A program made the position numbers and the translations under genes. A stretch of 51,023 bases of DNA, from positions 1 through 51,023 of IMG/VR virus record IMGVR_UViG_3300028388_002510; one strand, written 5' to 3'. The stretch comes from a virus. Shown here in pieces: positions 1-51,023 of this stretch; position 1 is the stretch's first letter; the number at the start of each line of letters is the position of its first letter. The notes beneath the pieces were generated by a model, which ran no database searches, had not been told where the DNA came from, and was given only the letters and a program-made list of their open reading frames with translations.

Positions 1-3000
1 CCCGTCACGTCGTCCCAGACCACGGTGCCGCCGGAGCCGATCTCGCCGACGACAGCCGTGATCGGACCGAACGCGGTGGACGAGCCGAAGATGTTGAAGA
101 CGGTGGCCCAGACGTAGATCGTCGAGCCCCGGTCGAACGCAGCCACCGACATGGTGGAGGTCATCGAAGTCGCACCCGGCGTCACCGGGAACGTGCCCAC
201 CACCACGGAGTCGCCGAAGACGTTCGTGGCGCTCACGTTGTACTGCACGAGCAGCGGGTCCGACTCGGTCGGCCCGGAGAAGTCGACAGTGATCGTGCCG
301 GTGATCGTGTCGATGCCGGTCTCGATCGTCAGGGCCGTGAGGCCGCGCGACGTGGGCGACACGAGAACTGACGCCGCTGCGGCGCTCTCGTTCCCGGAGG
401 TGTCGAACGCCTTCACCCAGTAGGTGGCGGAGGCCGTCAGAAGCTGCGTCTCGAAGCGCGACACCTTCGTGGAGCCGACCGGCGTGCCCGCCGCCCAAGA
501 TGCACCGCGGCGAATCTCGAACCGGTCGAAGTCGGCTTCGAGGTTGTCGTCCCAGTCGAGTTCGATGGTGTTACCGGACAGGGGCGCCGCAGTCAGCCCG
601 GTGACGTCGTTCGGCACGGCAGTCTTGCCGACGACGGCGTAGGTCACGCGAACCCACTGCGAGGGCTCTGCACCGGCACGACGGGACCGGATGGCCACGG
701 TCAGGTTGCCGGGGTCGAGGTCCGGGATGGTGATTGCGTTGCCCGTGATCGTGCCCAGTTCGACCAGCTCACGGTCCTGCGGTTGGTACTGCACCTCGAA
801 GAGGTCCACGTCGTCGTCCTGATCCCACGAGACGATGACGCGGGTCTTGAAGACGGCGACGCCTACCCGGTAGAGGACTTCTTCGAACGTCGGGTTCGTC
901 GGCGCTGGCGCACGGCGCGGCAGGTAGTTCCGGATTTCTTCTTCGACGAGGTTTTCTTCCACGCGGGCATACTTGGCCGCGTCGTACTCTTGAGCGACGA
1001 TCGCATAAGTGAACTTCTCCCGTTCGGTGATTGAGACGATCCGGTACTGCTGGAGAGCGTAGCTCTCGTCATAGTAGGCCCACGGCGCGCCCGCGCTCAT
1101 CACGGCGGACACGTCCGACACGTCGGCCGTCGCGAGCGTGACGAGGTCGCCGCGCACGTCCTCGACGAGTGCGTCCTGCTGCGCTCCGTCGGCGTCGAGG
1201 TACTGGAACCGGGCGACCGTGTTCAGGAAGGGCGGCGTGTACTGAGGGTTCTCCACGGTGCCCTTCAGGATCATCCGGTTCCGGATTCGCTTGGTGCCTT
1301 CCGCGCCGTTCAGGGAAAGCTGTATCGACGCGATGTCGAGCCCGGTGGGGATCGTCGTCGACGCGAAGCGAGCGGTGTACTCGTTCTCGCCGCTCTGTTC
1401 GAGCCCTGTGCCCGGTGCCGGTCCCACTTCATTGCCGAGGCTGTTGCGGAAGCGCACGAGCACCTGAGCGTCCACGAGGTAGCTCTCGATCTCGCCGTAG
1501 AAGGTGAACGAGTCGCCCTCCACGAGCCCAGCCTCTTCGAGGGTGGTGACGAGGGCAGAGCCGCCAGTCCCCGTGATCGTCTGAGGCGTGTCCGGGGCCT
1601 CGTCGCAGAGGTTGTCCACGACGCTCCGGTCGACCTGCACGACGTTGGCGGCGTACGCCTCGCCGACGACACGGCCACCGGACTGCATGCCGATCACGTT
1701 CTGGTCAGCGATCTCGATCACTTCACCCGGCGTGAGCATGGCGGGGTCGCCCTGCAAGCCGGTCTGGAAGGTCACGACGCGGGGCTCGTTCACCTCCGTG
1801 TCGATCAGCCACTTCGCGAAGCGCCACGCCTGCCCGTAGGACTTCGTCCCGAAGGCGTCGACGCGCACCTCGTTATAGCCGTACCGCGCGATCCCGGCCT
1901 TGTCTTCGTACTTGAGCGACTTCCGGCGGAAGTTGTCCTCGGGGTCGACATAGTTCACCACGGCAGCGGTGTGGCGAGCTTTACGCGAGGAGCCGGTGTA
2001 CTGGAAGTTTCCGCCCGCCACCTCAGAGTTGGTGAAGGTGCGGATCGGCGTCTTCGGCGAGTCCTGCGTCGCGGTGAGCTGCGACTCGTTCCAGAACGGC
2101 ATGGCCCGGAAGACGGAGGCGATCTGTTGGAGTAGTTGGATCGCGTCCGCCCGACGGAACAACCATGCCGCGATCGTGAAGCGCGGCTCCTGCCCGCCTT
2201 TGCCGTCGTCTACGAGGCCGTCGCAATACTGGCTGATCTCGTAGAGGGCGTAGTCGTCGATGTCGTCCTCGGAGAGGTACTCACCCGCGCCCCACCGGGG
2301 ATTGATCGCCGCCTCCCGCCAGAGCCACACGGGGTTGTCCGTGTACGCTGTGACGAAGGTCGCGCCATCCCAGACGCCGGTGTAGGTCCGAGCGACCGGA
2401 TCGTAGGTGTTCGGGATCGGCACCCGGATGCCCTTGGCGCGGTAGCCCCTGCGCGGGACCTTGCCGAAATTCTCCGAATCGAACTCCAGCCCCACGAGAG
2501 CCGAGTGCGGGTAGGTGAACTTCGCCCGCGTGACGCGCGTCCACGACTGAAGGAGCGTCGGGTTCGAGTTGAGCGCCGACGGCGGACCCGAGATGCGGCG
2601 CACGCGGAAGTCCCACGACAGCGTCGGGTCCGGAACGTCGATCTCGTACTCGCGGGAGTAGTTCGTGCCCTTGCCGTTCACGATCCGGTTCGTGCCGACC
2701 TGTTGCCACGTGCCGCCCGTGGTCAGCCGAATGTCGAACGCGAACTGCACCGAGGTGCCAAAGATGTCGCCGGTCGAGTCGGACTGGGCCTGAAAGGTGC
2801 CGAAGTTGATCTTCACCCGGATCGCGTCGAATCCGATCCCGATCGTTCGGATCAGCCCCGTTGCGTCGATTTCGACGTTCCCCTCGCCCACCTCGCTCGT
2901 GGCGTCGGCGAATGCGCCCATGGCAGTCTGGTCGACGGTGCCCTCACGGAAGTCGATTGACACCCCAGTGAAGTTGTCAGAGCCGCCGTCCTCGCGCGCG

Positions 3001-3164
3001 GGCGTGTCGTCGAAGACTACGGCCTTGAGGCGATCGGCACCCGTGACCACGGTGCCGCTCTCGTCCACGAGGCCCTCGATCGGTCCCTCCGAGATCAGCT
3101 CAAGGGTGCGGAAAATCTGGCGCGACTGGAGAGTGTCGCGCTCGATCTCTACGCCGTCACCCAT
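1..3164 (-). CDS. J: Tail tip / host specificity protein J, N-terminal part (runs off left end)
   Basis: Open frame of 1,054 codons from ATG at 3164 down to base 3 with no stop; the gene leaves the window here and is resumed in phase at the right end (see 47438-51023), giving about 2,249 residues if the molecule is circular. The N-terminus carries the lambda gpJ signature ELISEGPIEGLV near residue 22, followed by the conserved hub region (for example NPVWLWREAAINPRWGAG). Two fibronectin-III-like stretches appear near residues 770-850 and 855-940. In lambda-type phages J forms the central tail tip that binds the receptor and is the main determinant of host range. Its ATG overlaps the stop of gpI by one base (TGATG), so it is translationally coupled to I. 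The family assignment is strong; receptor binding is inferred from the family. Confidence 0.93.
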   Translation of the reverse strand, partial: MGDGVEIERDTLQSRQIFRTLELISEGPIEGLVDESGTVVTGADRLKAVVFDDTPAREDGGSDNFTGVSIDFREGTVDQTAMGAFADATSEVGEGNVEIDATGLIRTIGIGFDAIRVKINFGTFQAQSDSTGDIFGTSVQFAFDIRLTTGGTWQQVGTNRIVNGKGTNYSREYEIDVPDPTLSWDFRVRRISGPPSALNSNPTLLQSWTRVTRAKFTYPHSALVGLEFDSENFGKVPRRGYRAKGIRVPIPNTYDPVARTYTGVWDGATFVTAYTDNPVWLWREAAINPRWGAGEYLSEDDIDDYALYEISQYCDGLVDDGKGGQEPRFTIAAWLFRRADAIQLLQQIASVFRAMPFWNESQLTATQDSPKTPIRTFTNSEVAGGNFQYTGSSRKARHTAAVVNYVDPEDNFRRKSLKYEDKAGIARYGYNEVRVDAFGTKSYGQAWRFAKWLIDTEVNEPRVVTFQTGLQGDPAMLTPGEVIEIADQNVIGMQSGGRVVGEAYAANVVQVDRSVVDNLCDEAPDTPQTITGTGGSALVTTLEEAGLVEGDSFTFYGEIESYLVDAQVLVRFRNSLGNEVGPAPGTGLEQSGENEYTARFASTTIPTGLDIASIQLSLNGAEGTKRIRNRMILKGTVENPQYTPPFLNTVARFQYLDADGAQQDALVEDVRGDLVTLATADVSDVSAVMSAGAPWAYYDESYALQQYRIVSITEREKFTYAIVAQEYDAAKYARVEENLVEEEIRNYLPRRAPAPTNPTFEEVLYRVGVAVFKTRVIVSWDQDDDVDLFEVQYQPQDRELVELGTITGNAITIPDLDPGNLTVAIRSRRAGAEPSQWVRVTYAVVGKTAVPNDVTGLTAAPLSGNTIELDWDDNLEADFDRFEIRRGASWAAGTPVGSTKVSRFETQLLTASATYWVKAFDTSGNESAAAASVLVSPTSRGLTALTIETGIDTITGTITVDFSGPTESDPLLVQYNVSATNVFGDSVVVGTFPVTPGATSMTSTMSVAAFDRGSTIYVWATVFNIFGSSTAFGPITAVVGEIGSGGTVVWDDVT

Positions 3165-3817
3165 CAGAACGCTCCGAAGAAGCCGAGGTCGTAGCCGCCG
3201 AGCCCGTCGTCACGGGAGTGGGCACGCTGCGCCGTAGTGATCTCTTCCGCGATGATCACGGAGCCCACCACCATCTCGCCCATAAGGACCGGCACTGGGA
3301 GGCCCTCAGCAGCGTAGTTCTGCGGCCCGTCGAAGAGCGTCGACTGCGTACCGTCGCCGTCATCCTCGAGTTCGGCTGGCTTGATGAGGAGCCCGGCCAC
3401 GCCCTGCACGACAAGGGCGAAGCCGACCGTGGCGGAGATGGTGGCGAACGAGGTCACGGTGGAGCCGATCTGGAGGCCGTACGCACCCAGCACAGGAAAC
3501 GCAAGCGACGCGGCGATGAGAAGGAGCCCCACCACGATCTTCACGATGTTGCCGGTGTTCGCACCGGACTCGACCGGGATCACGTGGAGCGTGCCGTCGA
3601 TGGTGTGGTCCAGCTCATCCGGGCCCAAGTAGGTCTCGGTCCCGTCCTTGACCACCTTGACCCAGAACTGGCCGTCCCGGATCACCTCGCGAAAGTTGGA
3701 GAAGTTGGCGCGCAGCGCCTTCATGACCTCGAAGGGCTTTCGCGCCTTGAAGCGGAAGGAGGGCCCGAAGGCGTCTACCAGATACCCGTGAAGGACAACA
3801 TCCGTCAGTGCAGCCAA
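3164..3817 (-). CDS. I: Tail tip assembly protein I
   Basis: 217 residues, matching the lambda tail assembly protein I family: an N-terminal ubiquitin-like part (LVDAFGPSFRFKARKPFEVMK), then a hydrophobic, glycine- and alanine-rich middle (about 90-160, GNIVKIVVGLLLIAASLAF) and a short C-terminal tail (GGYDLGFFGAF). In lambda, I acts with K, L and J to build the tail tip. The start is TTG at 3817 with GGAG about ten bases upstream; it overlaps the end of the K gene by 13 bases and its stop overlaps the J start. No better ATG lies nearby. The order M-L-K-I-J is exactly that of lambda. Confidence 0.88.
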   Translation of the reverse strand: MAALTDVVLHGYLVDAFGPSFRFKARKPFEVMKALRANFSNFREVIRDGQFWVKVVKDGTETYLGPDELDHTIDGTLHVIPVESGANTGNIVKIVVGLLLIAASLAFPVLGAYGLQIGSTVTSFATISATVGFALVVQGVAGLLIKPAELEDDGDGTQSTLFDGPQNYAAEGLPVPVLMGEMVVGSVIIAEEITTAQRAHSRDDGLGGYDLGFFGAF

Positions 3818-4113
3818 CTCACGTCTCCGTTCATACCGACGATCATCATCGGCACGGAGCTTACACGACGAGCCTCCCGGTCAGCATCAGACGGGAACGA
3901 ATCGCCGGGGTGGGTGTGCCACGTAGCGACGATCCGGCCGAACTGTGCGGCCCCGATGCGGCCCTGCGGGTCCATGATGAACCGGTCCGGGGCGGCGGAG
4001 AGATTCCGAACGGGGTAGACGGTGATTCCGGTCTCGTCGCAAACGAGGTAGCCGCACAGCTCGCCGACTCGATCCGCGCAAAGGGCGTACTCCCTGATCT
4101 CATCCGCGAGCAA
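3805..4113 (-). CDS. K: gpK-like tail tip protein, JAB/MPN metallopeptidase domain only
   Basis: About 102 residues if translated from TTG at 4113; no ATG or GTG is available near the end of L, so the start is the least certain part. The protein has a full JAMM motif: an upstream Glu in GELCGYL, then HTHP and SFPSDAD (H-x-H-x7-S-x2-D), which binds zinc in JAB/MPN domains. Lambda gpK has this domain followed by an NlpC/P60 cysteine peptidase; here the protein stops after the MPN domain, so the second peptidase is missing. It lies between L (overlap at 4100-4113) and I. A role in tail tip maturation or peptidoglycan contact is inferred from the family. Confidence 0.82.
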   Translation of the reverse strand: MLADEIREYALCADRVGELCGYLVCDETGITVYPVRNLSAAPDRFIMDPQGRIGAAQFGRIVATWHTHPGDSFPSDADREARRVSSVPMMIVGMNGDVSWLH

Positions 4114-4813
4114 CGGAAGGGAACCCCCCAAATGGGAGGGGTCCAGAGTCTCCGAACCGGAGGCGACAGCCTGCCAGTCGGTAGGAGCACTGGTCAGTTC
4201 CGTCGTAATCGGGATCACCGACCGGTCGGTCGAATGAATCGGCAACGTCGGGGCCGCTGTATCCGCAATTCGCATCTCGATAGCTCCACTGGCAGTAGTT
4301 CCGGGCGACCGTGCGGCGCGGGATGGTGACCCCTTCGAGGTCATGCGCCGCTGCGAGTTCGTAGGTGCACGTGACGGCATCCTGCGCCCGGAGTTGATGG
4401 ACGACGAACCGTTGTTGGACGTACTCCAGAGGGTCCGCATCCGCGTTCACGCCACCGGTGAAGTTCACAGCGTCGAGGTACTTCCGCATGGTGCGGATGC
4501 GCGTGATCTTGGCCCCGATGATGTCGTCGTACTGGAGGTTGAGCGTCGAGAAGACGCCGCCGAGGTTGCCGACGACGAGCTGTGGTCGGGACATGGAACC
4601 GTCGGCCCGGACCTCCATGTCCTCCATCTGGATCGGCCACCGGAGGTAGGTGTTGCCGTTGAAGACAATGTCGCCGCCCACGTCGTTCACGCCAGCGCAG
4701 TAGCGCACGAGGGGCTCGCCGGCATTGATCGGGCGCAAGTCGATCACGAACAGGTCGATCGGGGTACCGGGCTCGGGCGTCGAAAAGTCCCCCATCATCT
4801 TGAGGGTGCTCAC
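4100..4813 (-). CDS. L: Tail tip protein L (iron-sulfur type minor tail protein)
   Basis: 237 residues resembling lambda minor tail protein L. The N-terminal two thirds have the family's beta-rich pattern (FVIDLRPINAGEPLVRYC, NGNTYLRWPIQMEDMEV, VTCTYELAAAHDLEGVTIPRR). The C-terminus holds four cysteines in the arrangement NYCQWSYRDANCGYSG and DQCSYRLAGCRLRFG, which in lambda L coordinates an iron-sulfur cluster. The ATG at 4813 overlaps the end of M. L links the tail tube to the tip complex with M, I, K and J. Recognition is by motif and gene order; cluster binding is inferred from the conserved cysteines. Confidence 0.9.
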   Translation of the reverse strand: MSTLKMMGDFSTPEPGTPIDLFVIDLRPINAGEPLVRYCAGVNDVGGDIVFNGNTYLRWPIQMEDMEVRADGSMSRPQLVVGNLGGVFSTLNLQYDDIIGAKITRIRTMRKYLDAVNFTGGVNADADPLEYVQQRFVVHQLRAQDAVTCTYELAAAHDLEGVTIPRRTVARNYCQWSYRDANCGYSGPDVADSFDRPVGDPDYDGTDQCSYRLAGCRLRFGDSGPLPFGGFPSVARG

Positions 4814-5145
4814 GCCGGAACCTCCCGGAAGTCAGCCTGCACCTCGGCGTAATCGCCGCCCACGTCGTCACGGTTCCACGTGGAACATACGACACGGACG
4901 TCAGCCGAGGCCCCCGGCGGACGCCACGTGAAGGACGTGACGCCGCGCCGGACCGTCAGGAAGGCGTCGATCAGGTCGATGGTGGCGGGCACCTGCCGGA
5001 AGCGGAGACGCCACGTGCGGAGCGTGGGGTTCTCGCCGTCCGCGACGCGCTGTTCGTAGCCGTCGCCGAACGTTGCGATCCGCACACGGGGCTCGTACGC
5101 GGTACGCAGGGGTTGCTCGGGCTCTGCAAACTCGAAGTCAGCCAC
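4810..5145 (-). CDS. M: Minor tail protein M
   Basis: 111 residues with the short lambda gpM-type fold: EPRVRIATFGDGYEQRVADG is close to the family signature (FGDGYEQR-x-G-hydrophobic-N), and the C-terminus (DYAEVQADFREVPA) fits the usual length of about 110. It follows the tape measure gene with an eight-base overlap and overlaps L by four bases. In lambda-type tails M joins the tail initiation complex at the distal end. Assignment is strong from motif, size and synteny. Confidence 0.9.
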   Translation of the reverse strand: MADFEFAEPEQPLRTAYEPRVRIATFGDGYEQRVADGENPTLRTWRLRFRQVPATIDLIDAFLTVRRGVTSFTWRPPGASADVRVVCSTWNRDDVGGDYAEVQADFREVPA

Positions 5146-7582
5146 GGCGGAGCAATCCTCCCGGTCTCTGTTGCTTCTGAATCTCGTCGCGCACGAGCAT
5201 CCCGATCACCTCGCCAAACTGGCGGGCGTCGGCGTCGTCGGAGCCGCCGTCCACGGCCACGGAGCCATCAGTGGTCACGTTGACCGTGATCATGGGGCCA
5301 GCAGTGCCCTTCATGGTAACGGGCACGGACCGGCCGTCTGGGAGCGGGATCACCGCCTCCGGACCGGCCTCGCCCGCGATCGACACGCCGTCCGTGATGC
5401 CTCCGCGTGCCATGAGCGGCACACCGGAGGCAGAGCCGCCGCCGAACAGGCTGGCCGCACCCGAGAAGAGTGGCCCGAGAAGGTTCTCCTGAATCTGGTT
5501 CGCCGCCATGCGCGAGAGCATGTTGAGGAGGACGTTCCCGAAGTCCTCCAGTTCCAGCTTCCCTCGGCGAATGCCGTCCACTAGGGTGTTCGAGAACTGG
5601 TCCGACAGTTGCCGGGCGATCTCCAGTCGGCGGTTCGTGCGGAGAAGCTCCGTGGTCAGCTCTTCGATCCGCGCCTTCTGCTCCTCCGTGGCGTCGCCGT
5701 TGAGGCGCTCGATGTTGAGCATCGAGGCGCGCTCGTCCGAGGTCATGCGCGTGAGCCGGAGTTGCGCTTCGAGCTGCTCGATCAGGTCCTCACTCCCGAG
5801 GACGTTGTTTGCCTCCTGCACGCGGGCCTGCGCGAGACGTTCCTGCGTCTTGATCTCCTGTTCGAGCGCGTCCTGTCGGCGTGCCTGCGAGAGAAGGGCC
5901 TCGCGCTCAAGCTCTCCGGCCTGCGCGAGACTTCCGAGCGCGATCTCGGCATAGACGCGTTGCTCTTCGGTCAGCTTGCCTTGACTGTCCGCCCGCATCT
6001 GGAGGAGGAGAAGCTCTTTCTCCTGCCCACGGATGCGCTTCGCGAGCGCGGCGGCGTCGACCGCGCGGGCCTCGGCCATGATCCGGTTTCGTTGCTCAAG
6101 CGCAGCCTGTCCCTGAGCGACTATCGCCGGATCATTCGATCCTTGGAGTAGTTCGATCTGCGCACCGAGTTGGGCGAAGTCGCCCCCTGCACCGAACTGC
6201 GCACCCGTACTGCCCGCCGAGCCGTAGGTCCCCATCCCACGGAGCTGGCCCCGGAGGTTGTTCGACAGGCGACCCAGTCGGCCCGTAAGGTTCTGTACTG
6301 CCCGGCCGGTGTTGATTTCCTCCGGCGTGGCCATCGTCGCCGCCTCGGCGTTCATCTGCGCCAGCTTTTCGCCGATAGCCGTGAACTGCTTGCGGTACTC
6401 CTCGGAGCTTTCGTCGATGTCGTCCGCGACTGCGATCATCTCGGCCAGCAAAGCACGTGCCTGAAGGAGCGAGTCGATCGAGCTTTCCCCGCCGAGGGTC
6501 CGGATGATCCCCTCGCCGACGTTCAGTGCGGCCCGGCGGTTCTGCGTGGACGACGCGAGCGCGGCCCCGGCTCCCGTCTCGAAGAATCCCGACTGGCCGA
6601 GCGCGCTGAGCGGGTGATCGTTGATGAAGCCGAGCGCGCCGCCGAAGAGCGCGCCACCGGTGCCCCTGCCCGCGTTTGCGGCGTCCGTCCGGTCGGCGAA
6701 GTTCAGCAGGCCGCGAAACTGGCCGATTCGCTCCGTGGTCGAGGCGACCGACACGATCTCGGTCATTTCCTGCACGGCGGAACGCACCGTCTTCACCGCG
6801 TTAAAGAACGTCTCCTGCGTCCGCTCGCCCAGCTTCTGGAGGAACGTCTCCCACTCGCGCGTGAGCGACCCCATCTGCTTGGACGCGGTCGTCATCGCCT
6901 CTTCGTAGTTACCCTGAAGCCGACCCGCCTCGCGCAGGACCGCGTTCACGCGAATCTGAATCTTCTCTTGCTCGGAGAGCTGGTTGGCCGTCTTGTTGAT
7001 CGCGGACGCCGCGTTGGCGTACTCGCTCTCGAAGTTCACGAGAATGCCGACCGTTCGCAGCACCTCGATCTGCGCCGTCGTGATGCCGTGGATGAGGCGG
7101 TCGAGTCCGGCGGAGGAATCGGTCCCCATGACGACGGCCGCGTCCTGCGCGGCACGAGCGAGCTTCGCTACGTCGTCGGGCTCAAGACCGGACTGCATCC
7201 CTCGTGTGAGGCCCTGCATGGCGGACCGGGAGGTAATGCCGAGCTGCTCGACCTTCTGGACCGCCTTGCTGATCTCGTCGGACATGTAACCGGCGTTCTT
7301 GCCGACGTTCCGCACGACGACGCCGAGGGTCTCCACCCGTGCGGCGACCATCGTGGCTTGTCCGACGAGGCCGAGCGCCTTGTAGACCCCGGTCGCGGCG
7401 GCGGCGACGAGGCCGAGTCGACCGGCCAGCGCGGTGAACGACTTGTTCGACCGCTCGCCCATGTTTTCGAGCTTCTTGCCGGTGCGCTTGCCCTCCTCGC
7501 CGACATCGCGAATCTTGCGGATGGTGACTTCCGCACCACGGGCTTCGAGGACGGCTACGAGTTTAGCTAGCTGATCGCTCAT
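5138..7582 (-). CDS. Tail tape measure protein
   Basis: 814 residues, by position and composition the tape measure: it directly follows the frameshifted chaperone pair (20-base overlap with the gpGT end) and precedes M. A basic, coiled N-terminus leads into a hydrophobic segment at about residues 52-75 (LAGRLGLVAAAATGVYK), a long Ala/Gln/Glu-rich helical middle (about 430-660) and a glycine-rich C-terminal region containing GEAGPEAVIPLPDG, a signature common at the end of tape measure proteins. It sets tail length and is released into the cell envelope during infection. No peptidase or lysozyme domain is visible. A length of 814 residues would fit a tail of roughly 120 nm by the usual 1.5 angstrom per residue rule. 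Confidence 0.92.
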   Translation of the reverse strand: MSDQLAKLVAVLEARGAEVTIRKIRDVGEEGKRTGKKLENMGERSNKSFTALAGRLGLVAAAATGVYKALGLVGQATMVAARVETLGVVVRNVGKNAGYMSDEISKAVQKVEQLGITSRSAMQGLTRGMQSGLEPDDVAKLARAAQDAAVVMGTDSSAGLDRLIHGITTAQIEVLRTVGILVNFESEYANAASAINKTANQLSEQEKIQIRVNAVLREAGRLQGNYEEAMTTASKQMGSLTREWETFLQKLGERTQETFFNAVKTVRSAVQEMTEIVSVASTTERIGQFRGLLNFADRTDAANAGRGTGGALFGGALGFINDHPLSALGQSGFFETGAGAALASSTQNRRAALNVGEGIIRTLGGESSIDSLLQARALLAEMIAVADDIDESSEEYRKQFTAIGEKLAQMNAEAATMATPEEINTGRAVQNLTGRLGRLSNNLRGQLRGMGTYGSAGSTGAQFGAGGDFAQLGAQIELLQGSNDPAIVAQGQAALEQRNRIMAEARAVDAAALAKRIRGQEKELLLLQMRADSQGKLTEEQRVYAEIALGSLAQAGELEREALLSQARRQDALEQEIKTQERLAQARVQEANNVLGSEDLIEQLEAQLRLTRMTSDERASMLNIERLNGDATEEQKARIEELTTELLRTNRRLEIARQLSDQFSNTLVDGIRRGKLELEDFGNVLLNMLSRMAANQIQENLLGPLFSGAASLFGGGSASGVPLMARGGITDGVSIAGEAGPEAVIPLPDGRSVPVTMKGTAGPMITVNVTTDGSVAVDGGSDDADARQFGEVIGMLVRDEIQKQQRPGGLLRRG

Positions 7583-7853
7583 TGAGTTCGTCCTGAATCA
7601 CCGTGACCTTCACCAACAGTTCCGCGCGGGGGAGGTCCGCGAGGTCCGCGTACGCCCTGATCTCAGCATACGGGATCAGGGGCGACTCTCGTGCGGCGAG
7701 ATCGAGGTACGCGGCCCAGTAGGGGAGGTTCTCCGGCCGGAGCCGTGGCATTGCGCGGAGCGGTCCCGGTGTCTTTCCGCTGCGCTTCTCCACGGCTCTG
7801 AGGTCGTCGATGTGGGCTCCCCACTTATGGGACCACCTCACGAACTCTCGGAG
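7563..7853 (-). CDS. Tail assembly chaperone gpGT, frameshift extension (gpT-like part)
   Basis: 97 codons (96 residues) in the -1 frame relative to gpG, reached only by slipping at GGGAAAC; joined to residues 1-119 of gpG the fusion has about 215 residues. The extension begins LREFVRWSHKWGAHIDDLRA and contains RPENLPYWAAYLDLAARESP, the kind of W-rich segment seen in gpT-type extensions. It has no start codon of its own at a sensible place and its reading frame is continuous with the slip. In lambda the rare GT fusion and abundant G together coat the tape measure before tube polymerisation. The stop lies 20 bases inside the tape measure gene, suggesting coupling. Confidence 0.88.
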   Translation of the reverse strand, partial: LREFVRWSHKWGAHIDDLRAVEKRSGKTPGPLRAMPRLRPENLPYWAAYLDLAARESPLIPYAEIRAYADLADLPRAELLVKVTVIQDELNERSAS

Positions 7854-8209
7854 TTTCCCACCTCCTCCTCGATCTCGTTCGCGTCGGCGAACTGCGCGGC
7901 GTCCGTGGCCAGCGCGATGACCTCGTCCATGACGCCGACGTAGTCGCGGAACATCTTCGCGCAGACCTTCTTGTCGAACTTGATCGCTGCGCCGTCGTCG
8001 TCGATCAGGCCCCGCCAGTCGACCACCACTTCCTTCGCGATCAGCTCCGGGAGCGATTCGTCCTCGCGCGCCCGCTTGAGCTTGTCCGTGAAGTGCTCGA
8101 TCCCGCCGATGTAGCGGAGCTTGAAGCTCACGCCCACCGGCAGAGTGACCCATGCTGCTGCGCCCTTGGCTCTTTCCCGGAGCAAGAACACTTCGTTCAT
8201 TCGAGGCAT
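7838..8209 (-). CDS. Tail assembly chaperone gpG
   Basis: 123 residues, placed between the tail tube and tape measure genes as gpG always is. Sequence features include WVTLPVGVSFKLRYIGGIEHF and an acidic C-terminus (NEIEEEVGNSESS). The zero-frame stop TGA at 7838 lies just after the slippery site, so most ribosomes end here and a minority shift into the extension. The start ATG at 8209 has GAGAGGTGGG upstream. The product is a cytoplasmic chaperone not expected in the virion. Confidence 0.85.
   Translation of the reverse strand: MPRMNEVFLLRERAKGAAAWVTLPVGVSFKLRYIGGIEHFTDKLKRAREDESLPELIAKEVVVDWRGLIDDDGAAIKFDKKVCAKMFRDYVGVMDEVIALATDAAQFADANEIEEEVGNSESS
7853..7859 (-). promoter_or_regulatory. 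Programmed -1 ribosomal frameshift site G GGA AAC
   Basis: On the minus strand the zero frame reads GTG GGA AAC TCC, which gives the canonical X XXY YYZ heptamer G GGA AAC at the end of gpG, followed after 12 bases by the zero-frame stop. Lambda uses GGGAAAG at the same point in gene G. Slipping back one base makes the next codon CTC and opens the 96-residue extension to 7563. Confidence 0.9.
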
Positions 8210-8227
8210 CCCACCTCTCTCCTACTG

Positions 8228-9406
8228 TCAGACGTTGTCGGTCGAGATGACCATGGAACCCGCGCCGCCAGCAGGAAGGACCGCATCCCACGTTCCCTGA
8301 AGGAGAATGCCCCCTTCGTCCTGAGCGACCGGGTCGTCGAGGTTGAAGTACACGCGCGGGAAGCCGAACGCGAGCATGGCGTCCAGCGTACCGCCGCCGT
8401 CCACGTTGTAGCCGTTGCGGAGAGCGATCCCGATGGTGTTCTGGTCGTGGTTGATCGAGTTCTCCAGCAGGCGGAGGTCTTCCGCGAAGAACGAGATGTT
8501 CCCGCCGCACCGGATGCGGCCCATGAACTGCGCCTGCTTCTGGCGGTTCAGGGCGGCGAAGCCGTCGGAGATGTTGTTCGAGTAGGAGAAGTCGATGGAC
8601 GTGACCAGCCCGTTGTCCACGCCGTTGACGTAGATGATCCCCTCGAAGGACTCGTACGGGTCCGCCTCATTGATCGGAGTCGAGGCGGGCGCGGCGGCAT
8701 CCGTCACGGTCTGGTTCATGCCATTGATGCCGATCGTCAGCCCCACCGGAGCGTTGTTCGCGAGCGACACCTGAAGGGAGTCGACGAGGCACCCACCGTA
8801 GGTGATGTACTCCTCGATGTCCGTCATCGCCTTTCGGATCGAGTAGTGCTGCTCGGTGGTGCCCTTCGTGAGCGTGCGCGAGATTGCCTGTTGCCCAACG
8901 CCCGCCGCCTCGTCGACCAGATCGGTGCCGCCGGCGACGAAGGCCGACGTGCCCGACACGGACAGCACGAAGAACAGGCCGTTGTTCGCAGCCGTGTTGA
9001 AGCCCGAGGTCTCGATCCACGATCCGGCCGGGGGCGGACCGCCTGCGTCGGTGCAGATGAACGCCTGCGTGCCGATGGCACCGGCCACGGCCTCTATGCC
9101 CGAGCCGCCGGAGTTGTAGGTGCTGTCGGTGTAGGCCGAACGGGACATAAGCGAGAAGAGCGCCCAGTCGAACGCGGCGTCGCACGCCTCTCCGTTGATG
9201 GAACCGCCCACGTTGATGTTGCCGCGCATGTGCGCCGCGACCTCGCGGTCAGCCCGCATCTCGCCGGATTCGACGGTGTCGCGGTTGCCACGGAGGTCCT
9301 CCGTGGTCTTCCGGATGGTGTTCCACGTGCCCACGCCCGGAGTCGTGCCGGGCGTCGTTTCGAGGAGGTACGACAGTTCTACGCGGGAACCCTGTGCCTT
9401 CGGCAT
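8228..9406 (-). CDS. Major tail tube protein
   Basis: 392 residues. The N-terminus (SRVELSYLLETTPGTTPG then RKTTEDLRGNRDTVESGEMRADRE) matches the phage tail tube type with the TPGTTP loop and R-rich 'delta/ES' segment. It lies between the tail terminator and gpG, the normal position. The middle region (about 90-220) is longer than in minimal tube proteins and contains Gly/Ala/Ser-rich loops (GAIGTQAFICTDAGGPPPAG), suggesting an inserted surface domain. It polymerises on the tape measure to form the tail tube. Strong by motif and order. Confidence 0.88.
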   Translation of the reverse strand: MPKAQGSRVELSYLLETTPGTTPGVGTWNTIRKTTEDLRGNRDTVESGEMRADREVAAHMRGNINVGGSINGEACDAAFDWALFSLMSRSAYTDSTYNSGGSGIEAVAGAIGTQAFICTDAGGPPPAGSWIETSGFNTAANNGLFFVLSVSGTSAFVAGGTDLVDEAAGVGQQAISRTLTKGTTEQHYSIRKAMTDIEEYITYGGCLVDSLQVSLANNAPVGLTIGINGMNQTVTDAAAPASTPINEADPYESFEGIIYVNGVDNGLVTSIDFSYSNNISDGFAALNRQKQAQFMGRIRCGGNISFFAEDLRLLENSINHDQNTIGIALRNGYNVDGGGTLDAMLAFGFPRVYFNLDDPVAQDEGGILLQGTWDAVLPAGGAGSMVISTDNV

Positions 9407-9409
9407 TGG

Positions 9410-9856
9410 TCAAGCCTCGCTGTGATGAACGTAGATGAACCACGGGCACTGAACCGGGACCTGATAGAAGCCTCTACCGTCGTCCGATCCGGCCTGTGGT
9501 GCCGGTGTGCGGAAGGATACCGTGAGGTCCAGCTCCGCGTCGGTGATCTGCGTTCCCCGCCGAAACACCTCTATGACCTCGCCCGCCATGGCGAGAGCAG
9601 TTCCACTGCCCGCGCCGATTCTGTCGAAGCAGTCGACTACCAGCAAGCCTTCGACCTGAGCATAGCCCCGCACGCCCACGGACTGCGTGTCGTCCGGGCC
9701 GTCCCATAGGAGCGTCGCGCGCATGAACGGCGACGTGTCCACGGTCGGCCCGTTGGGCATCTGCACCGTGCGGTTCCGCGTTCCAGCAAGCTCGGTCTGC
9801 ACCCGGCCGACGATGAGCCGCTCGACGTGGTAGGCGAAGTTCTCTTCCGATCTCAT
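9410..9856 (-). CDS. Tail terminator-like protein
   Basis: 148 residues immediately upstream of the tube gene. The N-terminal helix (ENFAYHVERLIVGRV) and the following strands (TSPFMRATLLWDGP, VEGLLVVDCFDRIGAGSGTALAMAGEVIEVFRRG) fit the tail terminator / DUF4128-type fold, in which a short protein forms a ring at the head-proximal end of the tail. Its ATG overlaps the stop of the preceding gp10-like gene (ATGA). The call is based on pattern and position rather than any catalytic motif. Confidence 0.78.
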   Translation of the reverse strand: MRSEENFAYHVERLIVGRVQTELAGTRNRTVQMPNGPTVDTSPFMRATLLWDGPDDTQSVGVRGYAQVEGLLVVDCFDRIGAGSGTALAMAGEVIEVFRRGTQITDAELDLTVSFRTPAPQAGSDDGRGFYQVPVQCPWFIYVHHSEA

Positions 9857-10284
9857 CGCTTCTTGACCCTCTGCCGGGCCGCACGGAGGTAGCGCCGGAA
9901 GGCGCGGATGGTGATGGCGAACATCCCTGCCGGGGCCTGCCGAGAGCTGCCACGCTCAAGCTCTTCGATGTAGTCGACGTTGTTCGCGATGAAGATGGTG
10001 TCCGTCGCCTTGCTCTTGCCGGACTTGAGGAAGGTGCGCCGCTCGCGATCGCCGCTCTCGCGCACGCCCTTCAGGTACAGCCCTCCGGGCGAGGCGATCT
10101 GGTTCCGTCCGATGGTCCACGACCCACGCGCGCGCCCGGTGTCGACCGGCGTCTTCATGACGATCGACTTGTGCAGTTGCAGCGCGGTGAGGTCGAGCAC
10201 CTTTCCGACGTCGGCACCGTACGCCTCGGCGAACTGGTTCACGGCCTTGGCGAAGTCCTTGGTGTGCTGCTTCTGGGTCTTCAC
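9853..10284 (-). CDS. HK97 gp10-like head-tail joining protein
   Basis: 143 residues with the recognisable core KTPVDTGRARGSWTIGRNQ (the 'TPVDTG-hydrophobic-R/L' signature) and a basic C-terminus (TIRAFRRYLRAARQRVKKR). It starts with GTG at 10284, overlapping the stop of the previous gene (GTGA). Members of this family complete the head-tail interface or the neck. Position between the connector genes and the terminator supports this. Confidence 0.85.
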   Translation of the reverse strand: MKTQKQHTKDFAKAVNQFAEAYGADVGKVLDLTALQLHKSIVMKTPVDTGRARGSWTIGRNQIASPGGLYLKGVRESGDRERRTFLKSGKSKATDTIFIANNVDYIEELERGSSRQAPAGMFAITIRAFRRYLRAARQRVKKR

Positions 10285-10628
10285 GCGCGCCTCAGTATCG
10301 CGGAGTAGACAGTCTCGGTCGGGTCCAGTTCGAGCGACGCAATGGTGAACTCGTCAGAGTTCTCCTTCACGACGTGGTCCGACAAGGACAGCTCGCCCAC
10401 GTCACGAACGAGGAACACCGCTTCCGTATCGCCCGCCTCGGCGGGGTAGTTGGCGGCGCGGCTGCGGGAGACGGAGCCGATCATGGCCTGCACGAAGCGT
10501 CCGATCTCGTTCGTGGACAGCGTGTCAGGGTTGTAGGTCGAGGTGATGACCTGCACGCGTTGAGTGAGCCCGACCTGTTGATGCGCTTCGAAGGCCGCGA
10601 CGAGCCCCTCCGCGATCTGCGCCTTCAT
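10281..10628 (-). CDS. Putative head closure / neck protein
   Basis: 115 residues from ATG at 10628 (MKAQIAEGLVAAFEAHQQ), which overlaps the end of the preceding gene by four bases. The sequence has a beta-rich middle (FLVRDVGELSLSDHVVKE, EFTIASLELDPTETVYSAILRR) typical of small neck proteins of the gp16/stopper type. No motif identifies it by itself; the call comes from its fixed place between the adaptor-like gene (10625-11143) and the gp10-like gene. Confidence 0.65.
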   Translation of the reverse strand: MKAQIAEGLVAAFEAHQQVGLTQRVQVITSTYNPDTLSTNEIGRFVQAMIGSVSRSRAANYPAEAGDTEAVFLVRDVGELSLSDHVVKENSDEFTIASLELDPTETVYSAILRRA

Positions 10629-11143
10629 CGACGCACGACCGACCGGGACACGCCGGAGCGTTTCTGGCCGTAGTGGCTGACCAGTCGCTCCACGGCATCG
10701 GGGATCAGAGGGGTCTTGCTCGTGCCGGCGAAGTTCGCGTTGAGCCCGCCGAAGCTGACCGACTTGAGTTGCGCGGACTGGTCGCCCTCGCGGTCGCCGC
10801 CGAGGATGTGCACGGCGAGTTCCGTGGTGGCCTCTTCGAGCCAGCTCGGGATCGTGTCCGTCTCGAAGAGGCGGTCCTCGGCGTCGTGCGGAAGGTCGAT
10901 GCGGTAGACACCAGTGCGCGGGAACGCGAGCGGTTGCGTGGGGTCCGTTCGGGCCCCGCTCCACTGGTACAACTGGTCGAGGAGCCGCGTAGCGCGGATC
11001 AGCGCCACGATGCGGTCTGAGTCCTGCGAGGAGTTCCATGACTCCGCGTGCATCATCGTCGCCACGTGGGCCTTCGCGACGGGAAGCGTGACGTAGCAGT
11101 TCGCGTCAGCGGCCCCGGCAGTGGCGACGATGGTTGCGGGCAT
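10625..11143 (-). CDS. Head-tail adaptor (DnaT-like / gp6-type connector)
   Basis: 172 residues. The segment NCYVTLPVAKAHVATM... with RIVALIRATRLLDQLYQWSGARTD and PLAFPRTGVY matches the phage connector family often labelled 'putative DnaT-like', which in structure is the head-tail adaptor that docks under the portal. The C-terminus SGVSRSVVRR is basic. It begins with ATG at 11143 and overlaps the next gene. The DnaT label is a family naming artefact; the place in the head-tail module argues for the adaptor role. Confidence 0.8.
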   Translation of the reverse strand: MPATIVATAGAADANCYVTLPVAKAHVATMMHAESWNSSQDSDRIVALIRATRLLDQLYQWSGARTDPTQPLAFPRTGVYRIDLPHDAEDRLFETDTIPSWLEEATTELAVHILGGDREGDQSAQLKSVSFGGLNANFAGTSKTPLIPDAVERLVSHYGQKRSGVSRSVVRR

Positions 11144-11154
11144 GTGCTAGCTCC

Positions 11155-11577
11155 CTATCTGGATCGACGCCGCCCCGGAGGGGACTTGGGCACGTCCGGC
11201 CCGCTGTCGTCGTCTTCTTCCTCGATCGGAGTGTCGCTCGACTCCGGCTCCGGGTCCACCGGGGCGGGATCAGTGACCTGCGACACGGAGCCGTCTTCCT
11301 TCGAAACGTACACCTCGACGTCGCAGGGGAAGTCCGTGTGCGCTTCGAGGACTTGCTGGGACTTCGCGTGGAGCGTATCGCCCGCGTTGTGCGGCAGGAG
11401 AACCGTGACCGTGACGCGCTCGTGCGGGGCACGCGGCCGTCTGATCTCGATCTCGCCATCGTACAGCGGGAGATTGCGGAAACGGGCACCCGGCCACGTC
11501 TGCCGCGCGAGAGTGAGTTGCGCCGGGTCCACCATGTAGCCGTAGACCATGCGTGGACGGTAGTCGACTTCGGGCAT
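11155..11577 (-). CDS. Unknown head-region protein with acidic C-terminal tail
   Basis: 140 residues between the capsid terminator and the adaptor gene. The first 95 residues look folded (YRPRMVYGYMVDPAQLTLARQTWPG, VTVTVLLPHN); from about 100 on there is a disordered tail rich in Pro, Asp and Glu (PIEEEDDDSG) ending in a basic cluster GRRRSR. No family recognised. Position directly after the capsid gene would suit a head decoration or completion protein, but nothing in the sequence proves that. Confidence 0.7.
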   Translation of the reverse strand: MPEVDYRPRMVYGYMVDPAQLTLARQTWPGARFRNLPLYDGEIEIRRPRAPHERVTVTVLLPHNAGDTLHAKSQQVLEAHTDFPCDVEVYVSKEDGSVSQVTDPAPVDPEPESSDTPIEEEDDDSGPDVPKSPPGRRRSR

Positions 11578-11602
11578 TGGATTCCCTCCAACGGATACGC
11601 AA

Positions 11603-11622
11603 AGGGGGCCCGAAGGCCCCCT
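11603..11622 (-). terminator. Rho-independent terminator after the capsid gene
   Basis: On the minus strand AGGGGGCC-UUCG-GGCCCCCU folds to an eight-base-pair stem closed by a stable UUCG tetraloop and is followed by UUUG. It sits 35 bases after the capsid stop, so it probably lowers transcription of the connector and tail genes relative to capsid and scaffold. Confidence 0.75.
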
Positions 11623-11656
11623 CTACAGGAGACTGGTCACCCGGACCAGCCGCGGA

Positions 11657-12634
11657 TCAGGTGAACGTGCCGATGACGCCGGGACCGGACTTCACGTCGT
11701 CCATCACGAAGTCCCAGTTCGAGGCCGTTCCGAGAGCGGCGTCCAGCGGGTTCGCACCGCCGTTCGCCATGTCCCACTTGTAGCCGCGCATTCCGAGGTT
11801 GAAGGAATACTCCCCTTGCAGACGGAAGACGAGCTGTTCGAGGCCGGTGACCATCTCGCCGACGATCTCCCGTTCCTCGGACTCCGTCACCTCGGCCGCG
11901 CCTGCCACCAGAGCCAGCACCTTGTACTCGTCGGTCGCCGGGACGGTGTCGATGAGCGCGGCGTTGTCCGTGACGATCACCGGTCGCCCGAAGGAAGCGA
12001 CGTTGCCGGTGTAGATCGTGACGCCAGCTACCTCGTAGACGTTGTCGGCGATGGCCTGCCCGACGAGGTCCCAGTAGCTCTTCGAGTGCATCACCCACGC
12101 CACGATGCGGTCGGACCGGTCGCCCATGCCAGCGAGCATGTTGGCGAGGTGCGTGTGCGTCGGGGTCGTGGTCGCCTCGGCCGTGAAGGTGCGCGCGTTC
12201 GCCTGACCACCCATCGCCGCCACGAGGGAGGTGACGACCGCCGAGACGTAGTTGATGCCCACCGCCTGACCGATCTGTTGGCCGAGGACGAAGGACAGTT
12301 CCTGCTGATCGCGACCGATCTTGCGGAACGAGTCGAGCGTGTTGGCCACCGGACCGATCTTGCGGGCGACCTTCACGGACACGAGTTCGTCCATCTGCGC
12401 TGCCTGATCGGTTGCCGACGCGACCGAGGTGAGGTCACGGCGGGTCACGAGGTCGGTGATGTTCGTGAAGAACGATCCCTGCTCGTAGTTACCGATCAGC
12501 CGACGCGGCACGAGGCGGATCGCCCCGGCGGACTGCTCGTTGAAGATGTTCGCGTTCTCTTCGAGGACCTCCGAGAAGCCAGCGTAGAACTGCTCCTCGT
12601 AAATCTGCATTCCTGCTGCCTGACCGATTGGCAT
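11657..12634 (-). CDS. Major capsid protein
   Basis: 325 residues, between scaffold and connector genes. Features of HK97-fold capsid proteins of the Phage_capsid_2-like group include an N-terminal arm (MPIGQAAGMQIYEEQFYAGFSEVL), the E-loop-like region (RKIGPVANTLDSFRKIG) and the A-domain segment WVMHSKSYWDLVGQAIAD ... RPVIVTDNAALI. The start ATG at 12634 has GGAGA eight bases upstream. No delta domain or protease is seen: a separate scaffold lies just upstream. A strong UUCG terminator follows. Confidence 0.88.
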   Translation of the reverse strand: MPIGQAAGMQIYEEQFYAGFSEVLEENANIFNEQSAGAIRLVPRRLIGNYEQGSFFTNITDLVTRRDLTSVASATDQAAQMDELVSVKVARKIGPVANTLDSFRKIGRDQQELSFVLGQQIGQAVGINYVSAVVTSLVAAMGGQANARTFTAEATTTPTHTHLANMLAGMGDRSDRIVAWVMHSKSYWDLVGQAIADNVYEVAGVTIYTGNVASFGRPVIVTDNAALIDTVPATDEYKVLALVAGAAEVTESEEREIVGEMVTGLEQLVFRLQGEYSFNLGMRGYKWDMANGGANPLDAALGTASNWDFVMDDVKSGPGVIGTFT

Positions 12635-12662
12635 CTAGGCGATCTCCAGATAGGGGTTCAGG

Positions 12663-13451
12663 TCATTCCTTGGGAAGCGCGAGGTAGGCTTCGTGCCCCT
12701 GCTCGGAGATGTACTCCGTGCGGGACGGGTAGCCGCGCTTCCCGAGGTCCGCCTTGGTTCGGACAGCACGGGCACCACCCGTGTTGCCACCTTGGTTGGC
12801 GGCTCCCCCGCCTGAGTTGCTCTTGAACAGGTGCGGAGCCTTCTTGGCGAGTCCCTCGCCCCACTCCTTCATCGAGAGCATGGCGATGCCATCAGCTCCG
12901 TACACCGGTTCGCCCTTGTCGTCCAAGGGCTTCACCTCACCGTCGACCATCTTGAAGATGGACCGACCGCGCATGATGAAGTCTTCCATTGGCTCGCCTT
13001 CCGCGACGCCGATGTCCGCACCCACGCGGCGAAGCGCGTCTCGAACCGCAGACGTCTCCAGAATGCTGGAGACCTGCGTGTACTTCGATTCGAGCGCCTT
13101 GTACTTCTCCTCGTGGGAGCGCGTGTTGTCCTGAAGGCGCGTGCCGATACGTTCCTCGACCAGCGCATTGATCTCTTCCTCCGACGGTGCCCCCTTGGCG
13201 GACGCGCGGAGGGTCGTGATCTCCTCCTGAAGCGCCCGGACCTGATCCGGGGTCATGTCGCCGAAGCCCTTCACGCGCTGCTTCAGTGCGGCGACGTTCT
13301 CGCGTTCCTGATTCAGGGCGTTCTTCAGGCCCGACACGTCGGGCATTCCTTCGAGGTCCAGCCGATAGCGGCCGTCCTCTTCCTGCTTGTAGTAATCGTG
13401 AAGCGGCTCGTCGACACCATCGAGCGAGTCCAGTTCAGGTTTCAGCGGCAT
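12663..13451 (-). CDS. Scaffold protein
   Basis: 262 residues from ATG at 13451 (GGGGAA lies about nine bases upstream; a TTG two codons earlier is the alternative). Strongly helical and charged in the middle (residues 45-130, NQERENVAALKQRVKGF, QALQEEITTLRASAKG-type heptads), Gly-rich near 210 (SNSGGGAANQGGNTGG) and a conserved-looking C-terminus. This layout and its place directly before the capsid gene fit an internal scaffold. No protease motif is seen. Confidence 0.8.
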   Translation of the reverse strand: MPLKPELDSLDGVDEPLHDYYKQEEDGRYRLDLEGMPDVSGLKNALNQERENVAALKQRVKGFGDMTPDQVRALQEEITTLRASAKGAPSEEEINALVEERIGTRLQDNTRSHEEKYKALESKYTQVSSILETSAVRDALRRVGADIGVAEGEPMEDFIMRGRSIFKMVDGEVKPLDDKGEPVYGADGIAMLSMKEWGEGLAKKAPHLFKSNSGGGAANQGGNTGGARAVRTKADLGKRGYPSRTEYISEQGHEAYLALPKE

Positions 13452-13491
13452 TGGCAAGTTCCCCTTGCGTTATCGAGCGCGAAAGTACAGC

Positions 13492-13722
13492 TCAGAATGC
13501 GTCCCGGCAAGCCTCTTGGAACATCTCGTCCCCGAAGAGGGCCCGGAACAGGTTGTTGTGGGCCGCTATCTGCACCGCGAGGTCGCGGTCAAAAGCGATG
13601 AGGCGAGGCACGAGGTCTGCGCTCACGCAGATCGGGGGCCATACGGCTGCTTCAGTCTCCGTCCCGGAGTTCGCCGCGCAACTGGCGAGCAAGCTCGTCG
13701 TCAGTAGCACGATTGGCAGCAC
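13492..13722 (-). CDS. Putative outer-membrane spanin lipoprotein (Rz1-like)
   Basis: 76 residues from GTG at 13722, overlapping the 3' part of the 13652-13873 gene in another frame. The N-terminus is a lipoprotein signal (VLLTTSLLASC) with lipobox LLAS/C, so the mature protein would be anchored by Cys-15 in the outer membrane. The embedded Rz/Rz1 arrangement is the classic form of two-component spanins, which fuse the inner and outer membranes at the end of lysis. Unusual is the location: inside the head module, between the MuF-like and scaffold genes, about 18 kb from the endolysin. Confidence 0.65.
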   Translation of the reverse strand: MLPIVLLTTSLLASCAANSGTETEAAVWPPICVSADLVPRLIAFDRDLAVQIAAHNNLFRALFGDEMFQEACRDAF

Positions 13723-13873
13723 GCTCCGCCTCGATCCGCTTCTTGAGAGCTTCACCCTTCGCCTCCTGTTGCTCCGCCTCGGCCTCCGCACGCCCGGCCT
13801 GCTTCACCTTCCACAGGCCGAGCGCGACCATGAGGGGCCGAACGATCTTCTCGATCAGCCCGAGCCAGTTCAC
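13652..13873 (-). CDS. Putative inner-membrane spanin (Rz-like)
   Basis: 73 residues: an N-terminal hydrophobic or amphipathic segment (MNWLGLIEKIVRPLMVALGLW) followed by a charged coiled coil (about 26-70, AEAEAEQQEAKGEALKKRIE). This is the i-spanin layout, and a lipoprotein gene starts inside it in a second frame. It is shorter than lambda Rz. The ATG at 13873 overlaps the stop of the 101-residue gene upstream. If not a spanin it could be another small membrane-linked lysis regulator. Confidence 0.6.
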   Translation of the reverse strand: MNWLGLIEKIVRPLMVALGLWKVKQAGRAEAEAEQQEAKGEALKKRIEAERAANRATDDELARQLRGELRDGD

Positions 13874-14175
13874 GGAGCCGGCGCGCCGTCCGTGCCGTCG
13901 TCATCACCATCGGACGAGTTGTCCTCGATGCCGTACCGGTCCCGGAGCTTGTTGAGCTGGGTCTCCATGTACGCGTACGCGCGGTCGTCGAGCGGGGTCT
14001 CCGTCTCGTCGGCCATGAGGTCGCGCTTGTCGATCCAGTTCTCCACGCGGTCTAGGACGAGGCCAGCGAGCTCCTTCGCCTTCTCGTCTGCCATGTCCCG
14101 AAGAGCCTGAGAGGCCCCGGCCGGGAGGACGGCAATGAGCCGCTCGATGATCGCTACCAGTGCTGAGAGGTTCAT
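13870..14175 (-). CDS. Small protein, hydrophobic N-terminus, unknown
   Basis: 101 residues from ATG at 14175 with AAGGAGA nine bases upstream, a very good ribosome binding site. The first 20 residues are hydrophobic (MNLSALVAIIERLIAVLPAG), the rest is charged and ends in a disordered acidic tail (SSDGDDDGTDGAPAP). It sits in the run of small membrane-type genes before the spanin pair. A lysis-related role is possible from context only. Confidence 0.65.
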   Translation of the reverse strand: MNLSALVAIIERLIAVLPAGASQALRDMADEKAKELAGLVLDRVENWIDKRDLMADETETPLDDRAYAYMETQLNKLRDRYGIEDNSSDGDDDGTDGAPAP

Positions 14176-14234
14176 GTGTGTCGATCTCCTTGGCGGGTGG
14201 TGGAAGTTCTACGGCGTCCCGCGCTCCGCCGCAA

Positions 14235-14321
14235 TCAGACAGGGCACCCCACCAACAGGGCGACGGCCGACAGGAACAAGACCAGCCACGCCAGAATCAG
14301 GTGCTTCGGTGCTGTGACGAT
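14235..14321 (-). CDS. Possible tiny membrane peptide (non-standard start)
   Basis: This frame codes a strongly hydrophobic stretch (HLILAWLVLFLSAVALLVGC) followed by Pro-Val and a stop at 14235. A GAGGAG ribosome binding-like sequence lies near 14336, but the frame has no ATG or GTG in the right place; ATC at 14321, ATT or TTG would be needed. It overlaps the end of the 105-residue gene in another frame. A single-span holin or lysis peptide is imaginable; it may equally be chance. Confidence 0.3.
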   Translation of the reverse strand: MVTAPKHLILAWLVLFLSAVALLVGCPV

Positions 14322-14614
14322 CGTGGTTGCAAGTTCTCCTCGATACGCTTGAGCGTCTCGATTATCTCCCGTTGGTTCTGAAGAACCGGGGCGACGGAAA
14401 AGGAAGTATCGCCCGGATGACTTAGCACCTCCGCCAGCTTCCTCTCGACAACCATCATCTCGTCCAGACGCTCCATCACGCGTTGTTGGGCCATCTCCCG
14501 CGCGGCGTCCTGCACGGCGATCCGGCGCTGCCACTGAACTAGGCCGAGTAGGCTTGCGGCGAACCCTACCGCTCCGCCGATCATGGCGCTCGCTTTCAAT
14601 GTGATGTCGTCCAT
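14297..14614 (-). CDS. Small membrane protein with coiled coil, holin candidate
   Basis: 105 residues from ATG at 14614 (GAGG just upstream; a TTG one codon earlier is the alternative). One transmembrane segment lies at about residues 10-28 (MIGGAVGFAASLLGLVQW) and a helical charged region follows (QQRVMERLDEMMVVERKL). It follows the MuF-like gene by a few bases. One-span proteins of this size with a coiled C-terminus often serve in phage lysis, but there is no diagnostic motif. Confidence 0.65.
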   Translation of the reverse strand: MDDITLKASAMIGGAVGFAASLLGLVQWQRRIAVQDAAREMAQQRVMERLDEMMVVERKLAEVLSHPGDTSFSVAPVLQNQREIIETLKRIEENLQPRSSQHRST

Positions 14615-14620
14615 CAAGCC

Positions 14621-15649
14621 TCATACCCCTAGCCTTTTCCGGAGTTCGCCCACGGTCAGCTCGTTGCCAGTCTGGTCAACCATGTCCGCGAACGAGAGTC
14701 GACCCTTCTTGTACAGGCGGAGCTTGGCCGGGCCAAGGATGTCTTCCTGCCGCTCCTGAGACTGCGCGTTGAACCATTGCTCGTAGGTAGTGTCGGCTGC
14801 GATCTGGCCGTCCATGCTCGCCTTGGTTTCCTCCGGCAGGAGGTCGGCGGTGCCCGGTGCCATCTCGTCCAGCCCGCGAAGGACCGCCACGATAGTCGTT
14901 CGGCAGTTCCAGTGCCATGGCGGCGGTCCGGGGTAGTCGATGTTCGTCGGGGTGCCTGCTAACGGATTGCCGTCGTTGTCCCAAGCGAACGCGGAGCGGG
15001 CACGGCAGATTGCCGAGGTGCGCGTGTCGAACGTCACGACAGCCTGCACCCCCTTCACGAGGTCGCCGGAGTTCAGGTAGGTGAGTTCGCGGGCCTTGTT
15101 CGCCACGGTCATGACGCCGGTGCGAACGATAGCCGAGGACTGGCGCTCGTTCACGGCCAGCGCGTCCCGCACCGCTCCGACCATCTCGCGCATGGGCGCT
15201 CCGCGTAGCACCCCGGAACGGACCTGATCGCCCACAAGCTGCTTGGCCTTGGTGGACTGCCTGCGCCACCACTCACGGAAGGTCGCGTTCTGCGACAGGG
15301 CGGACAGGGAGGCGTTCATCTGCGGAGCCGTGATCCGCGTCGCGATGCCGCCCACCCCGATCACGCGGTCGATGTTTCCCGCCGCAACCTCCGACTCCAG
15401 AACGGCGACAGCCTCCAAGTCCTCCAAAACGCTCGCGCGTATCTGGTCCATGTAGCGGGTGATGGTGTCGTTGAGGAGGCTCTGGAGATCGCGAAGGCGA
15501 GTTGACGGGGACGACCGAAGCGCGGCCTCCACTTCGCGAGCCATGCGGCGCAGCTCGGCAATCGCCTTCCGCCGCGTGCCCGCCTCGACGCGGTGCATCT
15601 GCACGGTATGCAGTATCGCGCCGTCGCGGAGGTCTTCCGCGATGCCCAC
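14621..15649 (-). CDS. MuF-like minor head protein (head morphogenesis)
   Basis: 342 residues. The C-terminal half holds the phage Mu gpF / SPP1 gp7 domain: RTGVMTVANKARELTY, TFDTRTSAICRARSAF and PPPWHWNCRTTIVAVL, the last with the conserved HxxCR-type core. It directly follows the portal gene, with GTG at 15649 overlapping the portal stop (TAGTG). These proteins are carried in the head in few copies and act in early head assembly or DNA ejection. The N-terminal half is helical and specific to this phage. Confidence 0.9.
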   Translation of the reverse strand: MGIAEDLRDGAILHTVQMHRVEAGTRRKAIAELRRMAREVEAALRSSPSTRLRDLQSLLNDTITRYMDQIRASVLEDLEAVAVLESEVAAGNIDRVIGVGGIATRITAPQMNASLSALSQNATFREWWRRQSTKAKQLVGDQVRSGVLRGAPMREMVGAVRDALAVNERQSSAIVRTGVMTVANKARELTYLNSGDLVKGVQAVVTFDTRTSAICRARSAFAWDNDGNPLAGTPTNIDYPGPPPWHWNCRTTIVAVLRGLDEMAPGTADLLPEETKASMDGQIAADTTYEQWFNAQSQERQEDILGPAKLRLYKKGRLSFADMVDQTGNELTVGELRKRLGV

Positions 15650-17163
15650 TACTGATCACCCTGACCTTCACTGGGTTGGACGCGCTGCTCGGCGATGATG
15701 GGGTCGCTCAGGATCGCGTCGCGCTCGTCGCCCTCATCCGCGTCCGGGGCGACTACCTCGCCCTTCTTCAGGTTCATGAACAGCGTCGAGTACGAGATGC
15801 CGCCCGACAGGTACGCGTTCATGAGCGCAGTTACCTCTGCCGGGGCTAGGCGCGTGTCGATGAAGTCGCGGTTGAGCGTCACCTCCACGTCGTCAGTGTC
15901 TTCGAGCCCAGCCCAGAACGCCCAGAACCGCATCACCTCGGTGAGCGTCGAGCCCGCACCGTCGGACACGTTCGACAGGGCCGACTGCTCGCCGCTCTGA
16001 CGGATGCGTGCGGTCTCGGCGGTCTCCACCCCGGAGCGGGTCTGCTCCAGAAGGCGAGCGCCGAGCGTCGCCATCAGCCGCTCTTTGTGTTCGAGCGCCT
16101 TCTCCAGAGCGGTGAGGCCGGAGCCGGTGAACTCCAACATGCCCGCACGAGCCTCGGTGTTCTGCGTGATCCATGCCTGCGACGGCCCGAGTACCAGCTT
16201 CTCGCCCTCTTCGAGTTCGAAGCCGGCCACCCACGGAGTGGGGAGCGCGACGTAGTGCCGGCCGTGTTCGAGGTCCGCGCTCGACTGGTAGTGCGAGACG
16301 TTCACGTCCACTACGTCCATGAGGATCGACTTGCTGATCTCGGGCACGTCGCCGAGCGTCGAGGCGAAGAAGAACGGAATCTCGGCGAGCATCTCGCCAC
16401 GCCGCGTCGGGATGATCTCCTCGATCATCTCAAGGTCAGCCGCGGGCGACTGGTCTGCCGCGTCCCCCTGCGGCGACGACGGTCGGCGCTCTGCACCCGA
16501 CTCGTCGTCGCGGACTACCTCTTCCCAGATTTGCTGCTTGTAGATGCGAGGGCCGTCGGGGAACTCCGGGTCGACCGGGGCGAGCATGAGCGCCCGGTAG
16601 CGCGTGATCTTGTCAGGCTCGTCGAGCATGTCGTCACCCGACTCGACCACCTCCTCCTGCAACACCACCAGCGTCTTGACGAGTTTCCCTTCGACGTACT
16701 CGTACCGCCAGTTGATGATCTGCTCTGCCGTGTACATGACGAGGTAGGGCAGCGTGTTGACGTCCCCCACCGTGGGCGCATCGACGAGCACGCCGCACCG
16801 GTTCACCTCGATGGTCTCGTCCACGACTTGCTGGGCGAGGTCGACGAACGACCGGTTGTCGTCGGTGATCGACTTGAGCGCGTCCGGGAACCGCTCCTCG
16901 ATCACGTCCCCCACCGTGGGGGCGACACGCATCACCGATCCGAGGAGCGCGGACTTCGTTCGGCTGGCACCGGGGTAGTACATGGCGCGGGCCTTGTACT
17001 TCTCGTACTCGGCGCGGTCCACCGGGTTCGAGGGATCGCCGAGCATCGGCAGATAGCGCGAACCGGCTTCTTTGACGCGGCGGCTTCCCTGCACGTGGTC
17101 GCGAATCGTGCGCCAGTCTTCAGCGTAGAAGTCGTACTGGTCGTGCGTTGCATCCACCGCCAT
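15649..17163 (-). CDS. Portal protein
   Basis: 504 residues resembling the DUF4055-type portal family: YEKYKARAMYYPGASRTKSALLGSVMRVAPTVG near residue 50, VDETIEVNRCGVLVDAP near 115, and a late segment FSWI-like DFIDTRLAPAEVTALMNAYLSGGISYSTLFMNLKKG near 440. Position between TerL and MuF is standard. The ATG at 17163 has GAGGA eight bases upstream. A charged insert around residues 215-240 (DESGAERRPSSPQGDAADQSPAAD) looks disordered. The portal forms the twelve-fold ring for packaging and ejection. Confidence 0.92.
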   Translation of the reverse strand: MAVDATHDQYDFYAEDWRTIRDHVQGSRRVKEAGSRYLPMLGDPSNPVDRAEYEKYKARAMYYPGASRTKSALLGSVMRVAPTVGDVIEERFPDALKSITDDNRSFVDLAQQVVDETIEVNRCGVLVDAPTVGDVNTLPYLVMYTAEQIINWRYEYVEGKLVKTLVVLQEEVVESGDDMLDEPDKITRYRALMLAPVDPEFPDGPRIYKQQIWEEVVRDDESGAERRPSSPQGDAADQSPAADLEMIEEIIPTRRGEMLAEIPFFFASTLGDVPEISKSILMDVVDVNVSHYQSSADLEHGRHYVALPTPWVAGFELEEGEKLVLGPSQAWITQNTEARAGMLEFTGSGLTALEKALEHKERLMATLGARLLEQTRSGVETAETARIRQSGEQSALSNVSDGAGSTLTEVMRFWAFWAGLEDTDDVEVTLNRDFIDTRLAPAEVTALMNAYLSGGISYSTLFMNLKKGEVVAPDADEGDERDAILSDPIIAEQRVQPSEGQGDQ

Positions 17164-17166
17164 GGG

Positions 17167-18675
17167 TCAGGTCCTCGTTCGCACCTTGGAGAGCTTCCTC
17201 GCGGGCTTCATGACAGCGTAGCGGGTTTCGTCCCCGATATGGTCCTCCACGCTCGTGTCCACGTCGTCGATCTTCTTCTTGTCGCGGGGCAGCACAGGCA
17301 CCGTGCGGATGAAGTCGCGGCACGTATTGAACACGATCAGAGCCGGATTCTCGATGACCGGCTGGCCCGCGGCCTTGAACATCTGCCGCATTCGCTCCCA
17401 CCCGTTCACCCGTGAGCCCGGCGACTTGTCGGCAGGGAGCCACGTCACGCCGTTCTTCCGCATGTCGTCGGCGATGCACACGCCGTTCTCGGCTGCGTAG
17501 ATCGCGGCGTCCGCCGGGCCTGCCTTGATCTTGTGGCCGGGCGCGATGCCGCCCTTCTTCGTGAGGTCGCGCTCGATCTCGATGATCTCCTCAGCCACTT
17601 CGGTGGCGAGCAGCTTGAGCCCCACGTCGGGCTCGCCGGTCGATCCGTACCACTCGTGAATGCGGAACATCGTTCCAGCCGGGACGATCACCGTGCGTTC
17701 ACCGGGGGCCTTGGCCCACGTGCCGTCGCTCACTGCCCACCACCCGACGGAGAAGGGCCGAGACGAGCCCCAGTCGAAGGACCGCTTGATCGACCACGAG
17801 TGCGGGATCACGAAGGGCTGGCAGATGTTGCCGAAGCCCCATGGCTTCTCGTCCATGGTGGCGTGCGGGGTCGTCGTGTCCCATACGTCGTCGAACATGC
17901 CGCCAGCGACGATGTTCCAGTCGCCGTCCACCCACGCCTTCGCAAGCCACTCGGGCACGTCCTCGGTGATCCGGTCAAGGTAGCCGGGGTCGTTGAGCGC
18001 GAGCGCGGGGTTGTCCTTGTACAGCGACGGTATGAACACGATCCGCTTGCCCGGCGTGCCGTGCGGCACGTACGGCGGCGCGGCGTCGATGTAGCGCGCC
18101 TTCACCCAGTTGTGGCCGGGACCGCCGGGGTTGCCCGTGCACAGGAGGCGGAACTGCCTCGGGTCGATGGGGCCGCGCAGGCAGGCGCGCAGCTTGTTGA
18201 GCGGTGCAGGGTTCGCCCAGTTGGTCACCTCGTCGAAGCAAATCCACGTGTACTGGTGGCCCTGATAGCGATCCGCGTCGCTGTCCTTTTCGAGGAAGCG
18301 GTACTTCAGGATCGCGCCGTTCGGGAACTCGAAGGACCGCGCGCCGACGAGGTGACGTGCACCGAGTGGGACGTAGAGGTTGGCTGCGGTCTTCACCACC
18401 TCGTCGAGTTCGTCGTAGGTGCGGCGAAAGATGATCCCGCTCGCCTTCTTGCCAAGACGGTCCGAGTGATACACCCAGTCGAGCAACGCCCCGTAGGTCT
18501 TCCCGCCGCCGCGGGCACCGCCGAACAGCACCTCGTACACCGGGCTCGTGATCATCGCCTTCTGCGGGCCTTCCTGCGGCGTCGCGATGATCGGCCTCTG
18601 TGAGACCGGCGCGACGTCCTGCACCGGCAGGCCCATGTCCGCGAGATCGTCGAGCCACTCCGTCGCGTCACTCAC
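17167..18675 (-). CDS. terL: Terminase large subunit
   Basis: 502 residues from GTG at 18675 (MSDATEWLDDLADMG); a longer reading upstream is basic and unlikely. ATPase motifs: Walker A GGARGGGKTY near residue 53, Walker B YTWICFDEVTNW near 150, and coupling motif LLCTGNPGGPGHNW near 183. The nuclease domain begins RSFDWGSSRPFSVGWW and continues through KAGPADAAIYA and DDVDTSVEDHIGDETRYA. It cuts concatemers and drives DNA into the head with TerS and portal. The gap of 159 bases to TerS, unusual in this tightly packed genome, carries a copy of an intergenic repeat. Confidence 0.96.
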   Translation of the reverse strand: MSDATEWLDDLADMGLPVQDVAPVSQRPIIATPQEGPQKAMITSPVYEVLFGGARGGGKTYGALLDWVYHSDRLGKKASGIIFRRTYDELDEVVKTAANLYVPLGARHLVGARSFEFPNGAILKYRFLEKDSDADRYQGHQYTWICFDEVTNWANPAPLNKLRACLRGPIDPRQFRLLCTGNPGGPGHNWVKARYIDAAPPYVPHGTPGKRIVFIPSLYKDNPALALNDPGYLDRITEDVPEWLAKAWVDGDWNIVAGGMFDDVWDTTTPHATMDEKPWGFGNICQPFVIPHSWSIKRSFDWGSSRPFSVGWWAVSDGTWAKAPGERTVIVPAGTMFRIHEWYGSTGEPDVGLKLLATEVAEEIIEIERDLTKKGGIAPGHKIKAGPADAAIYAAENGVCIADDMRKNGVTWLPADKSPGSRVNGWERMRQMFKAAGQPVIENPALIVFNTCRDFIRTVPVLPRDKKKIDDVDTSVEDHIGDETRYAVMKPARKLSKVRTRT

Positions 18676-18689
18676 TTGACGTGCACCTT

Positions 18690-18801
18690 GGCTGGGTGTA
18701 TTCGCGCGTCGCGCACGCCCGCGTACGTGCACGCGCACGAGAGTTTCCCGTTCCGCTCAACTTCGGGAAGCTCCTGTACGCACCCCTAGTAAAGGGGTGC
18801 C
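18690..18801 (-). repeat. Intergenic repeat R1, copy 1 (TerS-TerL gap)
   Basis: About 110 bases similar to 41551-41652 in the same orientation. Shared blocks on the minus strand include CCCCTTnACTAGGGGTGCGT (a CCCCU/AGGGG hairpin), GAACGGGAA, and GTGCACGTACGCGGGCGTGC, ending in AnTACACCnAGCC. It fills the only real gap among the head genes. Possible roles are a late promoter, a regulator site or a packaging site; sequence alone does not decide. Confidence 0.75.
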
Positions 18802-18834
18802 GATACGGATGCGCCTTGGTGGAACCGTTAGGTG

Positions 18835-19287
18835 TCATTCAGAGGGTTGTTTCTCGATGCGCTGGTAGGAGCCTTCGACGGCTTCCTTGCTCCACGAATC
18901 TTCGTCTTCGACTCGTGTTGCCTCGCCGACGACCATGCGGTTGTCCGAGACAGCGACGTCCGACTTCTCGCTCATGTTGAGCCGAGTCATCTCGTACCAA
19001 CGTATGGCAGCGACGTCGCCCTGAGAGGCTCGCTTGAAGAGTGCGTTCGCCACGGCATAGGCACTTTTGCCCTTTCCCGACGCCAACGCTTCGGCAATCT
19101 TCGGCCCCGTCACGGGGTGCTTCAAGTACGTGTGCAGGGTAGTCGTGGAGATGCCGAGGACACCACAGATTAGCGGCAGGGTGAGTCCCAGTCCGGCAGC
19201 ATTCGAGAGGATGTCGAGGACGTTCTCACGGAAGTGAATCTCCCCGTCCTCCTCGTACACGAGTCCGTTGTCGATCCTGCGCGCCAT
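18835..19287 (-). CDS. terS: Terminase small subunit
   Basis: 150 residues. An HTH-like N-terminal region (LTLPLICGVLGISTTTLHTYLKH) is followed by the segment YAVANALFKRASQGDVAAIRWYEMTR, very close to the TerS pattern 'L-f-x-x-A-x-x-G-x-x-x-A-x-x-f-w-l-k-x-r'. The acidic C-terminal tail would contact TerL. ATG at 19287 follows GGGGGAACC. It recognises the packaging site and stimulates TerL. The place directly before TerL agrees. Confidence 0.87.
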   Translation of the reverse strand: MARRIDNGLVYEEDGEIHFRENVLDILSNAAGLGLTLPLICGVLGISTTTLHTYLKHPVTGPKIAEALASGKGKSAYAVANALFKRASQGDVAAIRWYEMTRLNMSEKSDVAVSDNRMVVGEATRVEDEDSWSKEAVEGSYQRIEKQPSE

Positions 19288-19343
19288 TGGTTCCCCCAGT
19301 GACGAAGGGGCCCATCCCGGACCCCCCGATAGTCCAGATCAGA

Positions 19344-19517
19344 TCAGCGTCCGTTTACCGACGCCATGGCCCGACGGAGGGCCTCGCCTTCCGACAGGCC
19401 CGCGTTCAGGCCCGACTGGAAGCGACGCTCTGCTGCGGCTCGCGTCTGGCCCGTGAGAGTCGCCGCGACTCGCGTATTGGATCGGCCACGACCGACCCCG
19501 GTTACCGTTGCACCCAT
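19344..19517 (-). CDS. Small basic unknown protein
   Basis: 57 residues from ATG at 19517 with GAGGA eight bases upstream; an alternative TTG at 19541 would overlap the end of the ParB-like gene. The sequence is basic (GRGRSNTRVAATLTGQT, AAAERRFQSGLNAGLSEGEALRR), with a helix-forming C-terminal half. No family recognised. It is the first gene after the ParB-DUF4417-like gene and lies just before TerS, so a role in packaging or DNA binding is conceivable. Confidence 0.7.
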   Translation of the reverse strand: MGATVTGVGRGRSNTRVAATLTGQTRAAAERRFQSGLNAGLSEGEALRRAMASVNGR

Positions 19518-19537
19518 CGTGCTGTTCCTCGTGTTGA

Positions 19538-20746
19538 TCAACGGAGGTCATCCTTCCGTGCCGCCATGTCGCGCCGCATAGCGACCGACCTGTTCGGCAC
19601 GAGGAAGACCTCCACATTGTGCCGCTTCCCGATCTCCTCGCCCAGTACCAGTCCCGGAGGCCCCGCGTACACCATGAGCCGATCGGGCTGAACCGCTTCA
19701 AGCGTCTCGCCGATCATCCGCCGCATCTCGTCCGCCTCCTCTTCGGTCGAGAAGGTCTGAATCTGCACCGAGCAATCCCCACCCGTGCCGATCGTCGCCG
19801 CCTGCGCATCCGGGTCCAACAGGTACCGCAGATCAGGGATCACCGGAATCCCCGCCTCCTGCCAGTAGCGCCCGATGTGGTAGCACCGATAGAACTGGTA
19901 GAGCTGCACCGCCAGTCCATCGGTCACGTCCTCCGTGTAGTTCGGCAGGATGCACTGCTTGATGCCCGCGTTGAGAAACTTCGACGTGGTGGCTGGCAGA
20001 TTGTTCCAGACCCTCTCGAACCGCTTGTCGTCGACATAGAACCCCATCGTCGTCTCGTCAGTCGGCATCCCCTGCGTCGAGTCCGATCCGTACATGTACA
20101 GATACCCGCCTCGCCCTGCTGGCAACGCTTCCGTCCGGTGCGATCCGACCCAGATCACTCCGCCTGCCTCGATGATCGGATCGAGCGTGCCTCTCCGATC
20201 ATCGCGCAACTTCGGCCAACCCCACGGCATGAAGTAATCCTCTGCCCGATCGAGGACCATCGCTCCGAGCTGGTTCACACCGACCTGATCCTCGTACGCA
20301 TCCCCGAGCTTGTCTTCGAGCGGGTCCTTGCCGCTGAGTTCGAGCAACTCATCGAGTTTCTTCTTGCCAATGCCGAGCGAAGTGATGTCCACGCCCTGAT
20401 CGCGCATCTCCTGAAGATTCGCCGCGAGTATCTCCTCATCGTTCCCCGTCATCGCCGACAACTCGTTATCGGCCACGACGTAGGCAAGCTGCTCCGCCTC
20501 GCTCATCCCGTGCATGACCGTGACCGGCACCTCGGTCAGGCCCATCTGCTTCGCCGCCTTCCACCTCCCGTGTCCCGCAAGAATCACATCCTCCGGAGTG
20601 ATCGAGATCGGCGGTGCAAACCCCGAGCGCTCGATCGACCTGACGATCCCGTCGATCTGCGACTTCGTGTGCTGCTTCGGATTCTGCGAGTGCGCCTTCA
20701 GGTTCACCGGGTCGCGGGTCTCGCCGTAGCTGACGTGTTTATCCAT
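19538..20746 (-). CDS. ParB-like N-terminal domain fused to a DUF4417-like domain
   Basis: 402 residues from ATG at 20746 with GGAGA seven bases upstream. Residues about 10-100 form a ParB/Srx-type domain: NPKQHTKSQIDGIVRSIERSGF, then VILAGHGRWKAAKQMG (the G-H-x-R box) and AYVVADNELS. Residues about 220-390 resemble DUF4417: GFYVDDKRFERVWNN, CILPNYTED, YQFYRCYHIGRYWQEAGIPVIPDLRY and a C-terminal RLMVYAGPPG. Phage ParB-like proteins are often nucleases or CTP-binding DNA proteins; the DUF4417 function is unknown. It heads the packaging operon after a 200-base gap. Confidence 0.8.
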   Translation of the reverse strand: MDKHVSYGETRDPVNLKAHSQNPKQHTKSQIDGIVRSIERSGFAPPISITPEDVILAGHGRWKAAKQMGLTEVPVTVMHGMSEAEQLAYVVADNELSAMTGNDEEILAANLQEMRDQGVDITSLGIGKKKLDELLELSGKDPLEDKLGDAYEDQVGVNQLGAMVLDRAEDYFMPWGWPKLRDDRRGTLDPIIEAGGVIWVGSHRTEALPAGRGGYLYMYGSDSTQGMPTDETTMGFYVDDKRFERVWNNLPATTSKFLNAGIKQCILPNYTEDVTDGLAVQLYQFYRCYHIGRYWQEAGIPVIPDLRYLLDPDAQAATIGTGGDCSVQIQTFSTEEEADEMRRMIGETLEAVQPDRLMVYAGPPGLVLGEEIGKRHNVEVFLVPNRSVAMRRDMAARKDDLR

Positions 20747-20816
20747 ACAGTGTTCTCCAGAGCGTGTTTGTTGCAATGAGTGCAAAATCGCATCCCCATG
20801 CGCGCGTACTAGAAGA

Positions 20817-20840
20817 GGGACGATCGGCCCAGATCGTCCC
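20817..20840 (-). terminator. Candidate terminator hairpin before the packaging operon
   Basis: GGGACGATC and GATCGTCCC form a perfect nine-base-pair stem with a six-base loop. On the minus strand it is followed by TCTTCTAG, a weak U-rich tract. It lies about 110 bases after the last replication-block gene, so it probably separates the two operons. Confidence 0.55.
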
Positions 20841-20891
20841 TATCTCGTAACCCATTGATCAGCCTCGAATTTGTTTTTCGTTCCGTTTCCA

Positions 20892-20922
20892 GACCCAGAT
20901 GGGAAAAACCATCGCGCGTGCG
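20892..20922 (-). repeat. Intergenic repeat R2, copy 1
   Basis: 31 bases identical to 41697-41727 in the same orientation, reading on the minus strand CGCACGCGCGATGG then TTTTTCCCATCTGGGTC; GATGG and CCATC can pair around the T run. Both copies sit 30-85 bases after the last gene of an operon (stop at 20953 here). A further motif, CTTCnAGTACGCGCGC, occurs at 20936-20950 and again near 20800-20815. Confidence 0.8.
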
Positions 20923-20952
20923 CGTACGGCGCGCGCGTACTGGAAGAAGGAG

Positions 20953-21438
20953 CTACACCAGAGTCGGCCACAGCGCCCTCGGAAGCGAGCTAAACGCTTG
21001 ACCTGCCTCGAAAATCCTCGCCACCGTGCGGACGTAGCGCCGGACCCCCGGCATACGCCTCTCGGCAGGGTCCGCCCACCGGTACCACGTGCCGTTTCCG
21101 ACGCCGAGCGCCTCCTGCGCGGGCCCGTAGCCGCCGAATCCCTGCTCGATGATCATCATCCAGTCGGCCACCGCGTCGGGCCCGTAGGCGCGCGTGCACC
21201 ACGCAACGGGGCGCTCGATCTGCACCGGCGGAGTCTCGACGTCGGGCAGGAATCGAGGGTCCTCGGCGATGATCCGGACCACGAGGTCGAAGTACGACGA
21301 CTCCCACCTGAGCTTCACGTCGCGCTGGCCCTCCACCCACCTCGCCCACGTCACCAGAGAAAACCCGAGAGCCCGGTGCGCGTACCCTCCACGGTTCTGC
21401 GCGTACCACTCTTCGATGAACCTGACCGTGGAGCCCAT
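20953..21438 (-). CDS. Protein with two HTH-like repeats
   Basis: 161 residues from ATG at 21438, which overlaps the stop of the tiny membrane gene (TGATG). Two similar segments occur: HRALGFSLVTWARWVEGQRDVKLRWESSYFDLV near residue 20 and EALGVGNGTWYRWADPAERRMPGVRRYVRTVARI near 115, both resembling the recognition half of an XRE-type HTH (LGv-x-x-x-tWxrW). A third version lies in the 21577-21915 protein. It is the last gene of the replication block. A DNA-binding regulator is inferred. Confidence 0.7.
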   Translation of the reverse strand: MGSTVRFIEEWYAQNRGGYAHRALGFSLVTWARWVEGQRDVKLRWESSYFDLVVRIIAEDPRFLPDVETPPVQIERPVAWCTRAYGPDAVADWMMIIEQGFGGYGPAQEALGVGNGTWYRWADPAERRMPGVRRYVRTVARIFEAGQAFSSLPRALWPTLV

Positions 21439-21575
21439 CACCCGAGCAACAGCCACAAGGTCAGAATCACGAACGACGTCACGCCGGCCCCGAGACCGAG
21501 AAGAAACAACTCGTTGGGGTAGGGCGTGAACGCCGCCGCCATCAGCCGAACGCCCACGCTTGCCACCATCCTCAT
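21438..21575 (-). CDS. 45-residue membrane protein
   Basis: Reads ATG at 21575 to TGA at 21438 and fits exactly between the stop of the upstream gene (four bases apart) and the ATG of the next one. It begins MRMVASVGVRLM and ends in a transmembrane segment (FLLGLGAGVTSFVILTLWLL) with a short C-terminal glycine. No family recognised. The tight overlaps on both sides are the best evidence that it is translated. Confidence 0.6.
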   Translation of the reverse strand: MRMVASVGVRLMAAAFTPYPNELFLLGLGAGVTSFVILTLWLLLG

Positions 21576-21576
21576 C

Positions 21577-21915
21577 TCAATGCTCCGAGTCGTAGTGAAT
21601 GGGAAGCTCCTTGCGGTGCAGCAAGTCCACGAGGAACTCGCGCTCGGACTTCTTCGCGTCGTCGAGTCGTCGGATCATCTCCACCGTGGTGCTGACCAGT
21701 CGCCGGATGTAGGCCGGCATGGGCCGCGTGCCCGCGCGCCAGTAGAACCACGATCGCTTCGTGACGCCGAGGCATCTGCGAACGCGGTCCACCGTCTGCA
21801 CGAGCGTGTCGCCCTCCCTGCGATAGAACTCCTCGACCTCGTGACACTGACGCGGCTGGATCAGGAGAAGCGCCTTCTCGTTCTGCTCTCGCCAGCTTTT
21901 CTTTCGGATGTTCAT
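21577..21915 (-). CDS. HTH-like DNA-binding protein
   Basis: 112 residues from ATG at 21915 (MNIRKKSWREQNEK), overlapping the preceding stop by four bases. The core VRRCLGVTKRSWFYWRAG with MPAYIRRLVSTTVEMI has the same pattern as the two repeats of the 20953-21438 protein, typical of an XRE-like HTH. The C-terminus is helical (KKSEREFLVDLLHRKEL). Probably a small regulator or DNA-architectural protein; no ligand domain. Confidence 0.7.
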   Translation of the reverse strand: MNIRKKSWREQNEKALLLIQPRQCHEVEEFYRREGDTLVQTVDRVRRCLGVTKRSWFYWRAGTRPMPAYIRRLVSTTVEMIRRLDDAKKSEREFLVDLLHRKELPIHYDSEH

Positions 21916-22184
21916 GCTTTCTTCCACTCCTCCCATGCTTCCTGAACCTCGCGCCGAACATAGTCGCCCGTGCCTCGGCCTCGATTGGTGGAGAACCGTC
22001 GTGTCGCCTCTGGTCCTTTCATCACCGTCACCAAGCGCTCGAACCGATCCAGCTCTTGGTCATAGTTGCACGCCCGCATCCATGCTCTTGTCACCTCCTC
22101 CGACGACATGATCGAGGCGCGCTCGAACACGTCATCGGGATCGAGAAGCTCTTTCACGATGATCTCGAACAACTTCCTGTCCAT
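21912..22184 (-). CDS. Small unknown protein
   Basis: 90 residues, mostly helical and charged (MDRKLFEIIVKELLDPDD, REVQEAWEEWKKA). AGGAAAAACAGG lies just before the ATG at 22184. No family recognised. Part of the chain of short genes downstream of the polymerase, each with a start overlapping or close to the previous stop. Confidence 0.65.
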   Translation of the reverse strand: MDRKLFEIIVKELLDPDDVFERASIMSSEEVTRAWMRACNYDQELDRFERLVTVMKGPEATRRFSTNRGRGTGDYVRREVQEAWEEWKKA

Positions 22185-22216
22185 CCTGTTTTTCCTTGCA
22201 AGACAAGCACTTAGGG

Positions 22217-22447
22217 TTAGAAGAGTTCGCCCTGTCCCAACAAGGCGCTGTCTACGCGACGCACGATGCTAGGCTCGGTGCTGTGGTCGGCCACGAAACC
22301 AAGCGCCTCCCGAAGCCTTTCGCACTCGGCCTTGAGGGCGGCGATCTCGGCGTCGGCAAGCTCTCCAATGGCACGCAACTCGGCCGCCCTGTTCCCGCCA
22401 ATGCCCGACGCAGAGCACTGGCCACGGATCAACTCGAAATACTTCAT
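22217..22447 (-). CDS. Small unknown coiled-coil protein
   Basis: 76 residues beginning one base after the stop of the preceding gene (TGAGATG). The middle is a regular coiled coil (AIGELADAEIAALKAECERLREALGF). Small helical proteins of this type are frequent in phage early regions; nothing more can be said. Confidence 0.65.
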   Translation of the reverse strand: MKYFELIRGQCSASGIGGNRAAELRAIGELADAEIAALKAECERLREALGFVADHSTEPSIVRRVDSALLGQGELF

Positions 22448-22448
22448 C

Positions 22449-22919
22449 TCACTCTCCGTCTAGCGTGACGACGAACCAGCACGACTCGCCGCGTGCTCGT
22501 CCTGCGGCCTCGAATGCCTTCGGCATGAGCCGCTTCGCGACATCCGGCTTCACCTCCGCGAACGCCGCGTGCAGCTCGCCCCGTCGAATCATCTGGCGGC
22601 ACTCGAATGCCCAGTCCCTGAAGGCAGGGACAGTCCACCTTTCTCGGCCACTGGCCTCGACACCGACAATCTCGGACGTGAACACATTCTCGCCGGCGCG
22701 CTCCACCGCTTCGGCGAAGCCGCCCTCCACCACGATCAGCCTTACGTCGACTGTCACTTTTTCCGTTTCCATGAGCTTCCACCCCCTGTGCGGCATCTCG
22801 CCTGTTTCCTTGAAATGTTCCCACCCTTCCCGCGCCAACGTCGCATCGTTAGTTCCGAGAAATTGCTTGAACCAGCCGATGTAGTAGTTCGGGTCCTTGT
22901 TCTCCGGGGGCACCATCAC
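22449..22919 (-). CDS. Unknown protein
   Basis: 156 residues from GTG at 22919 overlapping the previous stop (GTGA); ATG three bases on is the alternative. The N-terminal part (NYYIGWFKQFLGTNDATLAREGWEHF) and a beta-rich middle (KVTVDVRLIVVEGGFAEAVERAG) look folded, ending ESCWFVVTLDGE. No family recognised. Translationally coupled to its neighbours in the replication block. Confidence 0.65.
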   Translation of the reverse strand: MMVPPENKDPNYYIGWFKQFLGTNDATLAREGWEHFKETGEMPHRGWKLMETEKVTVDVRLIVVEGGFAEAVERAGENVFTSEIVGVEASGRERWTVPAFRDWAFECRQMIRRGELHAAFAEVKPDVAKRLMPKAFEAAGRARGESCWFVVTLDGE

Positions 22920-23218
22920 TCCTGTTCCGACCTCGGCATCGGCCCCTCGTTCACCACGTAGCCCCGGTGAGGGATCGCTTGGTGGTAGCGAGGAATGACC
23001 TCCAGCTCATCCGTGTCGAGGTTCAGGGCGGTACCGAAGTCGATGGATTCGGTACCGCGCCTCGGCGGTGGCTCGCGGTTCCTGTCGCCCCCGTCCGAAG
23101 CCCCGATCTTGATGTAGAGCGTCGTCGAGCCGTTCTTCATCCGGAACAGCGCGCCCACAGGAAGCGAGCCGACGTCCGTCACCACGGTAGGTATTTCACC
23201 CAGTCCTAGAACCTTCAC
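22916..23218 (-). CDS. Unknown small beta-rich protein
   Basis: 100 residues starting with GTG at 23218, overlapping the preceding stop (GTGA) with AAAGGAGA seven bases upstream. The sequence KVLGLGEIPTVVTDVGSLP then GALFRMKNGSTTLYIKIG has the look of a small beta barrel, as in many phage proteins of unknown function. The overlap and good ribosome site fix the start, which is well inside the longer open frame. Confidence 0.65.
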   Translation of the reverse strand: MKVLGLGEIPTVVTDVGSLPVGALFRMKNGSTTLYIKIGASDGGDRNREPPPRRGTESIDFGTALNLDTDELEVIPRYHQAIPHRGYVVNEGPMPRSEQE

Positions 23219-23679
23219 AGCGGTTCTCCTTTCCAGATCGAGTAGCGGCCGTCCTTCGTGTCGGCCAACCAGAGTTTCCCCTTCTCTGCCGTCTGCCATT
23301 CGAGGGGTTGGTACCCGTTGCGCATGTACGCGACGTTCTTCGCGTCAGAGAGAACCTCCGGCCAGTCAGCTTCGAGCCGTCGCTCCTTCTCGTGCCACTC
23401 GCGGTAGCAGACGACGTAGTGATCGCCCTCTACCTTGTGCCACGGCACGATCGCTTCCTCGCCGCGCTCCCGGAGCGCCCTCACGCACGACGAGGCGCGG
23501 TCTGCGATCTCGACTGCCTCTTCGCCATGCGTCGGGTGATTGAAGAGCGCGTCCCACCGCAGCAGATGGCCCTCCTCAAGCTCGACCTCGCGGCGAAGTT
23601 TCCGAAGATCCAATGAGCACGCTTCCAGAGCCGAGCGGTCCCACCACACGAGGAACCGGTGGATCATCCTTCTGAGCAT
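23215..23679 (-). CDS. Unknown protein, W/R-rich N-terminus
   Basis: 154 residues, helical N-terminal half (MLRRMIHRFLVWWDRSALEACS, RKLRREVELEEGHLLRWDALF) and mixed C-terminal half (MRNGYQPLEWQTAEKGKLWLADTKDGRYSIWKG). A membrane association of the first 14 residues is possible but weak. No family recognised. Confidence 0.65.
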   Translation of the reverse strand: MLRRMIHRFLVWWDRSALEACSLDLRKLRREVELEEGHLLRWDALFNHPTHGEEAVEIADRASSCVRALRERGEEAIVPWHKVEGDHYVVCYREWHEKERRLEADWPEVLSDAKNVAYMRNGYQPLEWQTAEKGKLWLADTKDGRYSIWKGEPL

Positions 23680-23735
23680 CGTTTCCTCCCTTGTCTCTCT
23701 GCCGCTCTATCGCAGAGGCGTCAATTGCATCATGT

Positions 23736-24212
23736 TCAATTGCTCGGTGCAAGCGGTTCCTCGAACAACACCCGAAGGAACTCAGCCTGATCGTCGACCA
23801 TGTGCCACTCCGGACGGCACAGGAGCGATTCGAGCGCCACCACATGAGTAGCCAGTTGTCGCCACCTCGCGAAAGGCGCACCGAGCTGGACCTCCTTGGC
23901 TTCGATGGGCTCGAACAGGAACGCGCGCTCGTCGATGGCCACGAGAAGCCACGACGGCATCCCGCCGAGCTTCCTCATCTGCCGAAGCTGTTCGACCTGC
24001 TCAGAGGTGGTGGTCGTGCGGATCGGGGTAGTCTCTCTAGCAGGCAGCTTCGGCACGAGCTTCAACTCGATCCACGCGGAGCGTCCGCCGCGAGCGATGT
24101 AAAGGTCCGGCAGGCCGCGCATGGCCGCATCTTCGAGACGGAGCCAGTGAACCCGGTTCCGCTTGAGCACCTTGTCGCGCAGCGCCTCCCAGAACTTCGC
24201 TTCCGTCTTCAT
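23736..24212 (-). CDS. VRR-NUC type nuclease
   Basis: 158 residues from ATG at 24212, overlapping the polymerase stop (ATGA) with GGAGGAG five bases upstream. The catalytic core GLPDLYIARGGRSAWIELKLV gives the PD-(D/E)xK signature (D then ExK) of VRR-NUC nucleases, which in phages are thought to act as Holliday-junction or flap nucleases. The C-terminal half (residues 100-158) is extra to the minimal domain. Coupling to the polymerase gene agrees with a replication or recombination role. Confidence 0.85.
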   Translation of the reverse strand: MKTEAKFWEALRDKVLKRNRVHWLRLEDAAMRGLPDLYIARGGRSAWIELKLVPKLPARETTPIRTTTTSEQVEQLRQMRKLGGMPSWLLVAIDERAFLFEPIEAKEVQLGAPFARWRQLATHVVALESLLCRPEWHMVDDQAEFLRVLFEEPLAPSN

Positions 24213-26110
24213 GACCACTCCTCCACGTGTCCCCAGTCGGGGCCCATCTCCACGTCACAGAGCAACGGCACTCGCAACGGGTACACGCTCTCCATGGTCT
24301 TCCTGATCTTCGGAACGACGATCCGTGCCTCGTCCTCGGGCAGCTCGAAATCCAGCTCGTCGTGCACCGTCAGAAGAGGTACCGAGCCGCCGTGCCACTT
24401 CGCCTCGAACAGGTCGACCACCGCCTTCTTCATCGCATCGGCGGCGCCTCCCTGAATCACCCGGTTGAGCGCCGCGTGCGTGAACGCGCGGCGCACCTGC
24501 CCGTAGATTTTCTCGGCCATGGCCTTGCTTCGCAGCGCCTTGTTCTCGGGCCGCTTCGCCGCCTCCCAGTCCCTCGCCTCCCAGAACGGGAACCGCGCAC
24601 GCCGGCCGGAGAGTGTGTGCACGTACCCCCGCGTCGAGGCGATGCGCTTCACGGCGCGATCGAGTTCCTTGGCGTACGGAACCGTATCGTGGTGCAGCTC
24701 GTACAGGTCCCTCGCCTCGTCCACGTCCACGCCGAGGTGGCCTGCGAGGGACGGCACGCCGAGGCCGTACACGAGGCCGAAGTTGATGCCCTTGGCCTTC
24801 GTGCGGTCCGATCTGGGGATGCCCATCGAGTCGCCGACCATGACGTGGAAGTCGGTCGTCGGTTCGTCCGCGTAGAGTCGCCGGTGCTGTTTCGCGACGT
24901 CGCCCTTCGCGTAGTGCAGGAGGATGCGGTACTCGATCTGGGACCAGTCGAGCTTGAACCAGACGTTCCCCGGCTCCGGCACGAAGATGCCCCGGATGAG
25001 CGGAGCCAGCTCCTTGTCCCGCGAAGGGATGTTCTGGAGGTTCGGCCCGGACGACGAGAAGCGACCGGAAACGGTCCCGTTCGTGTCGCCCTTGAGCGGA
25101 TGAAACTGGGTGTACACCCGGTAATGCCCATCGGGCTGTCTGATCGCGTGCTTCTTGAGGCCCTCGATGAACGTGCCGTTGAGCTTCGTGAAGCGCCGCA
25201 CGTCCATGACCAGCTTCGAGACCGGGTCGTTCTGCGCCGCGAGCCATTCCTTCGCGAAGGACGGGTTCCCCTTCTCCGTGAGCGGGAACGCCACGCCCAT
25301 GTCAGAGTAGATCGCCGCGAGTTGCTTCGCCGAGTTGACGTTGACCGTCTTCTTCGGGTCGCCAGCGAGCATGTTCAGGCGCGACTGGGCCCGTCGCCCA
25401 CGGTTGTCTAGCTCCACGCCGACGCCTTCGAGACGTTCCATGTCGAGCCGCACGCCGCGCCGCCGCATCTGGAGGACCGGCCGGAGCAAGCGGCATTCGA
25501 GGTCCAGCACCTGTTCGAGGTCTTCGTCCTTGATGATCGCCAGTTGCTTGTCGAGGACTTCGAGCGGTAGCTCCGCGTCCGTCTCCGCGTAGCGGGCCAC
25601 GATCGAGCCCGGCACACGCCAGATGTGCGCCTTCCAGTCCTTGGCTGCGGCCTTGCCGAGGTGCTCCTCCACCCAATCGCGCGCCTCGTTCTCTTCCTTG
25701 CCGCGCTTCAGGTACTTCTGGCCGAGCCGTTCGAGGTTGTACTCGCGTTGGTTCTCGTCGATGAGGGCCTCCACGCCCTGCACGTCGATGAGGGGGCCGT
25801 TCACACGAATGCCAGCCTCGAACAGGAAGTCGAGGTCGTAGAGCGCGTTCGCGAACACCTTCTGCGTCTTCGTGGCCATGGCGTCCCGGAGCCATGCGAG
25901 GGCCTTCTCCGGGTCCGGCACGTTGTCGCTCTCGTGCCGGATCGGCGCGTAGAAGGACAAGCCATCGACAGCGACAGAGAAGCCGCAGATGTACGCGCCG
26001 CGTCGCACGCCGGGGCCCATCGTCTTCAGGTCCGGGTCGCACGTTTCGAGGTCCACCGCCACGCGAGGTGCGCGGGCAATGGCATCAACACTGATCGGAG
26101 AGAACAGCAT
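24209..26110 (-). CDS. polA: DNA polymerase, family A, with 3'-5' exonuclease
   Basis: 633 residues. Exonuclease motifs: RVAVDLETCDPDL (DxE) near 18, ANALYDLDFLF near 90, YAETDAEL near 175. Polymerase motif A FKLDWSQIEYRIL, motif B RTKAKGINFGLVYG and motif C LTVHDELDFE are intact. The residue matching E. coli Phe762 is Phe (INFGLVYG), so the enzyme keeps discrimination against dideoxynucleotides. It lacks the N-terminal 5' nuclease of bacterial Pol I. ATG at 26110 overlaps the helicase stop (TGATG). This is the replicative polymerase of the phage. Confidence 0.97.
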   Translation of the reverse strand: MLFSPISVDAIARAPRVAVDLETCDPDLKTMGPGVRRGAYICGFSVAVDGLSFYAPIRHESDNVPDPEKALAWLRDAMATKTQKVFANALYDLDFLFEAGIRVNGPLIDVQGVEALIDENQREYNLERLGQKYLKRGKEENEARDWVEEHLGKAAAKDWKAHIWRVPGSIVARYAETDAELPLEVLDKQLAIIKDEDLEQVLDLECRLLRPVLQMRRRGVRLDMERLEGVGVELDNRGRRAQSRLNMLAGDPKKTVNVNSAKQLAAIYSDMGVAFPLTEKGNPSFAKEWLAAQNDPVSKLVMDVRRFTKLNGTFIEGLKKHAIRQPDGHYRVYTQFHPLKGDTNGTVSGRFSSSGPNLQNIPSRDKELAPLIRGIFVPEPGNVWFKLDWSQIEYRILLHYAKGDVAKQHRRLYADEPTTDFHVMVGDSMGIPRSDRTKAKGINFGLVYGLGVPSLAGHLGVDVDEARDLYELHHDTVPYAKELDRAVKRIASTRGYVHTLSGRRARFPFWEARDWEAAKRPENKALRSKAMAEKIYGQVRRAFTHAALNRVIQGGAADAMKKAVVDLFEAKWHGGSVPLLTVHDELDFELPEDEARIVVPKIRKTMESVYPLRVPLLCDVEMGPDWGHVEEWS

Positions 26111-27618
26111 CAGAGGGGGTAGAACTTTTCAGTTTCAGGGGTAAGCACGAACAACTCCTCCTTCGCACGAGTGGCACCAACGTAGAACACGCGGTGCTCC
26201 TGATTCGGGTTGTCGAGGTAGCCGCGAAACGATCGCGGCCGGATGTCAGTGGCGAGCGCGACGCGCTGTGCCTCCCGGCCCTTCGAGCCGTGGATCGTCT
26301 CGATCCGGATGCGGGGCTTACTGAACTTCTCCCCGGAGCGAAGGAGCGCGCGGATGTACTCGCGGTCGTCCGGGTCCATGGCAAGTACCGTCATCCAGTC
26401 GTGGTCGAACGCCTCCCCGAGAACGCCAGCGTTCATGAACCACTCCGAGGAGAACTCGGTGCCCGACTTGTCCCACCGGGACACCCGCTTCCGGGCGTCG
26501 ATCTCGCGGAAGGGGACCTTGAGGCACCGCATGATCTCCTGCGCCGTGGCGTAGTCGACCAGCCCGTTACGCTTCAGGCGCGTCCAGCCGATGATCGCCC
26601 GCACGGGGCTCTTCCTGCCGAAGGGGTCTGCACCTCGGTAGGAGTAGAGGACCGCTTCCTCGCGGCAGAGGTCCGCGAAGCGGCGGAGGTGCGCCCGGTT
26701 CCGGCCGAGGAGTAGCCAGTCGCCCTCGTGCAGGAGACGGCCGAGCGTTGCACCGGAGCGGCGCTGAATCTTCGTGGTGCCGCCCGCCACCGACCAGTCC
26801 TTCTCGTACCGGTTCGTGATCCGGGACGACAGGCCCTTCGCGAACTCCTCCAGCTCCGGGCCGAACCGGTACGTCGTGGCGAGCACCTCCTTCTCGAAGC
26901 CCTGCTCCTCTTCGAGGCTCAGGAAGAACGCGACATCCGCGCCGGACCACTCGAAGACAGCCTGATCGTCGTCACCGGCAACGTAGATTTCGTCGGCCTC
27001 GGACCATGCCACCTGCACCGCCGCCCACTGCGACGCGGACAAGTCCTGCGCCTCGTCCACGATGAACGCCTTGATGCCGTGCATCGCTTCGCCCTTCGCT
27101 GTGAAGTCGTGGAGCATGTCGGTGAAGTCGCGCATCCCACGGAGGCGCTTGTACTCCGAGAGCGAGTTCGCGTAGTCGCGCAGCACGGCCGCGTTGGCGT
27201 CCGGGTCGATGAGTTGGTGCGCGTCCTCCAACGGGATGCCCCGGACGCGGGCCTGCTCCTCGATCTTCATCACCGTGTCGCCGGGCCCGCCGAGTTCGCC
27301 GTCGTCATCATCGAACGTGAACGTGAGGTGCAGCCTCTCGCCGATCTCCATGTAGTCGCGCTTCGACATGGTGGTCTCGCCCGTCATGCGAAGCGCCTGA
27401 TAGCAGATGGAATGGATCGTCCGGAAGTTGCGCAGGCGCTTCTTGGACAGCCCGAACTTCTCCGCCGCTCGCTCTGCCGCTTCATTCGAAGCGGCCTTCG
27501 TGAACGATGCAAAGACGATCTCTTCCGGTTGGACGCCGCGCTCTAACAGGCCCCCAACGATATTAAGTAGTCGAGTTGTTTTCCCTGTTCCGGGAGGGCC
27601 CAGTATCAGCTTTCGCAC
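26110..27618 (-). CDS. UvrD/Rep-family superfamily 1 helicase
   Basis: 502 residues from GTG at 27618. Motif I GPPGTGKTT near 7, Q/Ia FASFTKAASNEA near 40, motif II FIVDEAQDLSASQW near 185, motif III AGDDDQAVFEWSGA near 215, motif IV LLLGRNRAHL near 300, motif V IETIHGSKGREAQRV near 445 and motif VI YVGATRAKEEL near 485 are all present. SF1A helicases move 3'-5' and would serve fork progression or repair. The start lies within the small zinc protein gene and the stop overlaps polA. Confidence 0.95.
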   Translation of the reverse strand: MRKLILGPPGTGKTTRLLNIVGGLLERGVQPEEIVFASFTKAASNEAAERAAEKFGLSKKRLRNFRTIHSICYQALRMTGETTMSKRDYMEIGERLHLTFTFDDDDGELGGPGDTVMKIEEQARVRGIPLEDAHQLIDPDANAAVLRDYANSLSEYKRLRGMRDFTDMLHDFTAKGEAMHGIKAFIVDEAQDLSASQWAAVQVAWSEADEIYVAGDDDQAVFEWSGADVAFFLSLEEEQGFEKEVLATTYRFGPELEEFAKGLSSRITNRYEKDWSVAGGTTKIQRRSGATLGRLLHEGDWLLLGRNRAHLRRFADLCREEAVLYSYRGADPFGRKSPVRAIIGWTRLKRNGLVDYATAQEIMRCLKVPFREIDARKRVSRWDKSGTEFSSEWFMNAGVLGEAFDHDWMTVLAMDPDDREYIRALLRSGEKFSKPRIRIETIHGSKGREAQRVALATDIRPRSFRGYLDNPNQEHRVFYVGATRAKEELFVLTPETEKFYPL

Positions 27619-27736
27619 CCTTCTTTCTCCCTGTGATCGGGCCGCTCTGGCGGCGCTTCTGGTGGCGCAGTTCCCTGCACTCCCTCATCTCCGCCGCCAA
27701 GCACTGGCGGCATTCTCCGCAGTAGCAGCGTTTCAT
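27563..27736 (-). CDS. Small zinc-binding protein (CxCxxCxxC)
   Basis: 57 residues from ATG at 27736, overlapping the primase stop (TGATG), to TAA at 27563, and running 56 bases into the helicase gene. The N-terminus MKRCYCGECRQCLA has four cysteines spaced C-x-C-x2-C-x2-C, a likely single zinc site, followed by a basic helix (RECRELRHQKRRQSG). It fills the only otherwise empty gap in this part of the replication block. Possibly a DNA- or RNA-binding partner of the primase or helicase. Confidence 0.65.
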   Translation of the reverse strand: MKRCYCGECRQCLAAEMRECRELRHQKRRQSGPITGRKKGAKADTGPSRNRENNSTT

Positions 27737-29238
27737 CAGAACTCCTCGCCCATGTTCTTCGGCTCAAACTCGCCGGCGAGGCGTGACTCTTCTAGCTCGA
27801 TGTACCAGACGCGCCGTTCATGGCTCCAGTAAGTAACGTGCCCGTCCAGCCCGCCAAGCTCCCTGAAGCGGGCGAATACCTTCGACTTCTTCCACTCCCC
27901 GAACCCCTGACGCTTCAAGTAAGCCATGAGATGCGCAGACTTGAAATAGGTTGTCTTGGTTTTTTCGTCGAAGTAAGGGACGCCACGCTCTATATCGGCG
28001 ACCGAATCAGTAGACACAGCATTACTTGTCAGGAAATCAAATAGCAAGTTCTCGAACGTGCCGAACTCGCCCGAGTCCTCCGGCGCGTCTTCCTGCACCT
28101 CGGCATCGTAGATTGGCTTGAACAGCCTGTCCCACGACTTCTGCTTCAGTGGTGGGAGCCACACCCTCGGCACCTGCGTCATGACGACGGAGCGGAAACG
28201 GGCGTAGGCGAAGAGGTCGTCGATGCGGTCGAACACGCAGTCGACTTCGCTGATCACCATCCGCCATATCGGCGGGTCGGACATGATGCGCCTGAGCGGG
28301 CCCATGGGCGGCAACGTGACGCTCGCCCCGCCGCCGACACCGTATTTCCTCGTGAGGCAGAGGTCCTTCTGGCAGAGGGAGCACATGGGCTCTTTCTCGC
28401 ACGTGTAGAAGTAGTCCGGGTTCTTCGCGAGCGAGCCAGCCAGTTGGTTGATCTCCCGCTTCGCCACGGGAGGATCGACGTAGCGGACGTTGAACTCTTC
28501 GAGCCGCCCTTCCCAGTCGTCGTGCTTCTGCCTGAAGAACACCCCCGCCATGTACAGCGAGTCGTTCCTCGTCCCCTCGCCGATACCGTCCTTCACCATC
28601 TGTTGAAGGCACGGCGGGCCGTCCTCGAACTCCTCCTCGCTCATGAGGACAAACGACAGGACATCCTCTGACGATCGCGCTACGGTGCGCGCCAGTCGGA
28701 TGAACGCGGCCGGGTCCTCGATGTTCGCCCCGTTGAAGTAGGCGAGGCGCGTGCCGCCGAAGTAGGGCATGTTGACGAAGTTCCCCACCTCGTCGCCCTC
28801 GATGCTGTCCTGCTTGGGGAAGACTTCGGCCTTGGGGTAGCCGAGTGCGGTGGCCCAGTCCCGGAGCTTCTTCCGGAAGGGCCCTGCCTCGATCCCGTCC
28901 TGCACGAAGACGAAGACGTGTGCACCGTCAGATTTCGATCGGCAGAGGACAGCGGGGATACCGTTGTCGATTAGCTTGCCTTCGAGCCACTCGAAGTCGA
29001 TCGGGTACTCGTCGATGTCGATGCACCCCCAGTAGCACCGGTCATCGTCGCGGAGGGGGAAGATTCCGATGGACTGCTGGCCATCGAGGTGGAGTTGCCA
29101 GTCGTCCTCTGTGGGACCGACCTTCTTGATCTGGTACTTGCCTTCGAGCTTCTCGCCTTTCTTGCCCTTGAGACGGAGGGCACCGTGCGCTCGGTCTAGG
29201 CCGCGGAACAGCCCGCCGAGTTGTTGCGCCAATTCCAT
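27736..29238 (-). CDS. Primase-polymerase of the archaeo-eukaryotic type (TOTE/AEP-like)
   Basis: 500 residues. The AEP catalytic core is visible: RCYWGCIDIDEYP (DxD) near 68, CRSKSDGAHVFVF (S-x-x-x-G-x-H) near 100, and PKQDSIEGDEVGNFVNMPYFGG near 140. A cysteine cluster CEKEPMCSLCQKDLC near 290 probably binds zinc or iron-sulfur. The C-terminal 150 residues look like a winged-helix or helicase-binding part. Such proteins prime DNA synthesis in phages that lack a DnaG-type primase, and none is seen here. Position next to the helicase and family A polymerase supports this. Confidence 0.88.
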   Translation of the reverse strand: MELAQQLGGLFRGLDRAHGALRLKGKKGEKLEGKYQIKKVGPTEDDWQLHLDGQQSIGIFPLRDDDRCYWGCIDIDEYPIDFEWLEGKLIDNGIPAVLCRSKSDGAHVFVFVQDGIEAGPFRKKLRDWATALGYPKAEVFPKQDSIEGDEVGNFVNMPYFGGTRLAYFNGANIEDPAAFIRLARTVARSSEDVLSFVLMSEEEFEDGPPCLQQMVKDGIGEGTRNDSLYMAGVFFRQKHDDWEGRLEEFNVRYVDPPVAKREINQLAGSLAKNPDYFYTCEKEPMCSLCQKDLCLTRKYGVGGGASVTLPPMGPLRRIMSDPPIWRMVISEVDCVFDRIDDLFAYARFRSVVMTQVPRVWLPPLKQKSWDRLFKPIYDAEVQEDAPEDSGEFGTFENLLFDFLTSNAVSTDSVADIERGVPYFDEKTKTTYFKSAHLMAYLKRQGFGEWKKSKVFARFRELGGLDGHVTYWSHERRVWYIELEESRLAGEFEPKNMGEEF

Positions 29239-29265
29239 GCGTCGCTCTCCCGCGCATGTGATGAA

Positions 29266-29283
29266 GGGGCCCCGAAGGGCCCC
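29266..29283 (-). terminator. UUCG hairpin between SSB-like and primase genes
   Basis: On the minus strand GGGGCCC-UUCG-GGGCCCC folds to a seven-base-pair stem with UUCG loop, then UUCAUC. The U tract is weak, so partial termination or RNA stabilisation is likely. It resembles the capsid terminator at 11603-11622. Confidence 0.6.
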
Positions 29284-29293
29284 CGATCGTACC

Positions 29294-30100
29294 TCAGTAG
29301 GCGGGCGCGTCCTCCTCGTTCGTCTCCTCCGACGGGGCGTCGGTCATCTGGGACCGGTCCACCTTCACGGAATCGGATCGGATGTTCTGGTACGCCTCGG
29401 CGCAGAGCTGGAAGAGCGGGTCCTGCACGTCCGTGAACCACGGCTCCTCCGATACCTTCGCGATGTTCCACGAGGCCCACGTGTGATCGTCCTTGTGGTC
29501 GAACCGCGAGGTCAGGTGCCACTTGAACATCCACATGGGCGGACGCCGGCCGTTGTAGTTCTGGACGCACGCGGTCAGCCACCGCTTGCCGTACTTCGTC
29601 TGGGTCCGTGAGAGGCCCATCATGGCGAGGAACGGCTCGCCGCCCTCTGGCAGAGCGATCACGAAAAACTGCATCGTGTCGAGAATCTCGTTGCCAGCGT
29701 TCGGCTCACCGGCGGCGATCACGTCACGCCCGTTCTCGTTCTTCTCCGTGCGGAACACGGCGTCCGCCGGATGGGCACCCACGAAGCCGCCGCCCTCCGA
29801 CTGAAGGATGAACTCCAGCTTCTCGCGGCGGTAGTACACCGGGAGGACGGTGATCCCCTCGTCCGCCTTCCAGAACTGGCCGGTGGCGGTGTTGAGTATG
29901 TCGCCTTCCTCGATGCCCTCGATGTAGTCCGGGCTCGACTTCTTCGCCTGCGGCGAGTTGCTCTGCACGAGACGCAGGAACGGAATCGCGAGGTCGGCGG
30001 AGGTGACTTCCTCGCCACCGACGCCCTCGTAGTCTTCCAGACCAGCGATCACGGGGAGTTCGGTCTTCGTCTCTGCCACTGCCTTCTTTCGAGTCGTCAT
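29294..30100 (-). CDS. Single-stranded DNA-binding-like replication protein
   Basis: 268 residues from ATG at 30100 with GGAG nine bases upstream; another ATG five codons earlier is possible. The layout 'AIPFLRLVQSNSPQAKK-x-x-PDYIEGIEEGDILNTATGQFW' is a conserved phage protein pattern found beside primase and polymerase genes, often annotated as ssDNA-binding or unknown. The middle is beta-rich (ITVLPVYYRREKLEFIL) and the C-terminus is acidic (APSEETNEEDAPAY), as in many SSBs. The binding role is inferred from context and the acidic tail. Confidence 0.65.
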   Translation of the reverse strand: MTTRKKAVAETKTELPVIAGLEDYEGVGGEEVTSADLAIPFLRLVQSNSPQAKKSSPDYIEGIEEGDILNTATGQFWKADEGITVLPVYYRREKLEFILQSEGGGFVGAHPADAVFRTEKNENGRDVIAAGEPNAGNEILDTMQFFVIALPEGGEPFLAMMGLSRTQTKYGKRWLTACVQNYNGRRPPMWMFKWHLTSRFDHKDDHTWASWNIAKVSEEPWFTDVQDPLFQLCAEAYQNIRSDSVKVDRSQMTDAPSEETNEEDAPAY

Positions 30101-30118
30101 TGCATCATTCTCCATTGA

Positions 30119-30140
30119 AGCCGGTCTCTCGGTGCCGGCT
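30119..30140 (-). other. Short hairpin before the SSB-like gene
   Basis: AGCCGG and CCGGCT pair around a ten-base loop in the 61-base gap. On the minus strand no U tract follows, so it is more likely an mRNA-stabilising or translation-modulating hairpin than a terminator. Confidence 0.35.
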
Positions 30141-30161
30141 GGGACCGTGTTGCTCTGGGTG

Positions 30162-30545
30162 TTACGCCACCTTCGCCGGCGGTGCCGGGATCGGGCCCCT
30201 CGTGCTCAGGCCGTGCTTCTCCCGGAACGCCACCACGTCGGCGAGGAGCTTCGACCGACGGGTCTCGGCCTTGTTCAGCGCCCTCTCCGCGCGGGCGTGA
30301 TCCTTAACTGCCGCGGAGTGGTCGCGCTTGCAGTTCTGGTGGAGCGTCTTGGCGTCCTTGTACTGAGCGTCGCCCTTCTCCGTGCCATTGAGCGTGCGCT
30401 CGGCGTGCGTCAGCACGGTGGAGGCCGAGCGCTCCGCCTTCTTCGCGCTCCGCACCTCGGCACGCAGTTCCTTCAGGTCCTCCTTTAGTGCGCGGGCTTC
30501 TTCGATCTTCGCCTGCACGGCGTCGTACTGCTTCTGGGTGTACAT
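30162..30545 (-). CDS. Small coiled-coil protein
   Basis: 127 residues, nearly all helical with heptad pattern (EEARALKEDLKELRAEVRSAKK, AVKDHARAERALNKAETRRSK), ending PAPPAKVA. No family recognised. The ATG at 30545 has AGGAGAAC upstream. It is placed between the SSB-like and Gam-like genes of the replication block. Confidence 0.7.
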   Translation of the reverse strand: MYTQKQYDAVQAKIEEARALKEDLKELRAEVRSAKKAERSASTVLTHAERTLNGTEKGDAQYKDAKTLHQNCKRDHSAAVKDHARAERALNKAETRRSKLLADVVAFREKHGLSTRGPIPAPPAKVA

Positions 30546-30556
30546 CTGCTGTTCTC

Positions 30557-31024
30557 CTACTTGGGAGTGGTCACCTTCACGATTTCCCGCTCGAACACGT
30601 TGAACGCGTCGGACGGGGGTTGTATGCCCTTGTCCAGAAGTTCCCGGACAGCGGCACGTAGTTGAGCGGAGTGCACCGAGATGGTCGTCCGTTCCTTGAT
30701 CAGGGCTTCGAGCCCTTGGCCACGGAGCCAGTCGTACGCACGACCCTTGTTCTTCTCGGGGATGTTCGCGTAGACATCCCGCTTCAGCCGGACAGAGTGG
30801 CCGTCCACGGTGGTCATGGACTCCATTCCGAGGTCTTCCTTCATCCGCACCGCGAGGCGCTCTTCCTCTGCGCGGTAGTGAGCCTGAAGTTCCTTCAGTC
30901 GCTCCGACGCGAGCGCGATCTCATCCGCGATCGCGACCAGCTCATCGACTTCCTTCGCGAAATTCTTCAGGTCCTCGTCGGATGGCTCCGGCGCGAATCC
31001 TTCCCACCCTTCCGGGTCCGTCAT
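30557..31024 (-). CDS. Unknown protein with coiled-coil N-terminal half
   Basis: 155 residues from ATG at 31024, which overlaps the preceding stop (ATGA). The N-terminal half is helical (LVAIADEIALASERLKELQAHYRAEEERLAVRM), followed by a compact region DGHSVRLKRDVYANIPEKN and LRGQGLEALIKERTTISV. The pattern is common in phage replication regions; some annotators compare such proteins with Gam-like DNA-end binders, but I see no diagnostic motif. Confidence 0.65.
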   Translation of the reverse strand: MTDPEGWEGFAPEPSDEDLKNFAKEVDELVAIADEIALASERLKELQAHYRAEEERLAVRMKEDLGMESMTTVDGHSVRLKRDVYANIPEKNKGRAYDWLRGQGLEALIKERTTISVHSAQLRAAVRELLDKGIQPPSDAFNVFEREIVKVTTPK

Positions 31025-31338
31025 GACTTCACCTCGATCTCGTAGTAGATGTGGTCGGTGTTGTCCCACCGAAGAAGGCACAGCCAGTTCGGTTGGATTT
31101 CGAGCGCGACGGCTACCACCACGGCAATCGCGGTCGGGTCGCCGACGCAGAGAATGTGGTCTCCGCGTTCATAGCCGTTCGCCCACAGTGCACTCCGCAC
31201 GGAGCGGGTCGCTTGCGCCGGTGCGTGCACCTTCTGTTTATTGTTGGGGAGCAGATACACCAGTTCCCCGAACCGCTTCGCGTCCGAGAGGTCGAGGTTC
31301 CGCACCCCTCGAAGGTCCTGCGTCACGAATACAGTCAC
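31021..31338 (-). CDS. Unknown small protein
   Basis: 105 residues from GTG at 31338, overlapping the helicase-like stop (GTGA) and itself overlapped by the next gene. Contains RSVRSALWANGYERGDHILCV and alternating hydrophobic strands (AIAVVVAVALEIQPNWLCLLRW). No family recognised; translational coupling to the SNF2-like gene suggests joint expression. Confidence 0.65.
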   Translation of the reverse strand: MTVFVTQDLRGVRNLDLSDAKRFGELVYLLPNNKQKVHAPAQATRSVRSALWANGYERGDHILCVGDPTAIAVVVAVALEIQPNWLCLLRWDNTDHIYYEIEVKS

Positions 31339-33035
31339 AGCCAGTCGCCCAGTTTTCCGCTCTTCGCGTCCCCGGTGATCAGGTCCGCGATCAACTTCCG
31401 CTCCCGTAGGGTCGAGATCAGTTTCCCGTCAAGCGAGTTCTGCATGACGATGTCGTAGATCGTGACCGCGTGATTCAGCCCTTTCCGATGCGCTCTGTCT
31501 TCGGACTGGAGCCGGTGATCCAGTGAGAACGTGTTGGAGAAGTATGCCATCCACTCCGCCCGAGTCAAAGTAATTCCGATCCCGGTCGTAGGGTTGCTCA
31601 CGTAATAACTCAGCTCACCGCCCTGAAACGCGCGGCGGATGTCCTCGCGCTCGTTCTTGCTCGTGTCGCCGTTCACGAGTCCCACCCGGCCGGGCGCTTT
31701 CTCTTCGAGAACGTACACGAGTTGTTGTTGCTCGGCGCGGAACCGTGCCCAGAATATCGCTGGGCCGGGGTTGTCCTCGATCAACTCAAGGACAGCCGCA
31801 ATCTTCGGGTTCTCGTACGGCGTATCGTGAATCGGTTCGAGCATCGGCTCCGCAAACTCATCCTCCGGGTCATGGAGCGCGACATAGCCCCCGACGATCT
31901 GCTGGAGCCTGAGCATCTTGGTGAGGACCATGGAAGTCTTCACCATGCCGTCGCCGAACTCGGCTAGCGCCTCCTGCTTCACGGTTTCGTACAACTGCCG
32001 CTGTTCCGGCGACATCGGCACGGTGATCTTCTTGTAGACCTTCGGCGGCAGGTCCATGCACTCATCTTTCAGAACGCGGAAGGAGTACGGCTCGATGCGC
32101 TCGGCCAGCTCCTCCTGATTCTGGTAGCCCACCACCTTCTGGAAGCGCCGGCCTTTCGCCTCGTGTTGTTCGAGGACGGCGTACCGGGCGCGGAACGCAT
32201 AGTAGGACTCGTACCCAAGAATCATCGGGTCGAGGAACTTCATCTGAGAGAACACGTCCAGCGGGCCGGCCGTCACCGGTGTACCCGTCAGGATGCGCCG
32301 GTACTCGAAGAGCGGGCCGAGGGAGAGGACGTTCTTCGTGCGCTCCGCGCTCACGGACTTGATCCGGCCAGACTCGTCGACGACGCCCATCACTCTGCGC
32401 TGTTGCACGAGCTTCAGGAGATCATTGTAGAGCCGACCCTTCCGGGAGAGGGACTCCACGTTGCAGATCACCACCGGGAGTTTCTCGATGTCCCATTGCT
32501 GGTCCCAGTGCGCGTTGAACTTCTTCGTGTTCTTCCCCGCCTCCCAGACGACGGGCACGTAGTCGATGTAGTCAGGCATGTGCGTGGCCAGCTCTTCCGG
32601 CCACGTCCACTTCACGATGTCCGGGCAGATCACCACGGCGCAATCTATCTCGCCAACGGCGGCGAGGTAGGCCATGTTGTCGATGGTCAGCTTAGTCTTG
32701 CCCGTGCCCTGCTCCATGAAGTATGCAAAGGCGACTTCCCGCTTCGACAGGTTGAAGCCCTCTTTCTGGTGCCCCATCGGTTCCGTGGCGTACACGTAGT
32801 CCCGGTCGGGCGCGCGGCGCGCACTCGTGGCGTTCAGTTCATCCAGTTCGCTGAGATCGAGGCTCGGAAACGCGTTGCGGAGGTACTCGGTCACGTCCGG
32901 GGTCGGCATGAAGGACCACGCCTGTAGTGGCTTGGACCATTTCCGCTGGCCCGGTATGCGTCGGCACTTCTCCACGTTCTCTGCCGAGTACGGGATTTTC
33001 AGATACCAACGTTGTGCCCGTTGGAACACTTCCAT
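31335..33035 (-). CDS. SNF2-like DEAD-box superfamily 2 helicase
   Basis: 566 residues. A HARP-like N-terminal segment (RWYLKIPYSAENVEKCRRIPGQRKW) is followed by motif I FMEQGTGKTKLTIDN near 107, motif II MGVVDESGRIKS near 208 (DESG instead of DEAH), motif III RILTGTPVT near 238, and motifs V/VI VSNPTTGIGITLTRAEW and SEDRAHRKGLNH near 480-520. Phage proteins of this type act in replication restart or recombination. The ATG at 33035 has GAGGAGG five to six bases upstream, and the gene starts a new transcription block after a strong terminator. Confidence 0.9.
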   Translation of the reverse strand: MEVFQRAQRWYLKIPYSAENVEKCRRIPGQRKWSKPLQAWSFMPTPDVTEYLRNAFPSLDLSELDELNATSARRAPDRDYVYATEPMGHQKEGFNLSKREVAFAYFMEQGTGKTKLTIDNMAYLAAVGEIDCAVVICPDIVKWTWPEELATHMPDYIDYVPVVWEAGKNTKKFNAHWDQQWDIEKLPVVICNVESLSRKGRLYNDLLKLVQQRRVMGVVDESGRIKSVSAERTKNVLSLGPLFEYRRILTGTPVTAGPLDVFSQMKFLDPMILGYESYYAFRARYAVLEQHEAKGRRFQKVVGYQNQEELAERIEPYSFRVLKDECMDLPPKVYKKITVPMSPEQRQLYETVKQEALAEFGDGMVKTSMVLTKMLRLQQIVGGYVALHDPEDEFAEPMLEPIHDTPYENPKIAAVLELIEDNPGPAIFWARFRAEQQQLVYVLEEKAPGRVGLVNGDTSKNEREDIRRAFQGGELSYYVSNPTTGIGITLTRAEWMAYFSNTFSLDHRLQSEDRAHRKGLNHAVTIYDIVMQNSLDGKLISTLRERKLIADLITGDAKSGKLGDWL

Positions 33036-33085
33036 GGTTGCCTCCTCTCTGCGCCCGCTCTACGGCGCGACATGAGTTGTACCAC

Positions 33086-33120
33086 AAAAAAAGAACCCCC
33101 GGCCAGTACAGCACCGGGGG
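33086..33120 (-). terminator. Strong rho-independent terminator of the ribozyme operon
   Basis: On the minus strand CCCCCGG and CCGGGGG form a seven-base-pair stem with an eleven-base loop, followed directly by TTCTTTTTTT. It lies 18 bases after the stop of the last gene of the 40.5-33.1 kb operon, so this operon is clearly closed here and the SNF2-like gene needs its own promoter or read-through. Confidence 0.88.
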
Positions 33121-33137
33121 TCTCTTCCGTCAGTGGA

Positions 33138-33518
33138 TCAGAGTGCGGTCTCGAAGCCGATCCATTCGTGGAACTTCTCCTCGCCCATGTGCCGCTTGGC
33201 GGCGGCGGCGAGCGAGAACAGCATGTCGTGCACGTCGTGCTCGACCGCATCGCCCAATTCGAGCGGCTCCTCGGCCGTGTCCACGTAGCCCTTCCATGCA
33301 CAGGCGCGGACGTACTGCTCGGCAGTCAGCTCCTCGGAGGCATCCTTCTGCGCCATCCATCCGTCCGCGAGGCTCGGCAGAAGCACCGGGTCATCCTCTT
33401 CTTCGTCGGGCACGTGAACGCGGACGTACTCGCCGCGCTCCACGCAAAAGCCGAAGTCGCCTTCGGTGTCGACGAAGGTGGACAGCTCGAACGGGCACTC
33501 TTTGGTTGCGGTGGTCAT
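33138..33518 (-). CDS. Unknown acidic protein
   Basis: 126 residues, strongly acidic (VPDEEEDDPVLLP, DTAEEPLELGDAVEHDVHD), with a helical C-terminal third (FSLAAAAKRHMGEEKFHEW). Twelve bases separate it from the upstream stop, and this is the one junction of the operon without a ribozyme although genes do not overlap. Small acidic proteins sometimes mimic DNA or bind host factors; this is speculation. Last gene before the terminator. Confidence 0.65.
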   Translation of the reverse strand: MTTATKECPFELSTFVDTEGDFGFCVERGEYVRVHVPDEEEDDPVLLPSLADGWMAQKDASEELTAEQYVRACAWKGYVDTAEEPLELGDAVEHDVHDMLFSLAAAAKRHMGEEKFHEWIGFETAL

Positions 33519-33530
33519 CTCGGCGTTCTC

Positions 33531-34586
33531 CTATTGGTTGCCGATGGTCAAGGCGGCTTCTTCCCACGTCGGGAGTCCGTCCGCCGGTGCTACGAGTAAG
33601 GTCGCCACGGACTGCTCGATGTGCAGCAAGTGATGGCCCTCCTCGATGCTTATGCGCGCCGGGCAGATGCCCGTCACGCGGTAGCCGTCACGCACGCCGT
33701 TGATCACGAAGGCGGGAACCTCCTTCGCGTTTTCATCAGCGGCCTTGGAGACGGCTTTGAGGTTCTCGAACTCGCTCCACGGGGACCGTGCGTACTTCAG
33801 GACGATGTAGTCCGGGGCGCTGCCTCGCACCTCGTCGACGATCGACGGGGCGCAAGCCACTACCTTTCCGTTGCAGCGGACGTAGCACGCCGACGAGTTG
33901 CGGACGGCAAGTTCGTGCCACCTCTTCTCCTCCGAGAAGAGGGTTTCCCACGAAAGGTCAGCAACCCACCGGGCCGCTTCCGCCGCCGGCTCATCTGGCG
34001 CGTGCAATAGCCCTTCCGGTCGCGGGTCCATCAAGGCGATTCCGCGAGGGTGGGCGCAGTTCTCCGGAGGGTTCCTTATTCCGTGTGAGACGGCGTAGCC
34101 GGAAAACAGCTCGTTTGCACTGGCCTCTTTGGTTTTCTCGATCTGTTCGAAGATCAGATAGTTCATGGTCTCCGCCTCTTCGGCACTCTTCGTGTCGAAG
34201 ATTGCGATGCCCTTATCTGCCAGCTCACGAAAAACTTCGAAGTAGGACATCGTGAACGAGCACGGTCCGCCGCTGGCGTCCTTGCCCTTGTGCTTCAGGT
34301 GGACCTGAAGCATGAGACAGAACGCTTCCGTGGCGGCGAAGACTTCAGCCTTCTCTGCGTCGGGAAGCGACGGAAAAGCTCGCAGGCCGTCTCCGGGGTT
34401 GCCCCCGATCATCTGCTCTTCGCGGATCACACGGTCGACGTGAGCCGCGTACTTGCTCAAAGCGTCGAACACGGTACGCGCGCCCCGAGCATCAGACGAT
34501 GCGCTCAAGAGCGTTTCCGAAATACTCCGCAGAAGCGACTCGCACGGTTGCCCCTTGTACAGCGAGTTGAGTGCGTTCAACTTCAT
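33531..34586 (-). CDS. Unknown protein, downstream of ribozyme A
   Basis: 351 residues. Helical N-terminal half (PCESLLRSISETLLSASSDARGARTVFDALSKY, DAEKAEVFAATEAFCLMLQVHLKHKG); C-terminal half mixed (SACYVRCNGKVVACAPSIVDEV, VPAFVINGVRDGYRVTGI). No family recognised. AGGAGAACC lies about eight bases before ATG at 34586, and the predicted cleavage site lies 38 bases before the ATG. Confidence 0.7.
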   Translation of the reverse strand: MKLNALNSLYKGQPCESLLRSISETLLSASSDARGARTVFDALSKYAAHVDRVIREEQMIGGNPGDGLRAFPSLPDAEKAEVFAATEAFCLMLQVHLKHKGKDASGGPCSFTMSYFEVFRELADKGIAIFDTKSAEEAETMNYLIFEQIEKTKEASANELFSGYAVSHGIRNPPENCAHPRGIALMDPRPEGLLHAPDEPAAEAARWVADLSWETLFSEEKRWHELAVRNSSACYVRCNGKVVACAPSIVDEVRGSAPDYIVLKYARSPWSEFENLKAVSKAADENAKEVPAFVINGVRDGYRVTGICPARISIEEGHHLLHIEQSVATLLVAPADGLPTWEEAALTIGNQ

Positions 34587-34619
34587 TGTGTGGTTCTCCT
34601 AGAGTGGTGTGGGTGACTT

Positions 34620-34679
34620 CCCACGACGGCCCCTCCGGGGGCCGTTTCGACGAGTAGTCAGCTCGTCTCGTCAGGTGGG
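34620..34679 (-). ncRNA. Type I hammerhead ribozyme, copy A
   Basis: 60 bases on the minus strand: stem I CCCAC/GUGGG, core CUGACGA, stem II GACGAG/CUCGUC with loop CUGACUA, GAAA, stem III CGGCCCC/GGGGCCG with loop CGGA, then UC. All conserved hammerhead positions are present, and cleavage is predicted after GUC, between 34625 and 34624. The upstream gene ends one base before stem I (TGA at 34681-34683). The 3' product would begin GUGGGAAGUCACCCAC, a 5-bp hairpin. Confidence 0.9.
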
Positions 34680-34680
34680 T

Positions 34681-35565
34681 TCAGAACGTCAGTCCATGGG
34701 ACTGGGTGAGGTTCGCTCGATCGAGCGACGCCATGGCCGCAGACAGGCAGTCATCGTAGAACTCGCGAGTTTCCAGAAAGCCGGCCTTGCCGTAGACCTT
34801 CATACCAACGGCTTCGCAGTAGTCGGCCCACGTGTCAGGGCCCTCGTTCCCGGCGACTTCGTAGTTCTCCGACATCCAGCCAAGGTAGTCGAGTTCCGCG
34901 CCCCACCACGAAATAGCGTCGTGGTTAGGGATGTTCTCCGCCATCATCCGGGTCTCGGTCCTCGCTTCTTCCGAGTTGAGGGTCAGCCATATGTCGGCGG
35001 TGATCAGACCGAACTCGTCTTCGCTCTTCCACGTGAGCGCGTCCACGCCGCTCACGATGTCCACGTGGCACTCGTTCAACATGTCGAGGTCCACCGGGCG
35101 CAGCGATCGAAGAAAGCACTCCACGACATCGCAGTCCCGTTCGAGGACCACGATGGGTCCGTCGATTTGCCCTTTTCTGGCCATATTGCAGAACTGGCCG
35201 ACCATGTAGCCGAGGCCGAGTCCCGCGATCAGCACCCCCTTGCCGTCCTTGCAGTGATCGGCGGCGGCGGCGAAGTGCGGGAACTGGGATTCGATCTCCA
35301 TGGGGGCCAGCGACATCCACAGTTCCTCGCCTCGCATGAGGCGAACGGACGGCGGAACCATCATGAGCCCGGTAAAGTACGCCGAGCAGGCAATAGCGTT
35401 CCCGGACATCTTCTCGATGCTCCACGATCCAGCCGACGCTTCCCTGTACTGGAAGCACGACGGAAGCCCGCCGAGGTAGCGGGTTGCCCGCTCCTCGAAA
35501 CTGGCCGCGTTTGCTTCGACGTCGTATCGAGCTTCTATCATCTGGGACAGCTTGTTCATGTTCAC
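34681..35565 (-). CDS. Class I SAM methyltransferase-like protein (spermidine synthase-like fold)
   Basis: 294 residues from GTG at 35565 with GGAGA eight bases upstream; the ATG two codons later is an alternative. The segment GKGVLIAGLGLGYMVGQF near residue 107 is a Rossmann motif I, and PIVVLERDCDVVECFLR gives the acidic residue ending strand 2, both typical of SAM-dependent methyltransferases. NPPY/DPPY catalytic motifs of DNA methylases are absent, so the substrate is unknown. It lies between ribozymes B and A. DNA, protein or small-molecule modification of the host is possible. Confidence 0.6.
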   Translation of the reverse strand: MNMNKLSQMIEARYDVEANAASFEERATRYLGGLPSCFQYREASAGSWSIEKMSGNAIACSAYFTGLMMVPPSVRLMRGEELWMSLAPMEIESQFPHFAAAADHCKDGKGVLIAGLGLGYMVGQFCNMARKGQIDGPIVVLERDCDVVECFLRSLRPVDLDMLNECHVDIVSGVDALTWKSEDEFGLITADIWLTLNSEEARTETRMMAENIPNHDAISWWGAELDYLGWMSENYEVAGNEGPDTWADYCEAVGMKVYGKAGFLETREFYDDCLSAAMASLDRANLTQSHGLTF

Positions 35566-35606
35566 AGTTGTTCTCCTTGCTTGGATTAGAGTGGTGCGAG
35601 TGGCTT

Positions 35607-35666
35607 CTCGCTACGGCCCCCTCCGAGGCCGTTTCGATCCGTAGCCAGCGAATCTCATCAGGCGAG
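35607..35666 (-). ncRNA. Type I hammerhead ribozyme, copy B (most divergent, covarying)
   Basis: Stem I CUCGC/GCGAG, core CUGAUGA, stem II GAUUCG/CGGAUC with loop CUGGCUA, GAAA, stem III CGGCCUC/GGGGCCG, then UA. Every stem differs from the other copies yet still pairs. The stem II loop GGCU matches the 3' flank AGCC where other copies have GACU and AGUC. Cleavage is predicted after GUA, between 35612 and 35611. The stop TGA of the upstream gene is part of the core CUGAUGA. Confidence 0.9.
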
Positions 35667-36008
35667 TTTGTGCACGAGTCGTTCGAGTTCAGTGATGCGC
35701 TCTTCCTCTGCCGCGATGCGTTGGCGGAGGTTGCCGATCTCGACGAGCAGTCCTTCCTTGTCCTGCCGGCGCGTGTTCTTGCCTCCGCGCCGAGGCCCGA
35801 CAGGACCTCGGAGCAACGTCTCGATCTGGGACATGAACTGCACCGAGTTGATCGTGGACGGGAGCCGCCATACCAGCTCTTCCTTGTACCAACGCCCGCG
35901 ATGCTCTCGGCAGAGCGACGGAATCGCGCTCCTGTATTCGCACTTGAGTTCATAGCACCCGGAAGGAAAGTCCGGATGCTCAGCGGCGCGCAAAGTAGGT
36001 TTGGTCAT
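35658..36008 (-). CDS. Unknown protein with C-terminal coiled coil
   Basis: 116 residues from ATG at 36008, overlapping the stop of the membrane protein gene (ATGA). The N-terminal half (HPDFPSGCYELKCEYRSAIP, RWYKEELVWRLPSTINS) could bind a substrate; the C-terminal third is a coiled coil (KEGLLVEIGNLRQRIAAEEERITELERL). Its last codons (AAA CTC GCC TGA) are the 5' strand of ribozyme B stem I and the first bases of the core. No family recognised. Confidence 0.65.
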   Translation of the reverse strand: MTKPTLRAAEHPDFPSGCYELKCEYRSAIPSLCREHRGRWYKEELVWRLPSTINSVQFMSQIETLLRGPVGPRRGGKNTRRQDKEGLLVEIGNLRQRIAAEEERITELERLVHKLA

Positions 36009-36409
36009 TCGACAATCCTCCCATCGCTAGCGACGATACGAATCGGCGATCCGCCGCCATCGTCATCTTTGCCGGTGACGATGAGTTCGATCGACACGAT
36101 CCGATCCCACGGAACGCCCGCGCAGAACAGCCCGACCTCGTTCCCGTCGACCGTCGCGAACTTCGTGACACAAGATTTTTCCCGAGAACGGGCGACGCAC
36201 TGGTTAAGGTGGTCGAGCATCGAAGTACGCTTGGCACGCAGCTCTTGCACTTCGCCGATCAGTAGAAGAACGTCACTGGTCAACGCGATCGAGTAGCCGG
36301 TGAGGGCTCCAACTATGGCGCCGAGCCATGCAGGGCTGACGACGGCGTAGCCGAAGAAGGCTCCGCCGATAGCAGCGATCACGACGTTTTTCATCATGTC
36401 TTGGTTCAT
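36005..36409 (-). CDS. Membrane protein, two N-terminal spans
   Basis: 134 residues. Residues 7-50 are hydrophobic and glycine-rich (VVIAAIGGAFFGYAVVSPAW and LGAIVGALTGYSIALT), likely two membrane segments, followed by a soluble C-terminal part (VPWDRIVSIELIVTGKDDDG). No family recognised. The ATG at 36409 lies 37 bases after the predicted cleavage site of copy C. Confidence 0.65.
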   Translation of the reverse strand: MNQDMMKNVVIAAIGGAFFGYAVVSPAWLGAIVGALTGYSIALTSDVLLLIGEVQELRAKRTSMLDHLNQCVARSREKSCVTKFATVDGNEVGLFCAGVPWDRIVSIELIVTGKDDDGGGSPIRIVASDGRIVE

Positions 36410-36441
36410 GGGTTTTACCTTTAGAGTGGAGTGGGTGACTT

Positions 36442-36506
36442 CCCACGACGGGCCCTCCTCTGGGGCCCCGTTTCGGCAGGTAGTCAGCCTGCCATCGTCA
36501 GGTGGG
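36442..36506 (-). ncRNA. Hammerhead-like ribozyme, copy C (variant core)
   Basis: 65 bases: stem I CCCAC/GUGGG, core CUGACGA followed by one extra U, stem II GGCAGG/CCUGCC with loop CUGACUA, GAAA, stem III with one bulged G (CGGG-g-CCC/GGGCCCG), then UC. The U after CUGACGA is not seen in other copies and may weaken catalysis. The upstream reading frame runs through core and stem II (codons CAC CTG ACG ATG GCA GGC TGA), so coding need may explain the change. Predicted cleavage between 36447 and 36446. Confidence 0.75.
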
Positions 36507-36954
36507 CCGCGCCCTGAAAGCGCGGGTTGTTGCGGATGATGCGGCGTGCGTTGTCGAGGTTGCCGAGGAAGTACGTGTGCTCGAACACGTGTTCAGCCGT
36601 GATCTTTGAATCTAGGTCGGTCGGCTCGCCTTCTTCGTCCGGCGGTCCGAGCAACAGGACGCGCCCCGCGAGGGGCATAGGTCCCGCGCCGTTTCGGAGG
36701 ATCGGCACCATCGAGTAGCGTTGTTCGGTGCCGGGCTTGAGCAGCCCTTCCTCGTCGACCCAAGCGTTGACCGGGATCACGTCATGAAACCGAGCCCCCG
36801 GATTCATCTTTGCGATGAGTCCGTCGACAGCCTCGACCATGTTGACGCGGAAAACTCCCGGAGGAGATAGCGCGTCGTACATGCTTACGAGGTCGTTGTT
36901 GATGTCGATCTCGGTGACAGCCGTGTCGAACGGGCAGATCAGTAGTGCACGCAT
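36484..36954 (-). CDS. DUF3846-like protein
   Basis: 156 residues from ATG at 36954 with AAGGAAC upstream. The pattern MRALLICPFDTAVTEIDINND ... NAWVDEEGLLKPG ... LAGRVLLLGPPDEEG resembles DUF3846-type proteins, small phage or plasmid proteins of unknown function (some associated with anti-defence). The last codons are read through the core and stem II of ribozyme C, with the stop TGA in loop II. Family match is by eye and moderate. Confidence 0.6.
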   Translation of the reverse strand: MRALLICPFDTAVTEIDINNDLVSMYDALSPPGVFRVNMVEAVDGLIAKMNPGARFHDVIPVNAWVDEEGLLKPGTEQRYSMVPILRNGAGPMPLAGRVLLLGPPDEEGEPTDLDSKITAEHVFEHTYFLGNLDNARRIIRNNPRFQGAAHLTMAG

Positions 36955-36994
36955 GGTTGCGTTCCTTGTTCGGATTAGAGTGATGTGGAGACTT

Positions 36995-37054
36995 CCCACG
37001 ACGCCCCCTCCGGGGGCCGTTTCGACGAGTAGTCAGCTCGTCTCATCAGGTGGG
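36995..37054 (-). ncRNA. Type I hammerhead ribozyme, copy D
   Basis: Stem I CCCAC/GUGGG, core CUGAUGA, stem II GACGAG/CUCGUC with loop CUGACUA, GAAA, stem III CG-g-CCCC/GGGGCG with one bulged G, then UC. Cleavage predicted between 37000 and 36999. The end of the upstream 50-residue gene (AAC CCA CCT GAT GAG ACG AGC TGA) reads through stem I, core and stem II; its stop lies in loop II, so a finishing ribosome would hold the ribozyme open. Confidence 0.88.
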
Positions 37055-37185
37055 TTCTTGAAGATCGCATCGAAGGCGTCGGAGACGTTGCGCGGAGCCT
37101 TTCGCTTTCGCTCTAGCTCCGCGTTCCGCTTTTCCAACTCCCGTATGCGCTTCTGAAGTTTTCGTCGTTGGCTCTCCGTGATCAT
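37033..37185 (-). CDS. 50-residue coiled-coil peptide
   Basis: From ATG at 37185, overlapping the preceding stop (ATGA). Almost wholly helical: ESQRRKLQKRIRELEKRNAE then ELERKRKAPRNVSDAF. The last eight codons are also ribozyme D sequence. No family recognised. Small helical proteins of this sort commonly bind a larger partner, perhaps the 319-residue protein it is coupled to. Confidence 0.65.
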   Translation of the reverse strand: MITESQRRKLQKRIRELEKRNAELERKRKAPRNVSDAFDAIFKNPPDETS

Positions 37186-38141
37186 GCGACGAGTTCCTCT
37201 TGCATCTTGTCCCGGATGAACTCGATCGCAGCATGTTCGTTCGTGATCGAGCCCGGCACCATGATCACCGCGCCGTCGTAGTTCTGAAGCGCGGGAGGCG
37301 ATGCCAAAGGCTTGGGGTATCCCCATCCGGAATCGATGTACCGCGCGCATAGCGCGGTGGACATCACCTTTGACACCCACGAAACAGCGCGATAGCCCGC
37401 GCCCGTGCAAACCATGGAAGCGATGCGACCGTGGTCGATCGGGTCCTGATACGCCTTCAGGGTCACGGACATGTCGTGATCAATCTGGCCGCGAACCAAC
37501 TCCACATCTTTCGGAGCATCGTGCAGCCTGATCTTTCGCTTCACCGGCCCCCGTGCGATGTCGTGACCGCCGATAGCGGCAAGAATCTGCACGGGATGTC
37601 CTCGACTCAGGAGAGTTTCGGAAAGGTGAAGCGAGACCGCGCCACGCCAGAACAGCTCGTGTGCCTCGATGCCCGAATGAGCGCCGAGGTTGCACACGAT
37701 CGTGACGGCCTTTCCTGCCCCCGGTTTTTCGGCCGGGCGCATGGTCGACCATGCACGTTCGAGATCGCCCCGGTAGACGCGGTGGATGTCCAGCTCGTCG
37801 CCCTGACGACCACGCGTGCGCTTGCGCGCGTTGCGCATCAGGTGAGAGCCAACCTCCACCGCGCCGAGAGCACGTCGGAGTTGCGCGACGCCTTCGGGCC
37901 AGCCTCCGGTAACTCGGTCAATCAAAGCGTCATGCGACGCCTCAACGAACGTGTACCAGTCGCGAGAATTACCTCTCGAAAGATGCTCATTCACGTTCTC
38001 CGTGAGTTGGTCAGCGGAGGCTTGCGTGAACCAGTACGGCCTCGATTCCGGATCGCGAATCTGGGTGACCAGCTCGTGCACAGAATCAAAGTGCATACCG
38101 ACATGCGCGATTCGATAATTTTCTGTCAGCCAATATTTCAT
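37182..38141 (-). CDS. DUF7192-like / vWA-like partner of the AAA ATPase (tentative)
   Basis: 319 residues. The pattern DSVHELVTQI... SRDWYTFVEASHDALIDRVTGGWPEGVAQLRRAL followed by DIHRVYRGDLERAWSTMRP resembles phage proteins usually encoded beside MoxR-type ATPases. The second half (AVTIVCNLGAHSGIEAHELF, GAVSLHLSETLLSRGHPVQIL) recalls a vWA fold without an intact DxSxS metal site. Gene order (ATPase then this gene) matches the MoxR-vWA arrangement. Function unknown; assignment by eye. Confidence 0.6.
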   Translation of the reverse strand: MKYWLTENYRIAHVGMHFDSVHELVTQIRDPESRPYWFTQASADQLTENVNEHLSRGNSRDWYTFVEASHDALIDRVTGGWPEGVAQLRRALGAVEVGSHLMRNARKRTRGRQGDELDIHRVYRGDLERAWSTMRPAEKPGAGKAVTIVCNLGAHSGIEAHELFWRGAVSLHLSETLLSRGHPVQILAAIGGHDIARGPVKRKIRLHDAPKDVELVRGQIDHDMSVTLKAYQDPIDHGRIASMVCTGAGYRAVSWVSKVMSTALCARYIDSGWGYPKPLASPPALQNYDGAVIMVPGSITNEHAAIEFIRDKMQEELVA

Positions 38142-38185
38142 CGGTTGTTTTCCTTTCTAGTTAGAGTGGATTGTGGAAATGACTT

Positions 38186-38247
38186 CCCACGACGCCCCCC
38201 TCCGAGGGGCCGTTTCGACGAGTAGTCAGCTCGTCTCATCAGGTGGG
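38186..38247 (-). ncRNA. Type I hammerhead ribozyme, copy E
   Basis: Stem I CCCAC/GUGGG, core CUGAUGA, stem II GACGAG/CUCGUC with loop CUGACUA, GAAA, a G/C-rich stem III (CGGCCCC facing GGGGGGCG, imperfect), then UC. Cleavage predicted between 38191 and 38190. The TAA of the ATPase gene lies five bases before stem I. The 3' product hairpin is longer here (GUGGGAA/UUUCCAC). Confidence 0.88.
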
Positions 38248-38251
38248 TTTG

Positions 38252-39676
38252 TTACGCGGCGAGCGCCACGTTGATGCCGGAAACTTGCGTGAACCGGCGA
38301 ACTTCATCCTCGGACCAGTCGATGAAGTAGACAGCCTTCGCCTTCTCCACGTCCCAGACCTTCGCCGCGATCAACTTCGTGGCGTCCACGAGGAACCGTG
38401 TCGACATCACGCGTTGCACTGCCATGTTGTCGACGATGAACGTCCGCACGCGGCGTCCGAACTCCAGCAGAACCGGATCAACGATCGCCTCCTCCAACTC
38501 GTCGGAGTAGGTCATCTGCACGGTTCCCGCTTGGAAGCGGTTCCGCGTCGATCCGTCGAGTTGGTTCCGGCCGGTGTAGATCACATCGCCGACCGAATTG
38601 CCCAGCGTGTTCGCCGACGCGACGCACACGAAGTTCTCATGCCGAACCGCCACGGGATTGTCGTGACGTTGCGGCACGGAAAACCGATCGTTTGCGAGCG
38701 CCTCGTTCACGAGGAGCAGGATGTTCGGGTCAGCCGCGTCGAGTTCATCGAAGAAGAAGATGCCGCCGTTCTCGTACGCAGTGACGAAGGACGACGCCAC
38801 GTACTCGAAACGACCGGAATCGCCGATCGGAAGGAGCCAGCCCTGAAGGATTGACTCACTCATACCGGCGGTGCATGACACGAAGTGATAAGGCAGGTCG
38901 AGGACGTCCGCCGCTTGATTCACGAGGAACGACTTGCCACAGCCCATCGGGCCCTGAAGTAGCACGTTCATCCGGAGCCGAACGAGGTTGAGAACCTCTT
39001 CGAGCTTCGGATGTGCGGTGCCTTTCACAGCCTTCGGCTTCTTGCCCAGACCCTTGACCGTGATGGTCGCGGGACCTGCACTCGACTTTGCCTTAGCGGC
39101 AAGCTCAGCGATCTCCTCGATCCGCTCATGGAGCTTCTCGAAAGAACCGCCGAGCGAACGGAGCGCGGGCTCGACTACCTCGAACGCTTGTTCGCGGTAC
39201 TTGGCCAGCACTTCTTGCTCCGTGAGGTCGACGTCCTTGGCGATGCGGCGGATGAGGTCTTCAATCTCCTCTTCGCCTTCGCCTTCTCCGTCGCCTTCTC
39301 CGTCGCCTTCGCTCTCGCCTTCGCTCTCGCCGGCGGCGGCATCTGCCGCCGATTCGAGAGCAGCAACGAGAGGATCACCGGCTTCTGGCTTCGGCTTCGG
39401 TTCCGGCGGAGGCGTCGAGGCCGACTCTTCGCCGGAACCGTCGATGTCGTCGCCATCATCGAGGTCCGCCGCCATCGAAGCGGCGTCCCAGCCCTGACGC
39501 TTCTCCATCTCGAACAGGACTTTCATCTTGTCCGGGTGAGAAGCGAGCGCGAGGGCCCAGAAGCGTTTGCTCTTGCCAGCCGGGTTGACGGGGCAGTTGG
39601 TTGCCTTGTGCACGATCTTGATCGTGCCGAGGTCCACCTCGTCGAAGTACCGGGCCAGCTCAGTTGCATTGATCAT
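38252..39676 (-). CDS. MoxR/CobS-type AAA+ ATPase
   Basis: 474 residues. Residues 1-60 form a small N-terminal domain; about 75-145 is low-complexity (AAAGESEGESEGDGEGDGEG). The AAA core has Walker A LLQGPMGCGKSFLVNQ near 240, Walker B GGIFFFDELDAADPN near 305, sensor FVCVASANTLGN near 350 and an arginine finger region GSTRNRFQAGT. This is the CbbQ/NirQ/CobS type, ATP-driven remodelers that usually work with a vWA-domain partner. The next gene may be that partner. In phages the client is unknown; DNA or host-enzyme remodelling is likely. Confidence 0.88.
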   Translation of the reverse strand: MINATELARYFDEVDLGTIKIVHKATNCPVNPAGKSKRFWALALASHPDKMKVLFEMEKRQGWDAASMAADLDDGDDIDGSGEESASTPPPEPKPKPEAGDPLVAALESAADAAAGESEGESEGDGEGDGEGEGEEEIEDLIRRIAKDVDLTEQEVLAKYREQAFEVVEPALRSLGGSFEKLHERIEEIAELAAKAKSSAGPATITVKGLGKKPKAVKGTAHPKLEEVLNLVRLRMNVLLQGPMGCGKSFLVNQAADVLDLPYHFVSCTAGMSESILQGWLLPIGDSGRFEYVASSFVTAYENGGIFFFDELDAADPNILLLVNEALANDRFSVPQRHDNPVAVRHENFVCVASANTLGNSVGDVIYTGRNQLDGSTRNRFQAGTVQMTYSDELEEAIVDPVLLEFGRRVRTFIVDNMAVQRVMSTRFLVDATKLIAAKVWDVEKAKAVYFIDWSEDEVRRFTQVSGINVALAA

Positions 39677-39717
39677 CTTGATTTACCTTTCTGGATTAGA
39701 GTGTGGTGCAGAGACTT

Positions 39718-39777
39718 CCTGCTACCGCGCCTCCCGGCGGGGTTTCGGTGAGTAGTCAGCTCACCTCATCAGGCAGG
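39718..39777 (-). ncRNA. Type I hammerhead ribozyme, copy F
   Basis: Stem I CCUGC/GCAGG, core CUGAUGA, stem II GGUGAG/CUCACC with loop CUGACUA, GAAA, stem III CCCCGCC/GGCGCGG with one C-C mismatch, then UA. Stems I and II differ from the common versions but pair. Cleavage predicted after GUA, between 39723 and 39722. The upstream stop TGA forms part of the core. The released end folds GCAG/CUGC. Confidence 0.9.
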
Positions 39778-40221
39778 GGTTTTCAGGTACTTGATTTCGG
39801 AACGGAGGACATGGCGCACGCACATCATGAGCGCGTCCGCGCTCCCGTACGCCTCCGCCGGAATCTTCGAACGAACTTCGATGAACAGCTCTTCAAGCTC
39901 TTGATCCTCGGCGCCTTCCCAGTCTTCGGCGACGCCCTCCGGCCATCCGAGCGCGTCGTAATCGTTCGACGCATCGAAGAACAGCTCCCGGAAGGTCTGG
40001 TACGCCTCCTCTTCGAGGTGGATGTTCGCGCCGTCGATCTGAGCGTCGATCGACGGGCAACCGCACGGTGTGTGCGCGTCGAGTTCAGCCGAGATCTCCG
40101 CCGAGCGGTGTATCGTCGCGTTCATCGCCAGAACGGCGGCGAACGCGTCGCGGTACGTCGTGACGTGGCCGTTGTCGCTCTTGAGGAGGGCGACGAGGCC
40201 AGCGAGATTGATCTGAGTCAT
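39769..40221 (-). CDS. Unknown acidic protein
   Basis: 150 residues, acidic. N-terminal helical segment (GLVALLKSDNGHVTTYRDAFAAVLAMNA), then CGCPSIDAQIDGANIHLEEEAYQTFRELFFD and an acidic helix (EDWEGAEDQELEELFIEVRSK). No family recognised. AAGGTAAACAACC precedes ATG at 40221, which is 37 bases downstream of the predicted cleavage in copy G. Its last codons enter ribozyme F. Confidence 0.65.
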   Translation of the reverse strand: MTQINLAGLVALLKSDNGHVTTYRDAFAAVLAMNATIHRSAEISAELDAHTPCGCPSIDAQIDGANIHLEEEAYQTFRELFFDASNDYDALGWPEGVAEDWEGAEDQELEELFIEVRSKIPAEAYGSADALMMCVRHVLRSEIKYLKTPA

Positions 40222-40253
40222 GGTTGTTTACCTTTAGAGTGGAGTGGGGACTT

Positions 40254-40313
40254 CCCACTACCCCGCCGGGAGGCGGGGTTTCGACAAGTAGTCAACTCGT
40301 CTCGTCAGGTGGG
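40254..40313 (-). ncRNA. Type I hammerhead ribozyme, copy G
   Basis: Stem I CCCAC/GUGGG, core CUGACGA, stem II GACGAG/CUUGUC (one G-U pair) with loop UUGACUA, GAAA, perfect stem III CCCCGCC/GGCGGGG with loop UCCC, then UA. Cleavage predicted between 40259 and 40258. The TAA of the first gene of the operon lies just before stem I. Post-cleavage hairpin GUGGG/CCCAC. Confidence 0.9.
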
Positions 40314-40314
40314 G

Positions 40315-40512
40315 TTACACAGCCTTGCAGGCGTCGAGAAAGCGATCTCGATCGAAGCGCGGATTCTCGTCCGCGAACTCGTGAGCGAGGTTCTCCGCTA
40401 GCGCGTCCAACGCGCCGAGCGCCTCTTCGCTTTCGCGGGTCGTCACGTACGCGTGGCGCGTGTCGGCGATTGCGTCGGCGATCATCTGGAAATGCTTTTT
40501 GGTCATGCTCAT
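40315..40512 (-). CDS. Small conserved-looking phage protein, first gene of the ribozyme operon
   Basis: 65 residues from ATG at 40512 with AAAGGAAG upstream. The sequence MTKKHFQMIADAIADTR ... and NPRFDRDRFLDAC has the look of a widespread short phage protein (KKHFxxIAxxI ... NPxFDxxRFxxAC) of unknown function. It starts the operon behind the structured leader and ends in front of ribozyme G. Confidence 0.75.
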   Translation of the reverse strand: MSMTKKHFQMIADAIADTRHAYVTTRESEEALGALDALAENLAHEFADENPRFDRDRFLDACKAV

Positions 40513-40529
40513 CAGCGTCTTCCTTTTGT

Positions 40530-40640
40530 GATTAGAGTCGAAGCGGTGGCCGCTTCTGTATGGAACCGATCTGCACCGGGCCCATACAGAAACGGCCGGA
40601 CCCCCGAAGGAACCCAGCCGTCCTGTCTTGCACTCTAATC
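40530..40640 (-). promoter_or_regulatory. Structured leader RNA with alternative folds
   Basis: On the minus strand a nine-base pairing GATTAGAGT/ACTCTAATC (40632-40640 with 40530-40538) encloses three hairpins. P2 (40592-40621) has 13 pairs and a UUCG loop and is followed by TTTCTGT, like a terminator. P3 (40554-40591) pairs TTCTGTATGG with CCATACAGAA. P4 (40540-40556) pairs GAAGCGG with CCGCTTC. An extended P3 using GGCCG...CGGCC would break P2 and P4, so two exclusive folds exist. This is an attenuator- or riboswitch-like design; no known class recognised. Confidence 0.6.
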
Positions 40641-40659
40641 CACTCTAGGTGTTCGGTTA

Positions 40660-41500
40660 CTCGTCAGGCTTTTGCATTCCTAACAGCCCCTTTGAGGCGC
40701 GCGGTCCGCGAGACTATGCGGGCCGGGCTAATCGCCGGGCGAGTGCGAATTCTGCCCATTGGTGGGCAGGTCCCCAGTGCTAGGCCCCTCTCGGGGTCGG
40801 TTCCGTCGGCACCTTGTTGGCTCACCAGCGCCCTTGCGCCGCCTCCCGAAGGAGGAGGGGTCCCGGTCCGCACCGTATGCGACCCCTGTCAGGGTTCCGC
40901 GCGCTCTATGCGCGGTTCTGGCTTTCTCCCTGCGTCGGTTCTGTCGGCCGTCCGCGCCGTCCCCGTGTGGTGGGGTCTCCCTTGCCAGTCTTCGCCCTAG
41001 CGCGCGTCCCTCGGAGGGGTCCGGTCCCCCGTGGCATAGGGTTCCGGTAGTGCACGGGATGGGACCGTGCGGCGCGCTAGGGCGGCAGTGACCGGGCGAC
41101 CGTGTGGCCTTCCTCGTCATCCCTTGCAGGACCCGGAGCCGACCCCGTGCGGGCTCGACTACGTCGAGCATAGCACATCTGGTGCATCATGTGCACCTCG
41201 GATCGGGGCCCGCGTTGCACACCGTGCACCGGATGTCAAGCGATACCGGAAGGGCCCTTGATCTGGGTGGTAGGAACAATTGTCCTATTCTGAGAGGCCC
41301 GCAGTGGCCTTCTGAGCGGCGATCGGCCCGACTAGGGCCATGGTAGCGGGTGGGGGGAGATCGTGGCAGGAGCGGCCACGTGGGCGGCGAGGGACGAAAA
41401 AGGGGCCCGCGCCCTCCGGAGGAGGAGGGGAGGAGGGGAGTCACTCCGGAGGACACGAAGCGGGCCCAAGCCACCGCACCACTCTCAAGCTGGGCCGGGA
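40660..41500 (-). other. Hairpin-rich non-coding region upstream of the ribozyme operon
   Basis: No convincing gene in about 840 bases. On the minus strand many short hairpins follow each other, such as CUGCCCA/UGGGCAG near 40757, CCCC-GAGA-GGGG near 40792, CCUCC/GGAGG near 40850, CCGCGC/GCGCGG near 40905 and GCTCGAC/GTCGAGC at 41153-41169. Variants of CGGAACC and GACCGG-ACCCC recur. A long structured untranslated leader, an origin or a non-coding RNA are possible. A palindrome-like site around CAATTG lies at 41272-41288. Confidence 0.5.
41167..41195 (-). promoter_or_regulatory. Candidate promoter with overlapping operator
   Basis: On the minus strand TGCACA - 17 bases - TATGCT, the -10 box preceded by TG (TGC-TATGCT, extended -10). 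The -35 part and spacer lie in an inverted repeat GGTGCA-catga-TGCACC, and further TGCAC half-sites follow at 41213-41229. It points towards the ribozyme operon, about 650 bases before its first gene. A regulator binding GTGCAC-type sites is inferred. Confidence 0.4.
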
Positions 41501-41550
41501 GAGCGACCCAGAGCGCCAGTGTACACGAGTCCCGCTTGATCTTCACGGTG

Positions 41551-41652
41551 GGCTGGTGTACTCGCACGCCCGCGTACGTGCACGTACGCGAAGACTTCCC
41601 GTTCTGGCGACGCACGGAAAATCTCGTGCACGCACCCCTAGTGAAGGGGGGC
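41551..41652 (-). repeat. Intergenic repeat R1, copy 2
   Basis: Similar over about 100 bases to 18690-18801 in the TerS-TerL gap: hairpin CCCCnTTnACTAGGGGTGCGT, GAACGGGAA, GTGCACGTACGCGGGCGTGC, then AGTACACCAGCC. Here it lies after the tail/lysis operon and shortly downstream of R2 copy 2. Confidence 0.75.
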
Positions 41653-41696
41653 TGGGTATAACCAGACGGAATAAAAATCGCCATTCCTATTCTTGG

Positions 41697-41727
41697 ACCC
41701 AGATGGGAAAAACCATCGCGCGTGCGT
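41697..41727 (-). repeat. Intergenic repeat R2, copy 2
   Basis: Identical over 31 bases to 20892-20922, same orientation, again following the last gene of an operon (stop at 41811). Downstream on the minus strand the sequence becomes AT-rich (GGCGATTTTTATTCCG). Confidence 0.8.
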
Positions 41728-41773
41728 GAGGAGCGCGCGGGCGCGCGGTGGCAAATCGAAATGGAAGGCGCAA

Positions 41774-41791
41774 GCCCCCAAAAATGGAGGC
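41774..41791 (-). terminator. Weak terminator after the tail/lysis operon
   Basis: On the minus strand GCCUCC-AUUUUU-GGGGGC forms a six-base-pair stem, 20 bases after the last late gene, with only UUGCGCC following. A second copy of CTCCATTTTT lies at 41802-41811 just upstream. It may mark the end of the late transcript. Confidence 0.4.
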
Positions 41792-41810
41792 TGCGTGGAG
41801 AAAAATGGAG

Positions 41811-42188
41811 CTAAACTGCGGGGTACTCGTTCACCTGAACGGCTAGGTGCATGTCGCCGGGCGCAAGGCCGGCCACCGCGGTGGAGTCACCGGTGCCGTC
41901 GATGAGGTGCAGAGTGGCGCTGTAGACGCCTCCCTCGACCCCCTGCGAGAGCAGATAGGGCCCCAGATCGAAGGTGATCGCCCCGGTGGCGTTCACCCAC
42001 GAGATCGTGCCGGGATTCGCCGTGCTGTCTACCGTGGCGACGAGGTCCTCGCCCCGGTAGAGCCGCAGGATCACCTGAGCGACGTTTGTGAGGTCGAGGG
42101 GAGCGGGCGAGCTGGCCGGCGTCGCCCGTGTGGTGACCCCGACCACGAACGTGTTGTCGTGGCCGAGGTAGACCAGCTCCGTGATCAT
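41811..42188 (-). CDS. Tail-associated beta-sandwich-like protein
   Basis: 125 residues, beta-rich: FVVGVTTRATPASSPAPLDLTNVAQVILRLYRGEDLVATVDS and VYSATLHLIDGTGDS recall the N-terminal type of baseplate upper proteins (a 'linker' domain of phage fibres). ATG at 42188 overlaps the preceding stop (TGATG). Last gene of the late operon. Virion-associated role inferred from fold style and context. Confidence 0.65.
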   Translation of the reverse strand: MITELVYLGHDNTFVVGVTTRATPASSPAPLDLTNVAQVILRLYRGEDLVATVDSTANPGTISWVNATGAITFDLGPYLLSQGVEGGVYSATLHLIDGTGDSTAVAGLAPGDMHLAVQVNEYPAV

Positions 42189-42391
42189 CAGACGGCGACC
42201 ACGTGCCCGAGTTCTATGAGGCGGCTTGCCTGCCAGTCCGGCAGATCGGCCTCCTCGTCACGGGCCAGCTCCGTGATCTCCCTCGTGAGTTCCGGCTTGC
42301 CGGACTTGGGGTCGATGACAGGAGCGCCGTTCTCGTCGGTGACCATGACGTAGTTCGGATCGCGCAGTCTCGTGAGTGCTCGCACGCGCAT
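42188..42391 (-). CDS. Small unknown protein of the tail operon
   Basis: 67 residues: basic N-terminus MRVRALTRLRDPNYVMV, then DENGAPVIDPKSGKPELTREI and a helical acidic end (ARDEEADLPDWQASRLIELGHVVAV). No family recognised. Coupled by overlap to the following gene. Confidence 0.65.
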   Translation of the reverse strand: MRVRALTRLRDPNYVMVTDENGAPVIDPKSGKPELTREITELARDEEADLPDWQASRLIELGHVVAV

Positions 42392-42403
42392 ATCAGCTTC
42401 TCC

Positions 42404-42967
42404 TTACGGTGCCTGATCGAGAGAAAGAGTCACGGTCACGGTGAGCGTGTCGCCCGTGTCCGCGTTCCGGTCGAGCTGGGTGAAGTCCCCGATGGACATC
42501 AGCACGCCGGTCGTGCCGCCCTTGGTGCTGTCGGTCGTAATGAACGCCCCGCCGATGACCTGCGAGTCGGCGTTGATCGTGAAGACCGCCTCGTTCCCGA
42601 CGTTGGTGCGGGACTGGCCGGAGGCTGCACCGAGCGTGCACGCCGGGCGCGTCGCTTCCGTGTAGGCCGTGATCTCCACCCACCCGGCGTGCGAGGCCAT
42701 CGTGTCGGTCGCAGCCTGCGTCGGCGTGCCGTCCGCGAGGCCGACGTAGAGCGAGAGCGCGGCGCTCGTGAGGGAGTCGAGGAACTGGTCGAGGCCCACG
42801 TCGGGCACGAGGTTGTGGAAGGTCTCGTGCCACTTCTCCTCGCCGTCAGCACTTGCGCACCGCACGTCGTACTGGAAACCGAGGCGCATGGTCTGGTGGC
42901 CGTTGACCGCGAACGCTGCGCGTGCGGCCTTCACCGACTCGGCGCTGAGCTTGATTGGTTCGTTCAT
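42404..42967 (-). CDS. Tail-associated protein (Gly/Thr-rich beta type)
   Basis: 187 residues. KWHETFHNLVPDVGLDQFLDSLT followed by LSLYVGLADGTPTQAATDTM is a pattern seen in many phage proteins near tail fibres ('N-x-V-x-x-x-G-L ... y-V-G-L'). The second half is Thr/Ser-rich beta (GGAFITTDSTKGGTTGVLMSIGD). ATG at 42967 overlaps the stop of the fibre gene. Likely virion protein or fibre accessory factor. Confidence 0.65.
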   Translation of the reverse strand: MNEPIKLSAESVKAARAAFAVNGHQTMRLGFQYDVRCASADGEEKWHETFHNLVPDVGLDQFLDSLTSAALSLYVGLADGTPTQAATDTMASHAGWVEITAYTEATRPACTLGAASGQSRTNVGNEAVFTINADSQVIGGAFITTDSTKGGTTGVLMSIGDFTQLDRNADTGDTLTVTVTLSLDQAP

Positions 42968-44835
42968 GTGTCGATCCTCTCGATCCCCAGAGCCGGGGTA
43001 AGTGATTCAATGTGCAGCCGAATTGTGCGGGATTCCACCTCGATTCGGCCAGTCACGGTGAGCCGCTGCGCAGAGTTCACGCCGCCGGTGGTGAACGAGA
43101 CAAGCGCCCCGTCCGTAAGGGTCAAGCCGCTTGCCTGAATGGTGTCGATCACCTCCGCCACTACGGCGTCGATGACTGCTGTTCCAAGAGTGTCCGTCCG
43201 CACGCTCGCGTCGGCCGTGGCGATCAAGCGAGCGCGGATGTCCGGTGCACCGTCGTACTGGGAGAGCGCCTCGATCGAGCTTGCTCGGGCTGCGGAGGCC
43301 ATCGAGAGCGGGATCGCCGAGCCTATGAACGCGGTGTCGGACGCCACGCCTGCGCCTGCTTCGGCGTCGAGGGCGGTGCCCTGCACGCTGTTCGCCGTGC
43401 CTGCGGCGCGACCTGCACCCGGCTCGGCGTCGACCGAGGACGCCTGAATCGAGGCGTTGAGCGCAGCCACAAGAGCCGTGGAGGTCAGGGTGCCTGTCAG
43501 GGACACCGGCCCGGAGGAGACGGCACCGCCGGCCGAGGAGCCCGCCACGGCGATGCTGATCTCGGGGGACACCACGTACTCGCCGATGCTCGCCACCGTA
43601 GTGCCCGCCACGACCGCACCGGGCTCGGTGGCCATGTTCCCATCGCCAGCCGCGGACGCCGTGTCGCCTGCCCGTGCGGCACCCGCTTCGGTGGCTCGGT
43701 CGGACGCCGTGTTCGCACCGGCCGATACTGCCGCACGGGCCGATTCGATAGCGGCGGCTATGCCTGCCCAGACCTGCGCACTGCTGTCTCCGGCGCGAGC
43801 GGCACCCGCTTCGGCGGTCTCTTCGCTCGCGTGCACTGCCCCGGCGACCTGCTCCGCACGGGCCGATACGGAGATGTCGCCAGAGAAGCTCTGCGGAGCG
43901 GCGGTCACTACGCCGCCAAACGTGTCGGACGCTCTCACCGCTGAAGCAAAGTCGCTCGGGTAGTCGGTCGTGCCGCCACCACTAGCAGTCGGATAGCGAA
44001 CGATGATGATGCCGGAGCCGCCCGGCAACCCAGCTCCTGACCTGCCCGCTCCTGCACCGCCGCCCTTGCCGTCTACGCCTTGCGTCGGCGAGATAGAGCC
44101 AGTGCCGCCATCACCACCACCACCAAGCCCGCCGCTCCCCGGAAAATTATATCCATTCCCGCCACCGCCACCCGCGTAATAGCCAGCGGTGCCGGTTATT
44201 GAGGACGAAATTCCATCGCCGCCGTGGCCGCCCACGTTGTTGTTGCCATCAGCTCCGGCCTGCCCCGCTCCGCCTCCGCCGCCATGACTATTGCCATTTC
44301 CAGTGTCTATGCCGCCGTCAAAGCCCTGCCGGGGTGGTCCCGCGTTGCCTGATCCGCCAACGCCAGTTGAAACCGCGCCGCCACCAGAGCCGCCGCTCCC
44401 CCCATTGATCTGGGAAACGTACCAATCAGTAAAGCCAGCGTTCCCGCCGCCCTCTGCGTCCAGCTCCAATCCGCTGCCGTCAAACGCCGTGCTATTCTGA
44501 CCCTTGCTACCTAAAGCGGTAGAATTAGTGTTATCGAGACCGCCAGCGCCGCCATCCCCCACCGTCATGGTGTATGCGGTTGCTGTGACGGTTAAAAAGC
44601 CGGCCCCCGTATTGTTGGACTCCCCGTCGACGTATTTCAGAAGGCCGCCGGCGCCCGCCCCTGCACTACTGGTAACGCCCCTGTTACTACCGCCGCCACC
44701 AGCGACGACAAGGTATTCCACGTCAGAGCCGCCCTCAGAGAACGTAAGCGTGCCCGAAGACGTAAACGTGTGGACTGTGTAGTCGGTCCCGCCATCGGTG
44801 ATGTTGTCAATGTCGCCTCCGGTTGCCGCAGTCAT
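42964..44835 (-). CDS. Glycine-rich tail fibre-like protein with Ala-rich repeats
   Basis: 623 residues. N-terminal GGTDYTVHTFTSSGTLTF is the usual entry of the glycine-rich fibre domain; residues about 40-290 are a Gly/Ser/Asn-rich low-complexity domain (GGGGGAGQAGADGNNNVGG) ending SGIIIVRYPT. From about 300 to 560 come degenerate Ala/Gly/Glu repeats (EAGAARAGDSSAQ, EAGAARAGDTASA, EPGAGRAAGTANS, EAGAGVASDTAF). A C-terminal beta domain follows (RLTVTGRIEVESRTIRLHIESL). Probably a receptor-binding or spike component; related glycine-rich domains are adhesins. Confidence 0.8.
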   Translation of the reverse strand: MTAATGGDIDNITDGGTDYTVHTFTSSGTLTFSEGGSDVEYLVVAGGGGSNRGVTSSAGAGAGGLLKYVDGESNNTGAGFLTVTATAYTMTVGDGGAGGLDNTNSTALGSKGQNSTAFDGSGLELDAEGGGNAGFTDWYVSQINGGSGGSGGGAVSTGVGGSGNAGPPRQGFDGGIDTGNGNSHGGGGGAGQAGADGNNNVGGHGGDGISSSITGTAGYYAGGGGGNGYNFPGSGGLGGGGDGGTGSISPTQGVDGKGGGAGAGRSGAGLPGGSGIIIVRYPTASGGGTTDYPSDFASAVRASDTFGGVVTAAPQSFSGDISVSARAEQVAGAVHASEETAEAGAARAGDSSAQVWAGIAAAIESARAAVSAGANTASDRATEAGAARAGDTASAAGDGNMATEPGAVVAGTTVASIGEYVVSPEISIAVAGSSAGGAVSSGPVSLTGTLTSTALVAALNASIQASSVDAEPGAGRAAGTANSVQGTALDAEAGAGVASDTAFIGSAIPLSMASAARASSIEALSQYDGAPDIRARLIATADASVRTDTLGTAVIDAVVAEVIDTIQASGLTLTDGALVSFTTGGVNSAQRLTVTGRIEVESRTIRLHIESLTPALGIERIDT

Positions 44836-45383
44836 GGCAGAACCCAGCCTTGCGTGGGCTCATCCCACACGTAGTCCTGCCTGTCCGTGGGGTACGGAAC
44901 CGGCGACTGCCACAGGGCACCATCCCACGCCCACGAGGCGAAGGGTTGAACCGGGCGAGGCCCCTGCATCTCCCACGTTGCTTCAAACCGCTGGCCGTCC
45001 TGCGCCCACAGGTTCAGCGTGAGGACCGACTGCACCGCGTACTTCACGCGACGCACAAGGCTCCAAAGCTGATCGCTGCTGATCTTGCGGATGTTCGGTG
45101 GCGGCCACGAGTAGGACTCGACCAGTACGCCGTCCGCGAGGAAGTCGTACCCGAACGTCAGGTCCGTGTACTCCAGCGTGCCCGACGAAGGATTCAGCCC
45201 GAGGTACAGGTCCGCATAGGTCGGGTGGACGTGAATCCGCCCGGCAACCCCCGGAGGGCAGTTCACTCGGCACCATGAGTCCCCATCAGGAAGGATCGCC
45301 AGCGCATCACGAGGCGCGTCGGGCAGAGCGTCCGCCGTGTGCGTATAGCCTTCGGGGCCAAGCTCTGGGACTACGGGAAGCAT
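44832..45383 (-). CDS. Unknown tail-region protein
   Basis: 183 residues from ATG at 45383, overlapping the preceding stop (TGATG). SWCRVNCPPGVAGRIHVHPTY, YTDLTFGYDFLADGVLVESYSWP and a W-rich C-terminus (SWAWDGALWQSPVPYP, DYVWDEPTQGWVLP). Trp-rich tails of this type occur in carbohydrate-binding or fibre-tip proteins. No family recognised. Confidence 0.65.
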   Translation of the reverse strand: MLPVVPELGPEGYTHTADALPDAPRDALAILPDGDSWCRVNCPPGVAGRIHVHPTYADLYLGLNPSSGTLEYTDLTFGYDFLADGVLVESYSWPPPNIRKISSDQLWSLVRRVKYAVQSVLTLNLWAQDGQRFEATWEMQGPRPVQPFASWAWDGALWQSPVPYPTDRQDYVWDEPTQGWVLP

Positions 45384-45787
45384 CAGACCACAGTCCAACC
45401 GAACACGCCGGGTTGCCAGCTATTCACCGTCCCGGAGGTGTTCTCCCACACCTGCCCTTCATACACGACGCGCGTCGGGTTGCCCGCTGCATCGGTTACC
45501 GGGTAGCTGTCCTGCGCACCGGTCGGTTGAATCCACTCCGGGTATCTACCCGCAGGCGGCGCGTACTCGCCAGATCGCACGATTCCAAAAGTGTCCACGT
45601 AAAACTGATCGAGCAGCACCGGAGTATCGGTCGTCTGGTCCGTCACTCGTGCGTAGGACATGCGCCCCTTGGCCGATCCCAAGCCGCGCACACGCGTGTT
45701 CGTGGCGCGGGCTTCGAGCTGCGCAAACGCATCGACCGCTTGCGCCTGATCATCGAACTCGAGAAACGCGAGAAGGCGATAGCTCAC
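45383..45787 (-). CDS. Unknown protein with carbohydrate-binding-like C-terminus
   Basis: 134 residues. The C-terminal GQVWENTSGTVNSWQPGVFGWTVV resembles the short chitin/carbohydrate-binding modules (type 5/12-like: 'Y-x-G-x-x-W-x-N ... W-x-P-G-x-x-x-x-W'). The N-terminal 60 residues are a small alpha-beta unit (LLAFLEFDDQAQAVDAFAQLEA). Possibly a virion protein helping adsorption to surface sugars. The motif match is by eye. Confidence 0.65.
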   Translation of the reverse strand: MSYRLLAFLEFDDQAQAVDAFAQLEARATNTRVRGLGSAKGRMSYARVTDQTTDTPVLLDQFYVDTFGIVRSGEYAPPAGRYPEWIQPTGAQDSYPVTDAAGNPTRVVYEGQVWENTSGTVNSWQPGVFGWTVV

Positions 45788-46248
45788 TGACTAAACCCCC
45801 GCCGAGAGTGGAACTGGCCTAGCGCGGCGTCGCCGGTCCAGTTGGAGTAGGTGAAGACCGTCTGGTCTAGGTTGGCGTGCACGCGCAGATCAATGTGGCA
45901 GAACGAGGCGTTCAGGCCGAGGGAGAAGCCTGCCTCCCACGCCCTCTCTGCGAACGCGAGCCGGTTGTCTAGCGACCAGTCGTGCCACGCAACGTCCGCG
46001 GCCATGCAGCCCTGCGTGTCATGCACCGGGTTCTTCGTCATGTGCAGGGAGCGCGGGTGGCCGCGGACAGCCTTGTTGTGCTCCGGCGACCGGCAGCACG
46101 AGTTCAGCGTGAGCGGCCCGTTCCACTCGAAGCGCAGTGCGGGCAACTTCACGGCGAACGCCGGATCGAGGCGAATCTCCTTCGTGAGCGGACACCACAG
46201 CTCCCAACGCGCGAAGAAGGGCAGGGCTCCGGTCCATGGCTCGCTCAT
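45784..46248 (-). CDS. Endolysin, peptidase M15 type (D-Ala-D-Ala carboxypeptidase-like)
   Basis: 154 residues from ATG at 46248 (MSEPWTGALPFF). The core LNSCCRSPEHNKAVRG, SLHMTKNPVHDTQGCMAADV and NASFCHIDLR carries the zinc ligands of the M15_3 family (H in SLH, D in AADV, H in CHID). No signal peptide or SAR segment, so a holin is needed for export. The small one-span protein directly upstream is a holin candidate. The enzyme would cut peptide stems of peptidoglycan at lysis. Confidence 0.87.
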   Translation of the reverse strand: MSEPWTGALPFFARWELWCPLTKEIRLDPAFAVKLPALRFEWNGPLTLNSCCRSPEHNKAVRGHPRSLHMTKNPVHDTQGCMAADVAWHDWSLDNRLAFAERAWEAGFSLGLNASFCHIDLRVHANLDQTVFTYSNWTGDAALGQFHSRRGFSQ

Positions 46249-46250
46249 CT

Positions 46251-46364
46251 TCAGAGCTGGCCGCCGCTGGCCACGTAGATTGCGATGGTGCCGCCGAAGG
46301 CAACGATGAGAAGCCCACCGAACACGAGAGCTGGGCTTTTCTTCCAGATCGGCTTGCCGCCCAT
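46251..46364 (-). CDS. 37-residue membrane protein, holin candidate
   Basis: From ATG at 46364 with GAGGA nine bases upstream to TGA at 46251, three bases before the endolysin start. One membrane span (PALVFGGLLIVAFGGTIAIY) preceded by positive charges (MGGKPIWKK). Directly upstream of the endolysin, so a small holin is possible, although it is shorter than typical class holins. Confidence 0.6.
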   Translation of the reverse strand: MGGKPIWKKSPALVFGGLLIVAFGGTIAIYVASGGQL

Positions 46365-46375
46365 GATCGAGTTCC

Positions 46376-46861
46376 TCAGTTAGTGTCGAACGAATCGCGG
46401 ATCGCGACGAGGCGCTCGCTGATCCCGGTAACGATCGCAGGGTCCTCGATGGGCGATCGTATCTGCACCTCGCCGCTGCTCGTGAACCCCGTAACGGTGA
46501 AGGCACCTGCGTTCTGGTCCATGTACGCCACGAACGCGGGGAGGTGCGTCTGGTGCAGAGCGACCAACGCTGGTCTGACGTTGTCCCACCCGCGAGCGCG
46601 CACTGCCGGGACGATCGCGGTGGCGACGGTGCCGAACTCCGTGATGCCGCCCGCGACGCCGACGGCGGAGGAAAGGGACCGATGCGTTACCCATGCCATG
46701 GTGTAGAGCCTGAGCAGCGGTTCGTGCCGCACGTTGAGGTCGGCGATGGCTTCGAGAGTCGCGCGACGGAGCGAAATCACCATGTTCATGGCGTTCTGAA
46801 CCGCGTGCCTCGTGCCTTCGTCGATTTCTGGGGCTACGTCTTCCTGCGATACGGGGATCAC
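46376..46861 (-). CDS. Unknown protein of the lysis region
   Basis: 161 residues from GTG at 46861, overlapping the lipoprotein stop (GTGA). Helical N-terminal half (TRHAVQNAMNMVISLRRATLEAIADLNVR), then AVGVAGGITEFGTVATAIVPAVRARGW and a beta end (GAFTVTGFTSSGEVQIRSP). No family recognised. Confidence 0.65.
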   Translation of the reverse strand: MIPVSQEDVAPEIDEGTRHAVQNAMNMVISLRRATLEAIADLNVRHEPLLRLYTMAWVTHRSLSSAVGVAGGITEFGTVATAIVPAVRARGWDNVRPALVALHQTHLPAFVAYMDQNAGAFTVTGFTSSGEVQIRSPIEDPAIVTGISERLVAIRDSFDTN

Positions 46862-47010
46862 TTCCAGCCTTCCCGGCAGACGCGCGACCAGAAAAGCTGC
46901 GATTCAGGCTCCTCGGCCACGTACTTCATGCAGTCGTCGTACGCCTGCGACGCACGGGACTGGCACCCGGCTAGCAGCACGAGGGAGAAGATCAGGATGA
47001 GTCGATTCAT
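46858..47010 (-). CDS. Small lipoprotein
   Basis: 50 residues from ATG at 47010 with GGAGG five bases upstream; overlaps the preceding stop (ATGA) and the following start (GTGA). MNRLILIFSLVLLAGC is a clear lipoprotein signal with lipobox LLAG/C; the mature 36 residues contain two more cysteines (YDDCMKYV, SRVCREGW). It could be a second o-spanin-type protein, a superinfection-exclusion lipoprotein or an envelope factor. The double overlap supports translation. Confidence 0.7.
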   Translation of the reverse strand: MNRLILIFSLVLLAGCQSRASQAYDDCMKYVAEEPESQLFWSRVCREGWK

Positions 47011-47441
47011 GTTGCCTCCGGGTCGGGGTTGTCCACGGGCGGCGGGCCGACCTGCACGATGACGTTCAGGTTCACGTACCGGTGATGCCGCAGCGCCACA
47101 TGGTACACGCCCTCCTCGGGGAACTCCTTCTCGTAGTCGAGAGCGCCGGTCACGTCGGTGTCGGCCTCGACGCTCACCATGGTGCCCTCCGGCAGGGCCA
47201 TGGTGAGCTTGTCGCCCGCTGTGATCTCGTGCACGGGCGCGACCGGAAAGGCGGCTCGATCGACGAATATCTCCGACGCCTCGTCGTACCAGTGCCGTGC
47301 ACCGGAGACGTTCTCACCGTCTGCCAGCTCGTGGAAGACGTTGCCCTCCACCTCGCACTTCTCTCGGATCACCGCCACGGAGCGCGGGCCGGCGATGCCC
47401 GTGCGGACGATCGTCTCGCCATTGGTGACTGCGAAGTTCAT
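47007..47441 (-). CDS. Beta-rich virion-associated protein following J
   Basis: 144 residues from ATG at 47441, overlapping the J stop (ATGA). VTNGETIVRTGIAGPRSVAVIR, GDKLTMALPEGTMVSVEAD and GVYHVALRHHRYVNLNVIVQVG look like two small beta domains, the second Ig-like. It is coupled to J, so a tail-tip partner or small fibre protein is likely. No family recognised. Confidence 0.65.
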   Translation of the reverse strand: MNFAVTNGETIVRTGIAGPRSVAVIREKCEVEGNVFHELADGENVSGARHWYDEASEIFVDRAAFPVAPVHEITAGDKLTMALPEGTMVSVEADTDVTGALDYEKEFPEEGVYHVALRHHRYVNLNVIVQVGPPPVDNPDPEAT

Positions 47442-50400
47442 CGGACTTCCTCTGCTGTGATGACGTTGGAGGCGACGACGCAGGTTCCGCCCGACGCGGA
47501 GTAGCGTGCCCCACGAAGCCGGAAAGTATGCGTACCAGCCGGCAAGGTAAAGACGCCTTGTGTCGTGGCCGCTAGCCACCCCTGAAGGCCCGCCGTCATC
47601 CACGGCCGGGATTCGTCGAGCAACACCCGAGATCCGTTGTGCTCGACGGCGAAGTGGCAGTAGGTAATCGAGCCGTCGAAGTTTCTCCGATACAGCCACG
47701 AGAACGTGACTTTCACCACCGTGGTTCTGGTCAGGGTGAAGGTAAGTTCATCCGGGCAAGTCGTGAAGCTCGGATAGGTGGTACCGGTGAACGTGAACTC
47801 AGACTCGCGGCTCGCGACGTTGATGTCGATCAGCCCTTGAGTGGCGTCGTCTTCCGGAATGCCCGTCCCGAATATCTGTCCCCAGTCGGCCGTGCTCCCG
47901 AGATTTGCGCCATCGGTGAGCTGGTCCGTGTTCGTGTACGAGTTGCCGATGTTGTCCCATCCGGAGCCGTTGTACTGCCACAGGATGAGCGTGTCGGTCT
48001 CGAACCAGAGGTCTCCGGTGGCCGGACCGGACGGCGCGGCCACTGCCCGAGTGATCACGTTCGAGGTCGCGATCAGTTCCCACCCGGAGTCGGTACGGCG
48101 CGAGAGAAGGCCGGTGTCGGTCTCGAACCAGAGGTCGCCGGGGCTCGACAGGTTGGACGCTGGCTCGGTCGCTTGTCGCCACACCCGGTTGGACGTGGCC
48201 TGCGGTTCCGGCGCATCGATGAGCCGCACCGGGGAGCCGAAGAGCGCGCCCGAGTAGATGAGGTCGCCGCCCGCTCGGAGCGTGCCGATCGCGATGATGT
48301 TGTCGTTGGGGGTGAACGCGACCCACGAGCTGTTGTTGTCGTAGAACCAGTTTCCGTCCACGTCGCGCCGACAGAACGCGACGTTCTGCCCTTGGCCACC
48401 GACCGTGAACGTGCCGCGCGTGAGCGTGGTGTCGAACGCGAGAAACCCGTTCCAGACTCCTGCGGCCTGCGTAACGAAGGTCCAGTCCGCGTCCTGAAGC
48501 CCTGATGCGCTGTAGCCGTTTCGCGGAATCGTGTAGTTCTGGCCGTTCCACGTGATGTAGCCGTCGACAGACTTGTCCGGCTCGCCGTCGGTGACACCGA
48601 ACAGCACGCCCTCGCCAAAGTTGTTGGCTACGTCGTTGCTGAGGCGCTCGTTCACCGCAAGGACCAGAGTGTTCTGCGCGTTAACCTGCGCGCCATCTTC
48701 CGGACGGCCAACACCCGTGACGTCCGCCCAGTTTGCGGTGTCGCCGAGGCGAAGGTCATCGTTCAGATCAGAGGTGTTCGTGTACGCGTTGCCGACGTTC
48801 TCCCACGTCGACCCGTTGTAGACGAACAGCAGGTCGGTGTCGGTCTCGAACCAGAGGTCGCCGACGCTCGGACTACCGGGCGCGGCCGTCGCCCGAGTGA
48901 TCGCGTTGGTGGTGGCGATCAACTGCCACCCGGAGCCGTTGTTGCGCGAGAGCAGGCCCGTGTCCGTCTCGAACCAGAGGTCGCCCGCCGATCCGTCAAC
49001 GGGCTGCGTTGCCTGCCGATACACGATGTTCTGCGTAGCGCCCGGATCAGCGGGACCGTTCGTGAGAAGCAACGCGTCGAGATAATCCTCGGCGGTGAAC
49101 CCCGGCGGCACGTACGGCGGCTCCGGTCGAGCGCCCACAGAGCCCAACCGGAACAACATGGGGCGAATTCCGAAGTACGGGAGGAACCCTCCGGCTGCGC
49201 GTTCGGGGGAGAGCATCCCCACGTCGACCTGCGTCGCACCGGTCGGCACCGTGCCGTAGACGTGCACGCGCGCGATACTCGAAGTGTCGTGAGACTGAGC
49301 GCCCTCACTCAACTGCGTGATGAACTGGTTCGAGGCGTCATACCACCGCACGCGGCACCTGATGTACTCGGTCGCGCCCACGGCGTTGTAGACAGCGATG
49401 CTTGCGCCAACCGGGTCTCCCGGCACGAGGCCCATGGCGTCAATGGGCACGAGCGGGCCGTTGTACTGAAAGTTCGTCGAAGACCGAATCAGCGTGCCCC
49501 GGTAGAAGCCTCCGTCACCGGGCAGCAGGTTTGGCGTCGCGGAGGTAGCGCCCGCGTCGACCGGCGCGTTCGTGAGCCCGAGCGCGTCCACGTCGATGTC
49601 GAGCGGGACCAGAGAATACTCGGCACCGTCCCAGAGCCACGCGCCGCCACCGGTGGAGCCCTCGCCGAAGTCGAGGCGCATGGACTCGGCGTCCTCCGGC
49701 ACGACGATCACTCCGCGAAGGCGCTGCCAGTTCGCGGTGGTGCGATCGCCGGTGTCCAGACCTGTGCGTTGTCCGTCGGTAACAAGGTCCGTCCCATAGA
49801 AGCGAACGCCGAGGCCCTGATTACTATCGGGTGGGTTATCCGGGTCCGGGCGTGCCCATCCAACCACGAGGTATCGCTCGCCGGGCGACACGGGAATATC
49901 GGAGGTCAGCGTGTTGGGCCCGCCGGTGCCGTTGTTCTGTCGCAGAACGTAGGCACCGAAGCGCGCGTAGGCGGAAGCGATCACCTCGGAGTTGGCCAGC
50001 GACCAGCCCTCGGCCGTGCCGGTCTGGAAGTAACCATTCACGAACGGCACGCGCGTGCCGGTCACGTCGGCGTTGTCTTCCGGGCGGTTCCCGTCGTCGG
50101 TGACGCCGGACCACGGCACGCGGCCGAGAAGTTGATGGATCGTGGGCTCGCTTCCGTCCAGACGGTCGATGCGCGGCCGTGCGAACTCCGTTATCGACGA
50201 AGAGTCGGCCTGCCCGTAGTTGAACGCGCGGAAGCTAGGGCGAGACGGGGGATGGCCCGCGAGCACCACGAAGTCCGCTGTTTCCTTCACTCGCTGGCCG
50301 TCTAGCTCGAATACGCCCGTCTCCGACGTGTCACCGCCGGTGTAGCCGGTGCCGAACAGGTAGAACGTGACGAGACGCCACTCTCCGTCGATGTACGCCG

Positions 50401-51023
50401 AGCTGCCGAACGAGCCGGAGTAGGGATTGAACGTCTCCACTCCGTCAGTAAGCCGCCGGTACTCGGCGTTCGCGGTGTCGCCGTCCAGCGGCCGTGCCGG
50501 ACCGAAGTACAGGGTGCCTCCCGGCCCCGTTCTTCGGAACCAGAATGACACGCGGTAGGACTGGGCAGGGTCGTACGCCAAGCCGCCCTGAGTAGGAACA
50601 GTGAACCAACCCCCGCTCACAGTCTCTACGCCGTCCGGACTCGGCAACGCGCGCCACAGGACCTCTCCGGGGTTCAGCGGACCGTCGCCGAGTACCAGTT
50701 GGTTGCGAGGAGTGTGCCCGCCTCCAGTGGCAGGGGCCCAATCCGAACCGGCAGGCGTCTCCGACTCCGCGCCGGGCACCCACGCACTGCGATCCACGAT
50801 GTTCGATGCGGAGCCCGCGAGCGTGTTGGTGGCGTTGTCTTCCGGGCGGTTCGCACCGGTGACGAAGTCCCACGCGGCGCTCACCTCCACCTCGGAGATA
50901 CGAATCATGGTCACGCAGAACTCGTCGCCTGCGCCGTAATCCCAGTTGCAGAAGATCAGCGGCTTCACGAACTCGACGTCTTCGTGAAGAACGAATGGGT
51001 CAGACGGATCGTTGTAGGCGTTG
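47438..51023 (-). CDS. J: Tail tip protein J, C-terminal part (enters from the right end)
   Basis: 1,194 codons open from 51022 to the stop at 47438, in phase with the left-end frame when base 51023 is joined to bases 1-2 (codon GGC). A GTG at 50968 could be read as a start, but there is no ribosome binding site and the frame continues upstream. Contents are beta-rich modules with the motif RPEDNA (four versions), carbohydrate-binding-like domains (FRRTGPGGTLYFG) and a duplicated unit of about 115 residues, each with two GDLWFETDT motifs (near 48690-49035 and 47840-48190). This part probably forms the receptor-binding distal tip. Confidence 0.85.
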   Translation of the reverse strand, partial: NAYNDPSDPFVLHEDVEFVKPLIFCNWDYGAGDEFCVTMIRISEVEVSAAWDFVTGANRPEDNATNTLAGSASNIVDRSAWVPGAESETPAGSDWAPATGGGHTPRNQLVLGDGPLNPGEVLWRALPSPDGVETVSGGWFTVPTQGGLAYDPAQSYRVSFWFRRTGPGGTLYFGPARPLDGDTANAEYRRLTDGVETFNPYSGSFGSSAYIDGEWRLVTFYLFGTGYTGGDTSETGVFELDGQRVKETADFVVLAGHPPSRPSFRAFNYGQADSSSITEFARPRIDRLDGSEPTIHQLLGRVPWSGVTDDGNRPEDNADVTGTRVPFVNGYFQTGTAEGWSLANSEVIASAYARFGAYVLRQNNGTGGPNTLTSDIPVSPGERYLVVGWARPDPDNPPDSNQGLGVRFYGTDLVTDGQRTGLDTGDRTTANWQRLRGVIVVPEDAESMRLDFGEGSTGGGAWLWDGAEYSLVPLDIDVDALGLTNAPVDAGATSATPNLLPGDGGFYRGTLIRSSTNFQYNGPLVPIDAMGLVPGDPVGASIAVYNAVGATEYIRCRVRWYDASNQFITQLSEGAQSHDTSSIARVHVYGTVPTGATQVDVGMLSPERAAGGFLPYFGIRPMLFRLGSVGARPEPPYVPPGFTAEDYLDALLLTNGPADPGATQNIVYRQATQPVDGSAGDLWFETDTGLLSRNNGSGWQLIATTNAITRATAAPGSPSVGDLWFETDTDLLFVYNGSTWENVGNAYTNTSDLNDDLRLGDTANWADVTGVGRPEDGAQVNAQNTLVLAVNERLSNDVANNFGEGVLFGVTDGEPDKSVDGYITWNGQNYTIPRNGYSASGLQDADWTFVTQAAGVWNGFLAFDTTLTRGTFTVGGQGQNVAFCRRDVDGNWFYDNNSSWVAFTPNDNIIAIGTLRAGGDLIYSGALFGSPVRLIDAPEPQATSNRVWRQATEPASNLSSPGDLWFETDTGLLSRRTDSGWELIATSNVITRAVAAPSGPATGDLWFETDTLILWQYNGSGWDNIGNSYTNTDQLTDGANLGSTADWGQIFGTGIPEDDATQGLIDINVASRESEFTFTGTTYPSFTTCPDELTFTLTRTTVVKVTFSWLYRRNFDGSITYCHFAVEHNGSRVLLDESRPWMTAGLQGWLAATTQGVFTLPAGTHTFRLRGARYSASGGTCVVASNVITAEEVR
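47840..49035 (-). repeat. Duplicated module in the J C-terminus
   Basis: Two copies of about 350 bases, 49035-48690 and 48190-47840, code for QAT-x-P...GDLWFETDTGLLSR...GW-x-LIAT and GDLWFETDT...YNGS-x-W-x-N-x-G-x-x-YTNT, followed by a RPED/IPED motif. Between them lies a different module. Such duplications often drive change in receptor recognition. Confidence 0.75.

Follow-up and report, generated by a model that had tools for sequence, protein, structure and literature searches.

Why would a single phage operon carry a self-cleaving ribozyme in nearly every gap between its genes? This question is raised by an uncultivated virus known from sequence alone, whose 51,023-base record constitutes the window analysed here: on the minus strand, positions 34615-40314 hold seven predicted type I hammerhead ribozymes, all in one operon (Table 1). 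The role of small self-cleaving ribozymes in phages and bacteria has been stated as an open question (PMC6155905).

Table 1. Features of the hammerhead operon; each predicted cut lies directly 5' of the product start
Feature	Positions	Strand	Description
noncoding leader region	40513..41810	-	~1.3 kb upstream of g1; two ORFs without coding GC pattern by codon position
tandem complement of leader motif, CCUAGAGUGGAUUAGAGUG	40631..40649	-	in noncoding leader before g1
g1	40315..40512	-	65 aa; no family match
hammerhead 1, type I	40249..40314	-	g1/g2 gap; predicted product start 40258; R1 68.9 bits, E 1.5e-15
5'-terminal hairpin GUGGG-AAGUC-CCCAC (example)	40244..40258	-	predicted post-cleavage; counterparts after other six cut sites
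shared leader motif CCACUCUAA	40234..40242	-	5' of Shine-Dalgarno region; others near 39696, 38161, 36975, 36421, 35586, 34600
g2	39769..40221	-	150 aa; no family match
hammerhead 2, type I	39713..39778	-	g2/g3; predicted product start 39722; g2 stop in CUGAUGA; R1 66.1 bits, E 8e-15
g3	38252..39676	-	AAA ATPase (Pfam AAA_5; phrog_249)
hammerhead 3, type I	38181..38248	-	g3/g4; predicted product start 38190; R1 67.8 bits, E 2.9e-15
g4	37182..38141	-	DUF7192 protein
g5	37033..37185	-	50 aa; ATGA overlap with g4; end in loop II of hammerhead 4
hammerhead 4, type I	36990..37055	-	g5/g6; predicted product start 36999; g5 stop in loop II; R1 69.2 bits, E 1.2e-15
g6	36484..36954	-	DUF3846 protein
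hammerhead 5, type I	36437..36507	-	g6/g7; predicted product start 36446; g6 stop in loop II; R1 68.1 bits, E 2.4e-15
g7	36005..36409	-	134 aa; no family match
g8	35658..36008	-	116 aa; ATGA overlap with g7; end in CUGAUGA of hammerhead 6
hammerhead 6, type I	35602..35667	-	g8/g9; predicted product start 35611; covarying pseudoknot GGCU/AGCC; R1 71.1 bits, E 4e-16
g9	34681..35565	-	294 aa; methyltransferase-like (phrog_15480, E 6.5e-7)
hammerhead 7, type I	34615..34680	-	g9/g10; predicted product start 34624; R1 73.3 bits, E 1.1e-16
g10	33531..34586	-	351 aa; no family match
g11	33138..33518	-	126 aa; last gene; ribozyme-free 12-nt gap to g10
intrinsic terminator, CCCCCGG...CCGGGGG then TTCTTTTTTT	33086..33120	-	sequence; operon end

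The core CUGANGA ... GAAA ... UH at the cleavage site was present in all seven copies, surrounded by three stems of which stem I is open and stems II and III are closed. Nucleotide H17 at the predicted cut site was C in four copies and A in three, and hammerhead 5 (copy 36442) carried an additional U separating CUGANGA from stem II, a variant frequent among related phage hammerheads. The pattern CTGANGA...GAAAC occurred seven times in the window, always on the minus strand of the hammerhead operon (shuffled sequences: mean 0.30, largest 2). A covariance model trained on 40 phage hammerheads (R1) recovered precisely these seven with 66-73 bits (E 1e-16 to 8e-15), the next-best match scoring 12 bits (E 0.44); its training alignment held four of the seven, and the three left out (34615, 36437 and 36990) scored equally well. 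All elements named in the original prediction were present with the letters it gave, and they were the only significant matches of this search. Rfam, searched at gathering and relaxed thresholds, did not find a hammerhead in the window, and the Hammerhead_1 model alone recognised one copy at 22.1 bits (E 1.8e-4), below a cut-off of 34 that is a curation threshold and not a defining feature. Relatives sharing the core likewise fell below this cut-off (24-27 bits). Because our own model and the covariation described below are clear, the low Rfam score was put down to a limitation of that model. A variable-gap pattern search of the whole genome gave zero matches, though the core-pattern scan finds the same core, and covariance models for pistol and twister ribozymes found none in the window.

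Relatives were gathered from IMG/VR with a strict pattern and a structural filter; a looser pattern gave mostly chance matches among the matches listed. Across 40 diverse phage hammerheads, 96.8% of pair cells could pair and 19 of 20 pairs had changed on both sides, a count reached by none of 500 shuffles. In alignment A2, the paired fraction was 100% for stem I, 98.8% for stem II and 98.5% for stem III, all three of which had been used in detecting the sequences. A pseudoknot that had not been so used joins four bases of loop II (GACU or GGCU) to the letters directly 3' of stem I (AGUC or AGCC). All four of its pairs covaried in the 40-sequence alignment, with 87.5% of cells paired, and a permutation test gave 673 versus 515±14 (maximum 553). 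The core, the three stems, the compensatory changes and the contact between stem I and loop II support assignment of the seven elements to the type I hammerhead class, as first proposed, and self-cleavage is predicted.

The operon, g1 to g11, spans 40512 to 33138 and contains ten junctions, seven of them with a hammerhead. The three junctions lacking one are the ATGA overlaps at 37185 and 36008 and a 12-nt gap (33530-33519), such that every non-overlapping gap except that of 12 nt is occupied. The gap that follows g11 (33137-33036) contains a terminator, and the operon ends there; R1 detected no hammerhead in the other operons of the window. The claim of one ribozyme per real gap, and none at the two overlaps and the 12-base gap, was confirmed over all ten junctions, with one refinement. 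In four cases the upstream gene ends within the ribozyme, its stop codon lying either in CUGAUGA (genes ending at 39769 and 35658) or in loop II (genes ending at 37033 and 36484), and the "gap" therefore partly overlaps coding sequence. Upstream of g1, flat GC by codon position led to the rejection of ORFs 40728-41171 and 41187-41684 as genes, and the 1.3 kb noncoding leader gave no match to known large RNAs.

The RNA 3' of each predicted cut site can form a hairpin that begins at the first nucleotide of the cleavage product. Folding of the products gave pairing probabilities for nucleotides 1-3 of 0.94-1.00 in six copies and 0.58 in copy 39713. Among 85 non-redundant phage hammerheads, 70 had at least four pairs from +1, against 50.7±2.8 in a tail-swap control (z 7.5 for the score), and this count dropped to 41 when the hairpin started at +2 and to 26 at +3. 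A mirror test on the upstream side of the ribozyme gave a z of only 1.2. In 73 of the 85, a start codon with a Shine-Dalgarno-like sequence lay downstream, the median distance from +1 being 45 nt. This potential for a downstream hairpin is accompanied by covariation, and the hairpin is likely to be both a protector of the 5' end and a product-release device.

Consistent with these findings, we consider it probable that the polycistronic RNA is processed by its per-gap hammerheads into one- or two-gene messages that start with a hairpin. The hammerhead of each gap would fold while RNA polymerase passes, using stem I (e.g. CCCAC/GUGGG) and the 4-base pseudoknot, and would cut after GUC or GUA, at a point downstream of each stop codon. 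Stems II and III would stay at the 3' end of the upstream message. The 3' strand of stem I, released by the cut, would open the downstream message and re-pair with another copy of its 5' partner to form a blunt hairpin at nucleotide +1. Such refolding would pull the product off the ribozyme, prevent reversal of the cut and protect the 5'-OH end against decay. Each resulting mRNA would carry a short leader consisting of the hairpin, a CACUCUA motif, the Shine-Dalgarno region and the start codon, and the output of the genes could be controlled separately. The nearly single-gene messages of the original prediction gain support from where the ribozymes lie, both in this operon and in 12 regions on contigs of other phages; the cleavage itself remains a predicted step.

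The motif CACUCUA was present directly after the hairpin in all seven leaders, and the copy near 34600 reads CACUCUAG. The upstream element at 40631-40649, located 346 nt ahead of the first hammerhead, matches all seven leaders, as well as the leader of g1, with a perfect complement of 9-12 nt. It was the best site of an unbiased whole-strand complement scan (score 29 versus 12 for the next separate ones), and its duplexes with the leaders have energies of -17 to -24 kcal/mol versus shuffled means near -9.5. The unrelated phage contig G009, which has no protein match, contains a different motif, ACUGCACA, in six of six leaders; a tandem complement, UGUGCAGUGCAGUUUGUGC, directly precedes its first hammerhead and likewise ranked first among the sites of that contig in the scan. 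The same layout was seen in these two of 14 arrays; a complement scan of the other 12 gave no convincing upstream element, and in G036 the match at the equivalent position spans only 6 bases. An exact search for CTCTTTCCCATCGTGAA, common to G009 and G036, found no other contig, and a search elsewhere for the window's own hammerhead with CACTCTAA found none. Relatives of the AAA protein g3 and of one G009 gene were only distant ones or self, and there are therefore no close relatives in which the leader motif could be tested by descent.

These findings raise the possibility, which we hold tentatively, that the tandem boxes pair as antisense with CACUCUA beside the Shine-Dalgarno region of every processed mRNA. 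The leader, as an RNA or in cis, would then govern all genes jointly, at the level of translation or of stability, with cleavage parting the regulator from its targets. The length and perfection of the complement, its rank in the scan, the duplex energies and the recurrence of the layout with other letters in unrelated G009 argue for such a role. However, the layout was seen in only two of the 14 arrays, the element is partly paired in the predicted leader fold, and it may pair in cis with the g1 leader only or be a protein site. Further, since the seven leaders may share ancestry, the complement amounts to one coincidence and not seven. Antisense control and processing by per-gap hammerheads are compatible, and both can hold. 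Somewhat more doubtful is their union into a two-part RNA expression system, in which per-gene ribozymes and hairpin-capped mRNAs would be joined by tandem antisense leader boxes that set whole-operon output, with the window and G009 as two independent instances.

Folding before cleavage favoured the downstream hairpin over stem I (probability of stem I 0.00-0.31, from thermodynamic folding that left out pseudoknot and tertiary energy), and the hairpin could therefore also hold the ribozyme off. Cutting would then be conditional, with the second stem I copy in the hairpin competing against the ribozyme until a factor frees the stem I strand; a ribosome at the stop codon within the ribozyme, a protein, or leader RNA binding beside the hairpin are candidates. 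The stop codons inside four of the seven ribozymes are consistent with such a switch, as is the position of the leader motif, the pairing partner of the upstream element, immediately after the hairpin. However, the energy model lacks the 4-base pseudoknot and core contacts, which ought to tip the balance towards the ribozyme; in addition, the polymerase makes the 5' strand of stem I first, and natural hammerheads in tandem cleave efficiently as they are transcribed (PMC3088659). We therefore regard a regulated switch as unlikely, and favour processing by per-gap hammerheads as the polymerase passes.

Arrays of 3-9 ribozymes were widespread in other phage contigs, with arrays of 5-9 among them. 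In 12 regions of other phages, a recognised ribozyme was found in 46 of 49 gaps of at least 60 nt and in none of 22 shorter junctions, in contigs that had been chosen for holding at least two hammerheads and in which gene calling was crude. In two contigs, pistol or twister ribozymes replace the hammerhead in some gaps of the same array, and this interchange argues that self-cleavage itself is selected. It is very improbable that the copies are relics or products of selfish spread, derived by duplication of one cassette with no benefit per gene. Several copies do have the same letters in stems II and III, and mobile elements often carry hammerheads (PMC3088659), but the cores are all intact, the stems have diverged yet still pair, the copies are confined to the true gaps of one operon in one orientation, and unrelated ribozyme classes occupy equivalent gaps elsewhere. 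That the elements are ordinary hairpins or RNase III-type sites resembling hammerheads is scarcely credible, as such structures would not be expected to show a strictly conserved CUGANGA/GAAA/UH core, the pseudoknot or E-values near 1e-16.

The idea of a per-gene array is not new. Perreault et al. 2011 (PMC3088659) described clustered hammerheads, up to three, that flank individual prophage genes, and proposed processing to single-gene-length mRNAs; three natural tandem arrangements cleaved in vitro, and the triple one was also cut in E. coli. The original statements that hammerheads occur singly or in pairs in phages and prophages, and that no description of a per-gene array was known, were thus too strong, given these clusters and the 5-9 ribozymes of other contigs. 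Like the operon studied here, the published clusters place intact-core hammerheads with a stem I/II pseudoknot around single phage genes in one orientation. They differ in size, with up to three in the text available versus seven here, distributed over a complete operon, and the present array is unusually complete. The +1 hairpin, the shared leader motif and the upstream complement are not described in that text. The present analysis adds the covarying pseudoknot, the +1 hairpin, and the leader motif with its complement, all beyond the original prediction, as well as the widespread 3-9 arrays with pistol and twister swaps. Pistol and twister-P5 ribozymes near phage genes are known close to hammerheads (Harris et al. 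2015, PMC4604425, with the RAGATH studies cited there); these too are self-cleaving RNAs in phage operon gaps, although they have other folds and are absent from the window.

The complete one-per-gap operon, the hairpin exactly at the cut end and the exchange of ribozyme classes all point to mRNA processing, and each is open to single-mutation tests. If this reading is true, some phages swap host RNase processing for RNA and protect the resulting ends, and the layout would serve as a ready-made pattern for obtaining separate, stable mRNAs out of one operon. In T7-like phages, intergenic cuts at RNase III sites yield stable, nearly monocistronic mRNAs with structured ends. Those sites require a host protein, whereas the window RNA is expected to cut itself, leaving a 5'-OH and a 2',3'-cyclic phosphate. 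The ligand-dependent glmS ribozyme also self-cleaves upstream of a gene to give a 5'-OH mRNA, and this product is degraded by RNase J1 (PMC3997798); in contrast, the window product is predicted to begin with a hairpin. Stem-loops at the 5' terminus stabilise bacterial mRNA (Emory et al. 1992, as cited in PMC3997798). Those stem-loops arise by transcription start, whereas the hairpins of the window would arise by predicted ribozyme cleavage and strand exchange.

The original prediction had placed seven type I hammerhead ribozymes within 34620-40313 of the minus strand, to be checked with covariance models and for covariation. The hammerhead core pattern gave seven matches in the 51,023-base window, every one within operon g1-g11 (genes numbered in order of transcription), compared with a mean of 0.30 in shuffles. 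The Rfam hammerhead models did not call these seven copies at their own cut-offs, and a covariance model, R1, was therefore built from A2, an alignment of 40 diverse phage hammerheads; three of the seven window copies lay outside this training set. R1 returned exactly the seven predicted elements, with E values of 1e-16 to 8e-15 (next match, 0.44), and the three copies left out of training scored the same as the trained ones. By sequence and structure, these elements are hammerhead ribozymes and the array is real.

The claim of one ribozyme in each real gene gap was also borne out: the ten junctions of the operon comprise seven with a hammerhead, two ATGA overlaps and one bare 12-base gap. The stop codons of four upstream genes fall within ribozyme sequence. 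R1 detected no hammerheads in the window's other operons. The products of g1-g11 are largely without assigned function, apart from g3 (AAA ATPase), g4 (DUF7192), g6 (DUF3846) and g9 (methyltransferase-like). Helicase, primase and DNA polymerase genes lie past the terminator and, with terminase and tape-measure genes, mark the window by gene content as a tailed phage. Its polymerase places it nearest, among annotated phages, to those of Stenotrophomonas and Pseudomonas (about 43% identity).

Features of the window and of ribozyme arrays in other contigs
Feature	Location	Strand	Remark
Operon g1-g11	40512 (g1) to 33138 (g11)	-	
Intrinsic terminator	33120-33086	-	closes operon
Noncoding, structured region	40513-41810	-	~1.3 kb, before operon
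Tandem complement CCUAGAGUGGAUUAGAGUG of leader motif	40631-40649	-	within noncoding leader
Nine type I hammerheads	L342 (G042:C30) 590-7131	+	~6.5 kb; Clostridiales assembly contig; largest array found in this analysis
Mixed array, six hammerheads (one RAGATH-1-like variant) and two pistols	L309 (G003:C1:2000-8500)	-	eight true gaps
Six hammerheads, two pistols, twister-P5	L313 (G017:C1:30500-38000)	+	one phage region; third pistol at G017:60307

Loop II GACU is complementary to AGUC immediately 3' of stem I, and in copy 35602 this pseudoknot is changed on both strands (GGCU/AGCC). Many relatives were gathered by an IMG/VR pattern scan followed by a structural filter, with pseudoknot pairing playing no part in detection. 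On A2, all four pseudoknot pairs covaried, with both sides of the two middle pairs changed in 8 and 9 sequences. When partners were permuted across 85 non-redundant sequences, the value was 515±14 (maximum, 553), compared with 673 for the true pairing, which confirmed the covariation. Hammerhead pseudoknots of this type are already known (PMC3088659).

In every window copy, the stem I 5' strand is repeated 3' of the stem I 3' strand. Cleavage would free the latter to form a hairpin whose first pair lies at +1, the first nucleotide of the predicted downstream product (GUGGG-AAGUC-CCCAC, GCGAG-AAGCCA-CUCGC or GCAGG-AAGUC-UCUGC). At least four pairs from +1 were possible in 70 of the 85 non-redundant phage hammerheads, compared with 50.7±2.8 (maximum, 58) in a tail-swap control, and the number fell to 41 for a start at +2 and 26 at +3. 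The +1 hairpin score was 7.5 standard deviations above this control, that of an upstream mirror test 1.2, and the signal persisted when the five pseudoknot letters were masked (z, 5.3). Short loops are frequent among relatives (GUGG-GAAA-CCAC, GCGG-GAGA-CCGC). Folding of cleaved products paired nucleotides 1 to 3 with a probability of 0.94 to 1.00 in six window copies and 0.58 in copy 39713. Folding before cleavage also favored the hairpin over stem I, as expected if the repeated strand acted as a switch on the ribozyme; however, this energy model leaves out the pseudoknot and core contacts. For this reason, the hairpin reads as mainly a device for product release and end protection, with the switch kept as a rival.

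Whole-contig R1 searches revealed arrays of three to six hammerheads in many contigs of uncultivated phages; the window's seven are outnumbered in contig G042, which has nine. Among 12 regions of other phages, picked for containing hammerheads and with genes called by a simple script, 40 of 49 gaps of at least 60 nt held a type I hammerhead, compared with none of 22 shorter junctions. Another ribozyme filled six of the nine exceptional gaps: four pistols and one twister-P5, all exceeding the Rfam cut-off, and a RAGATH-1 hammerhead variant, under its cut-off yet with a complete core. That unrelated ribozyme classes interchange at equivalent places argues most strongly for selection acting on self-cleavage at gene borders. 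The pistol cleavage site lies directly before hairpin P3, so the predicted pistol product would likewise start with a hairpin.

Hammerheads of IMG/VR contigs at loci L006, L024, L036, L045, L055, L075, L079, L086 and L114 form a distinct group, in which stem III is long and the flanks are conserved (ACACGC-CUGANGA ... UA-GCGUGGAGUC); the +1 hairpin was absent in the members tested. At L310, L318 and L319, amidoligase-like genes (phrog_2443, phrog_16683) adjoin hammerhead arrays of several phage contigs.

The region before g1 could be a large phage RNA not described before, or a long leader. A 506-base part folded better than shuffles (z, -3.5), and an 841-base part less clearly so (z, -2.2). 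Rfam, phage and plasmid searches gave no convincing matches. Two long ORFs in it were not coding-like, with GC by codon position of 0.70/0.68/0.72 and 0.60/0.65/0.69, compared with about 0.65/0.41/0.78 in the operon genes.

CACUCUA occurs in all seven window leaders, 3' of the +1 hairpin and 5' of the Shine-Dalgarno region, and is extended to CACUCUAA in six. The tandem complement matches all seven and the g1 leader over 9 to 12 nt, and ranked first in a whole-strand scan for complementarity to all leaders (score, 29; next separate sites, 12). In phage contig G009, which has no protein similarity to the window, ACUGCACA is present in six of six leaders and UGUGCAGUGCAGUUUGUGC, the top-ranked site of its contig, lies immediately 5' of the first hammerhead. 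These findings suggest, with low to moderate confidence, antisense control by RNA; pairing in cis with g1 alone and a protein site are possible alternatives. Only these two of 14 arrays scanned had an upstream complement. By our own estimate, random placement puts the best site within 400 nt upstream in ~1% of contigs, and two of 14 has a probability of ~0.01, making chance unlikely but not impossible.

The per-gene array of the original prediction thus stood; its processing idea is not new and dates from 2011. No description was found in the accessible literature, part of the whole, of array completeness, the strand-exchange hairpin, gap-by-gap mixed ribozyme arrays or the leader complement. 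Cleavage, release, protection and antisense control are all predictions from sequence.

With two mismatches, GCACTCTGATCC nearly repeats the leader motif; it overlaps the g11 stop codon immediately 5' of the terminator (33135-33146, minus strand) and may be due to chance. The leaders of L308 (G009, about 900-1150) and L340/L341 (contig G036, upstream of the first hammerhead) share GCTCTTTGACA and CTCTTTCCCATCGTGAA. The former resembles boxA of ribosomal RNA operons, and transcription of these two contigs' arrays may be antiterminated.
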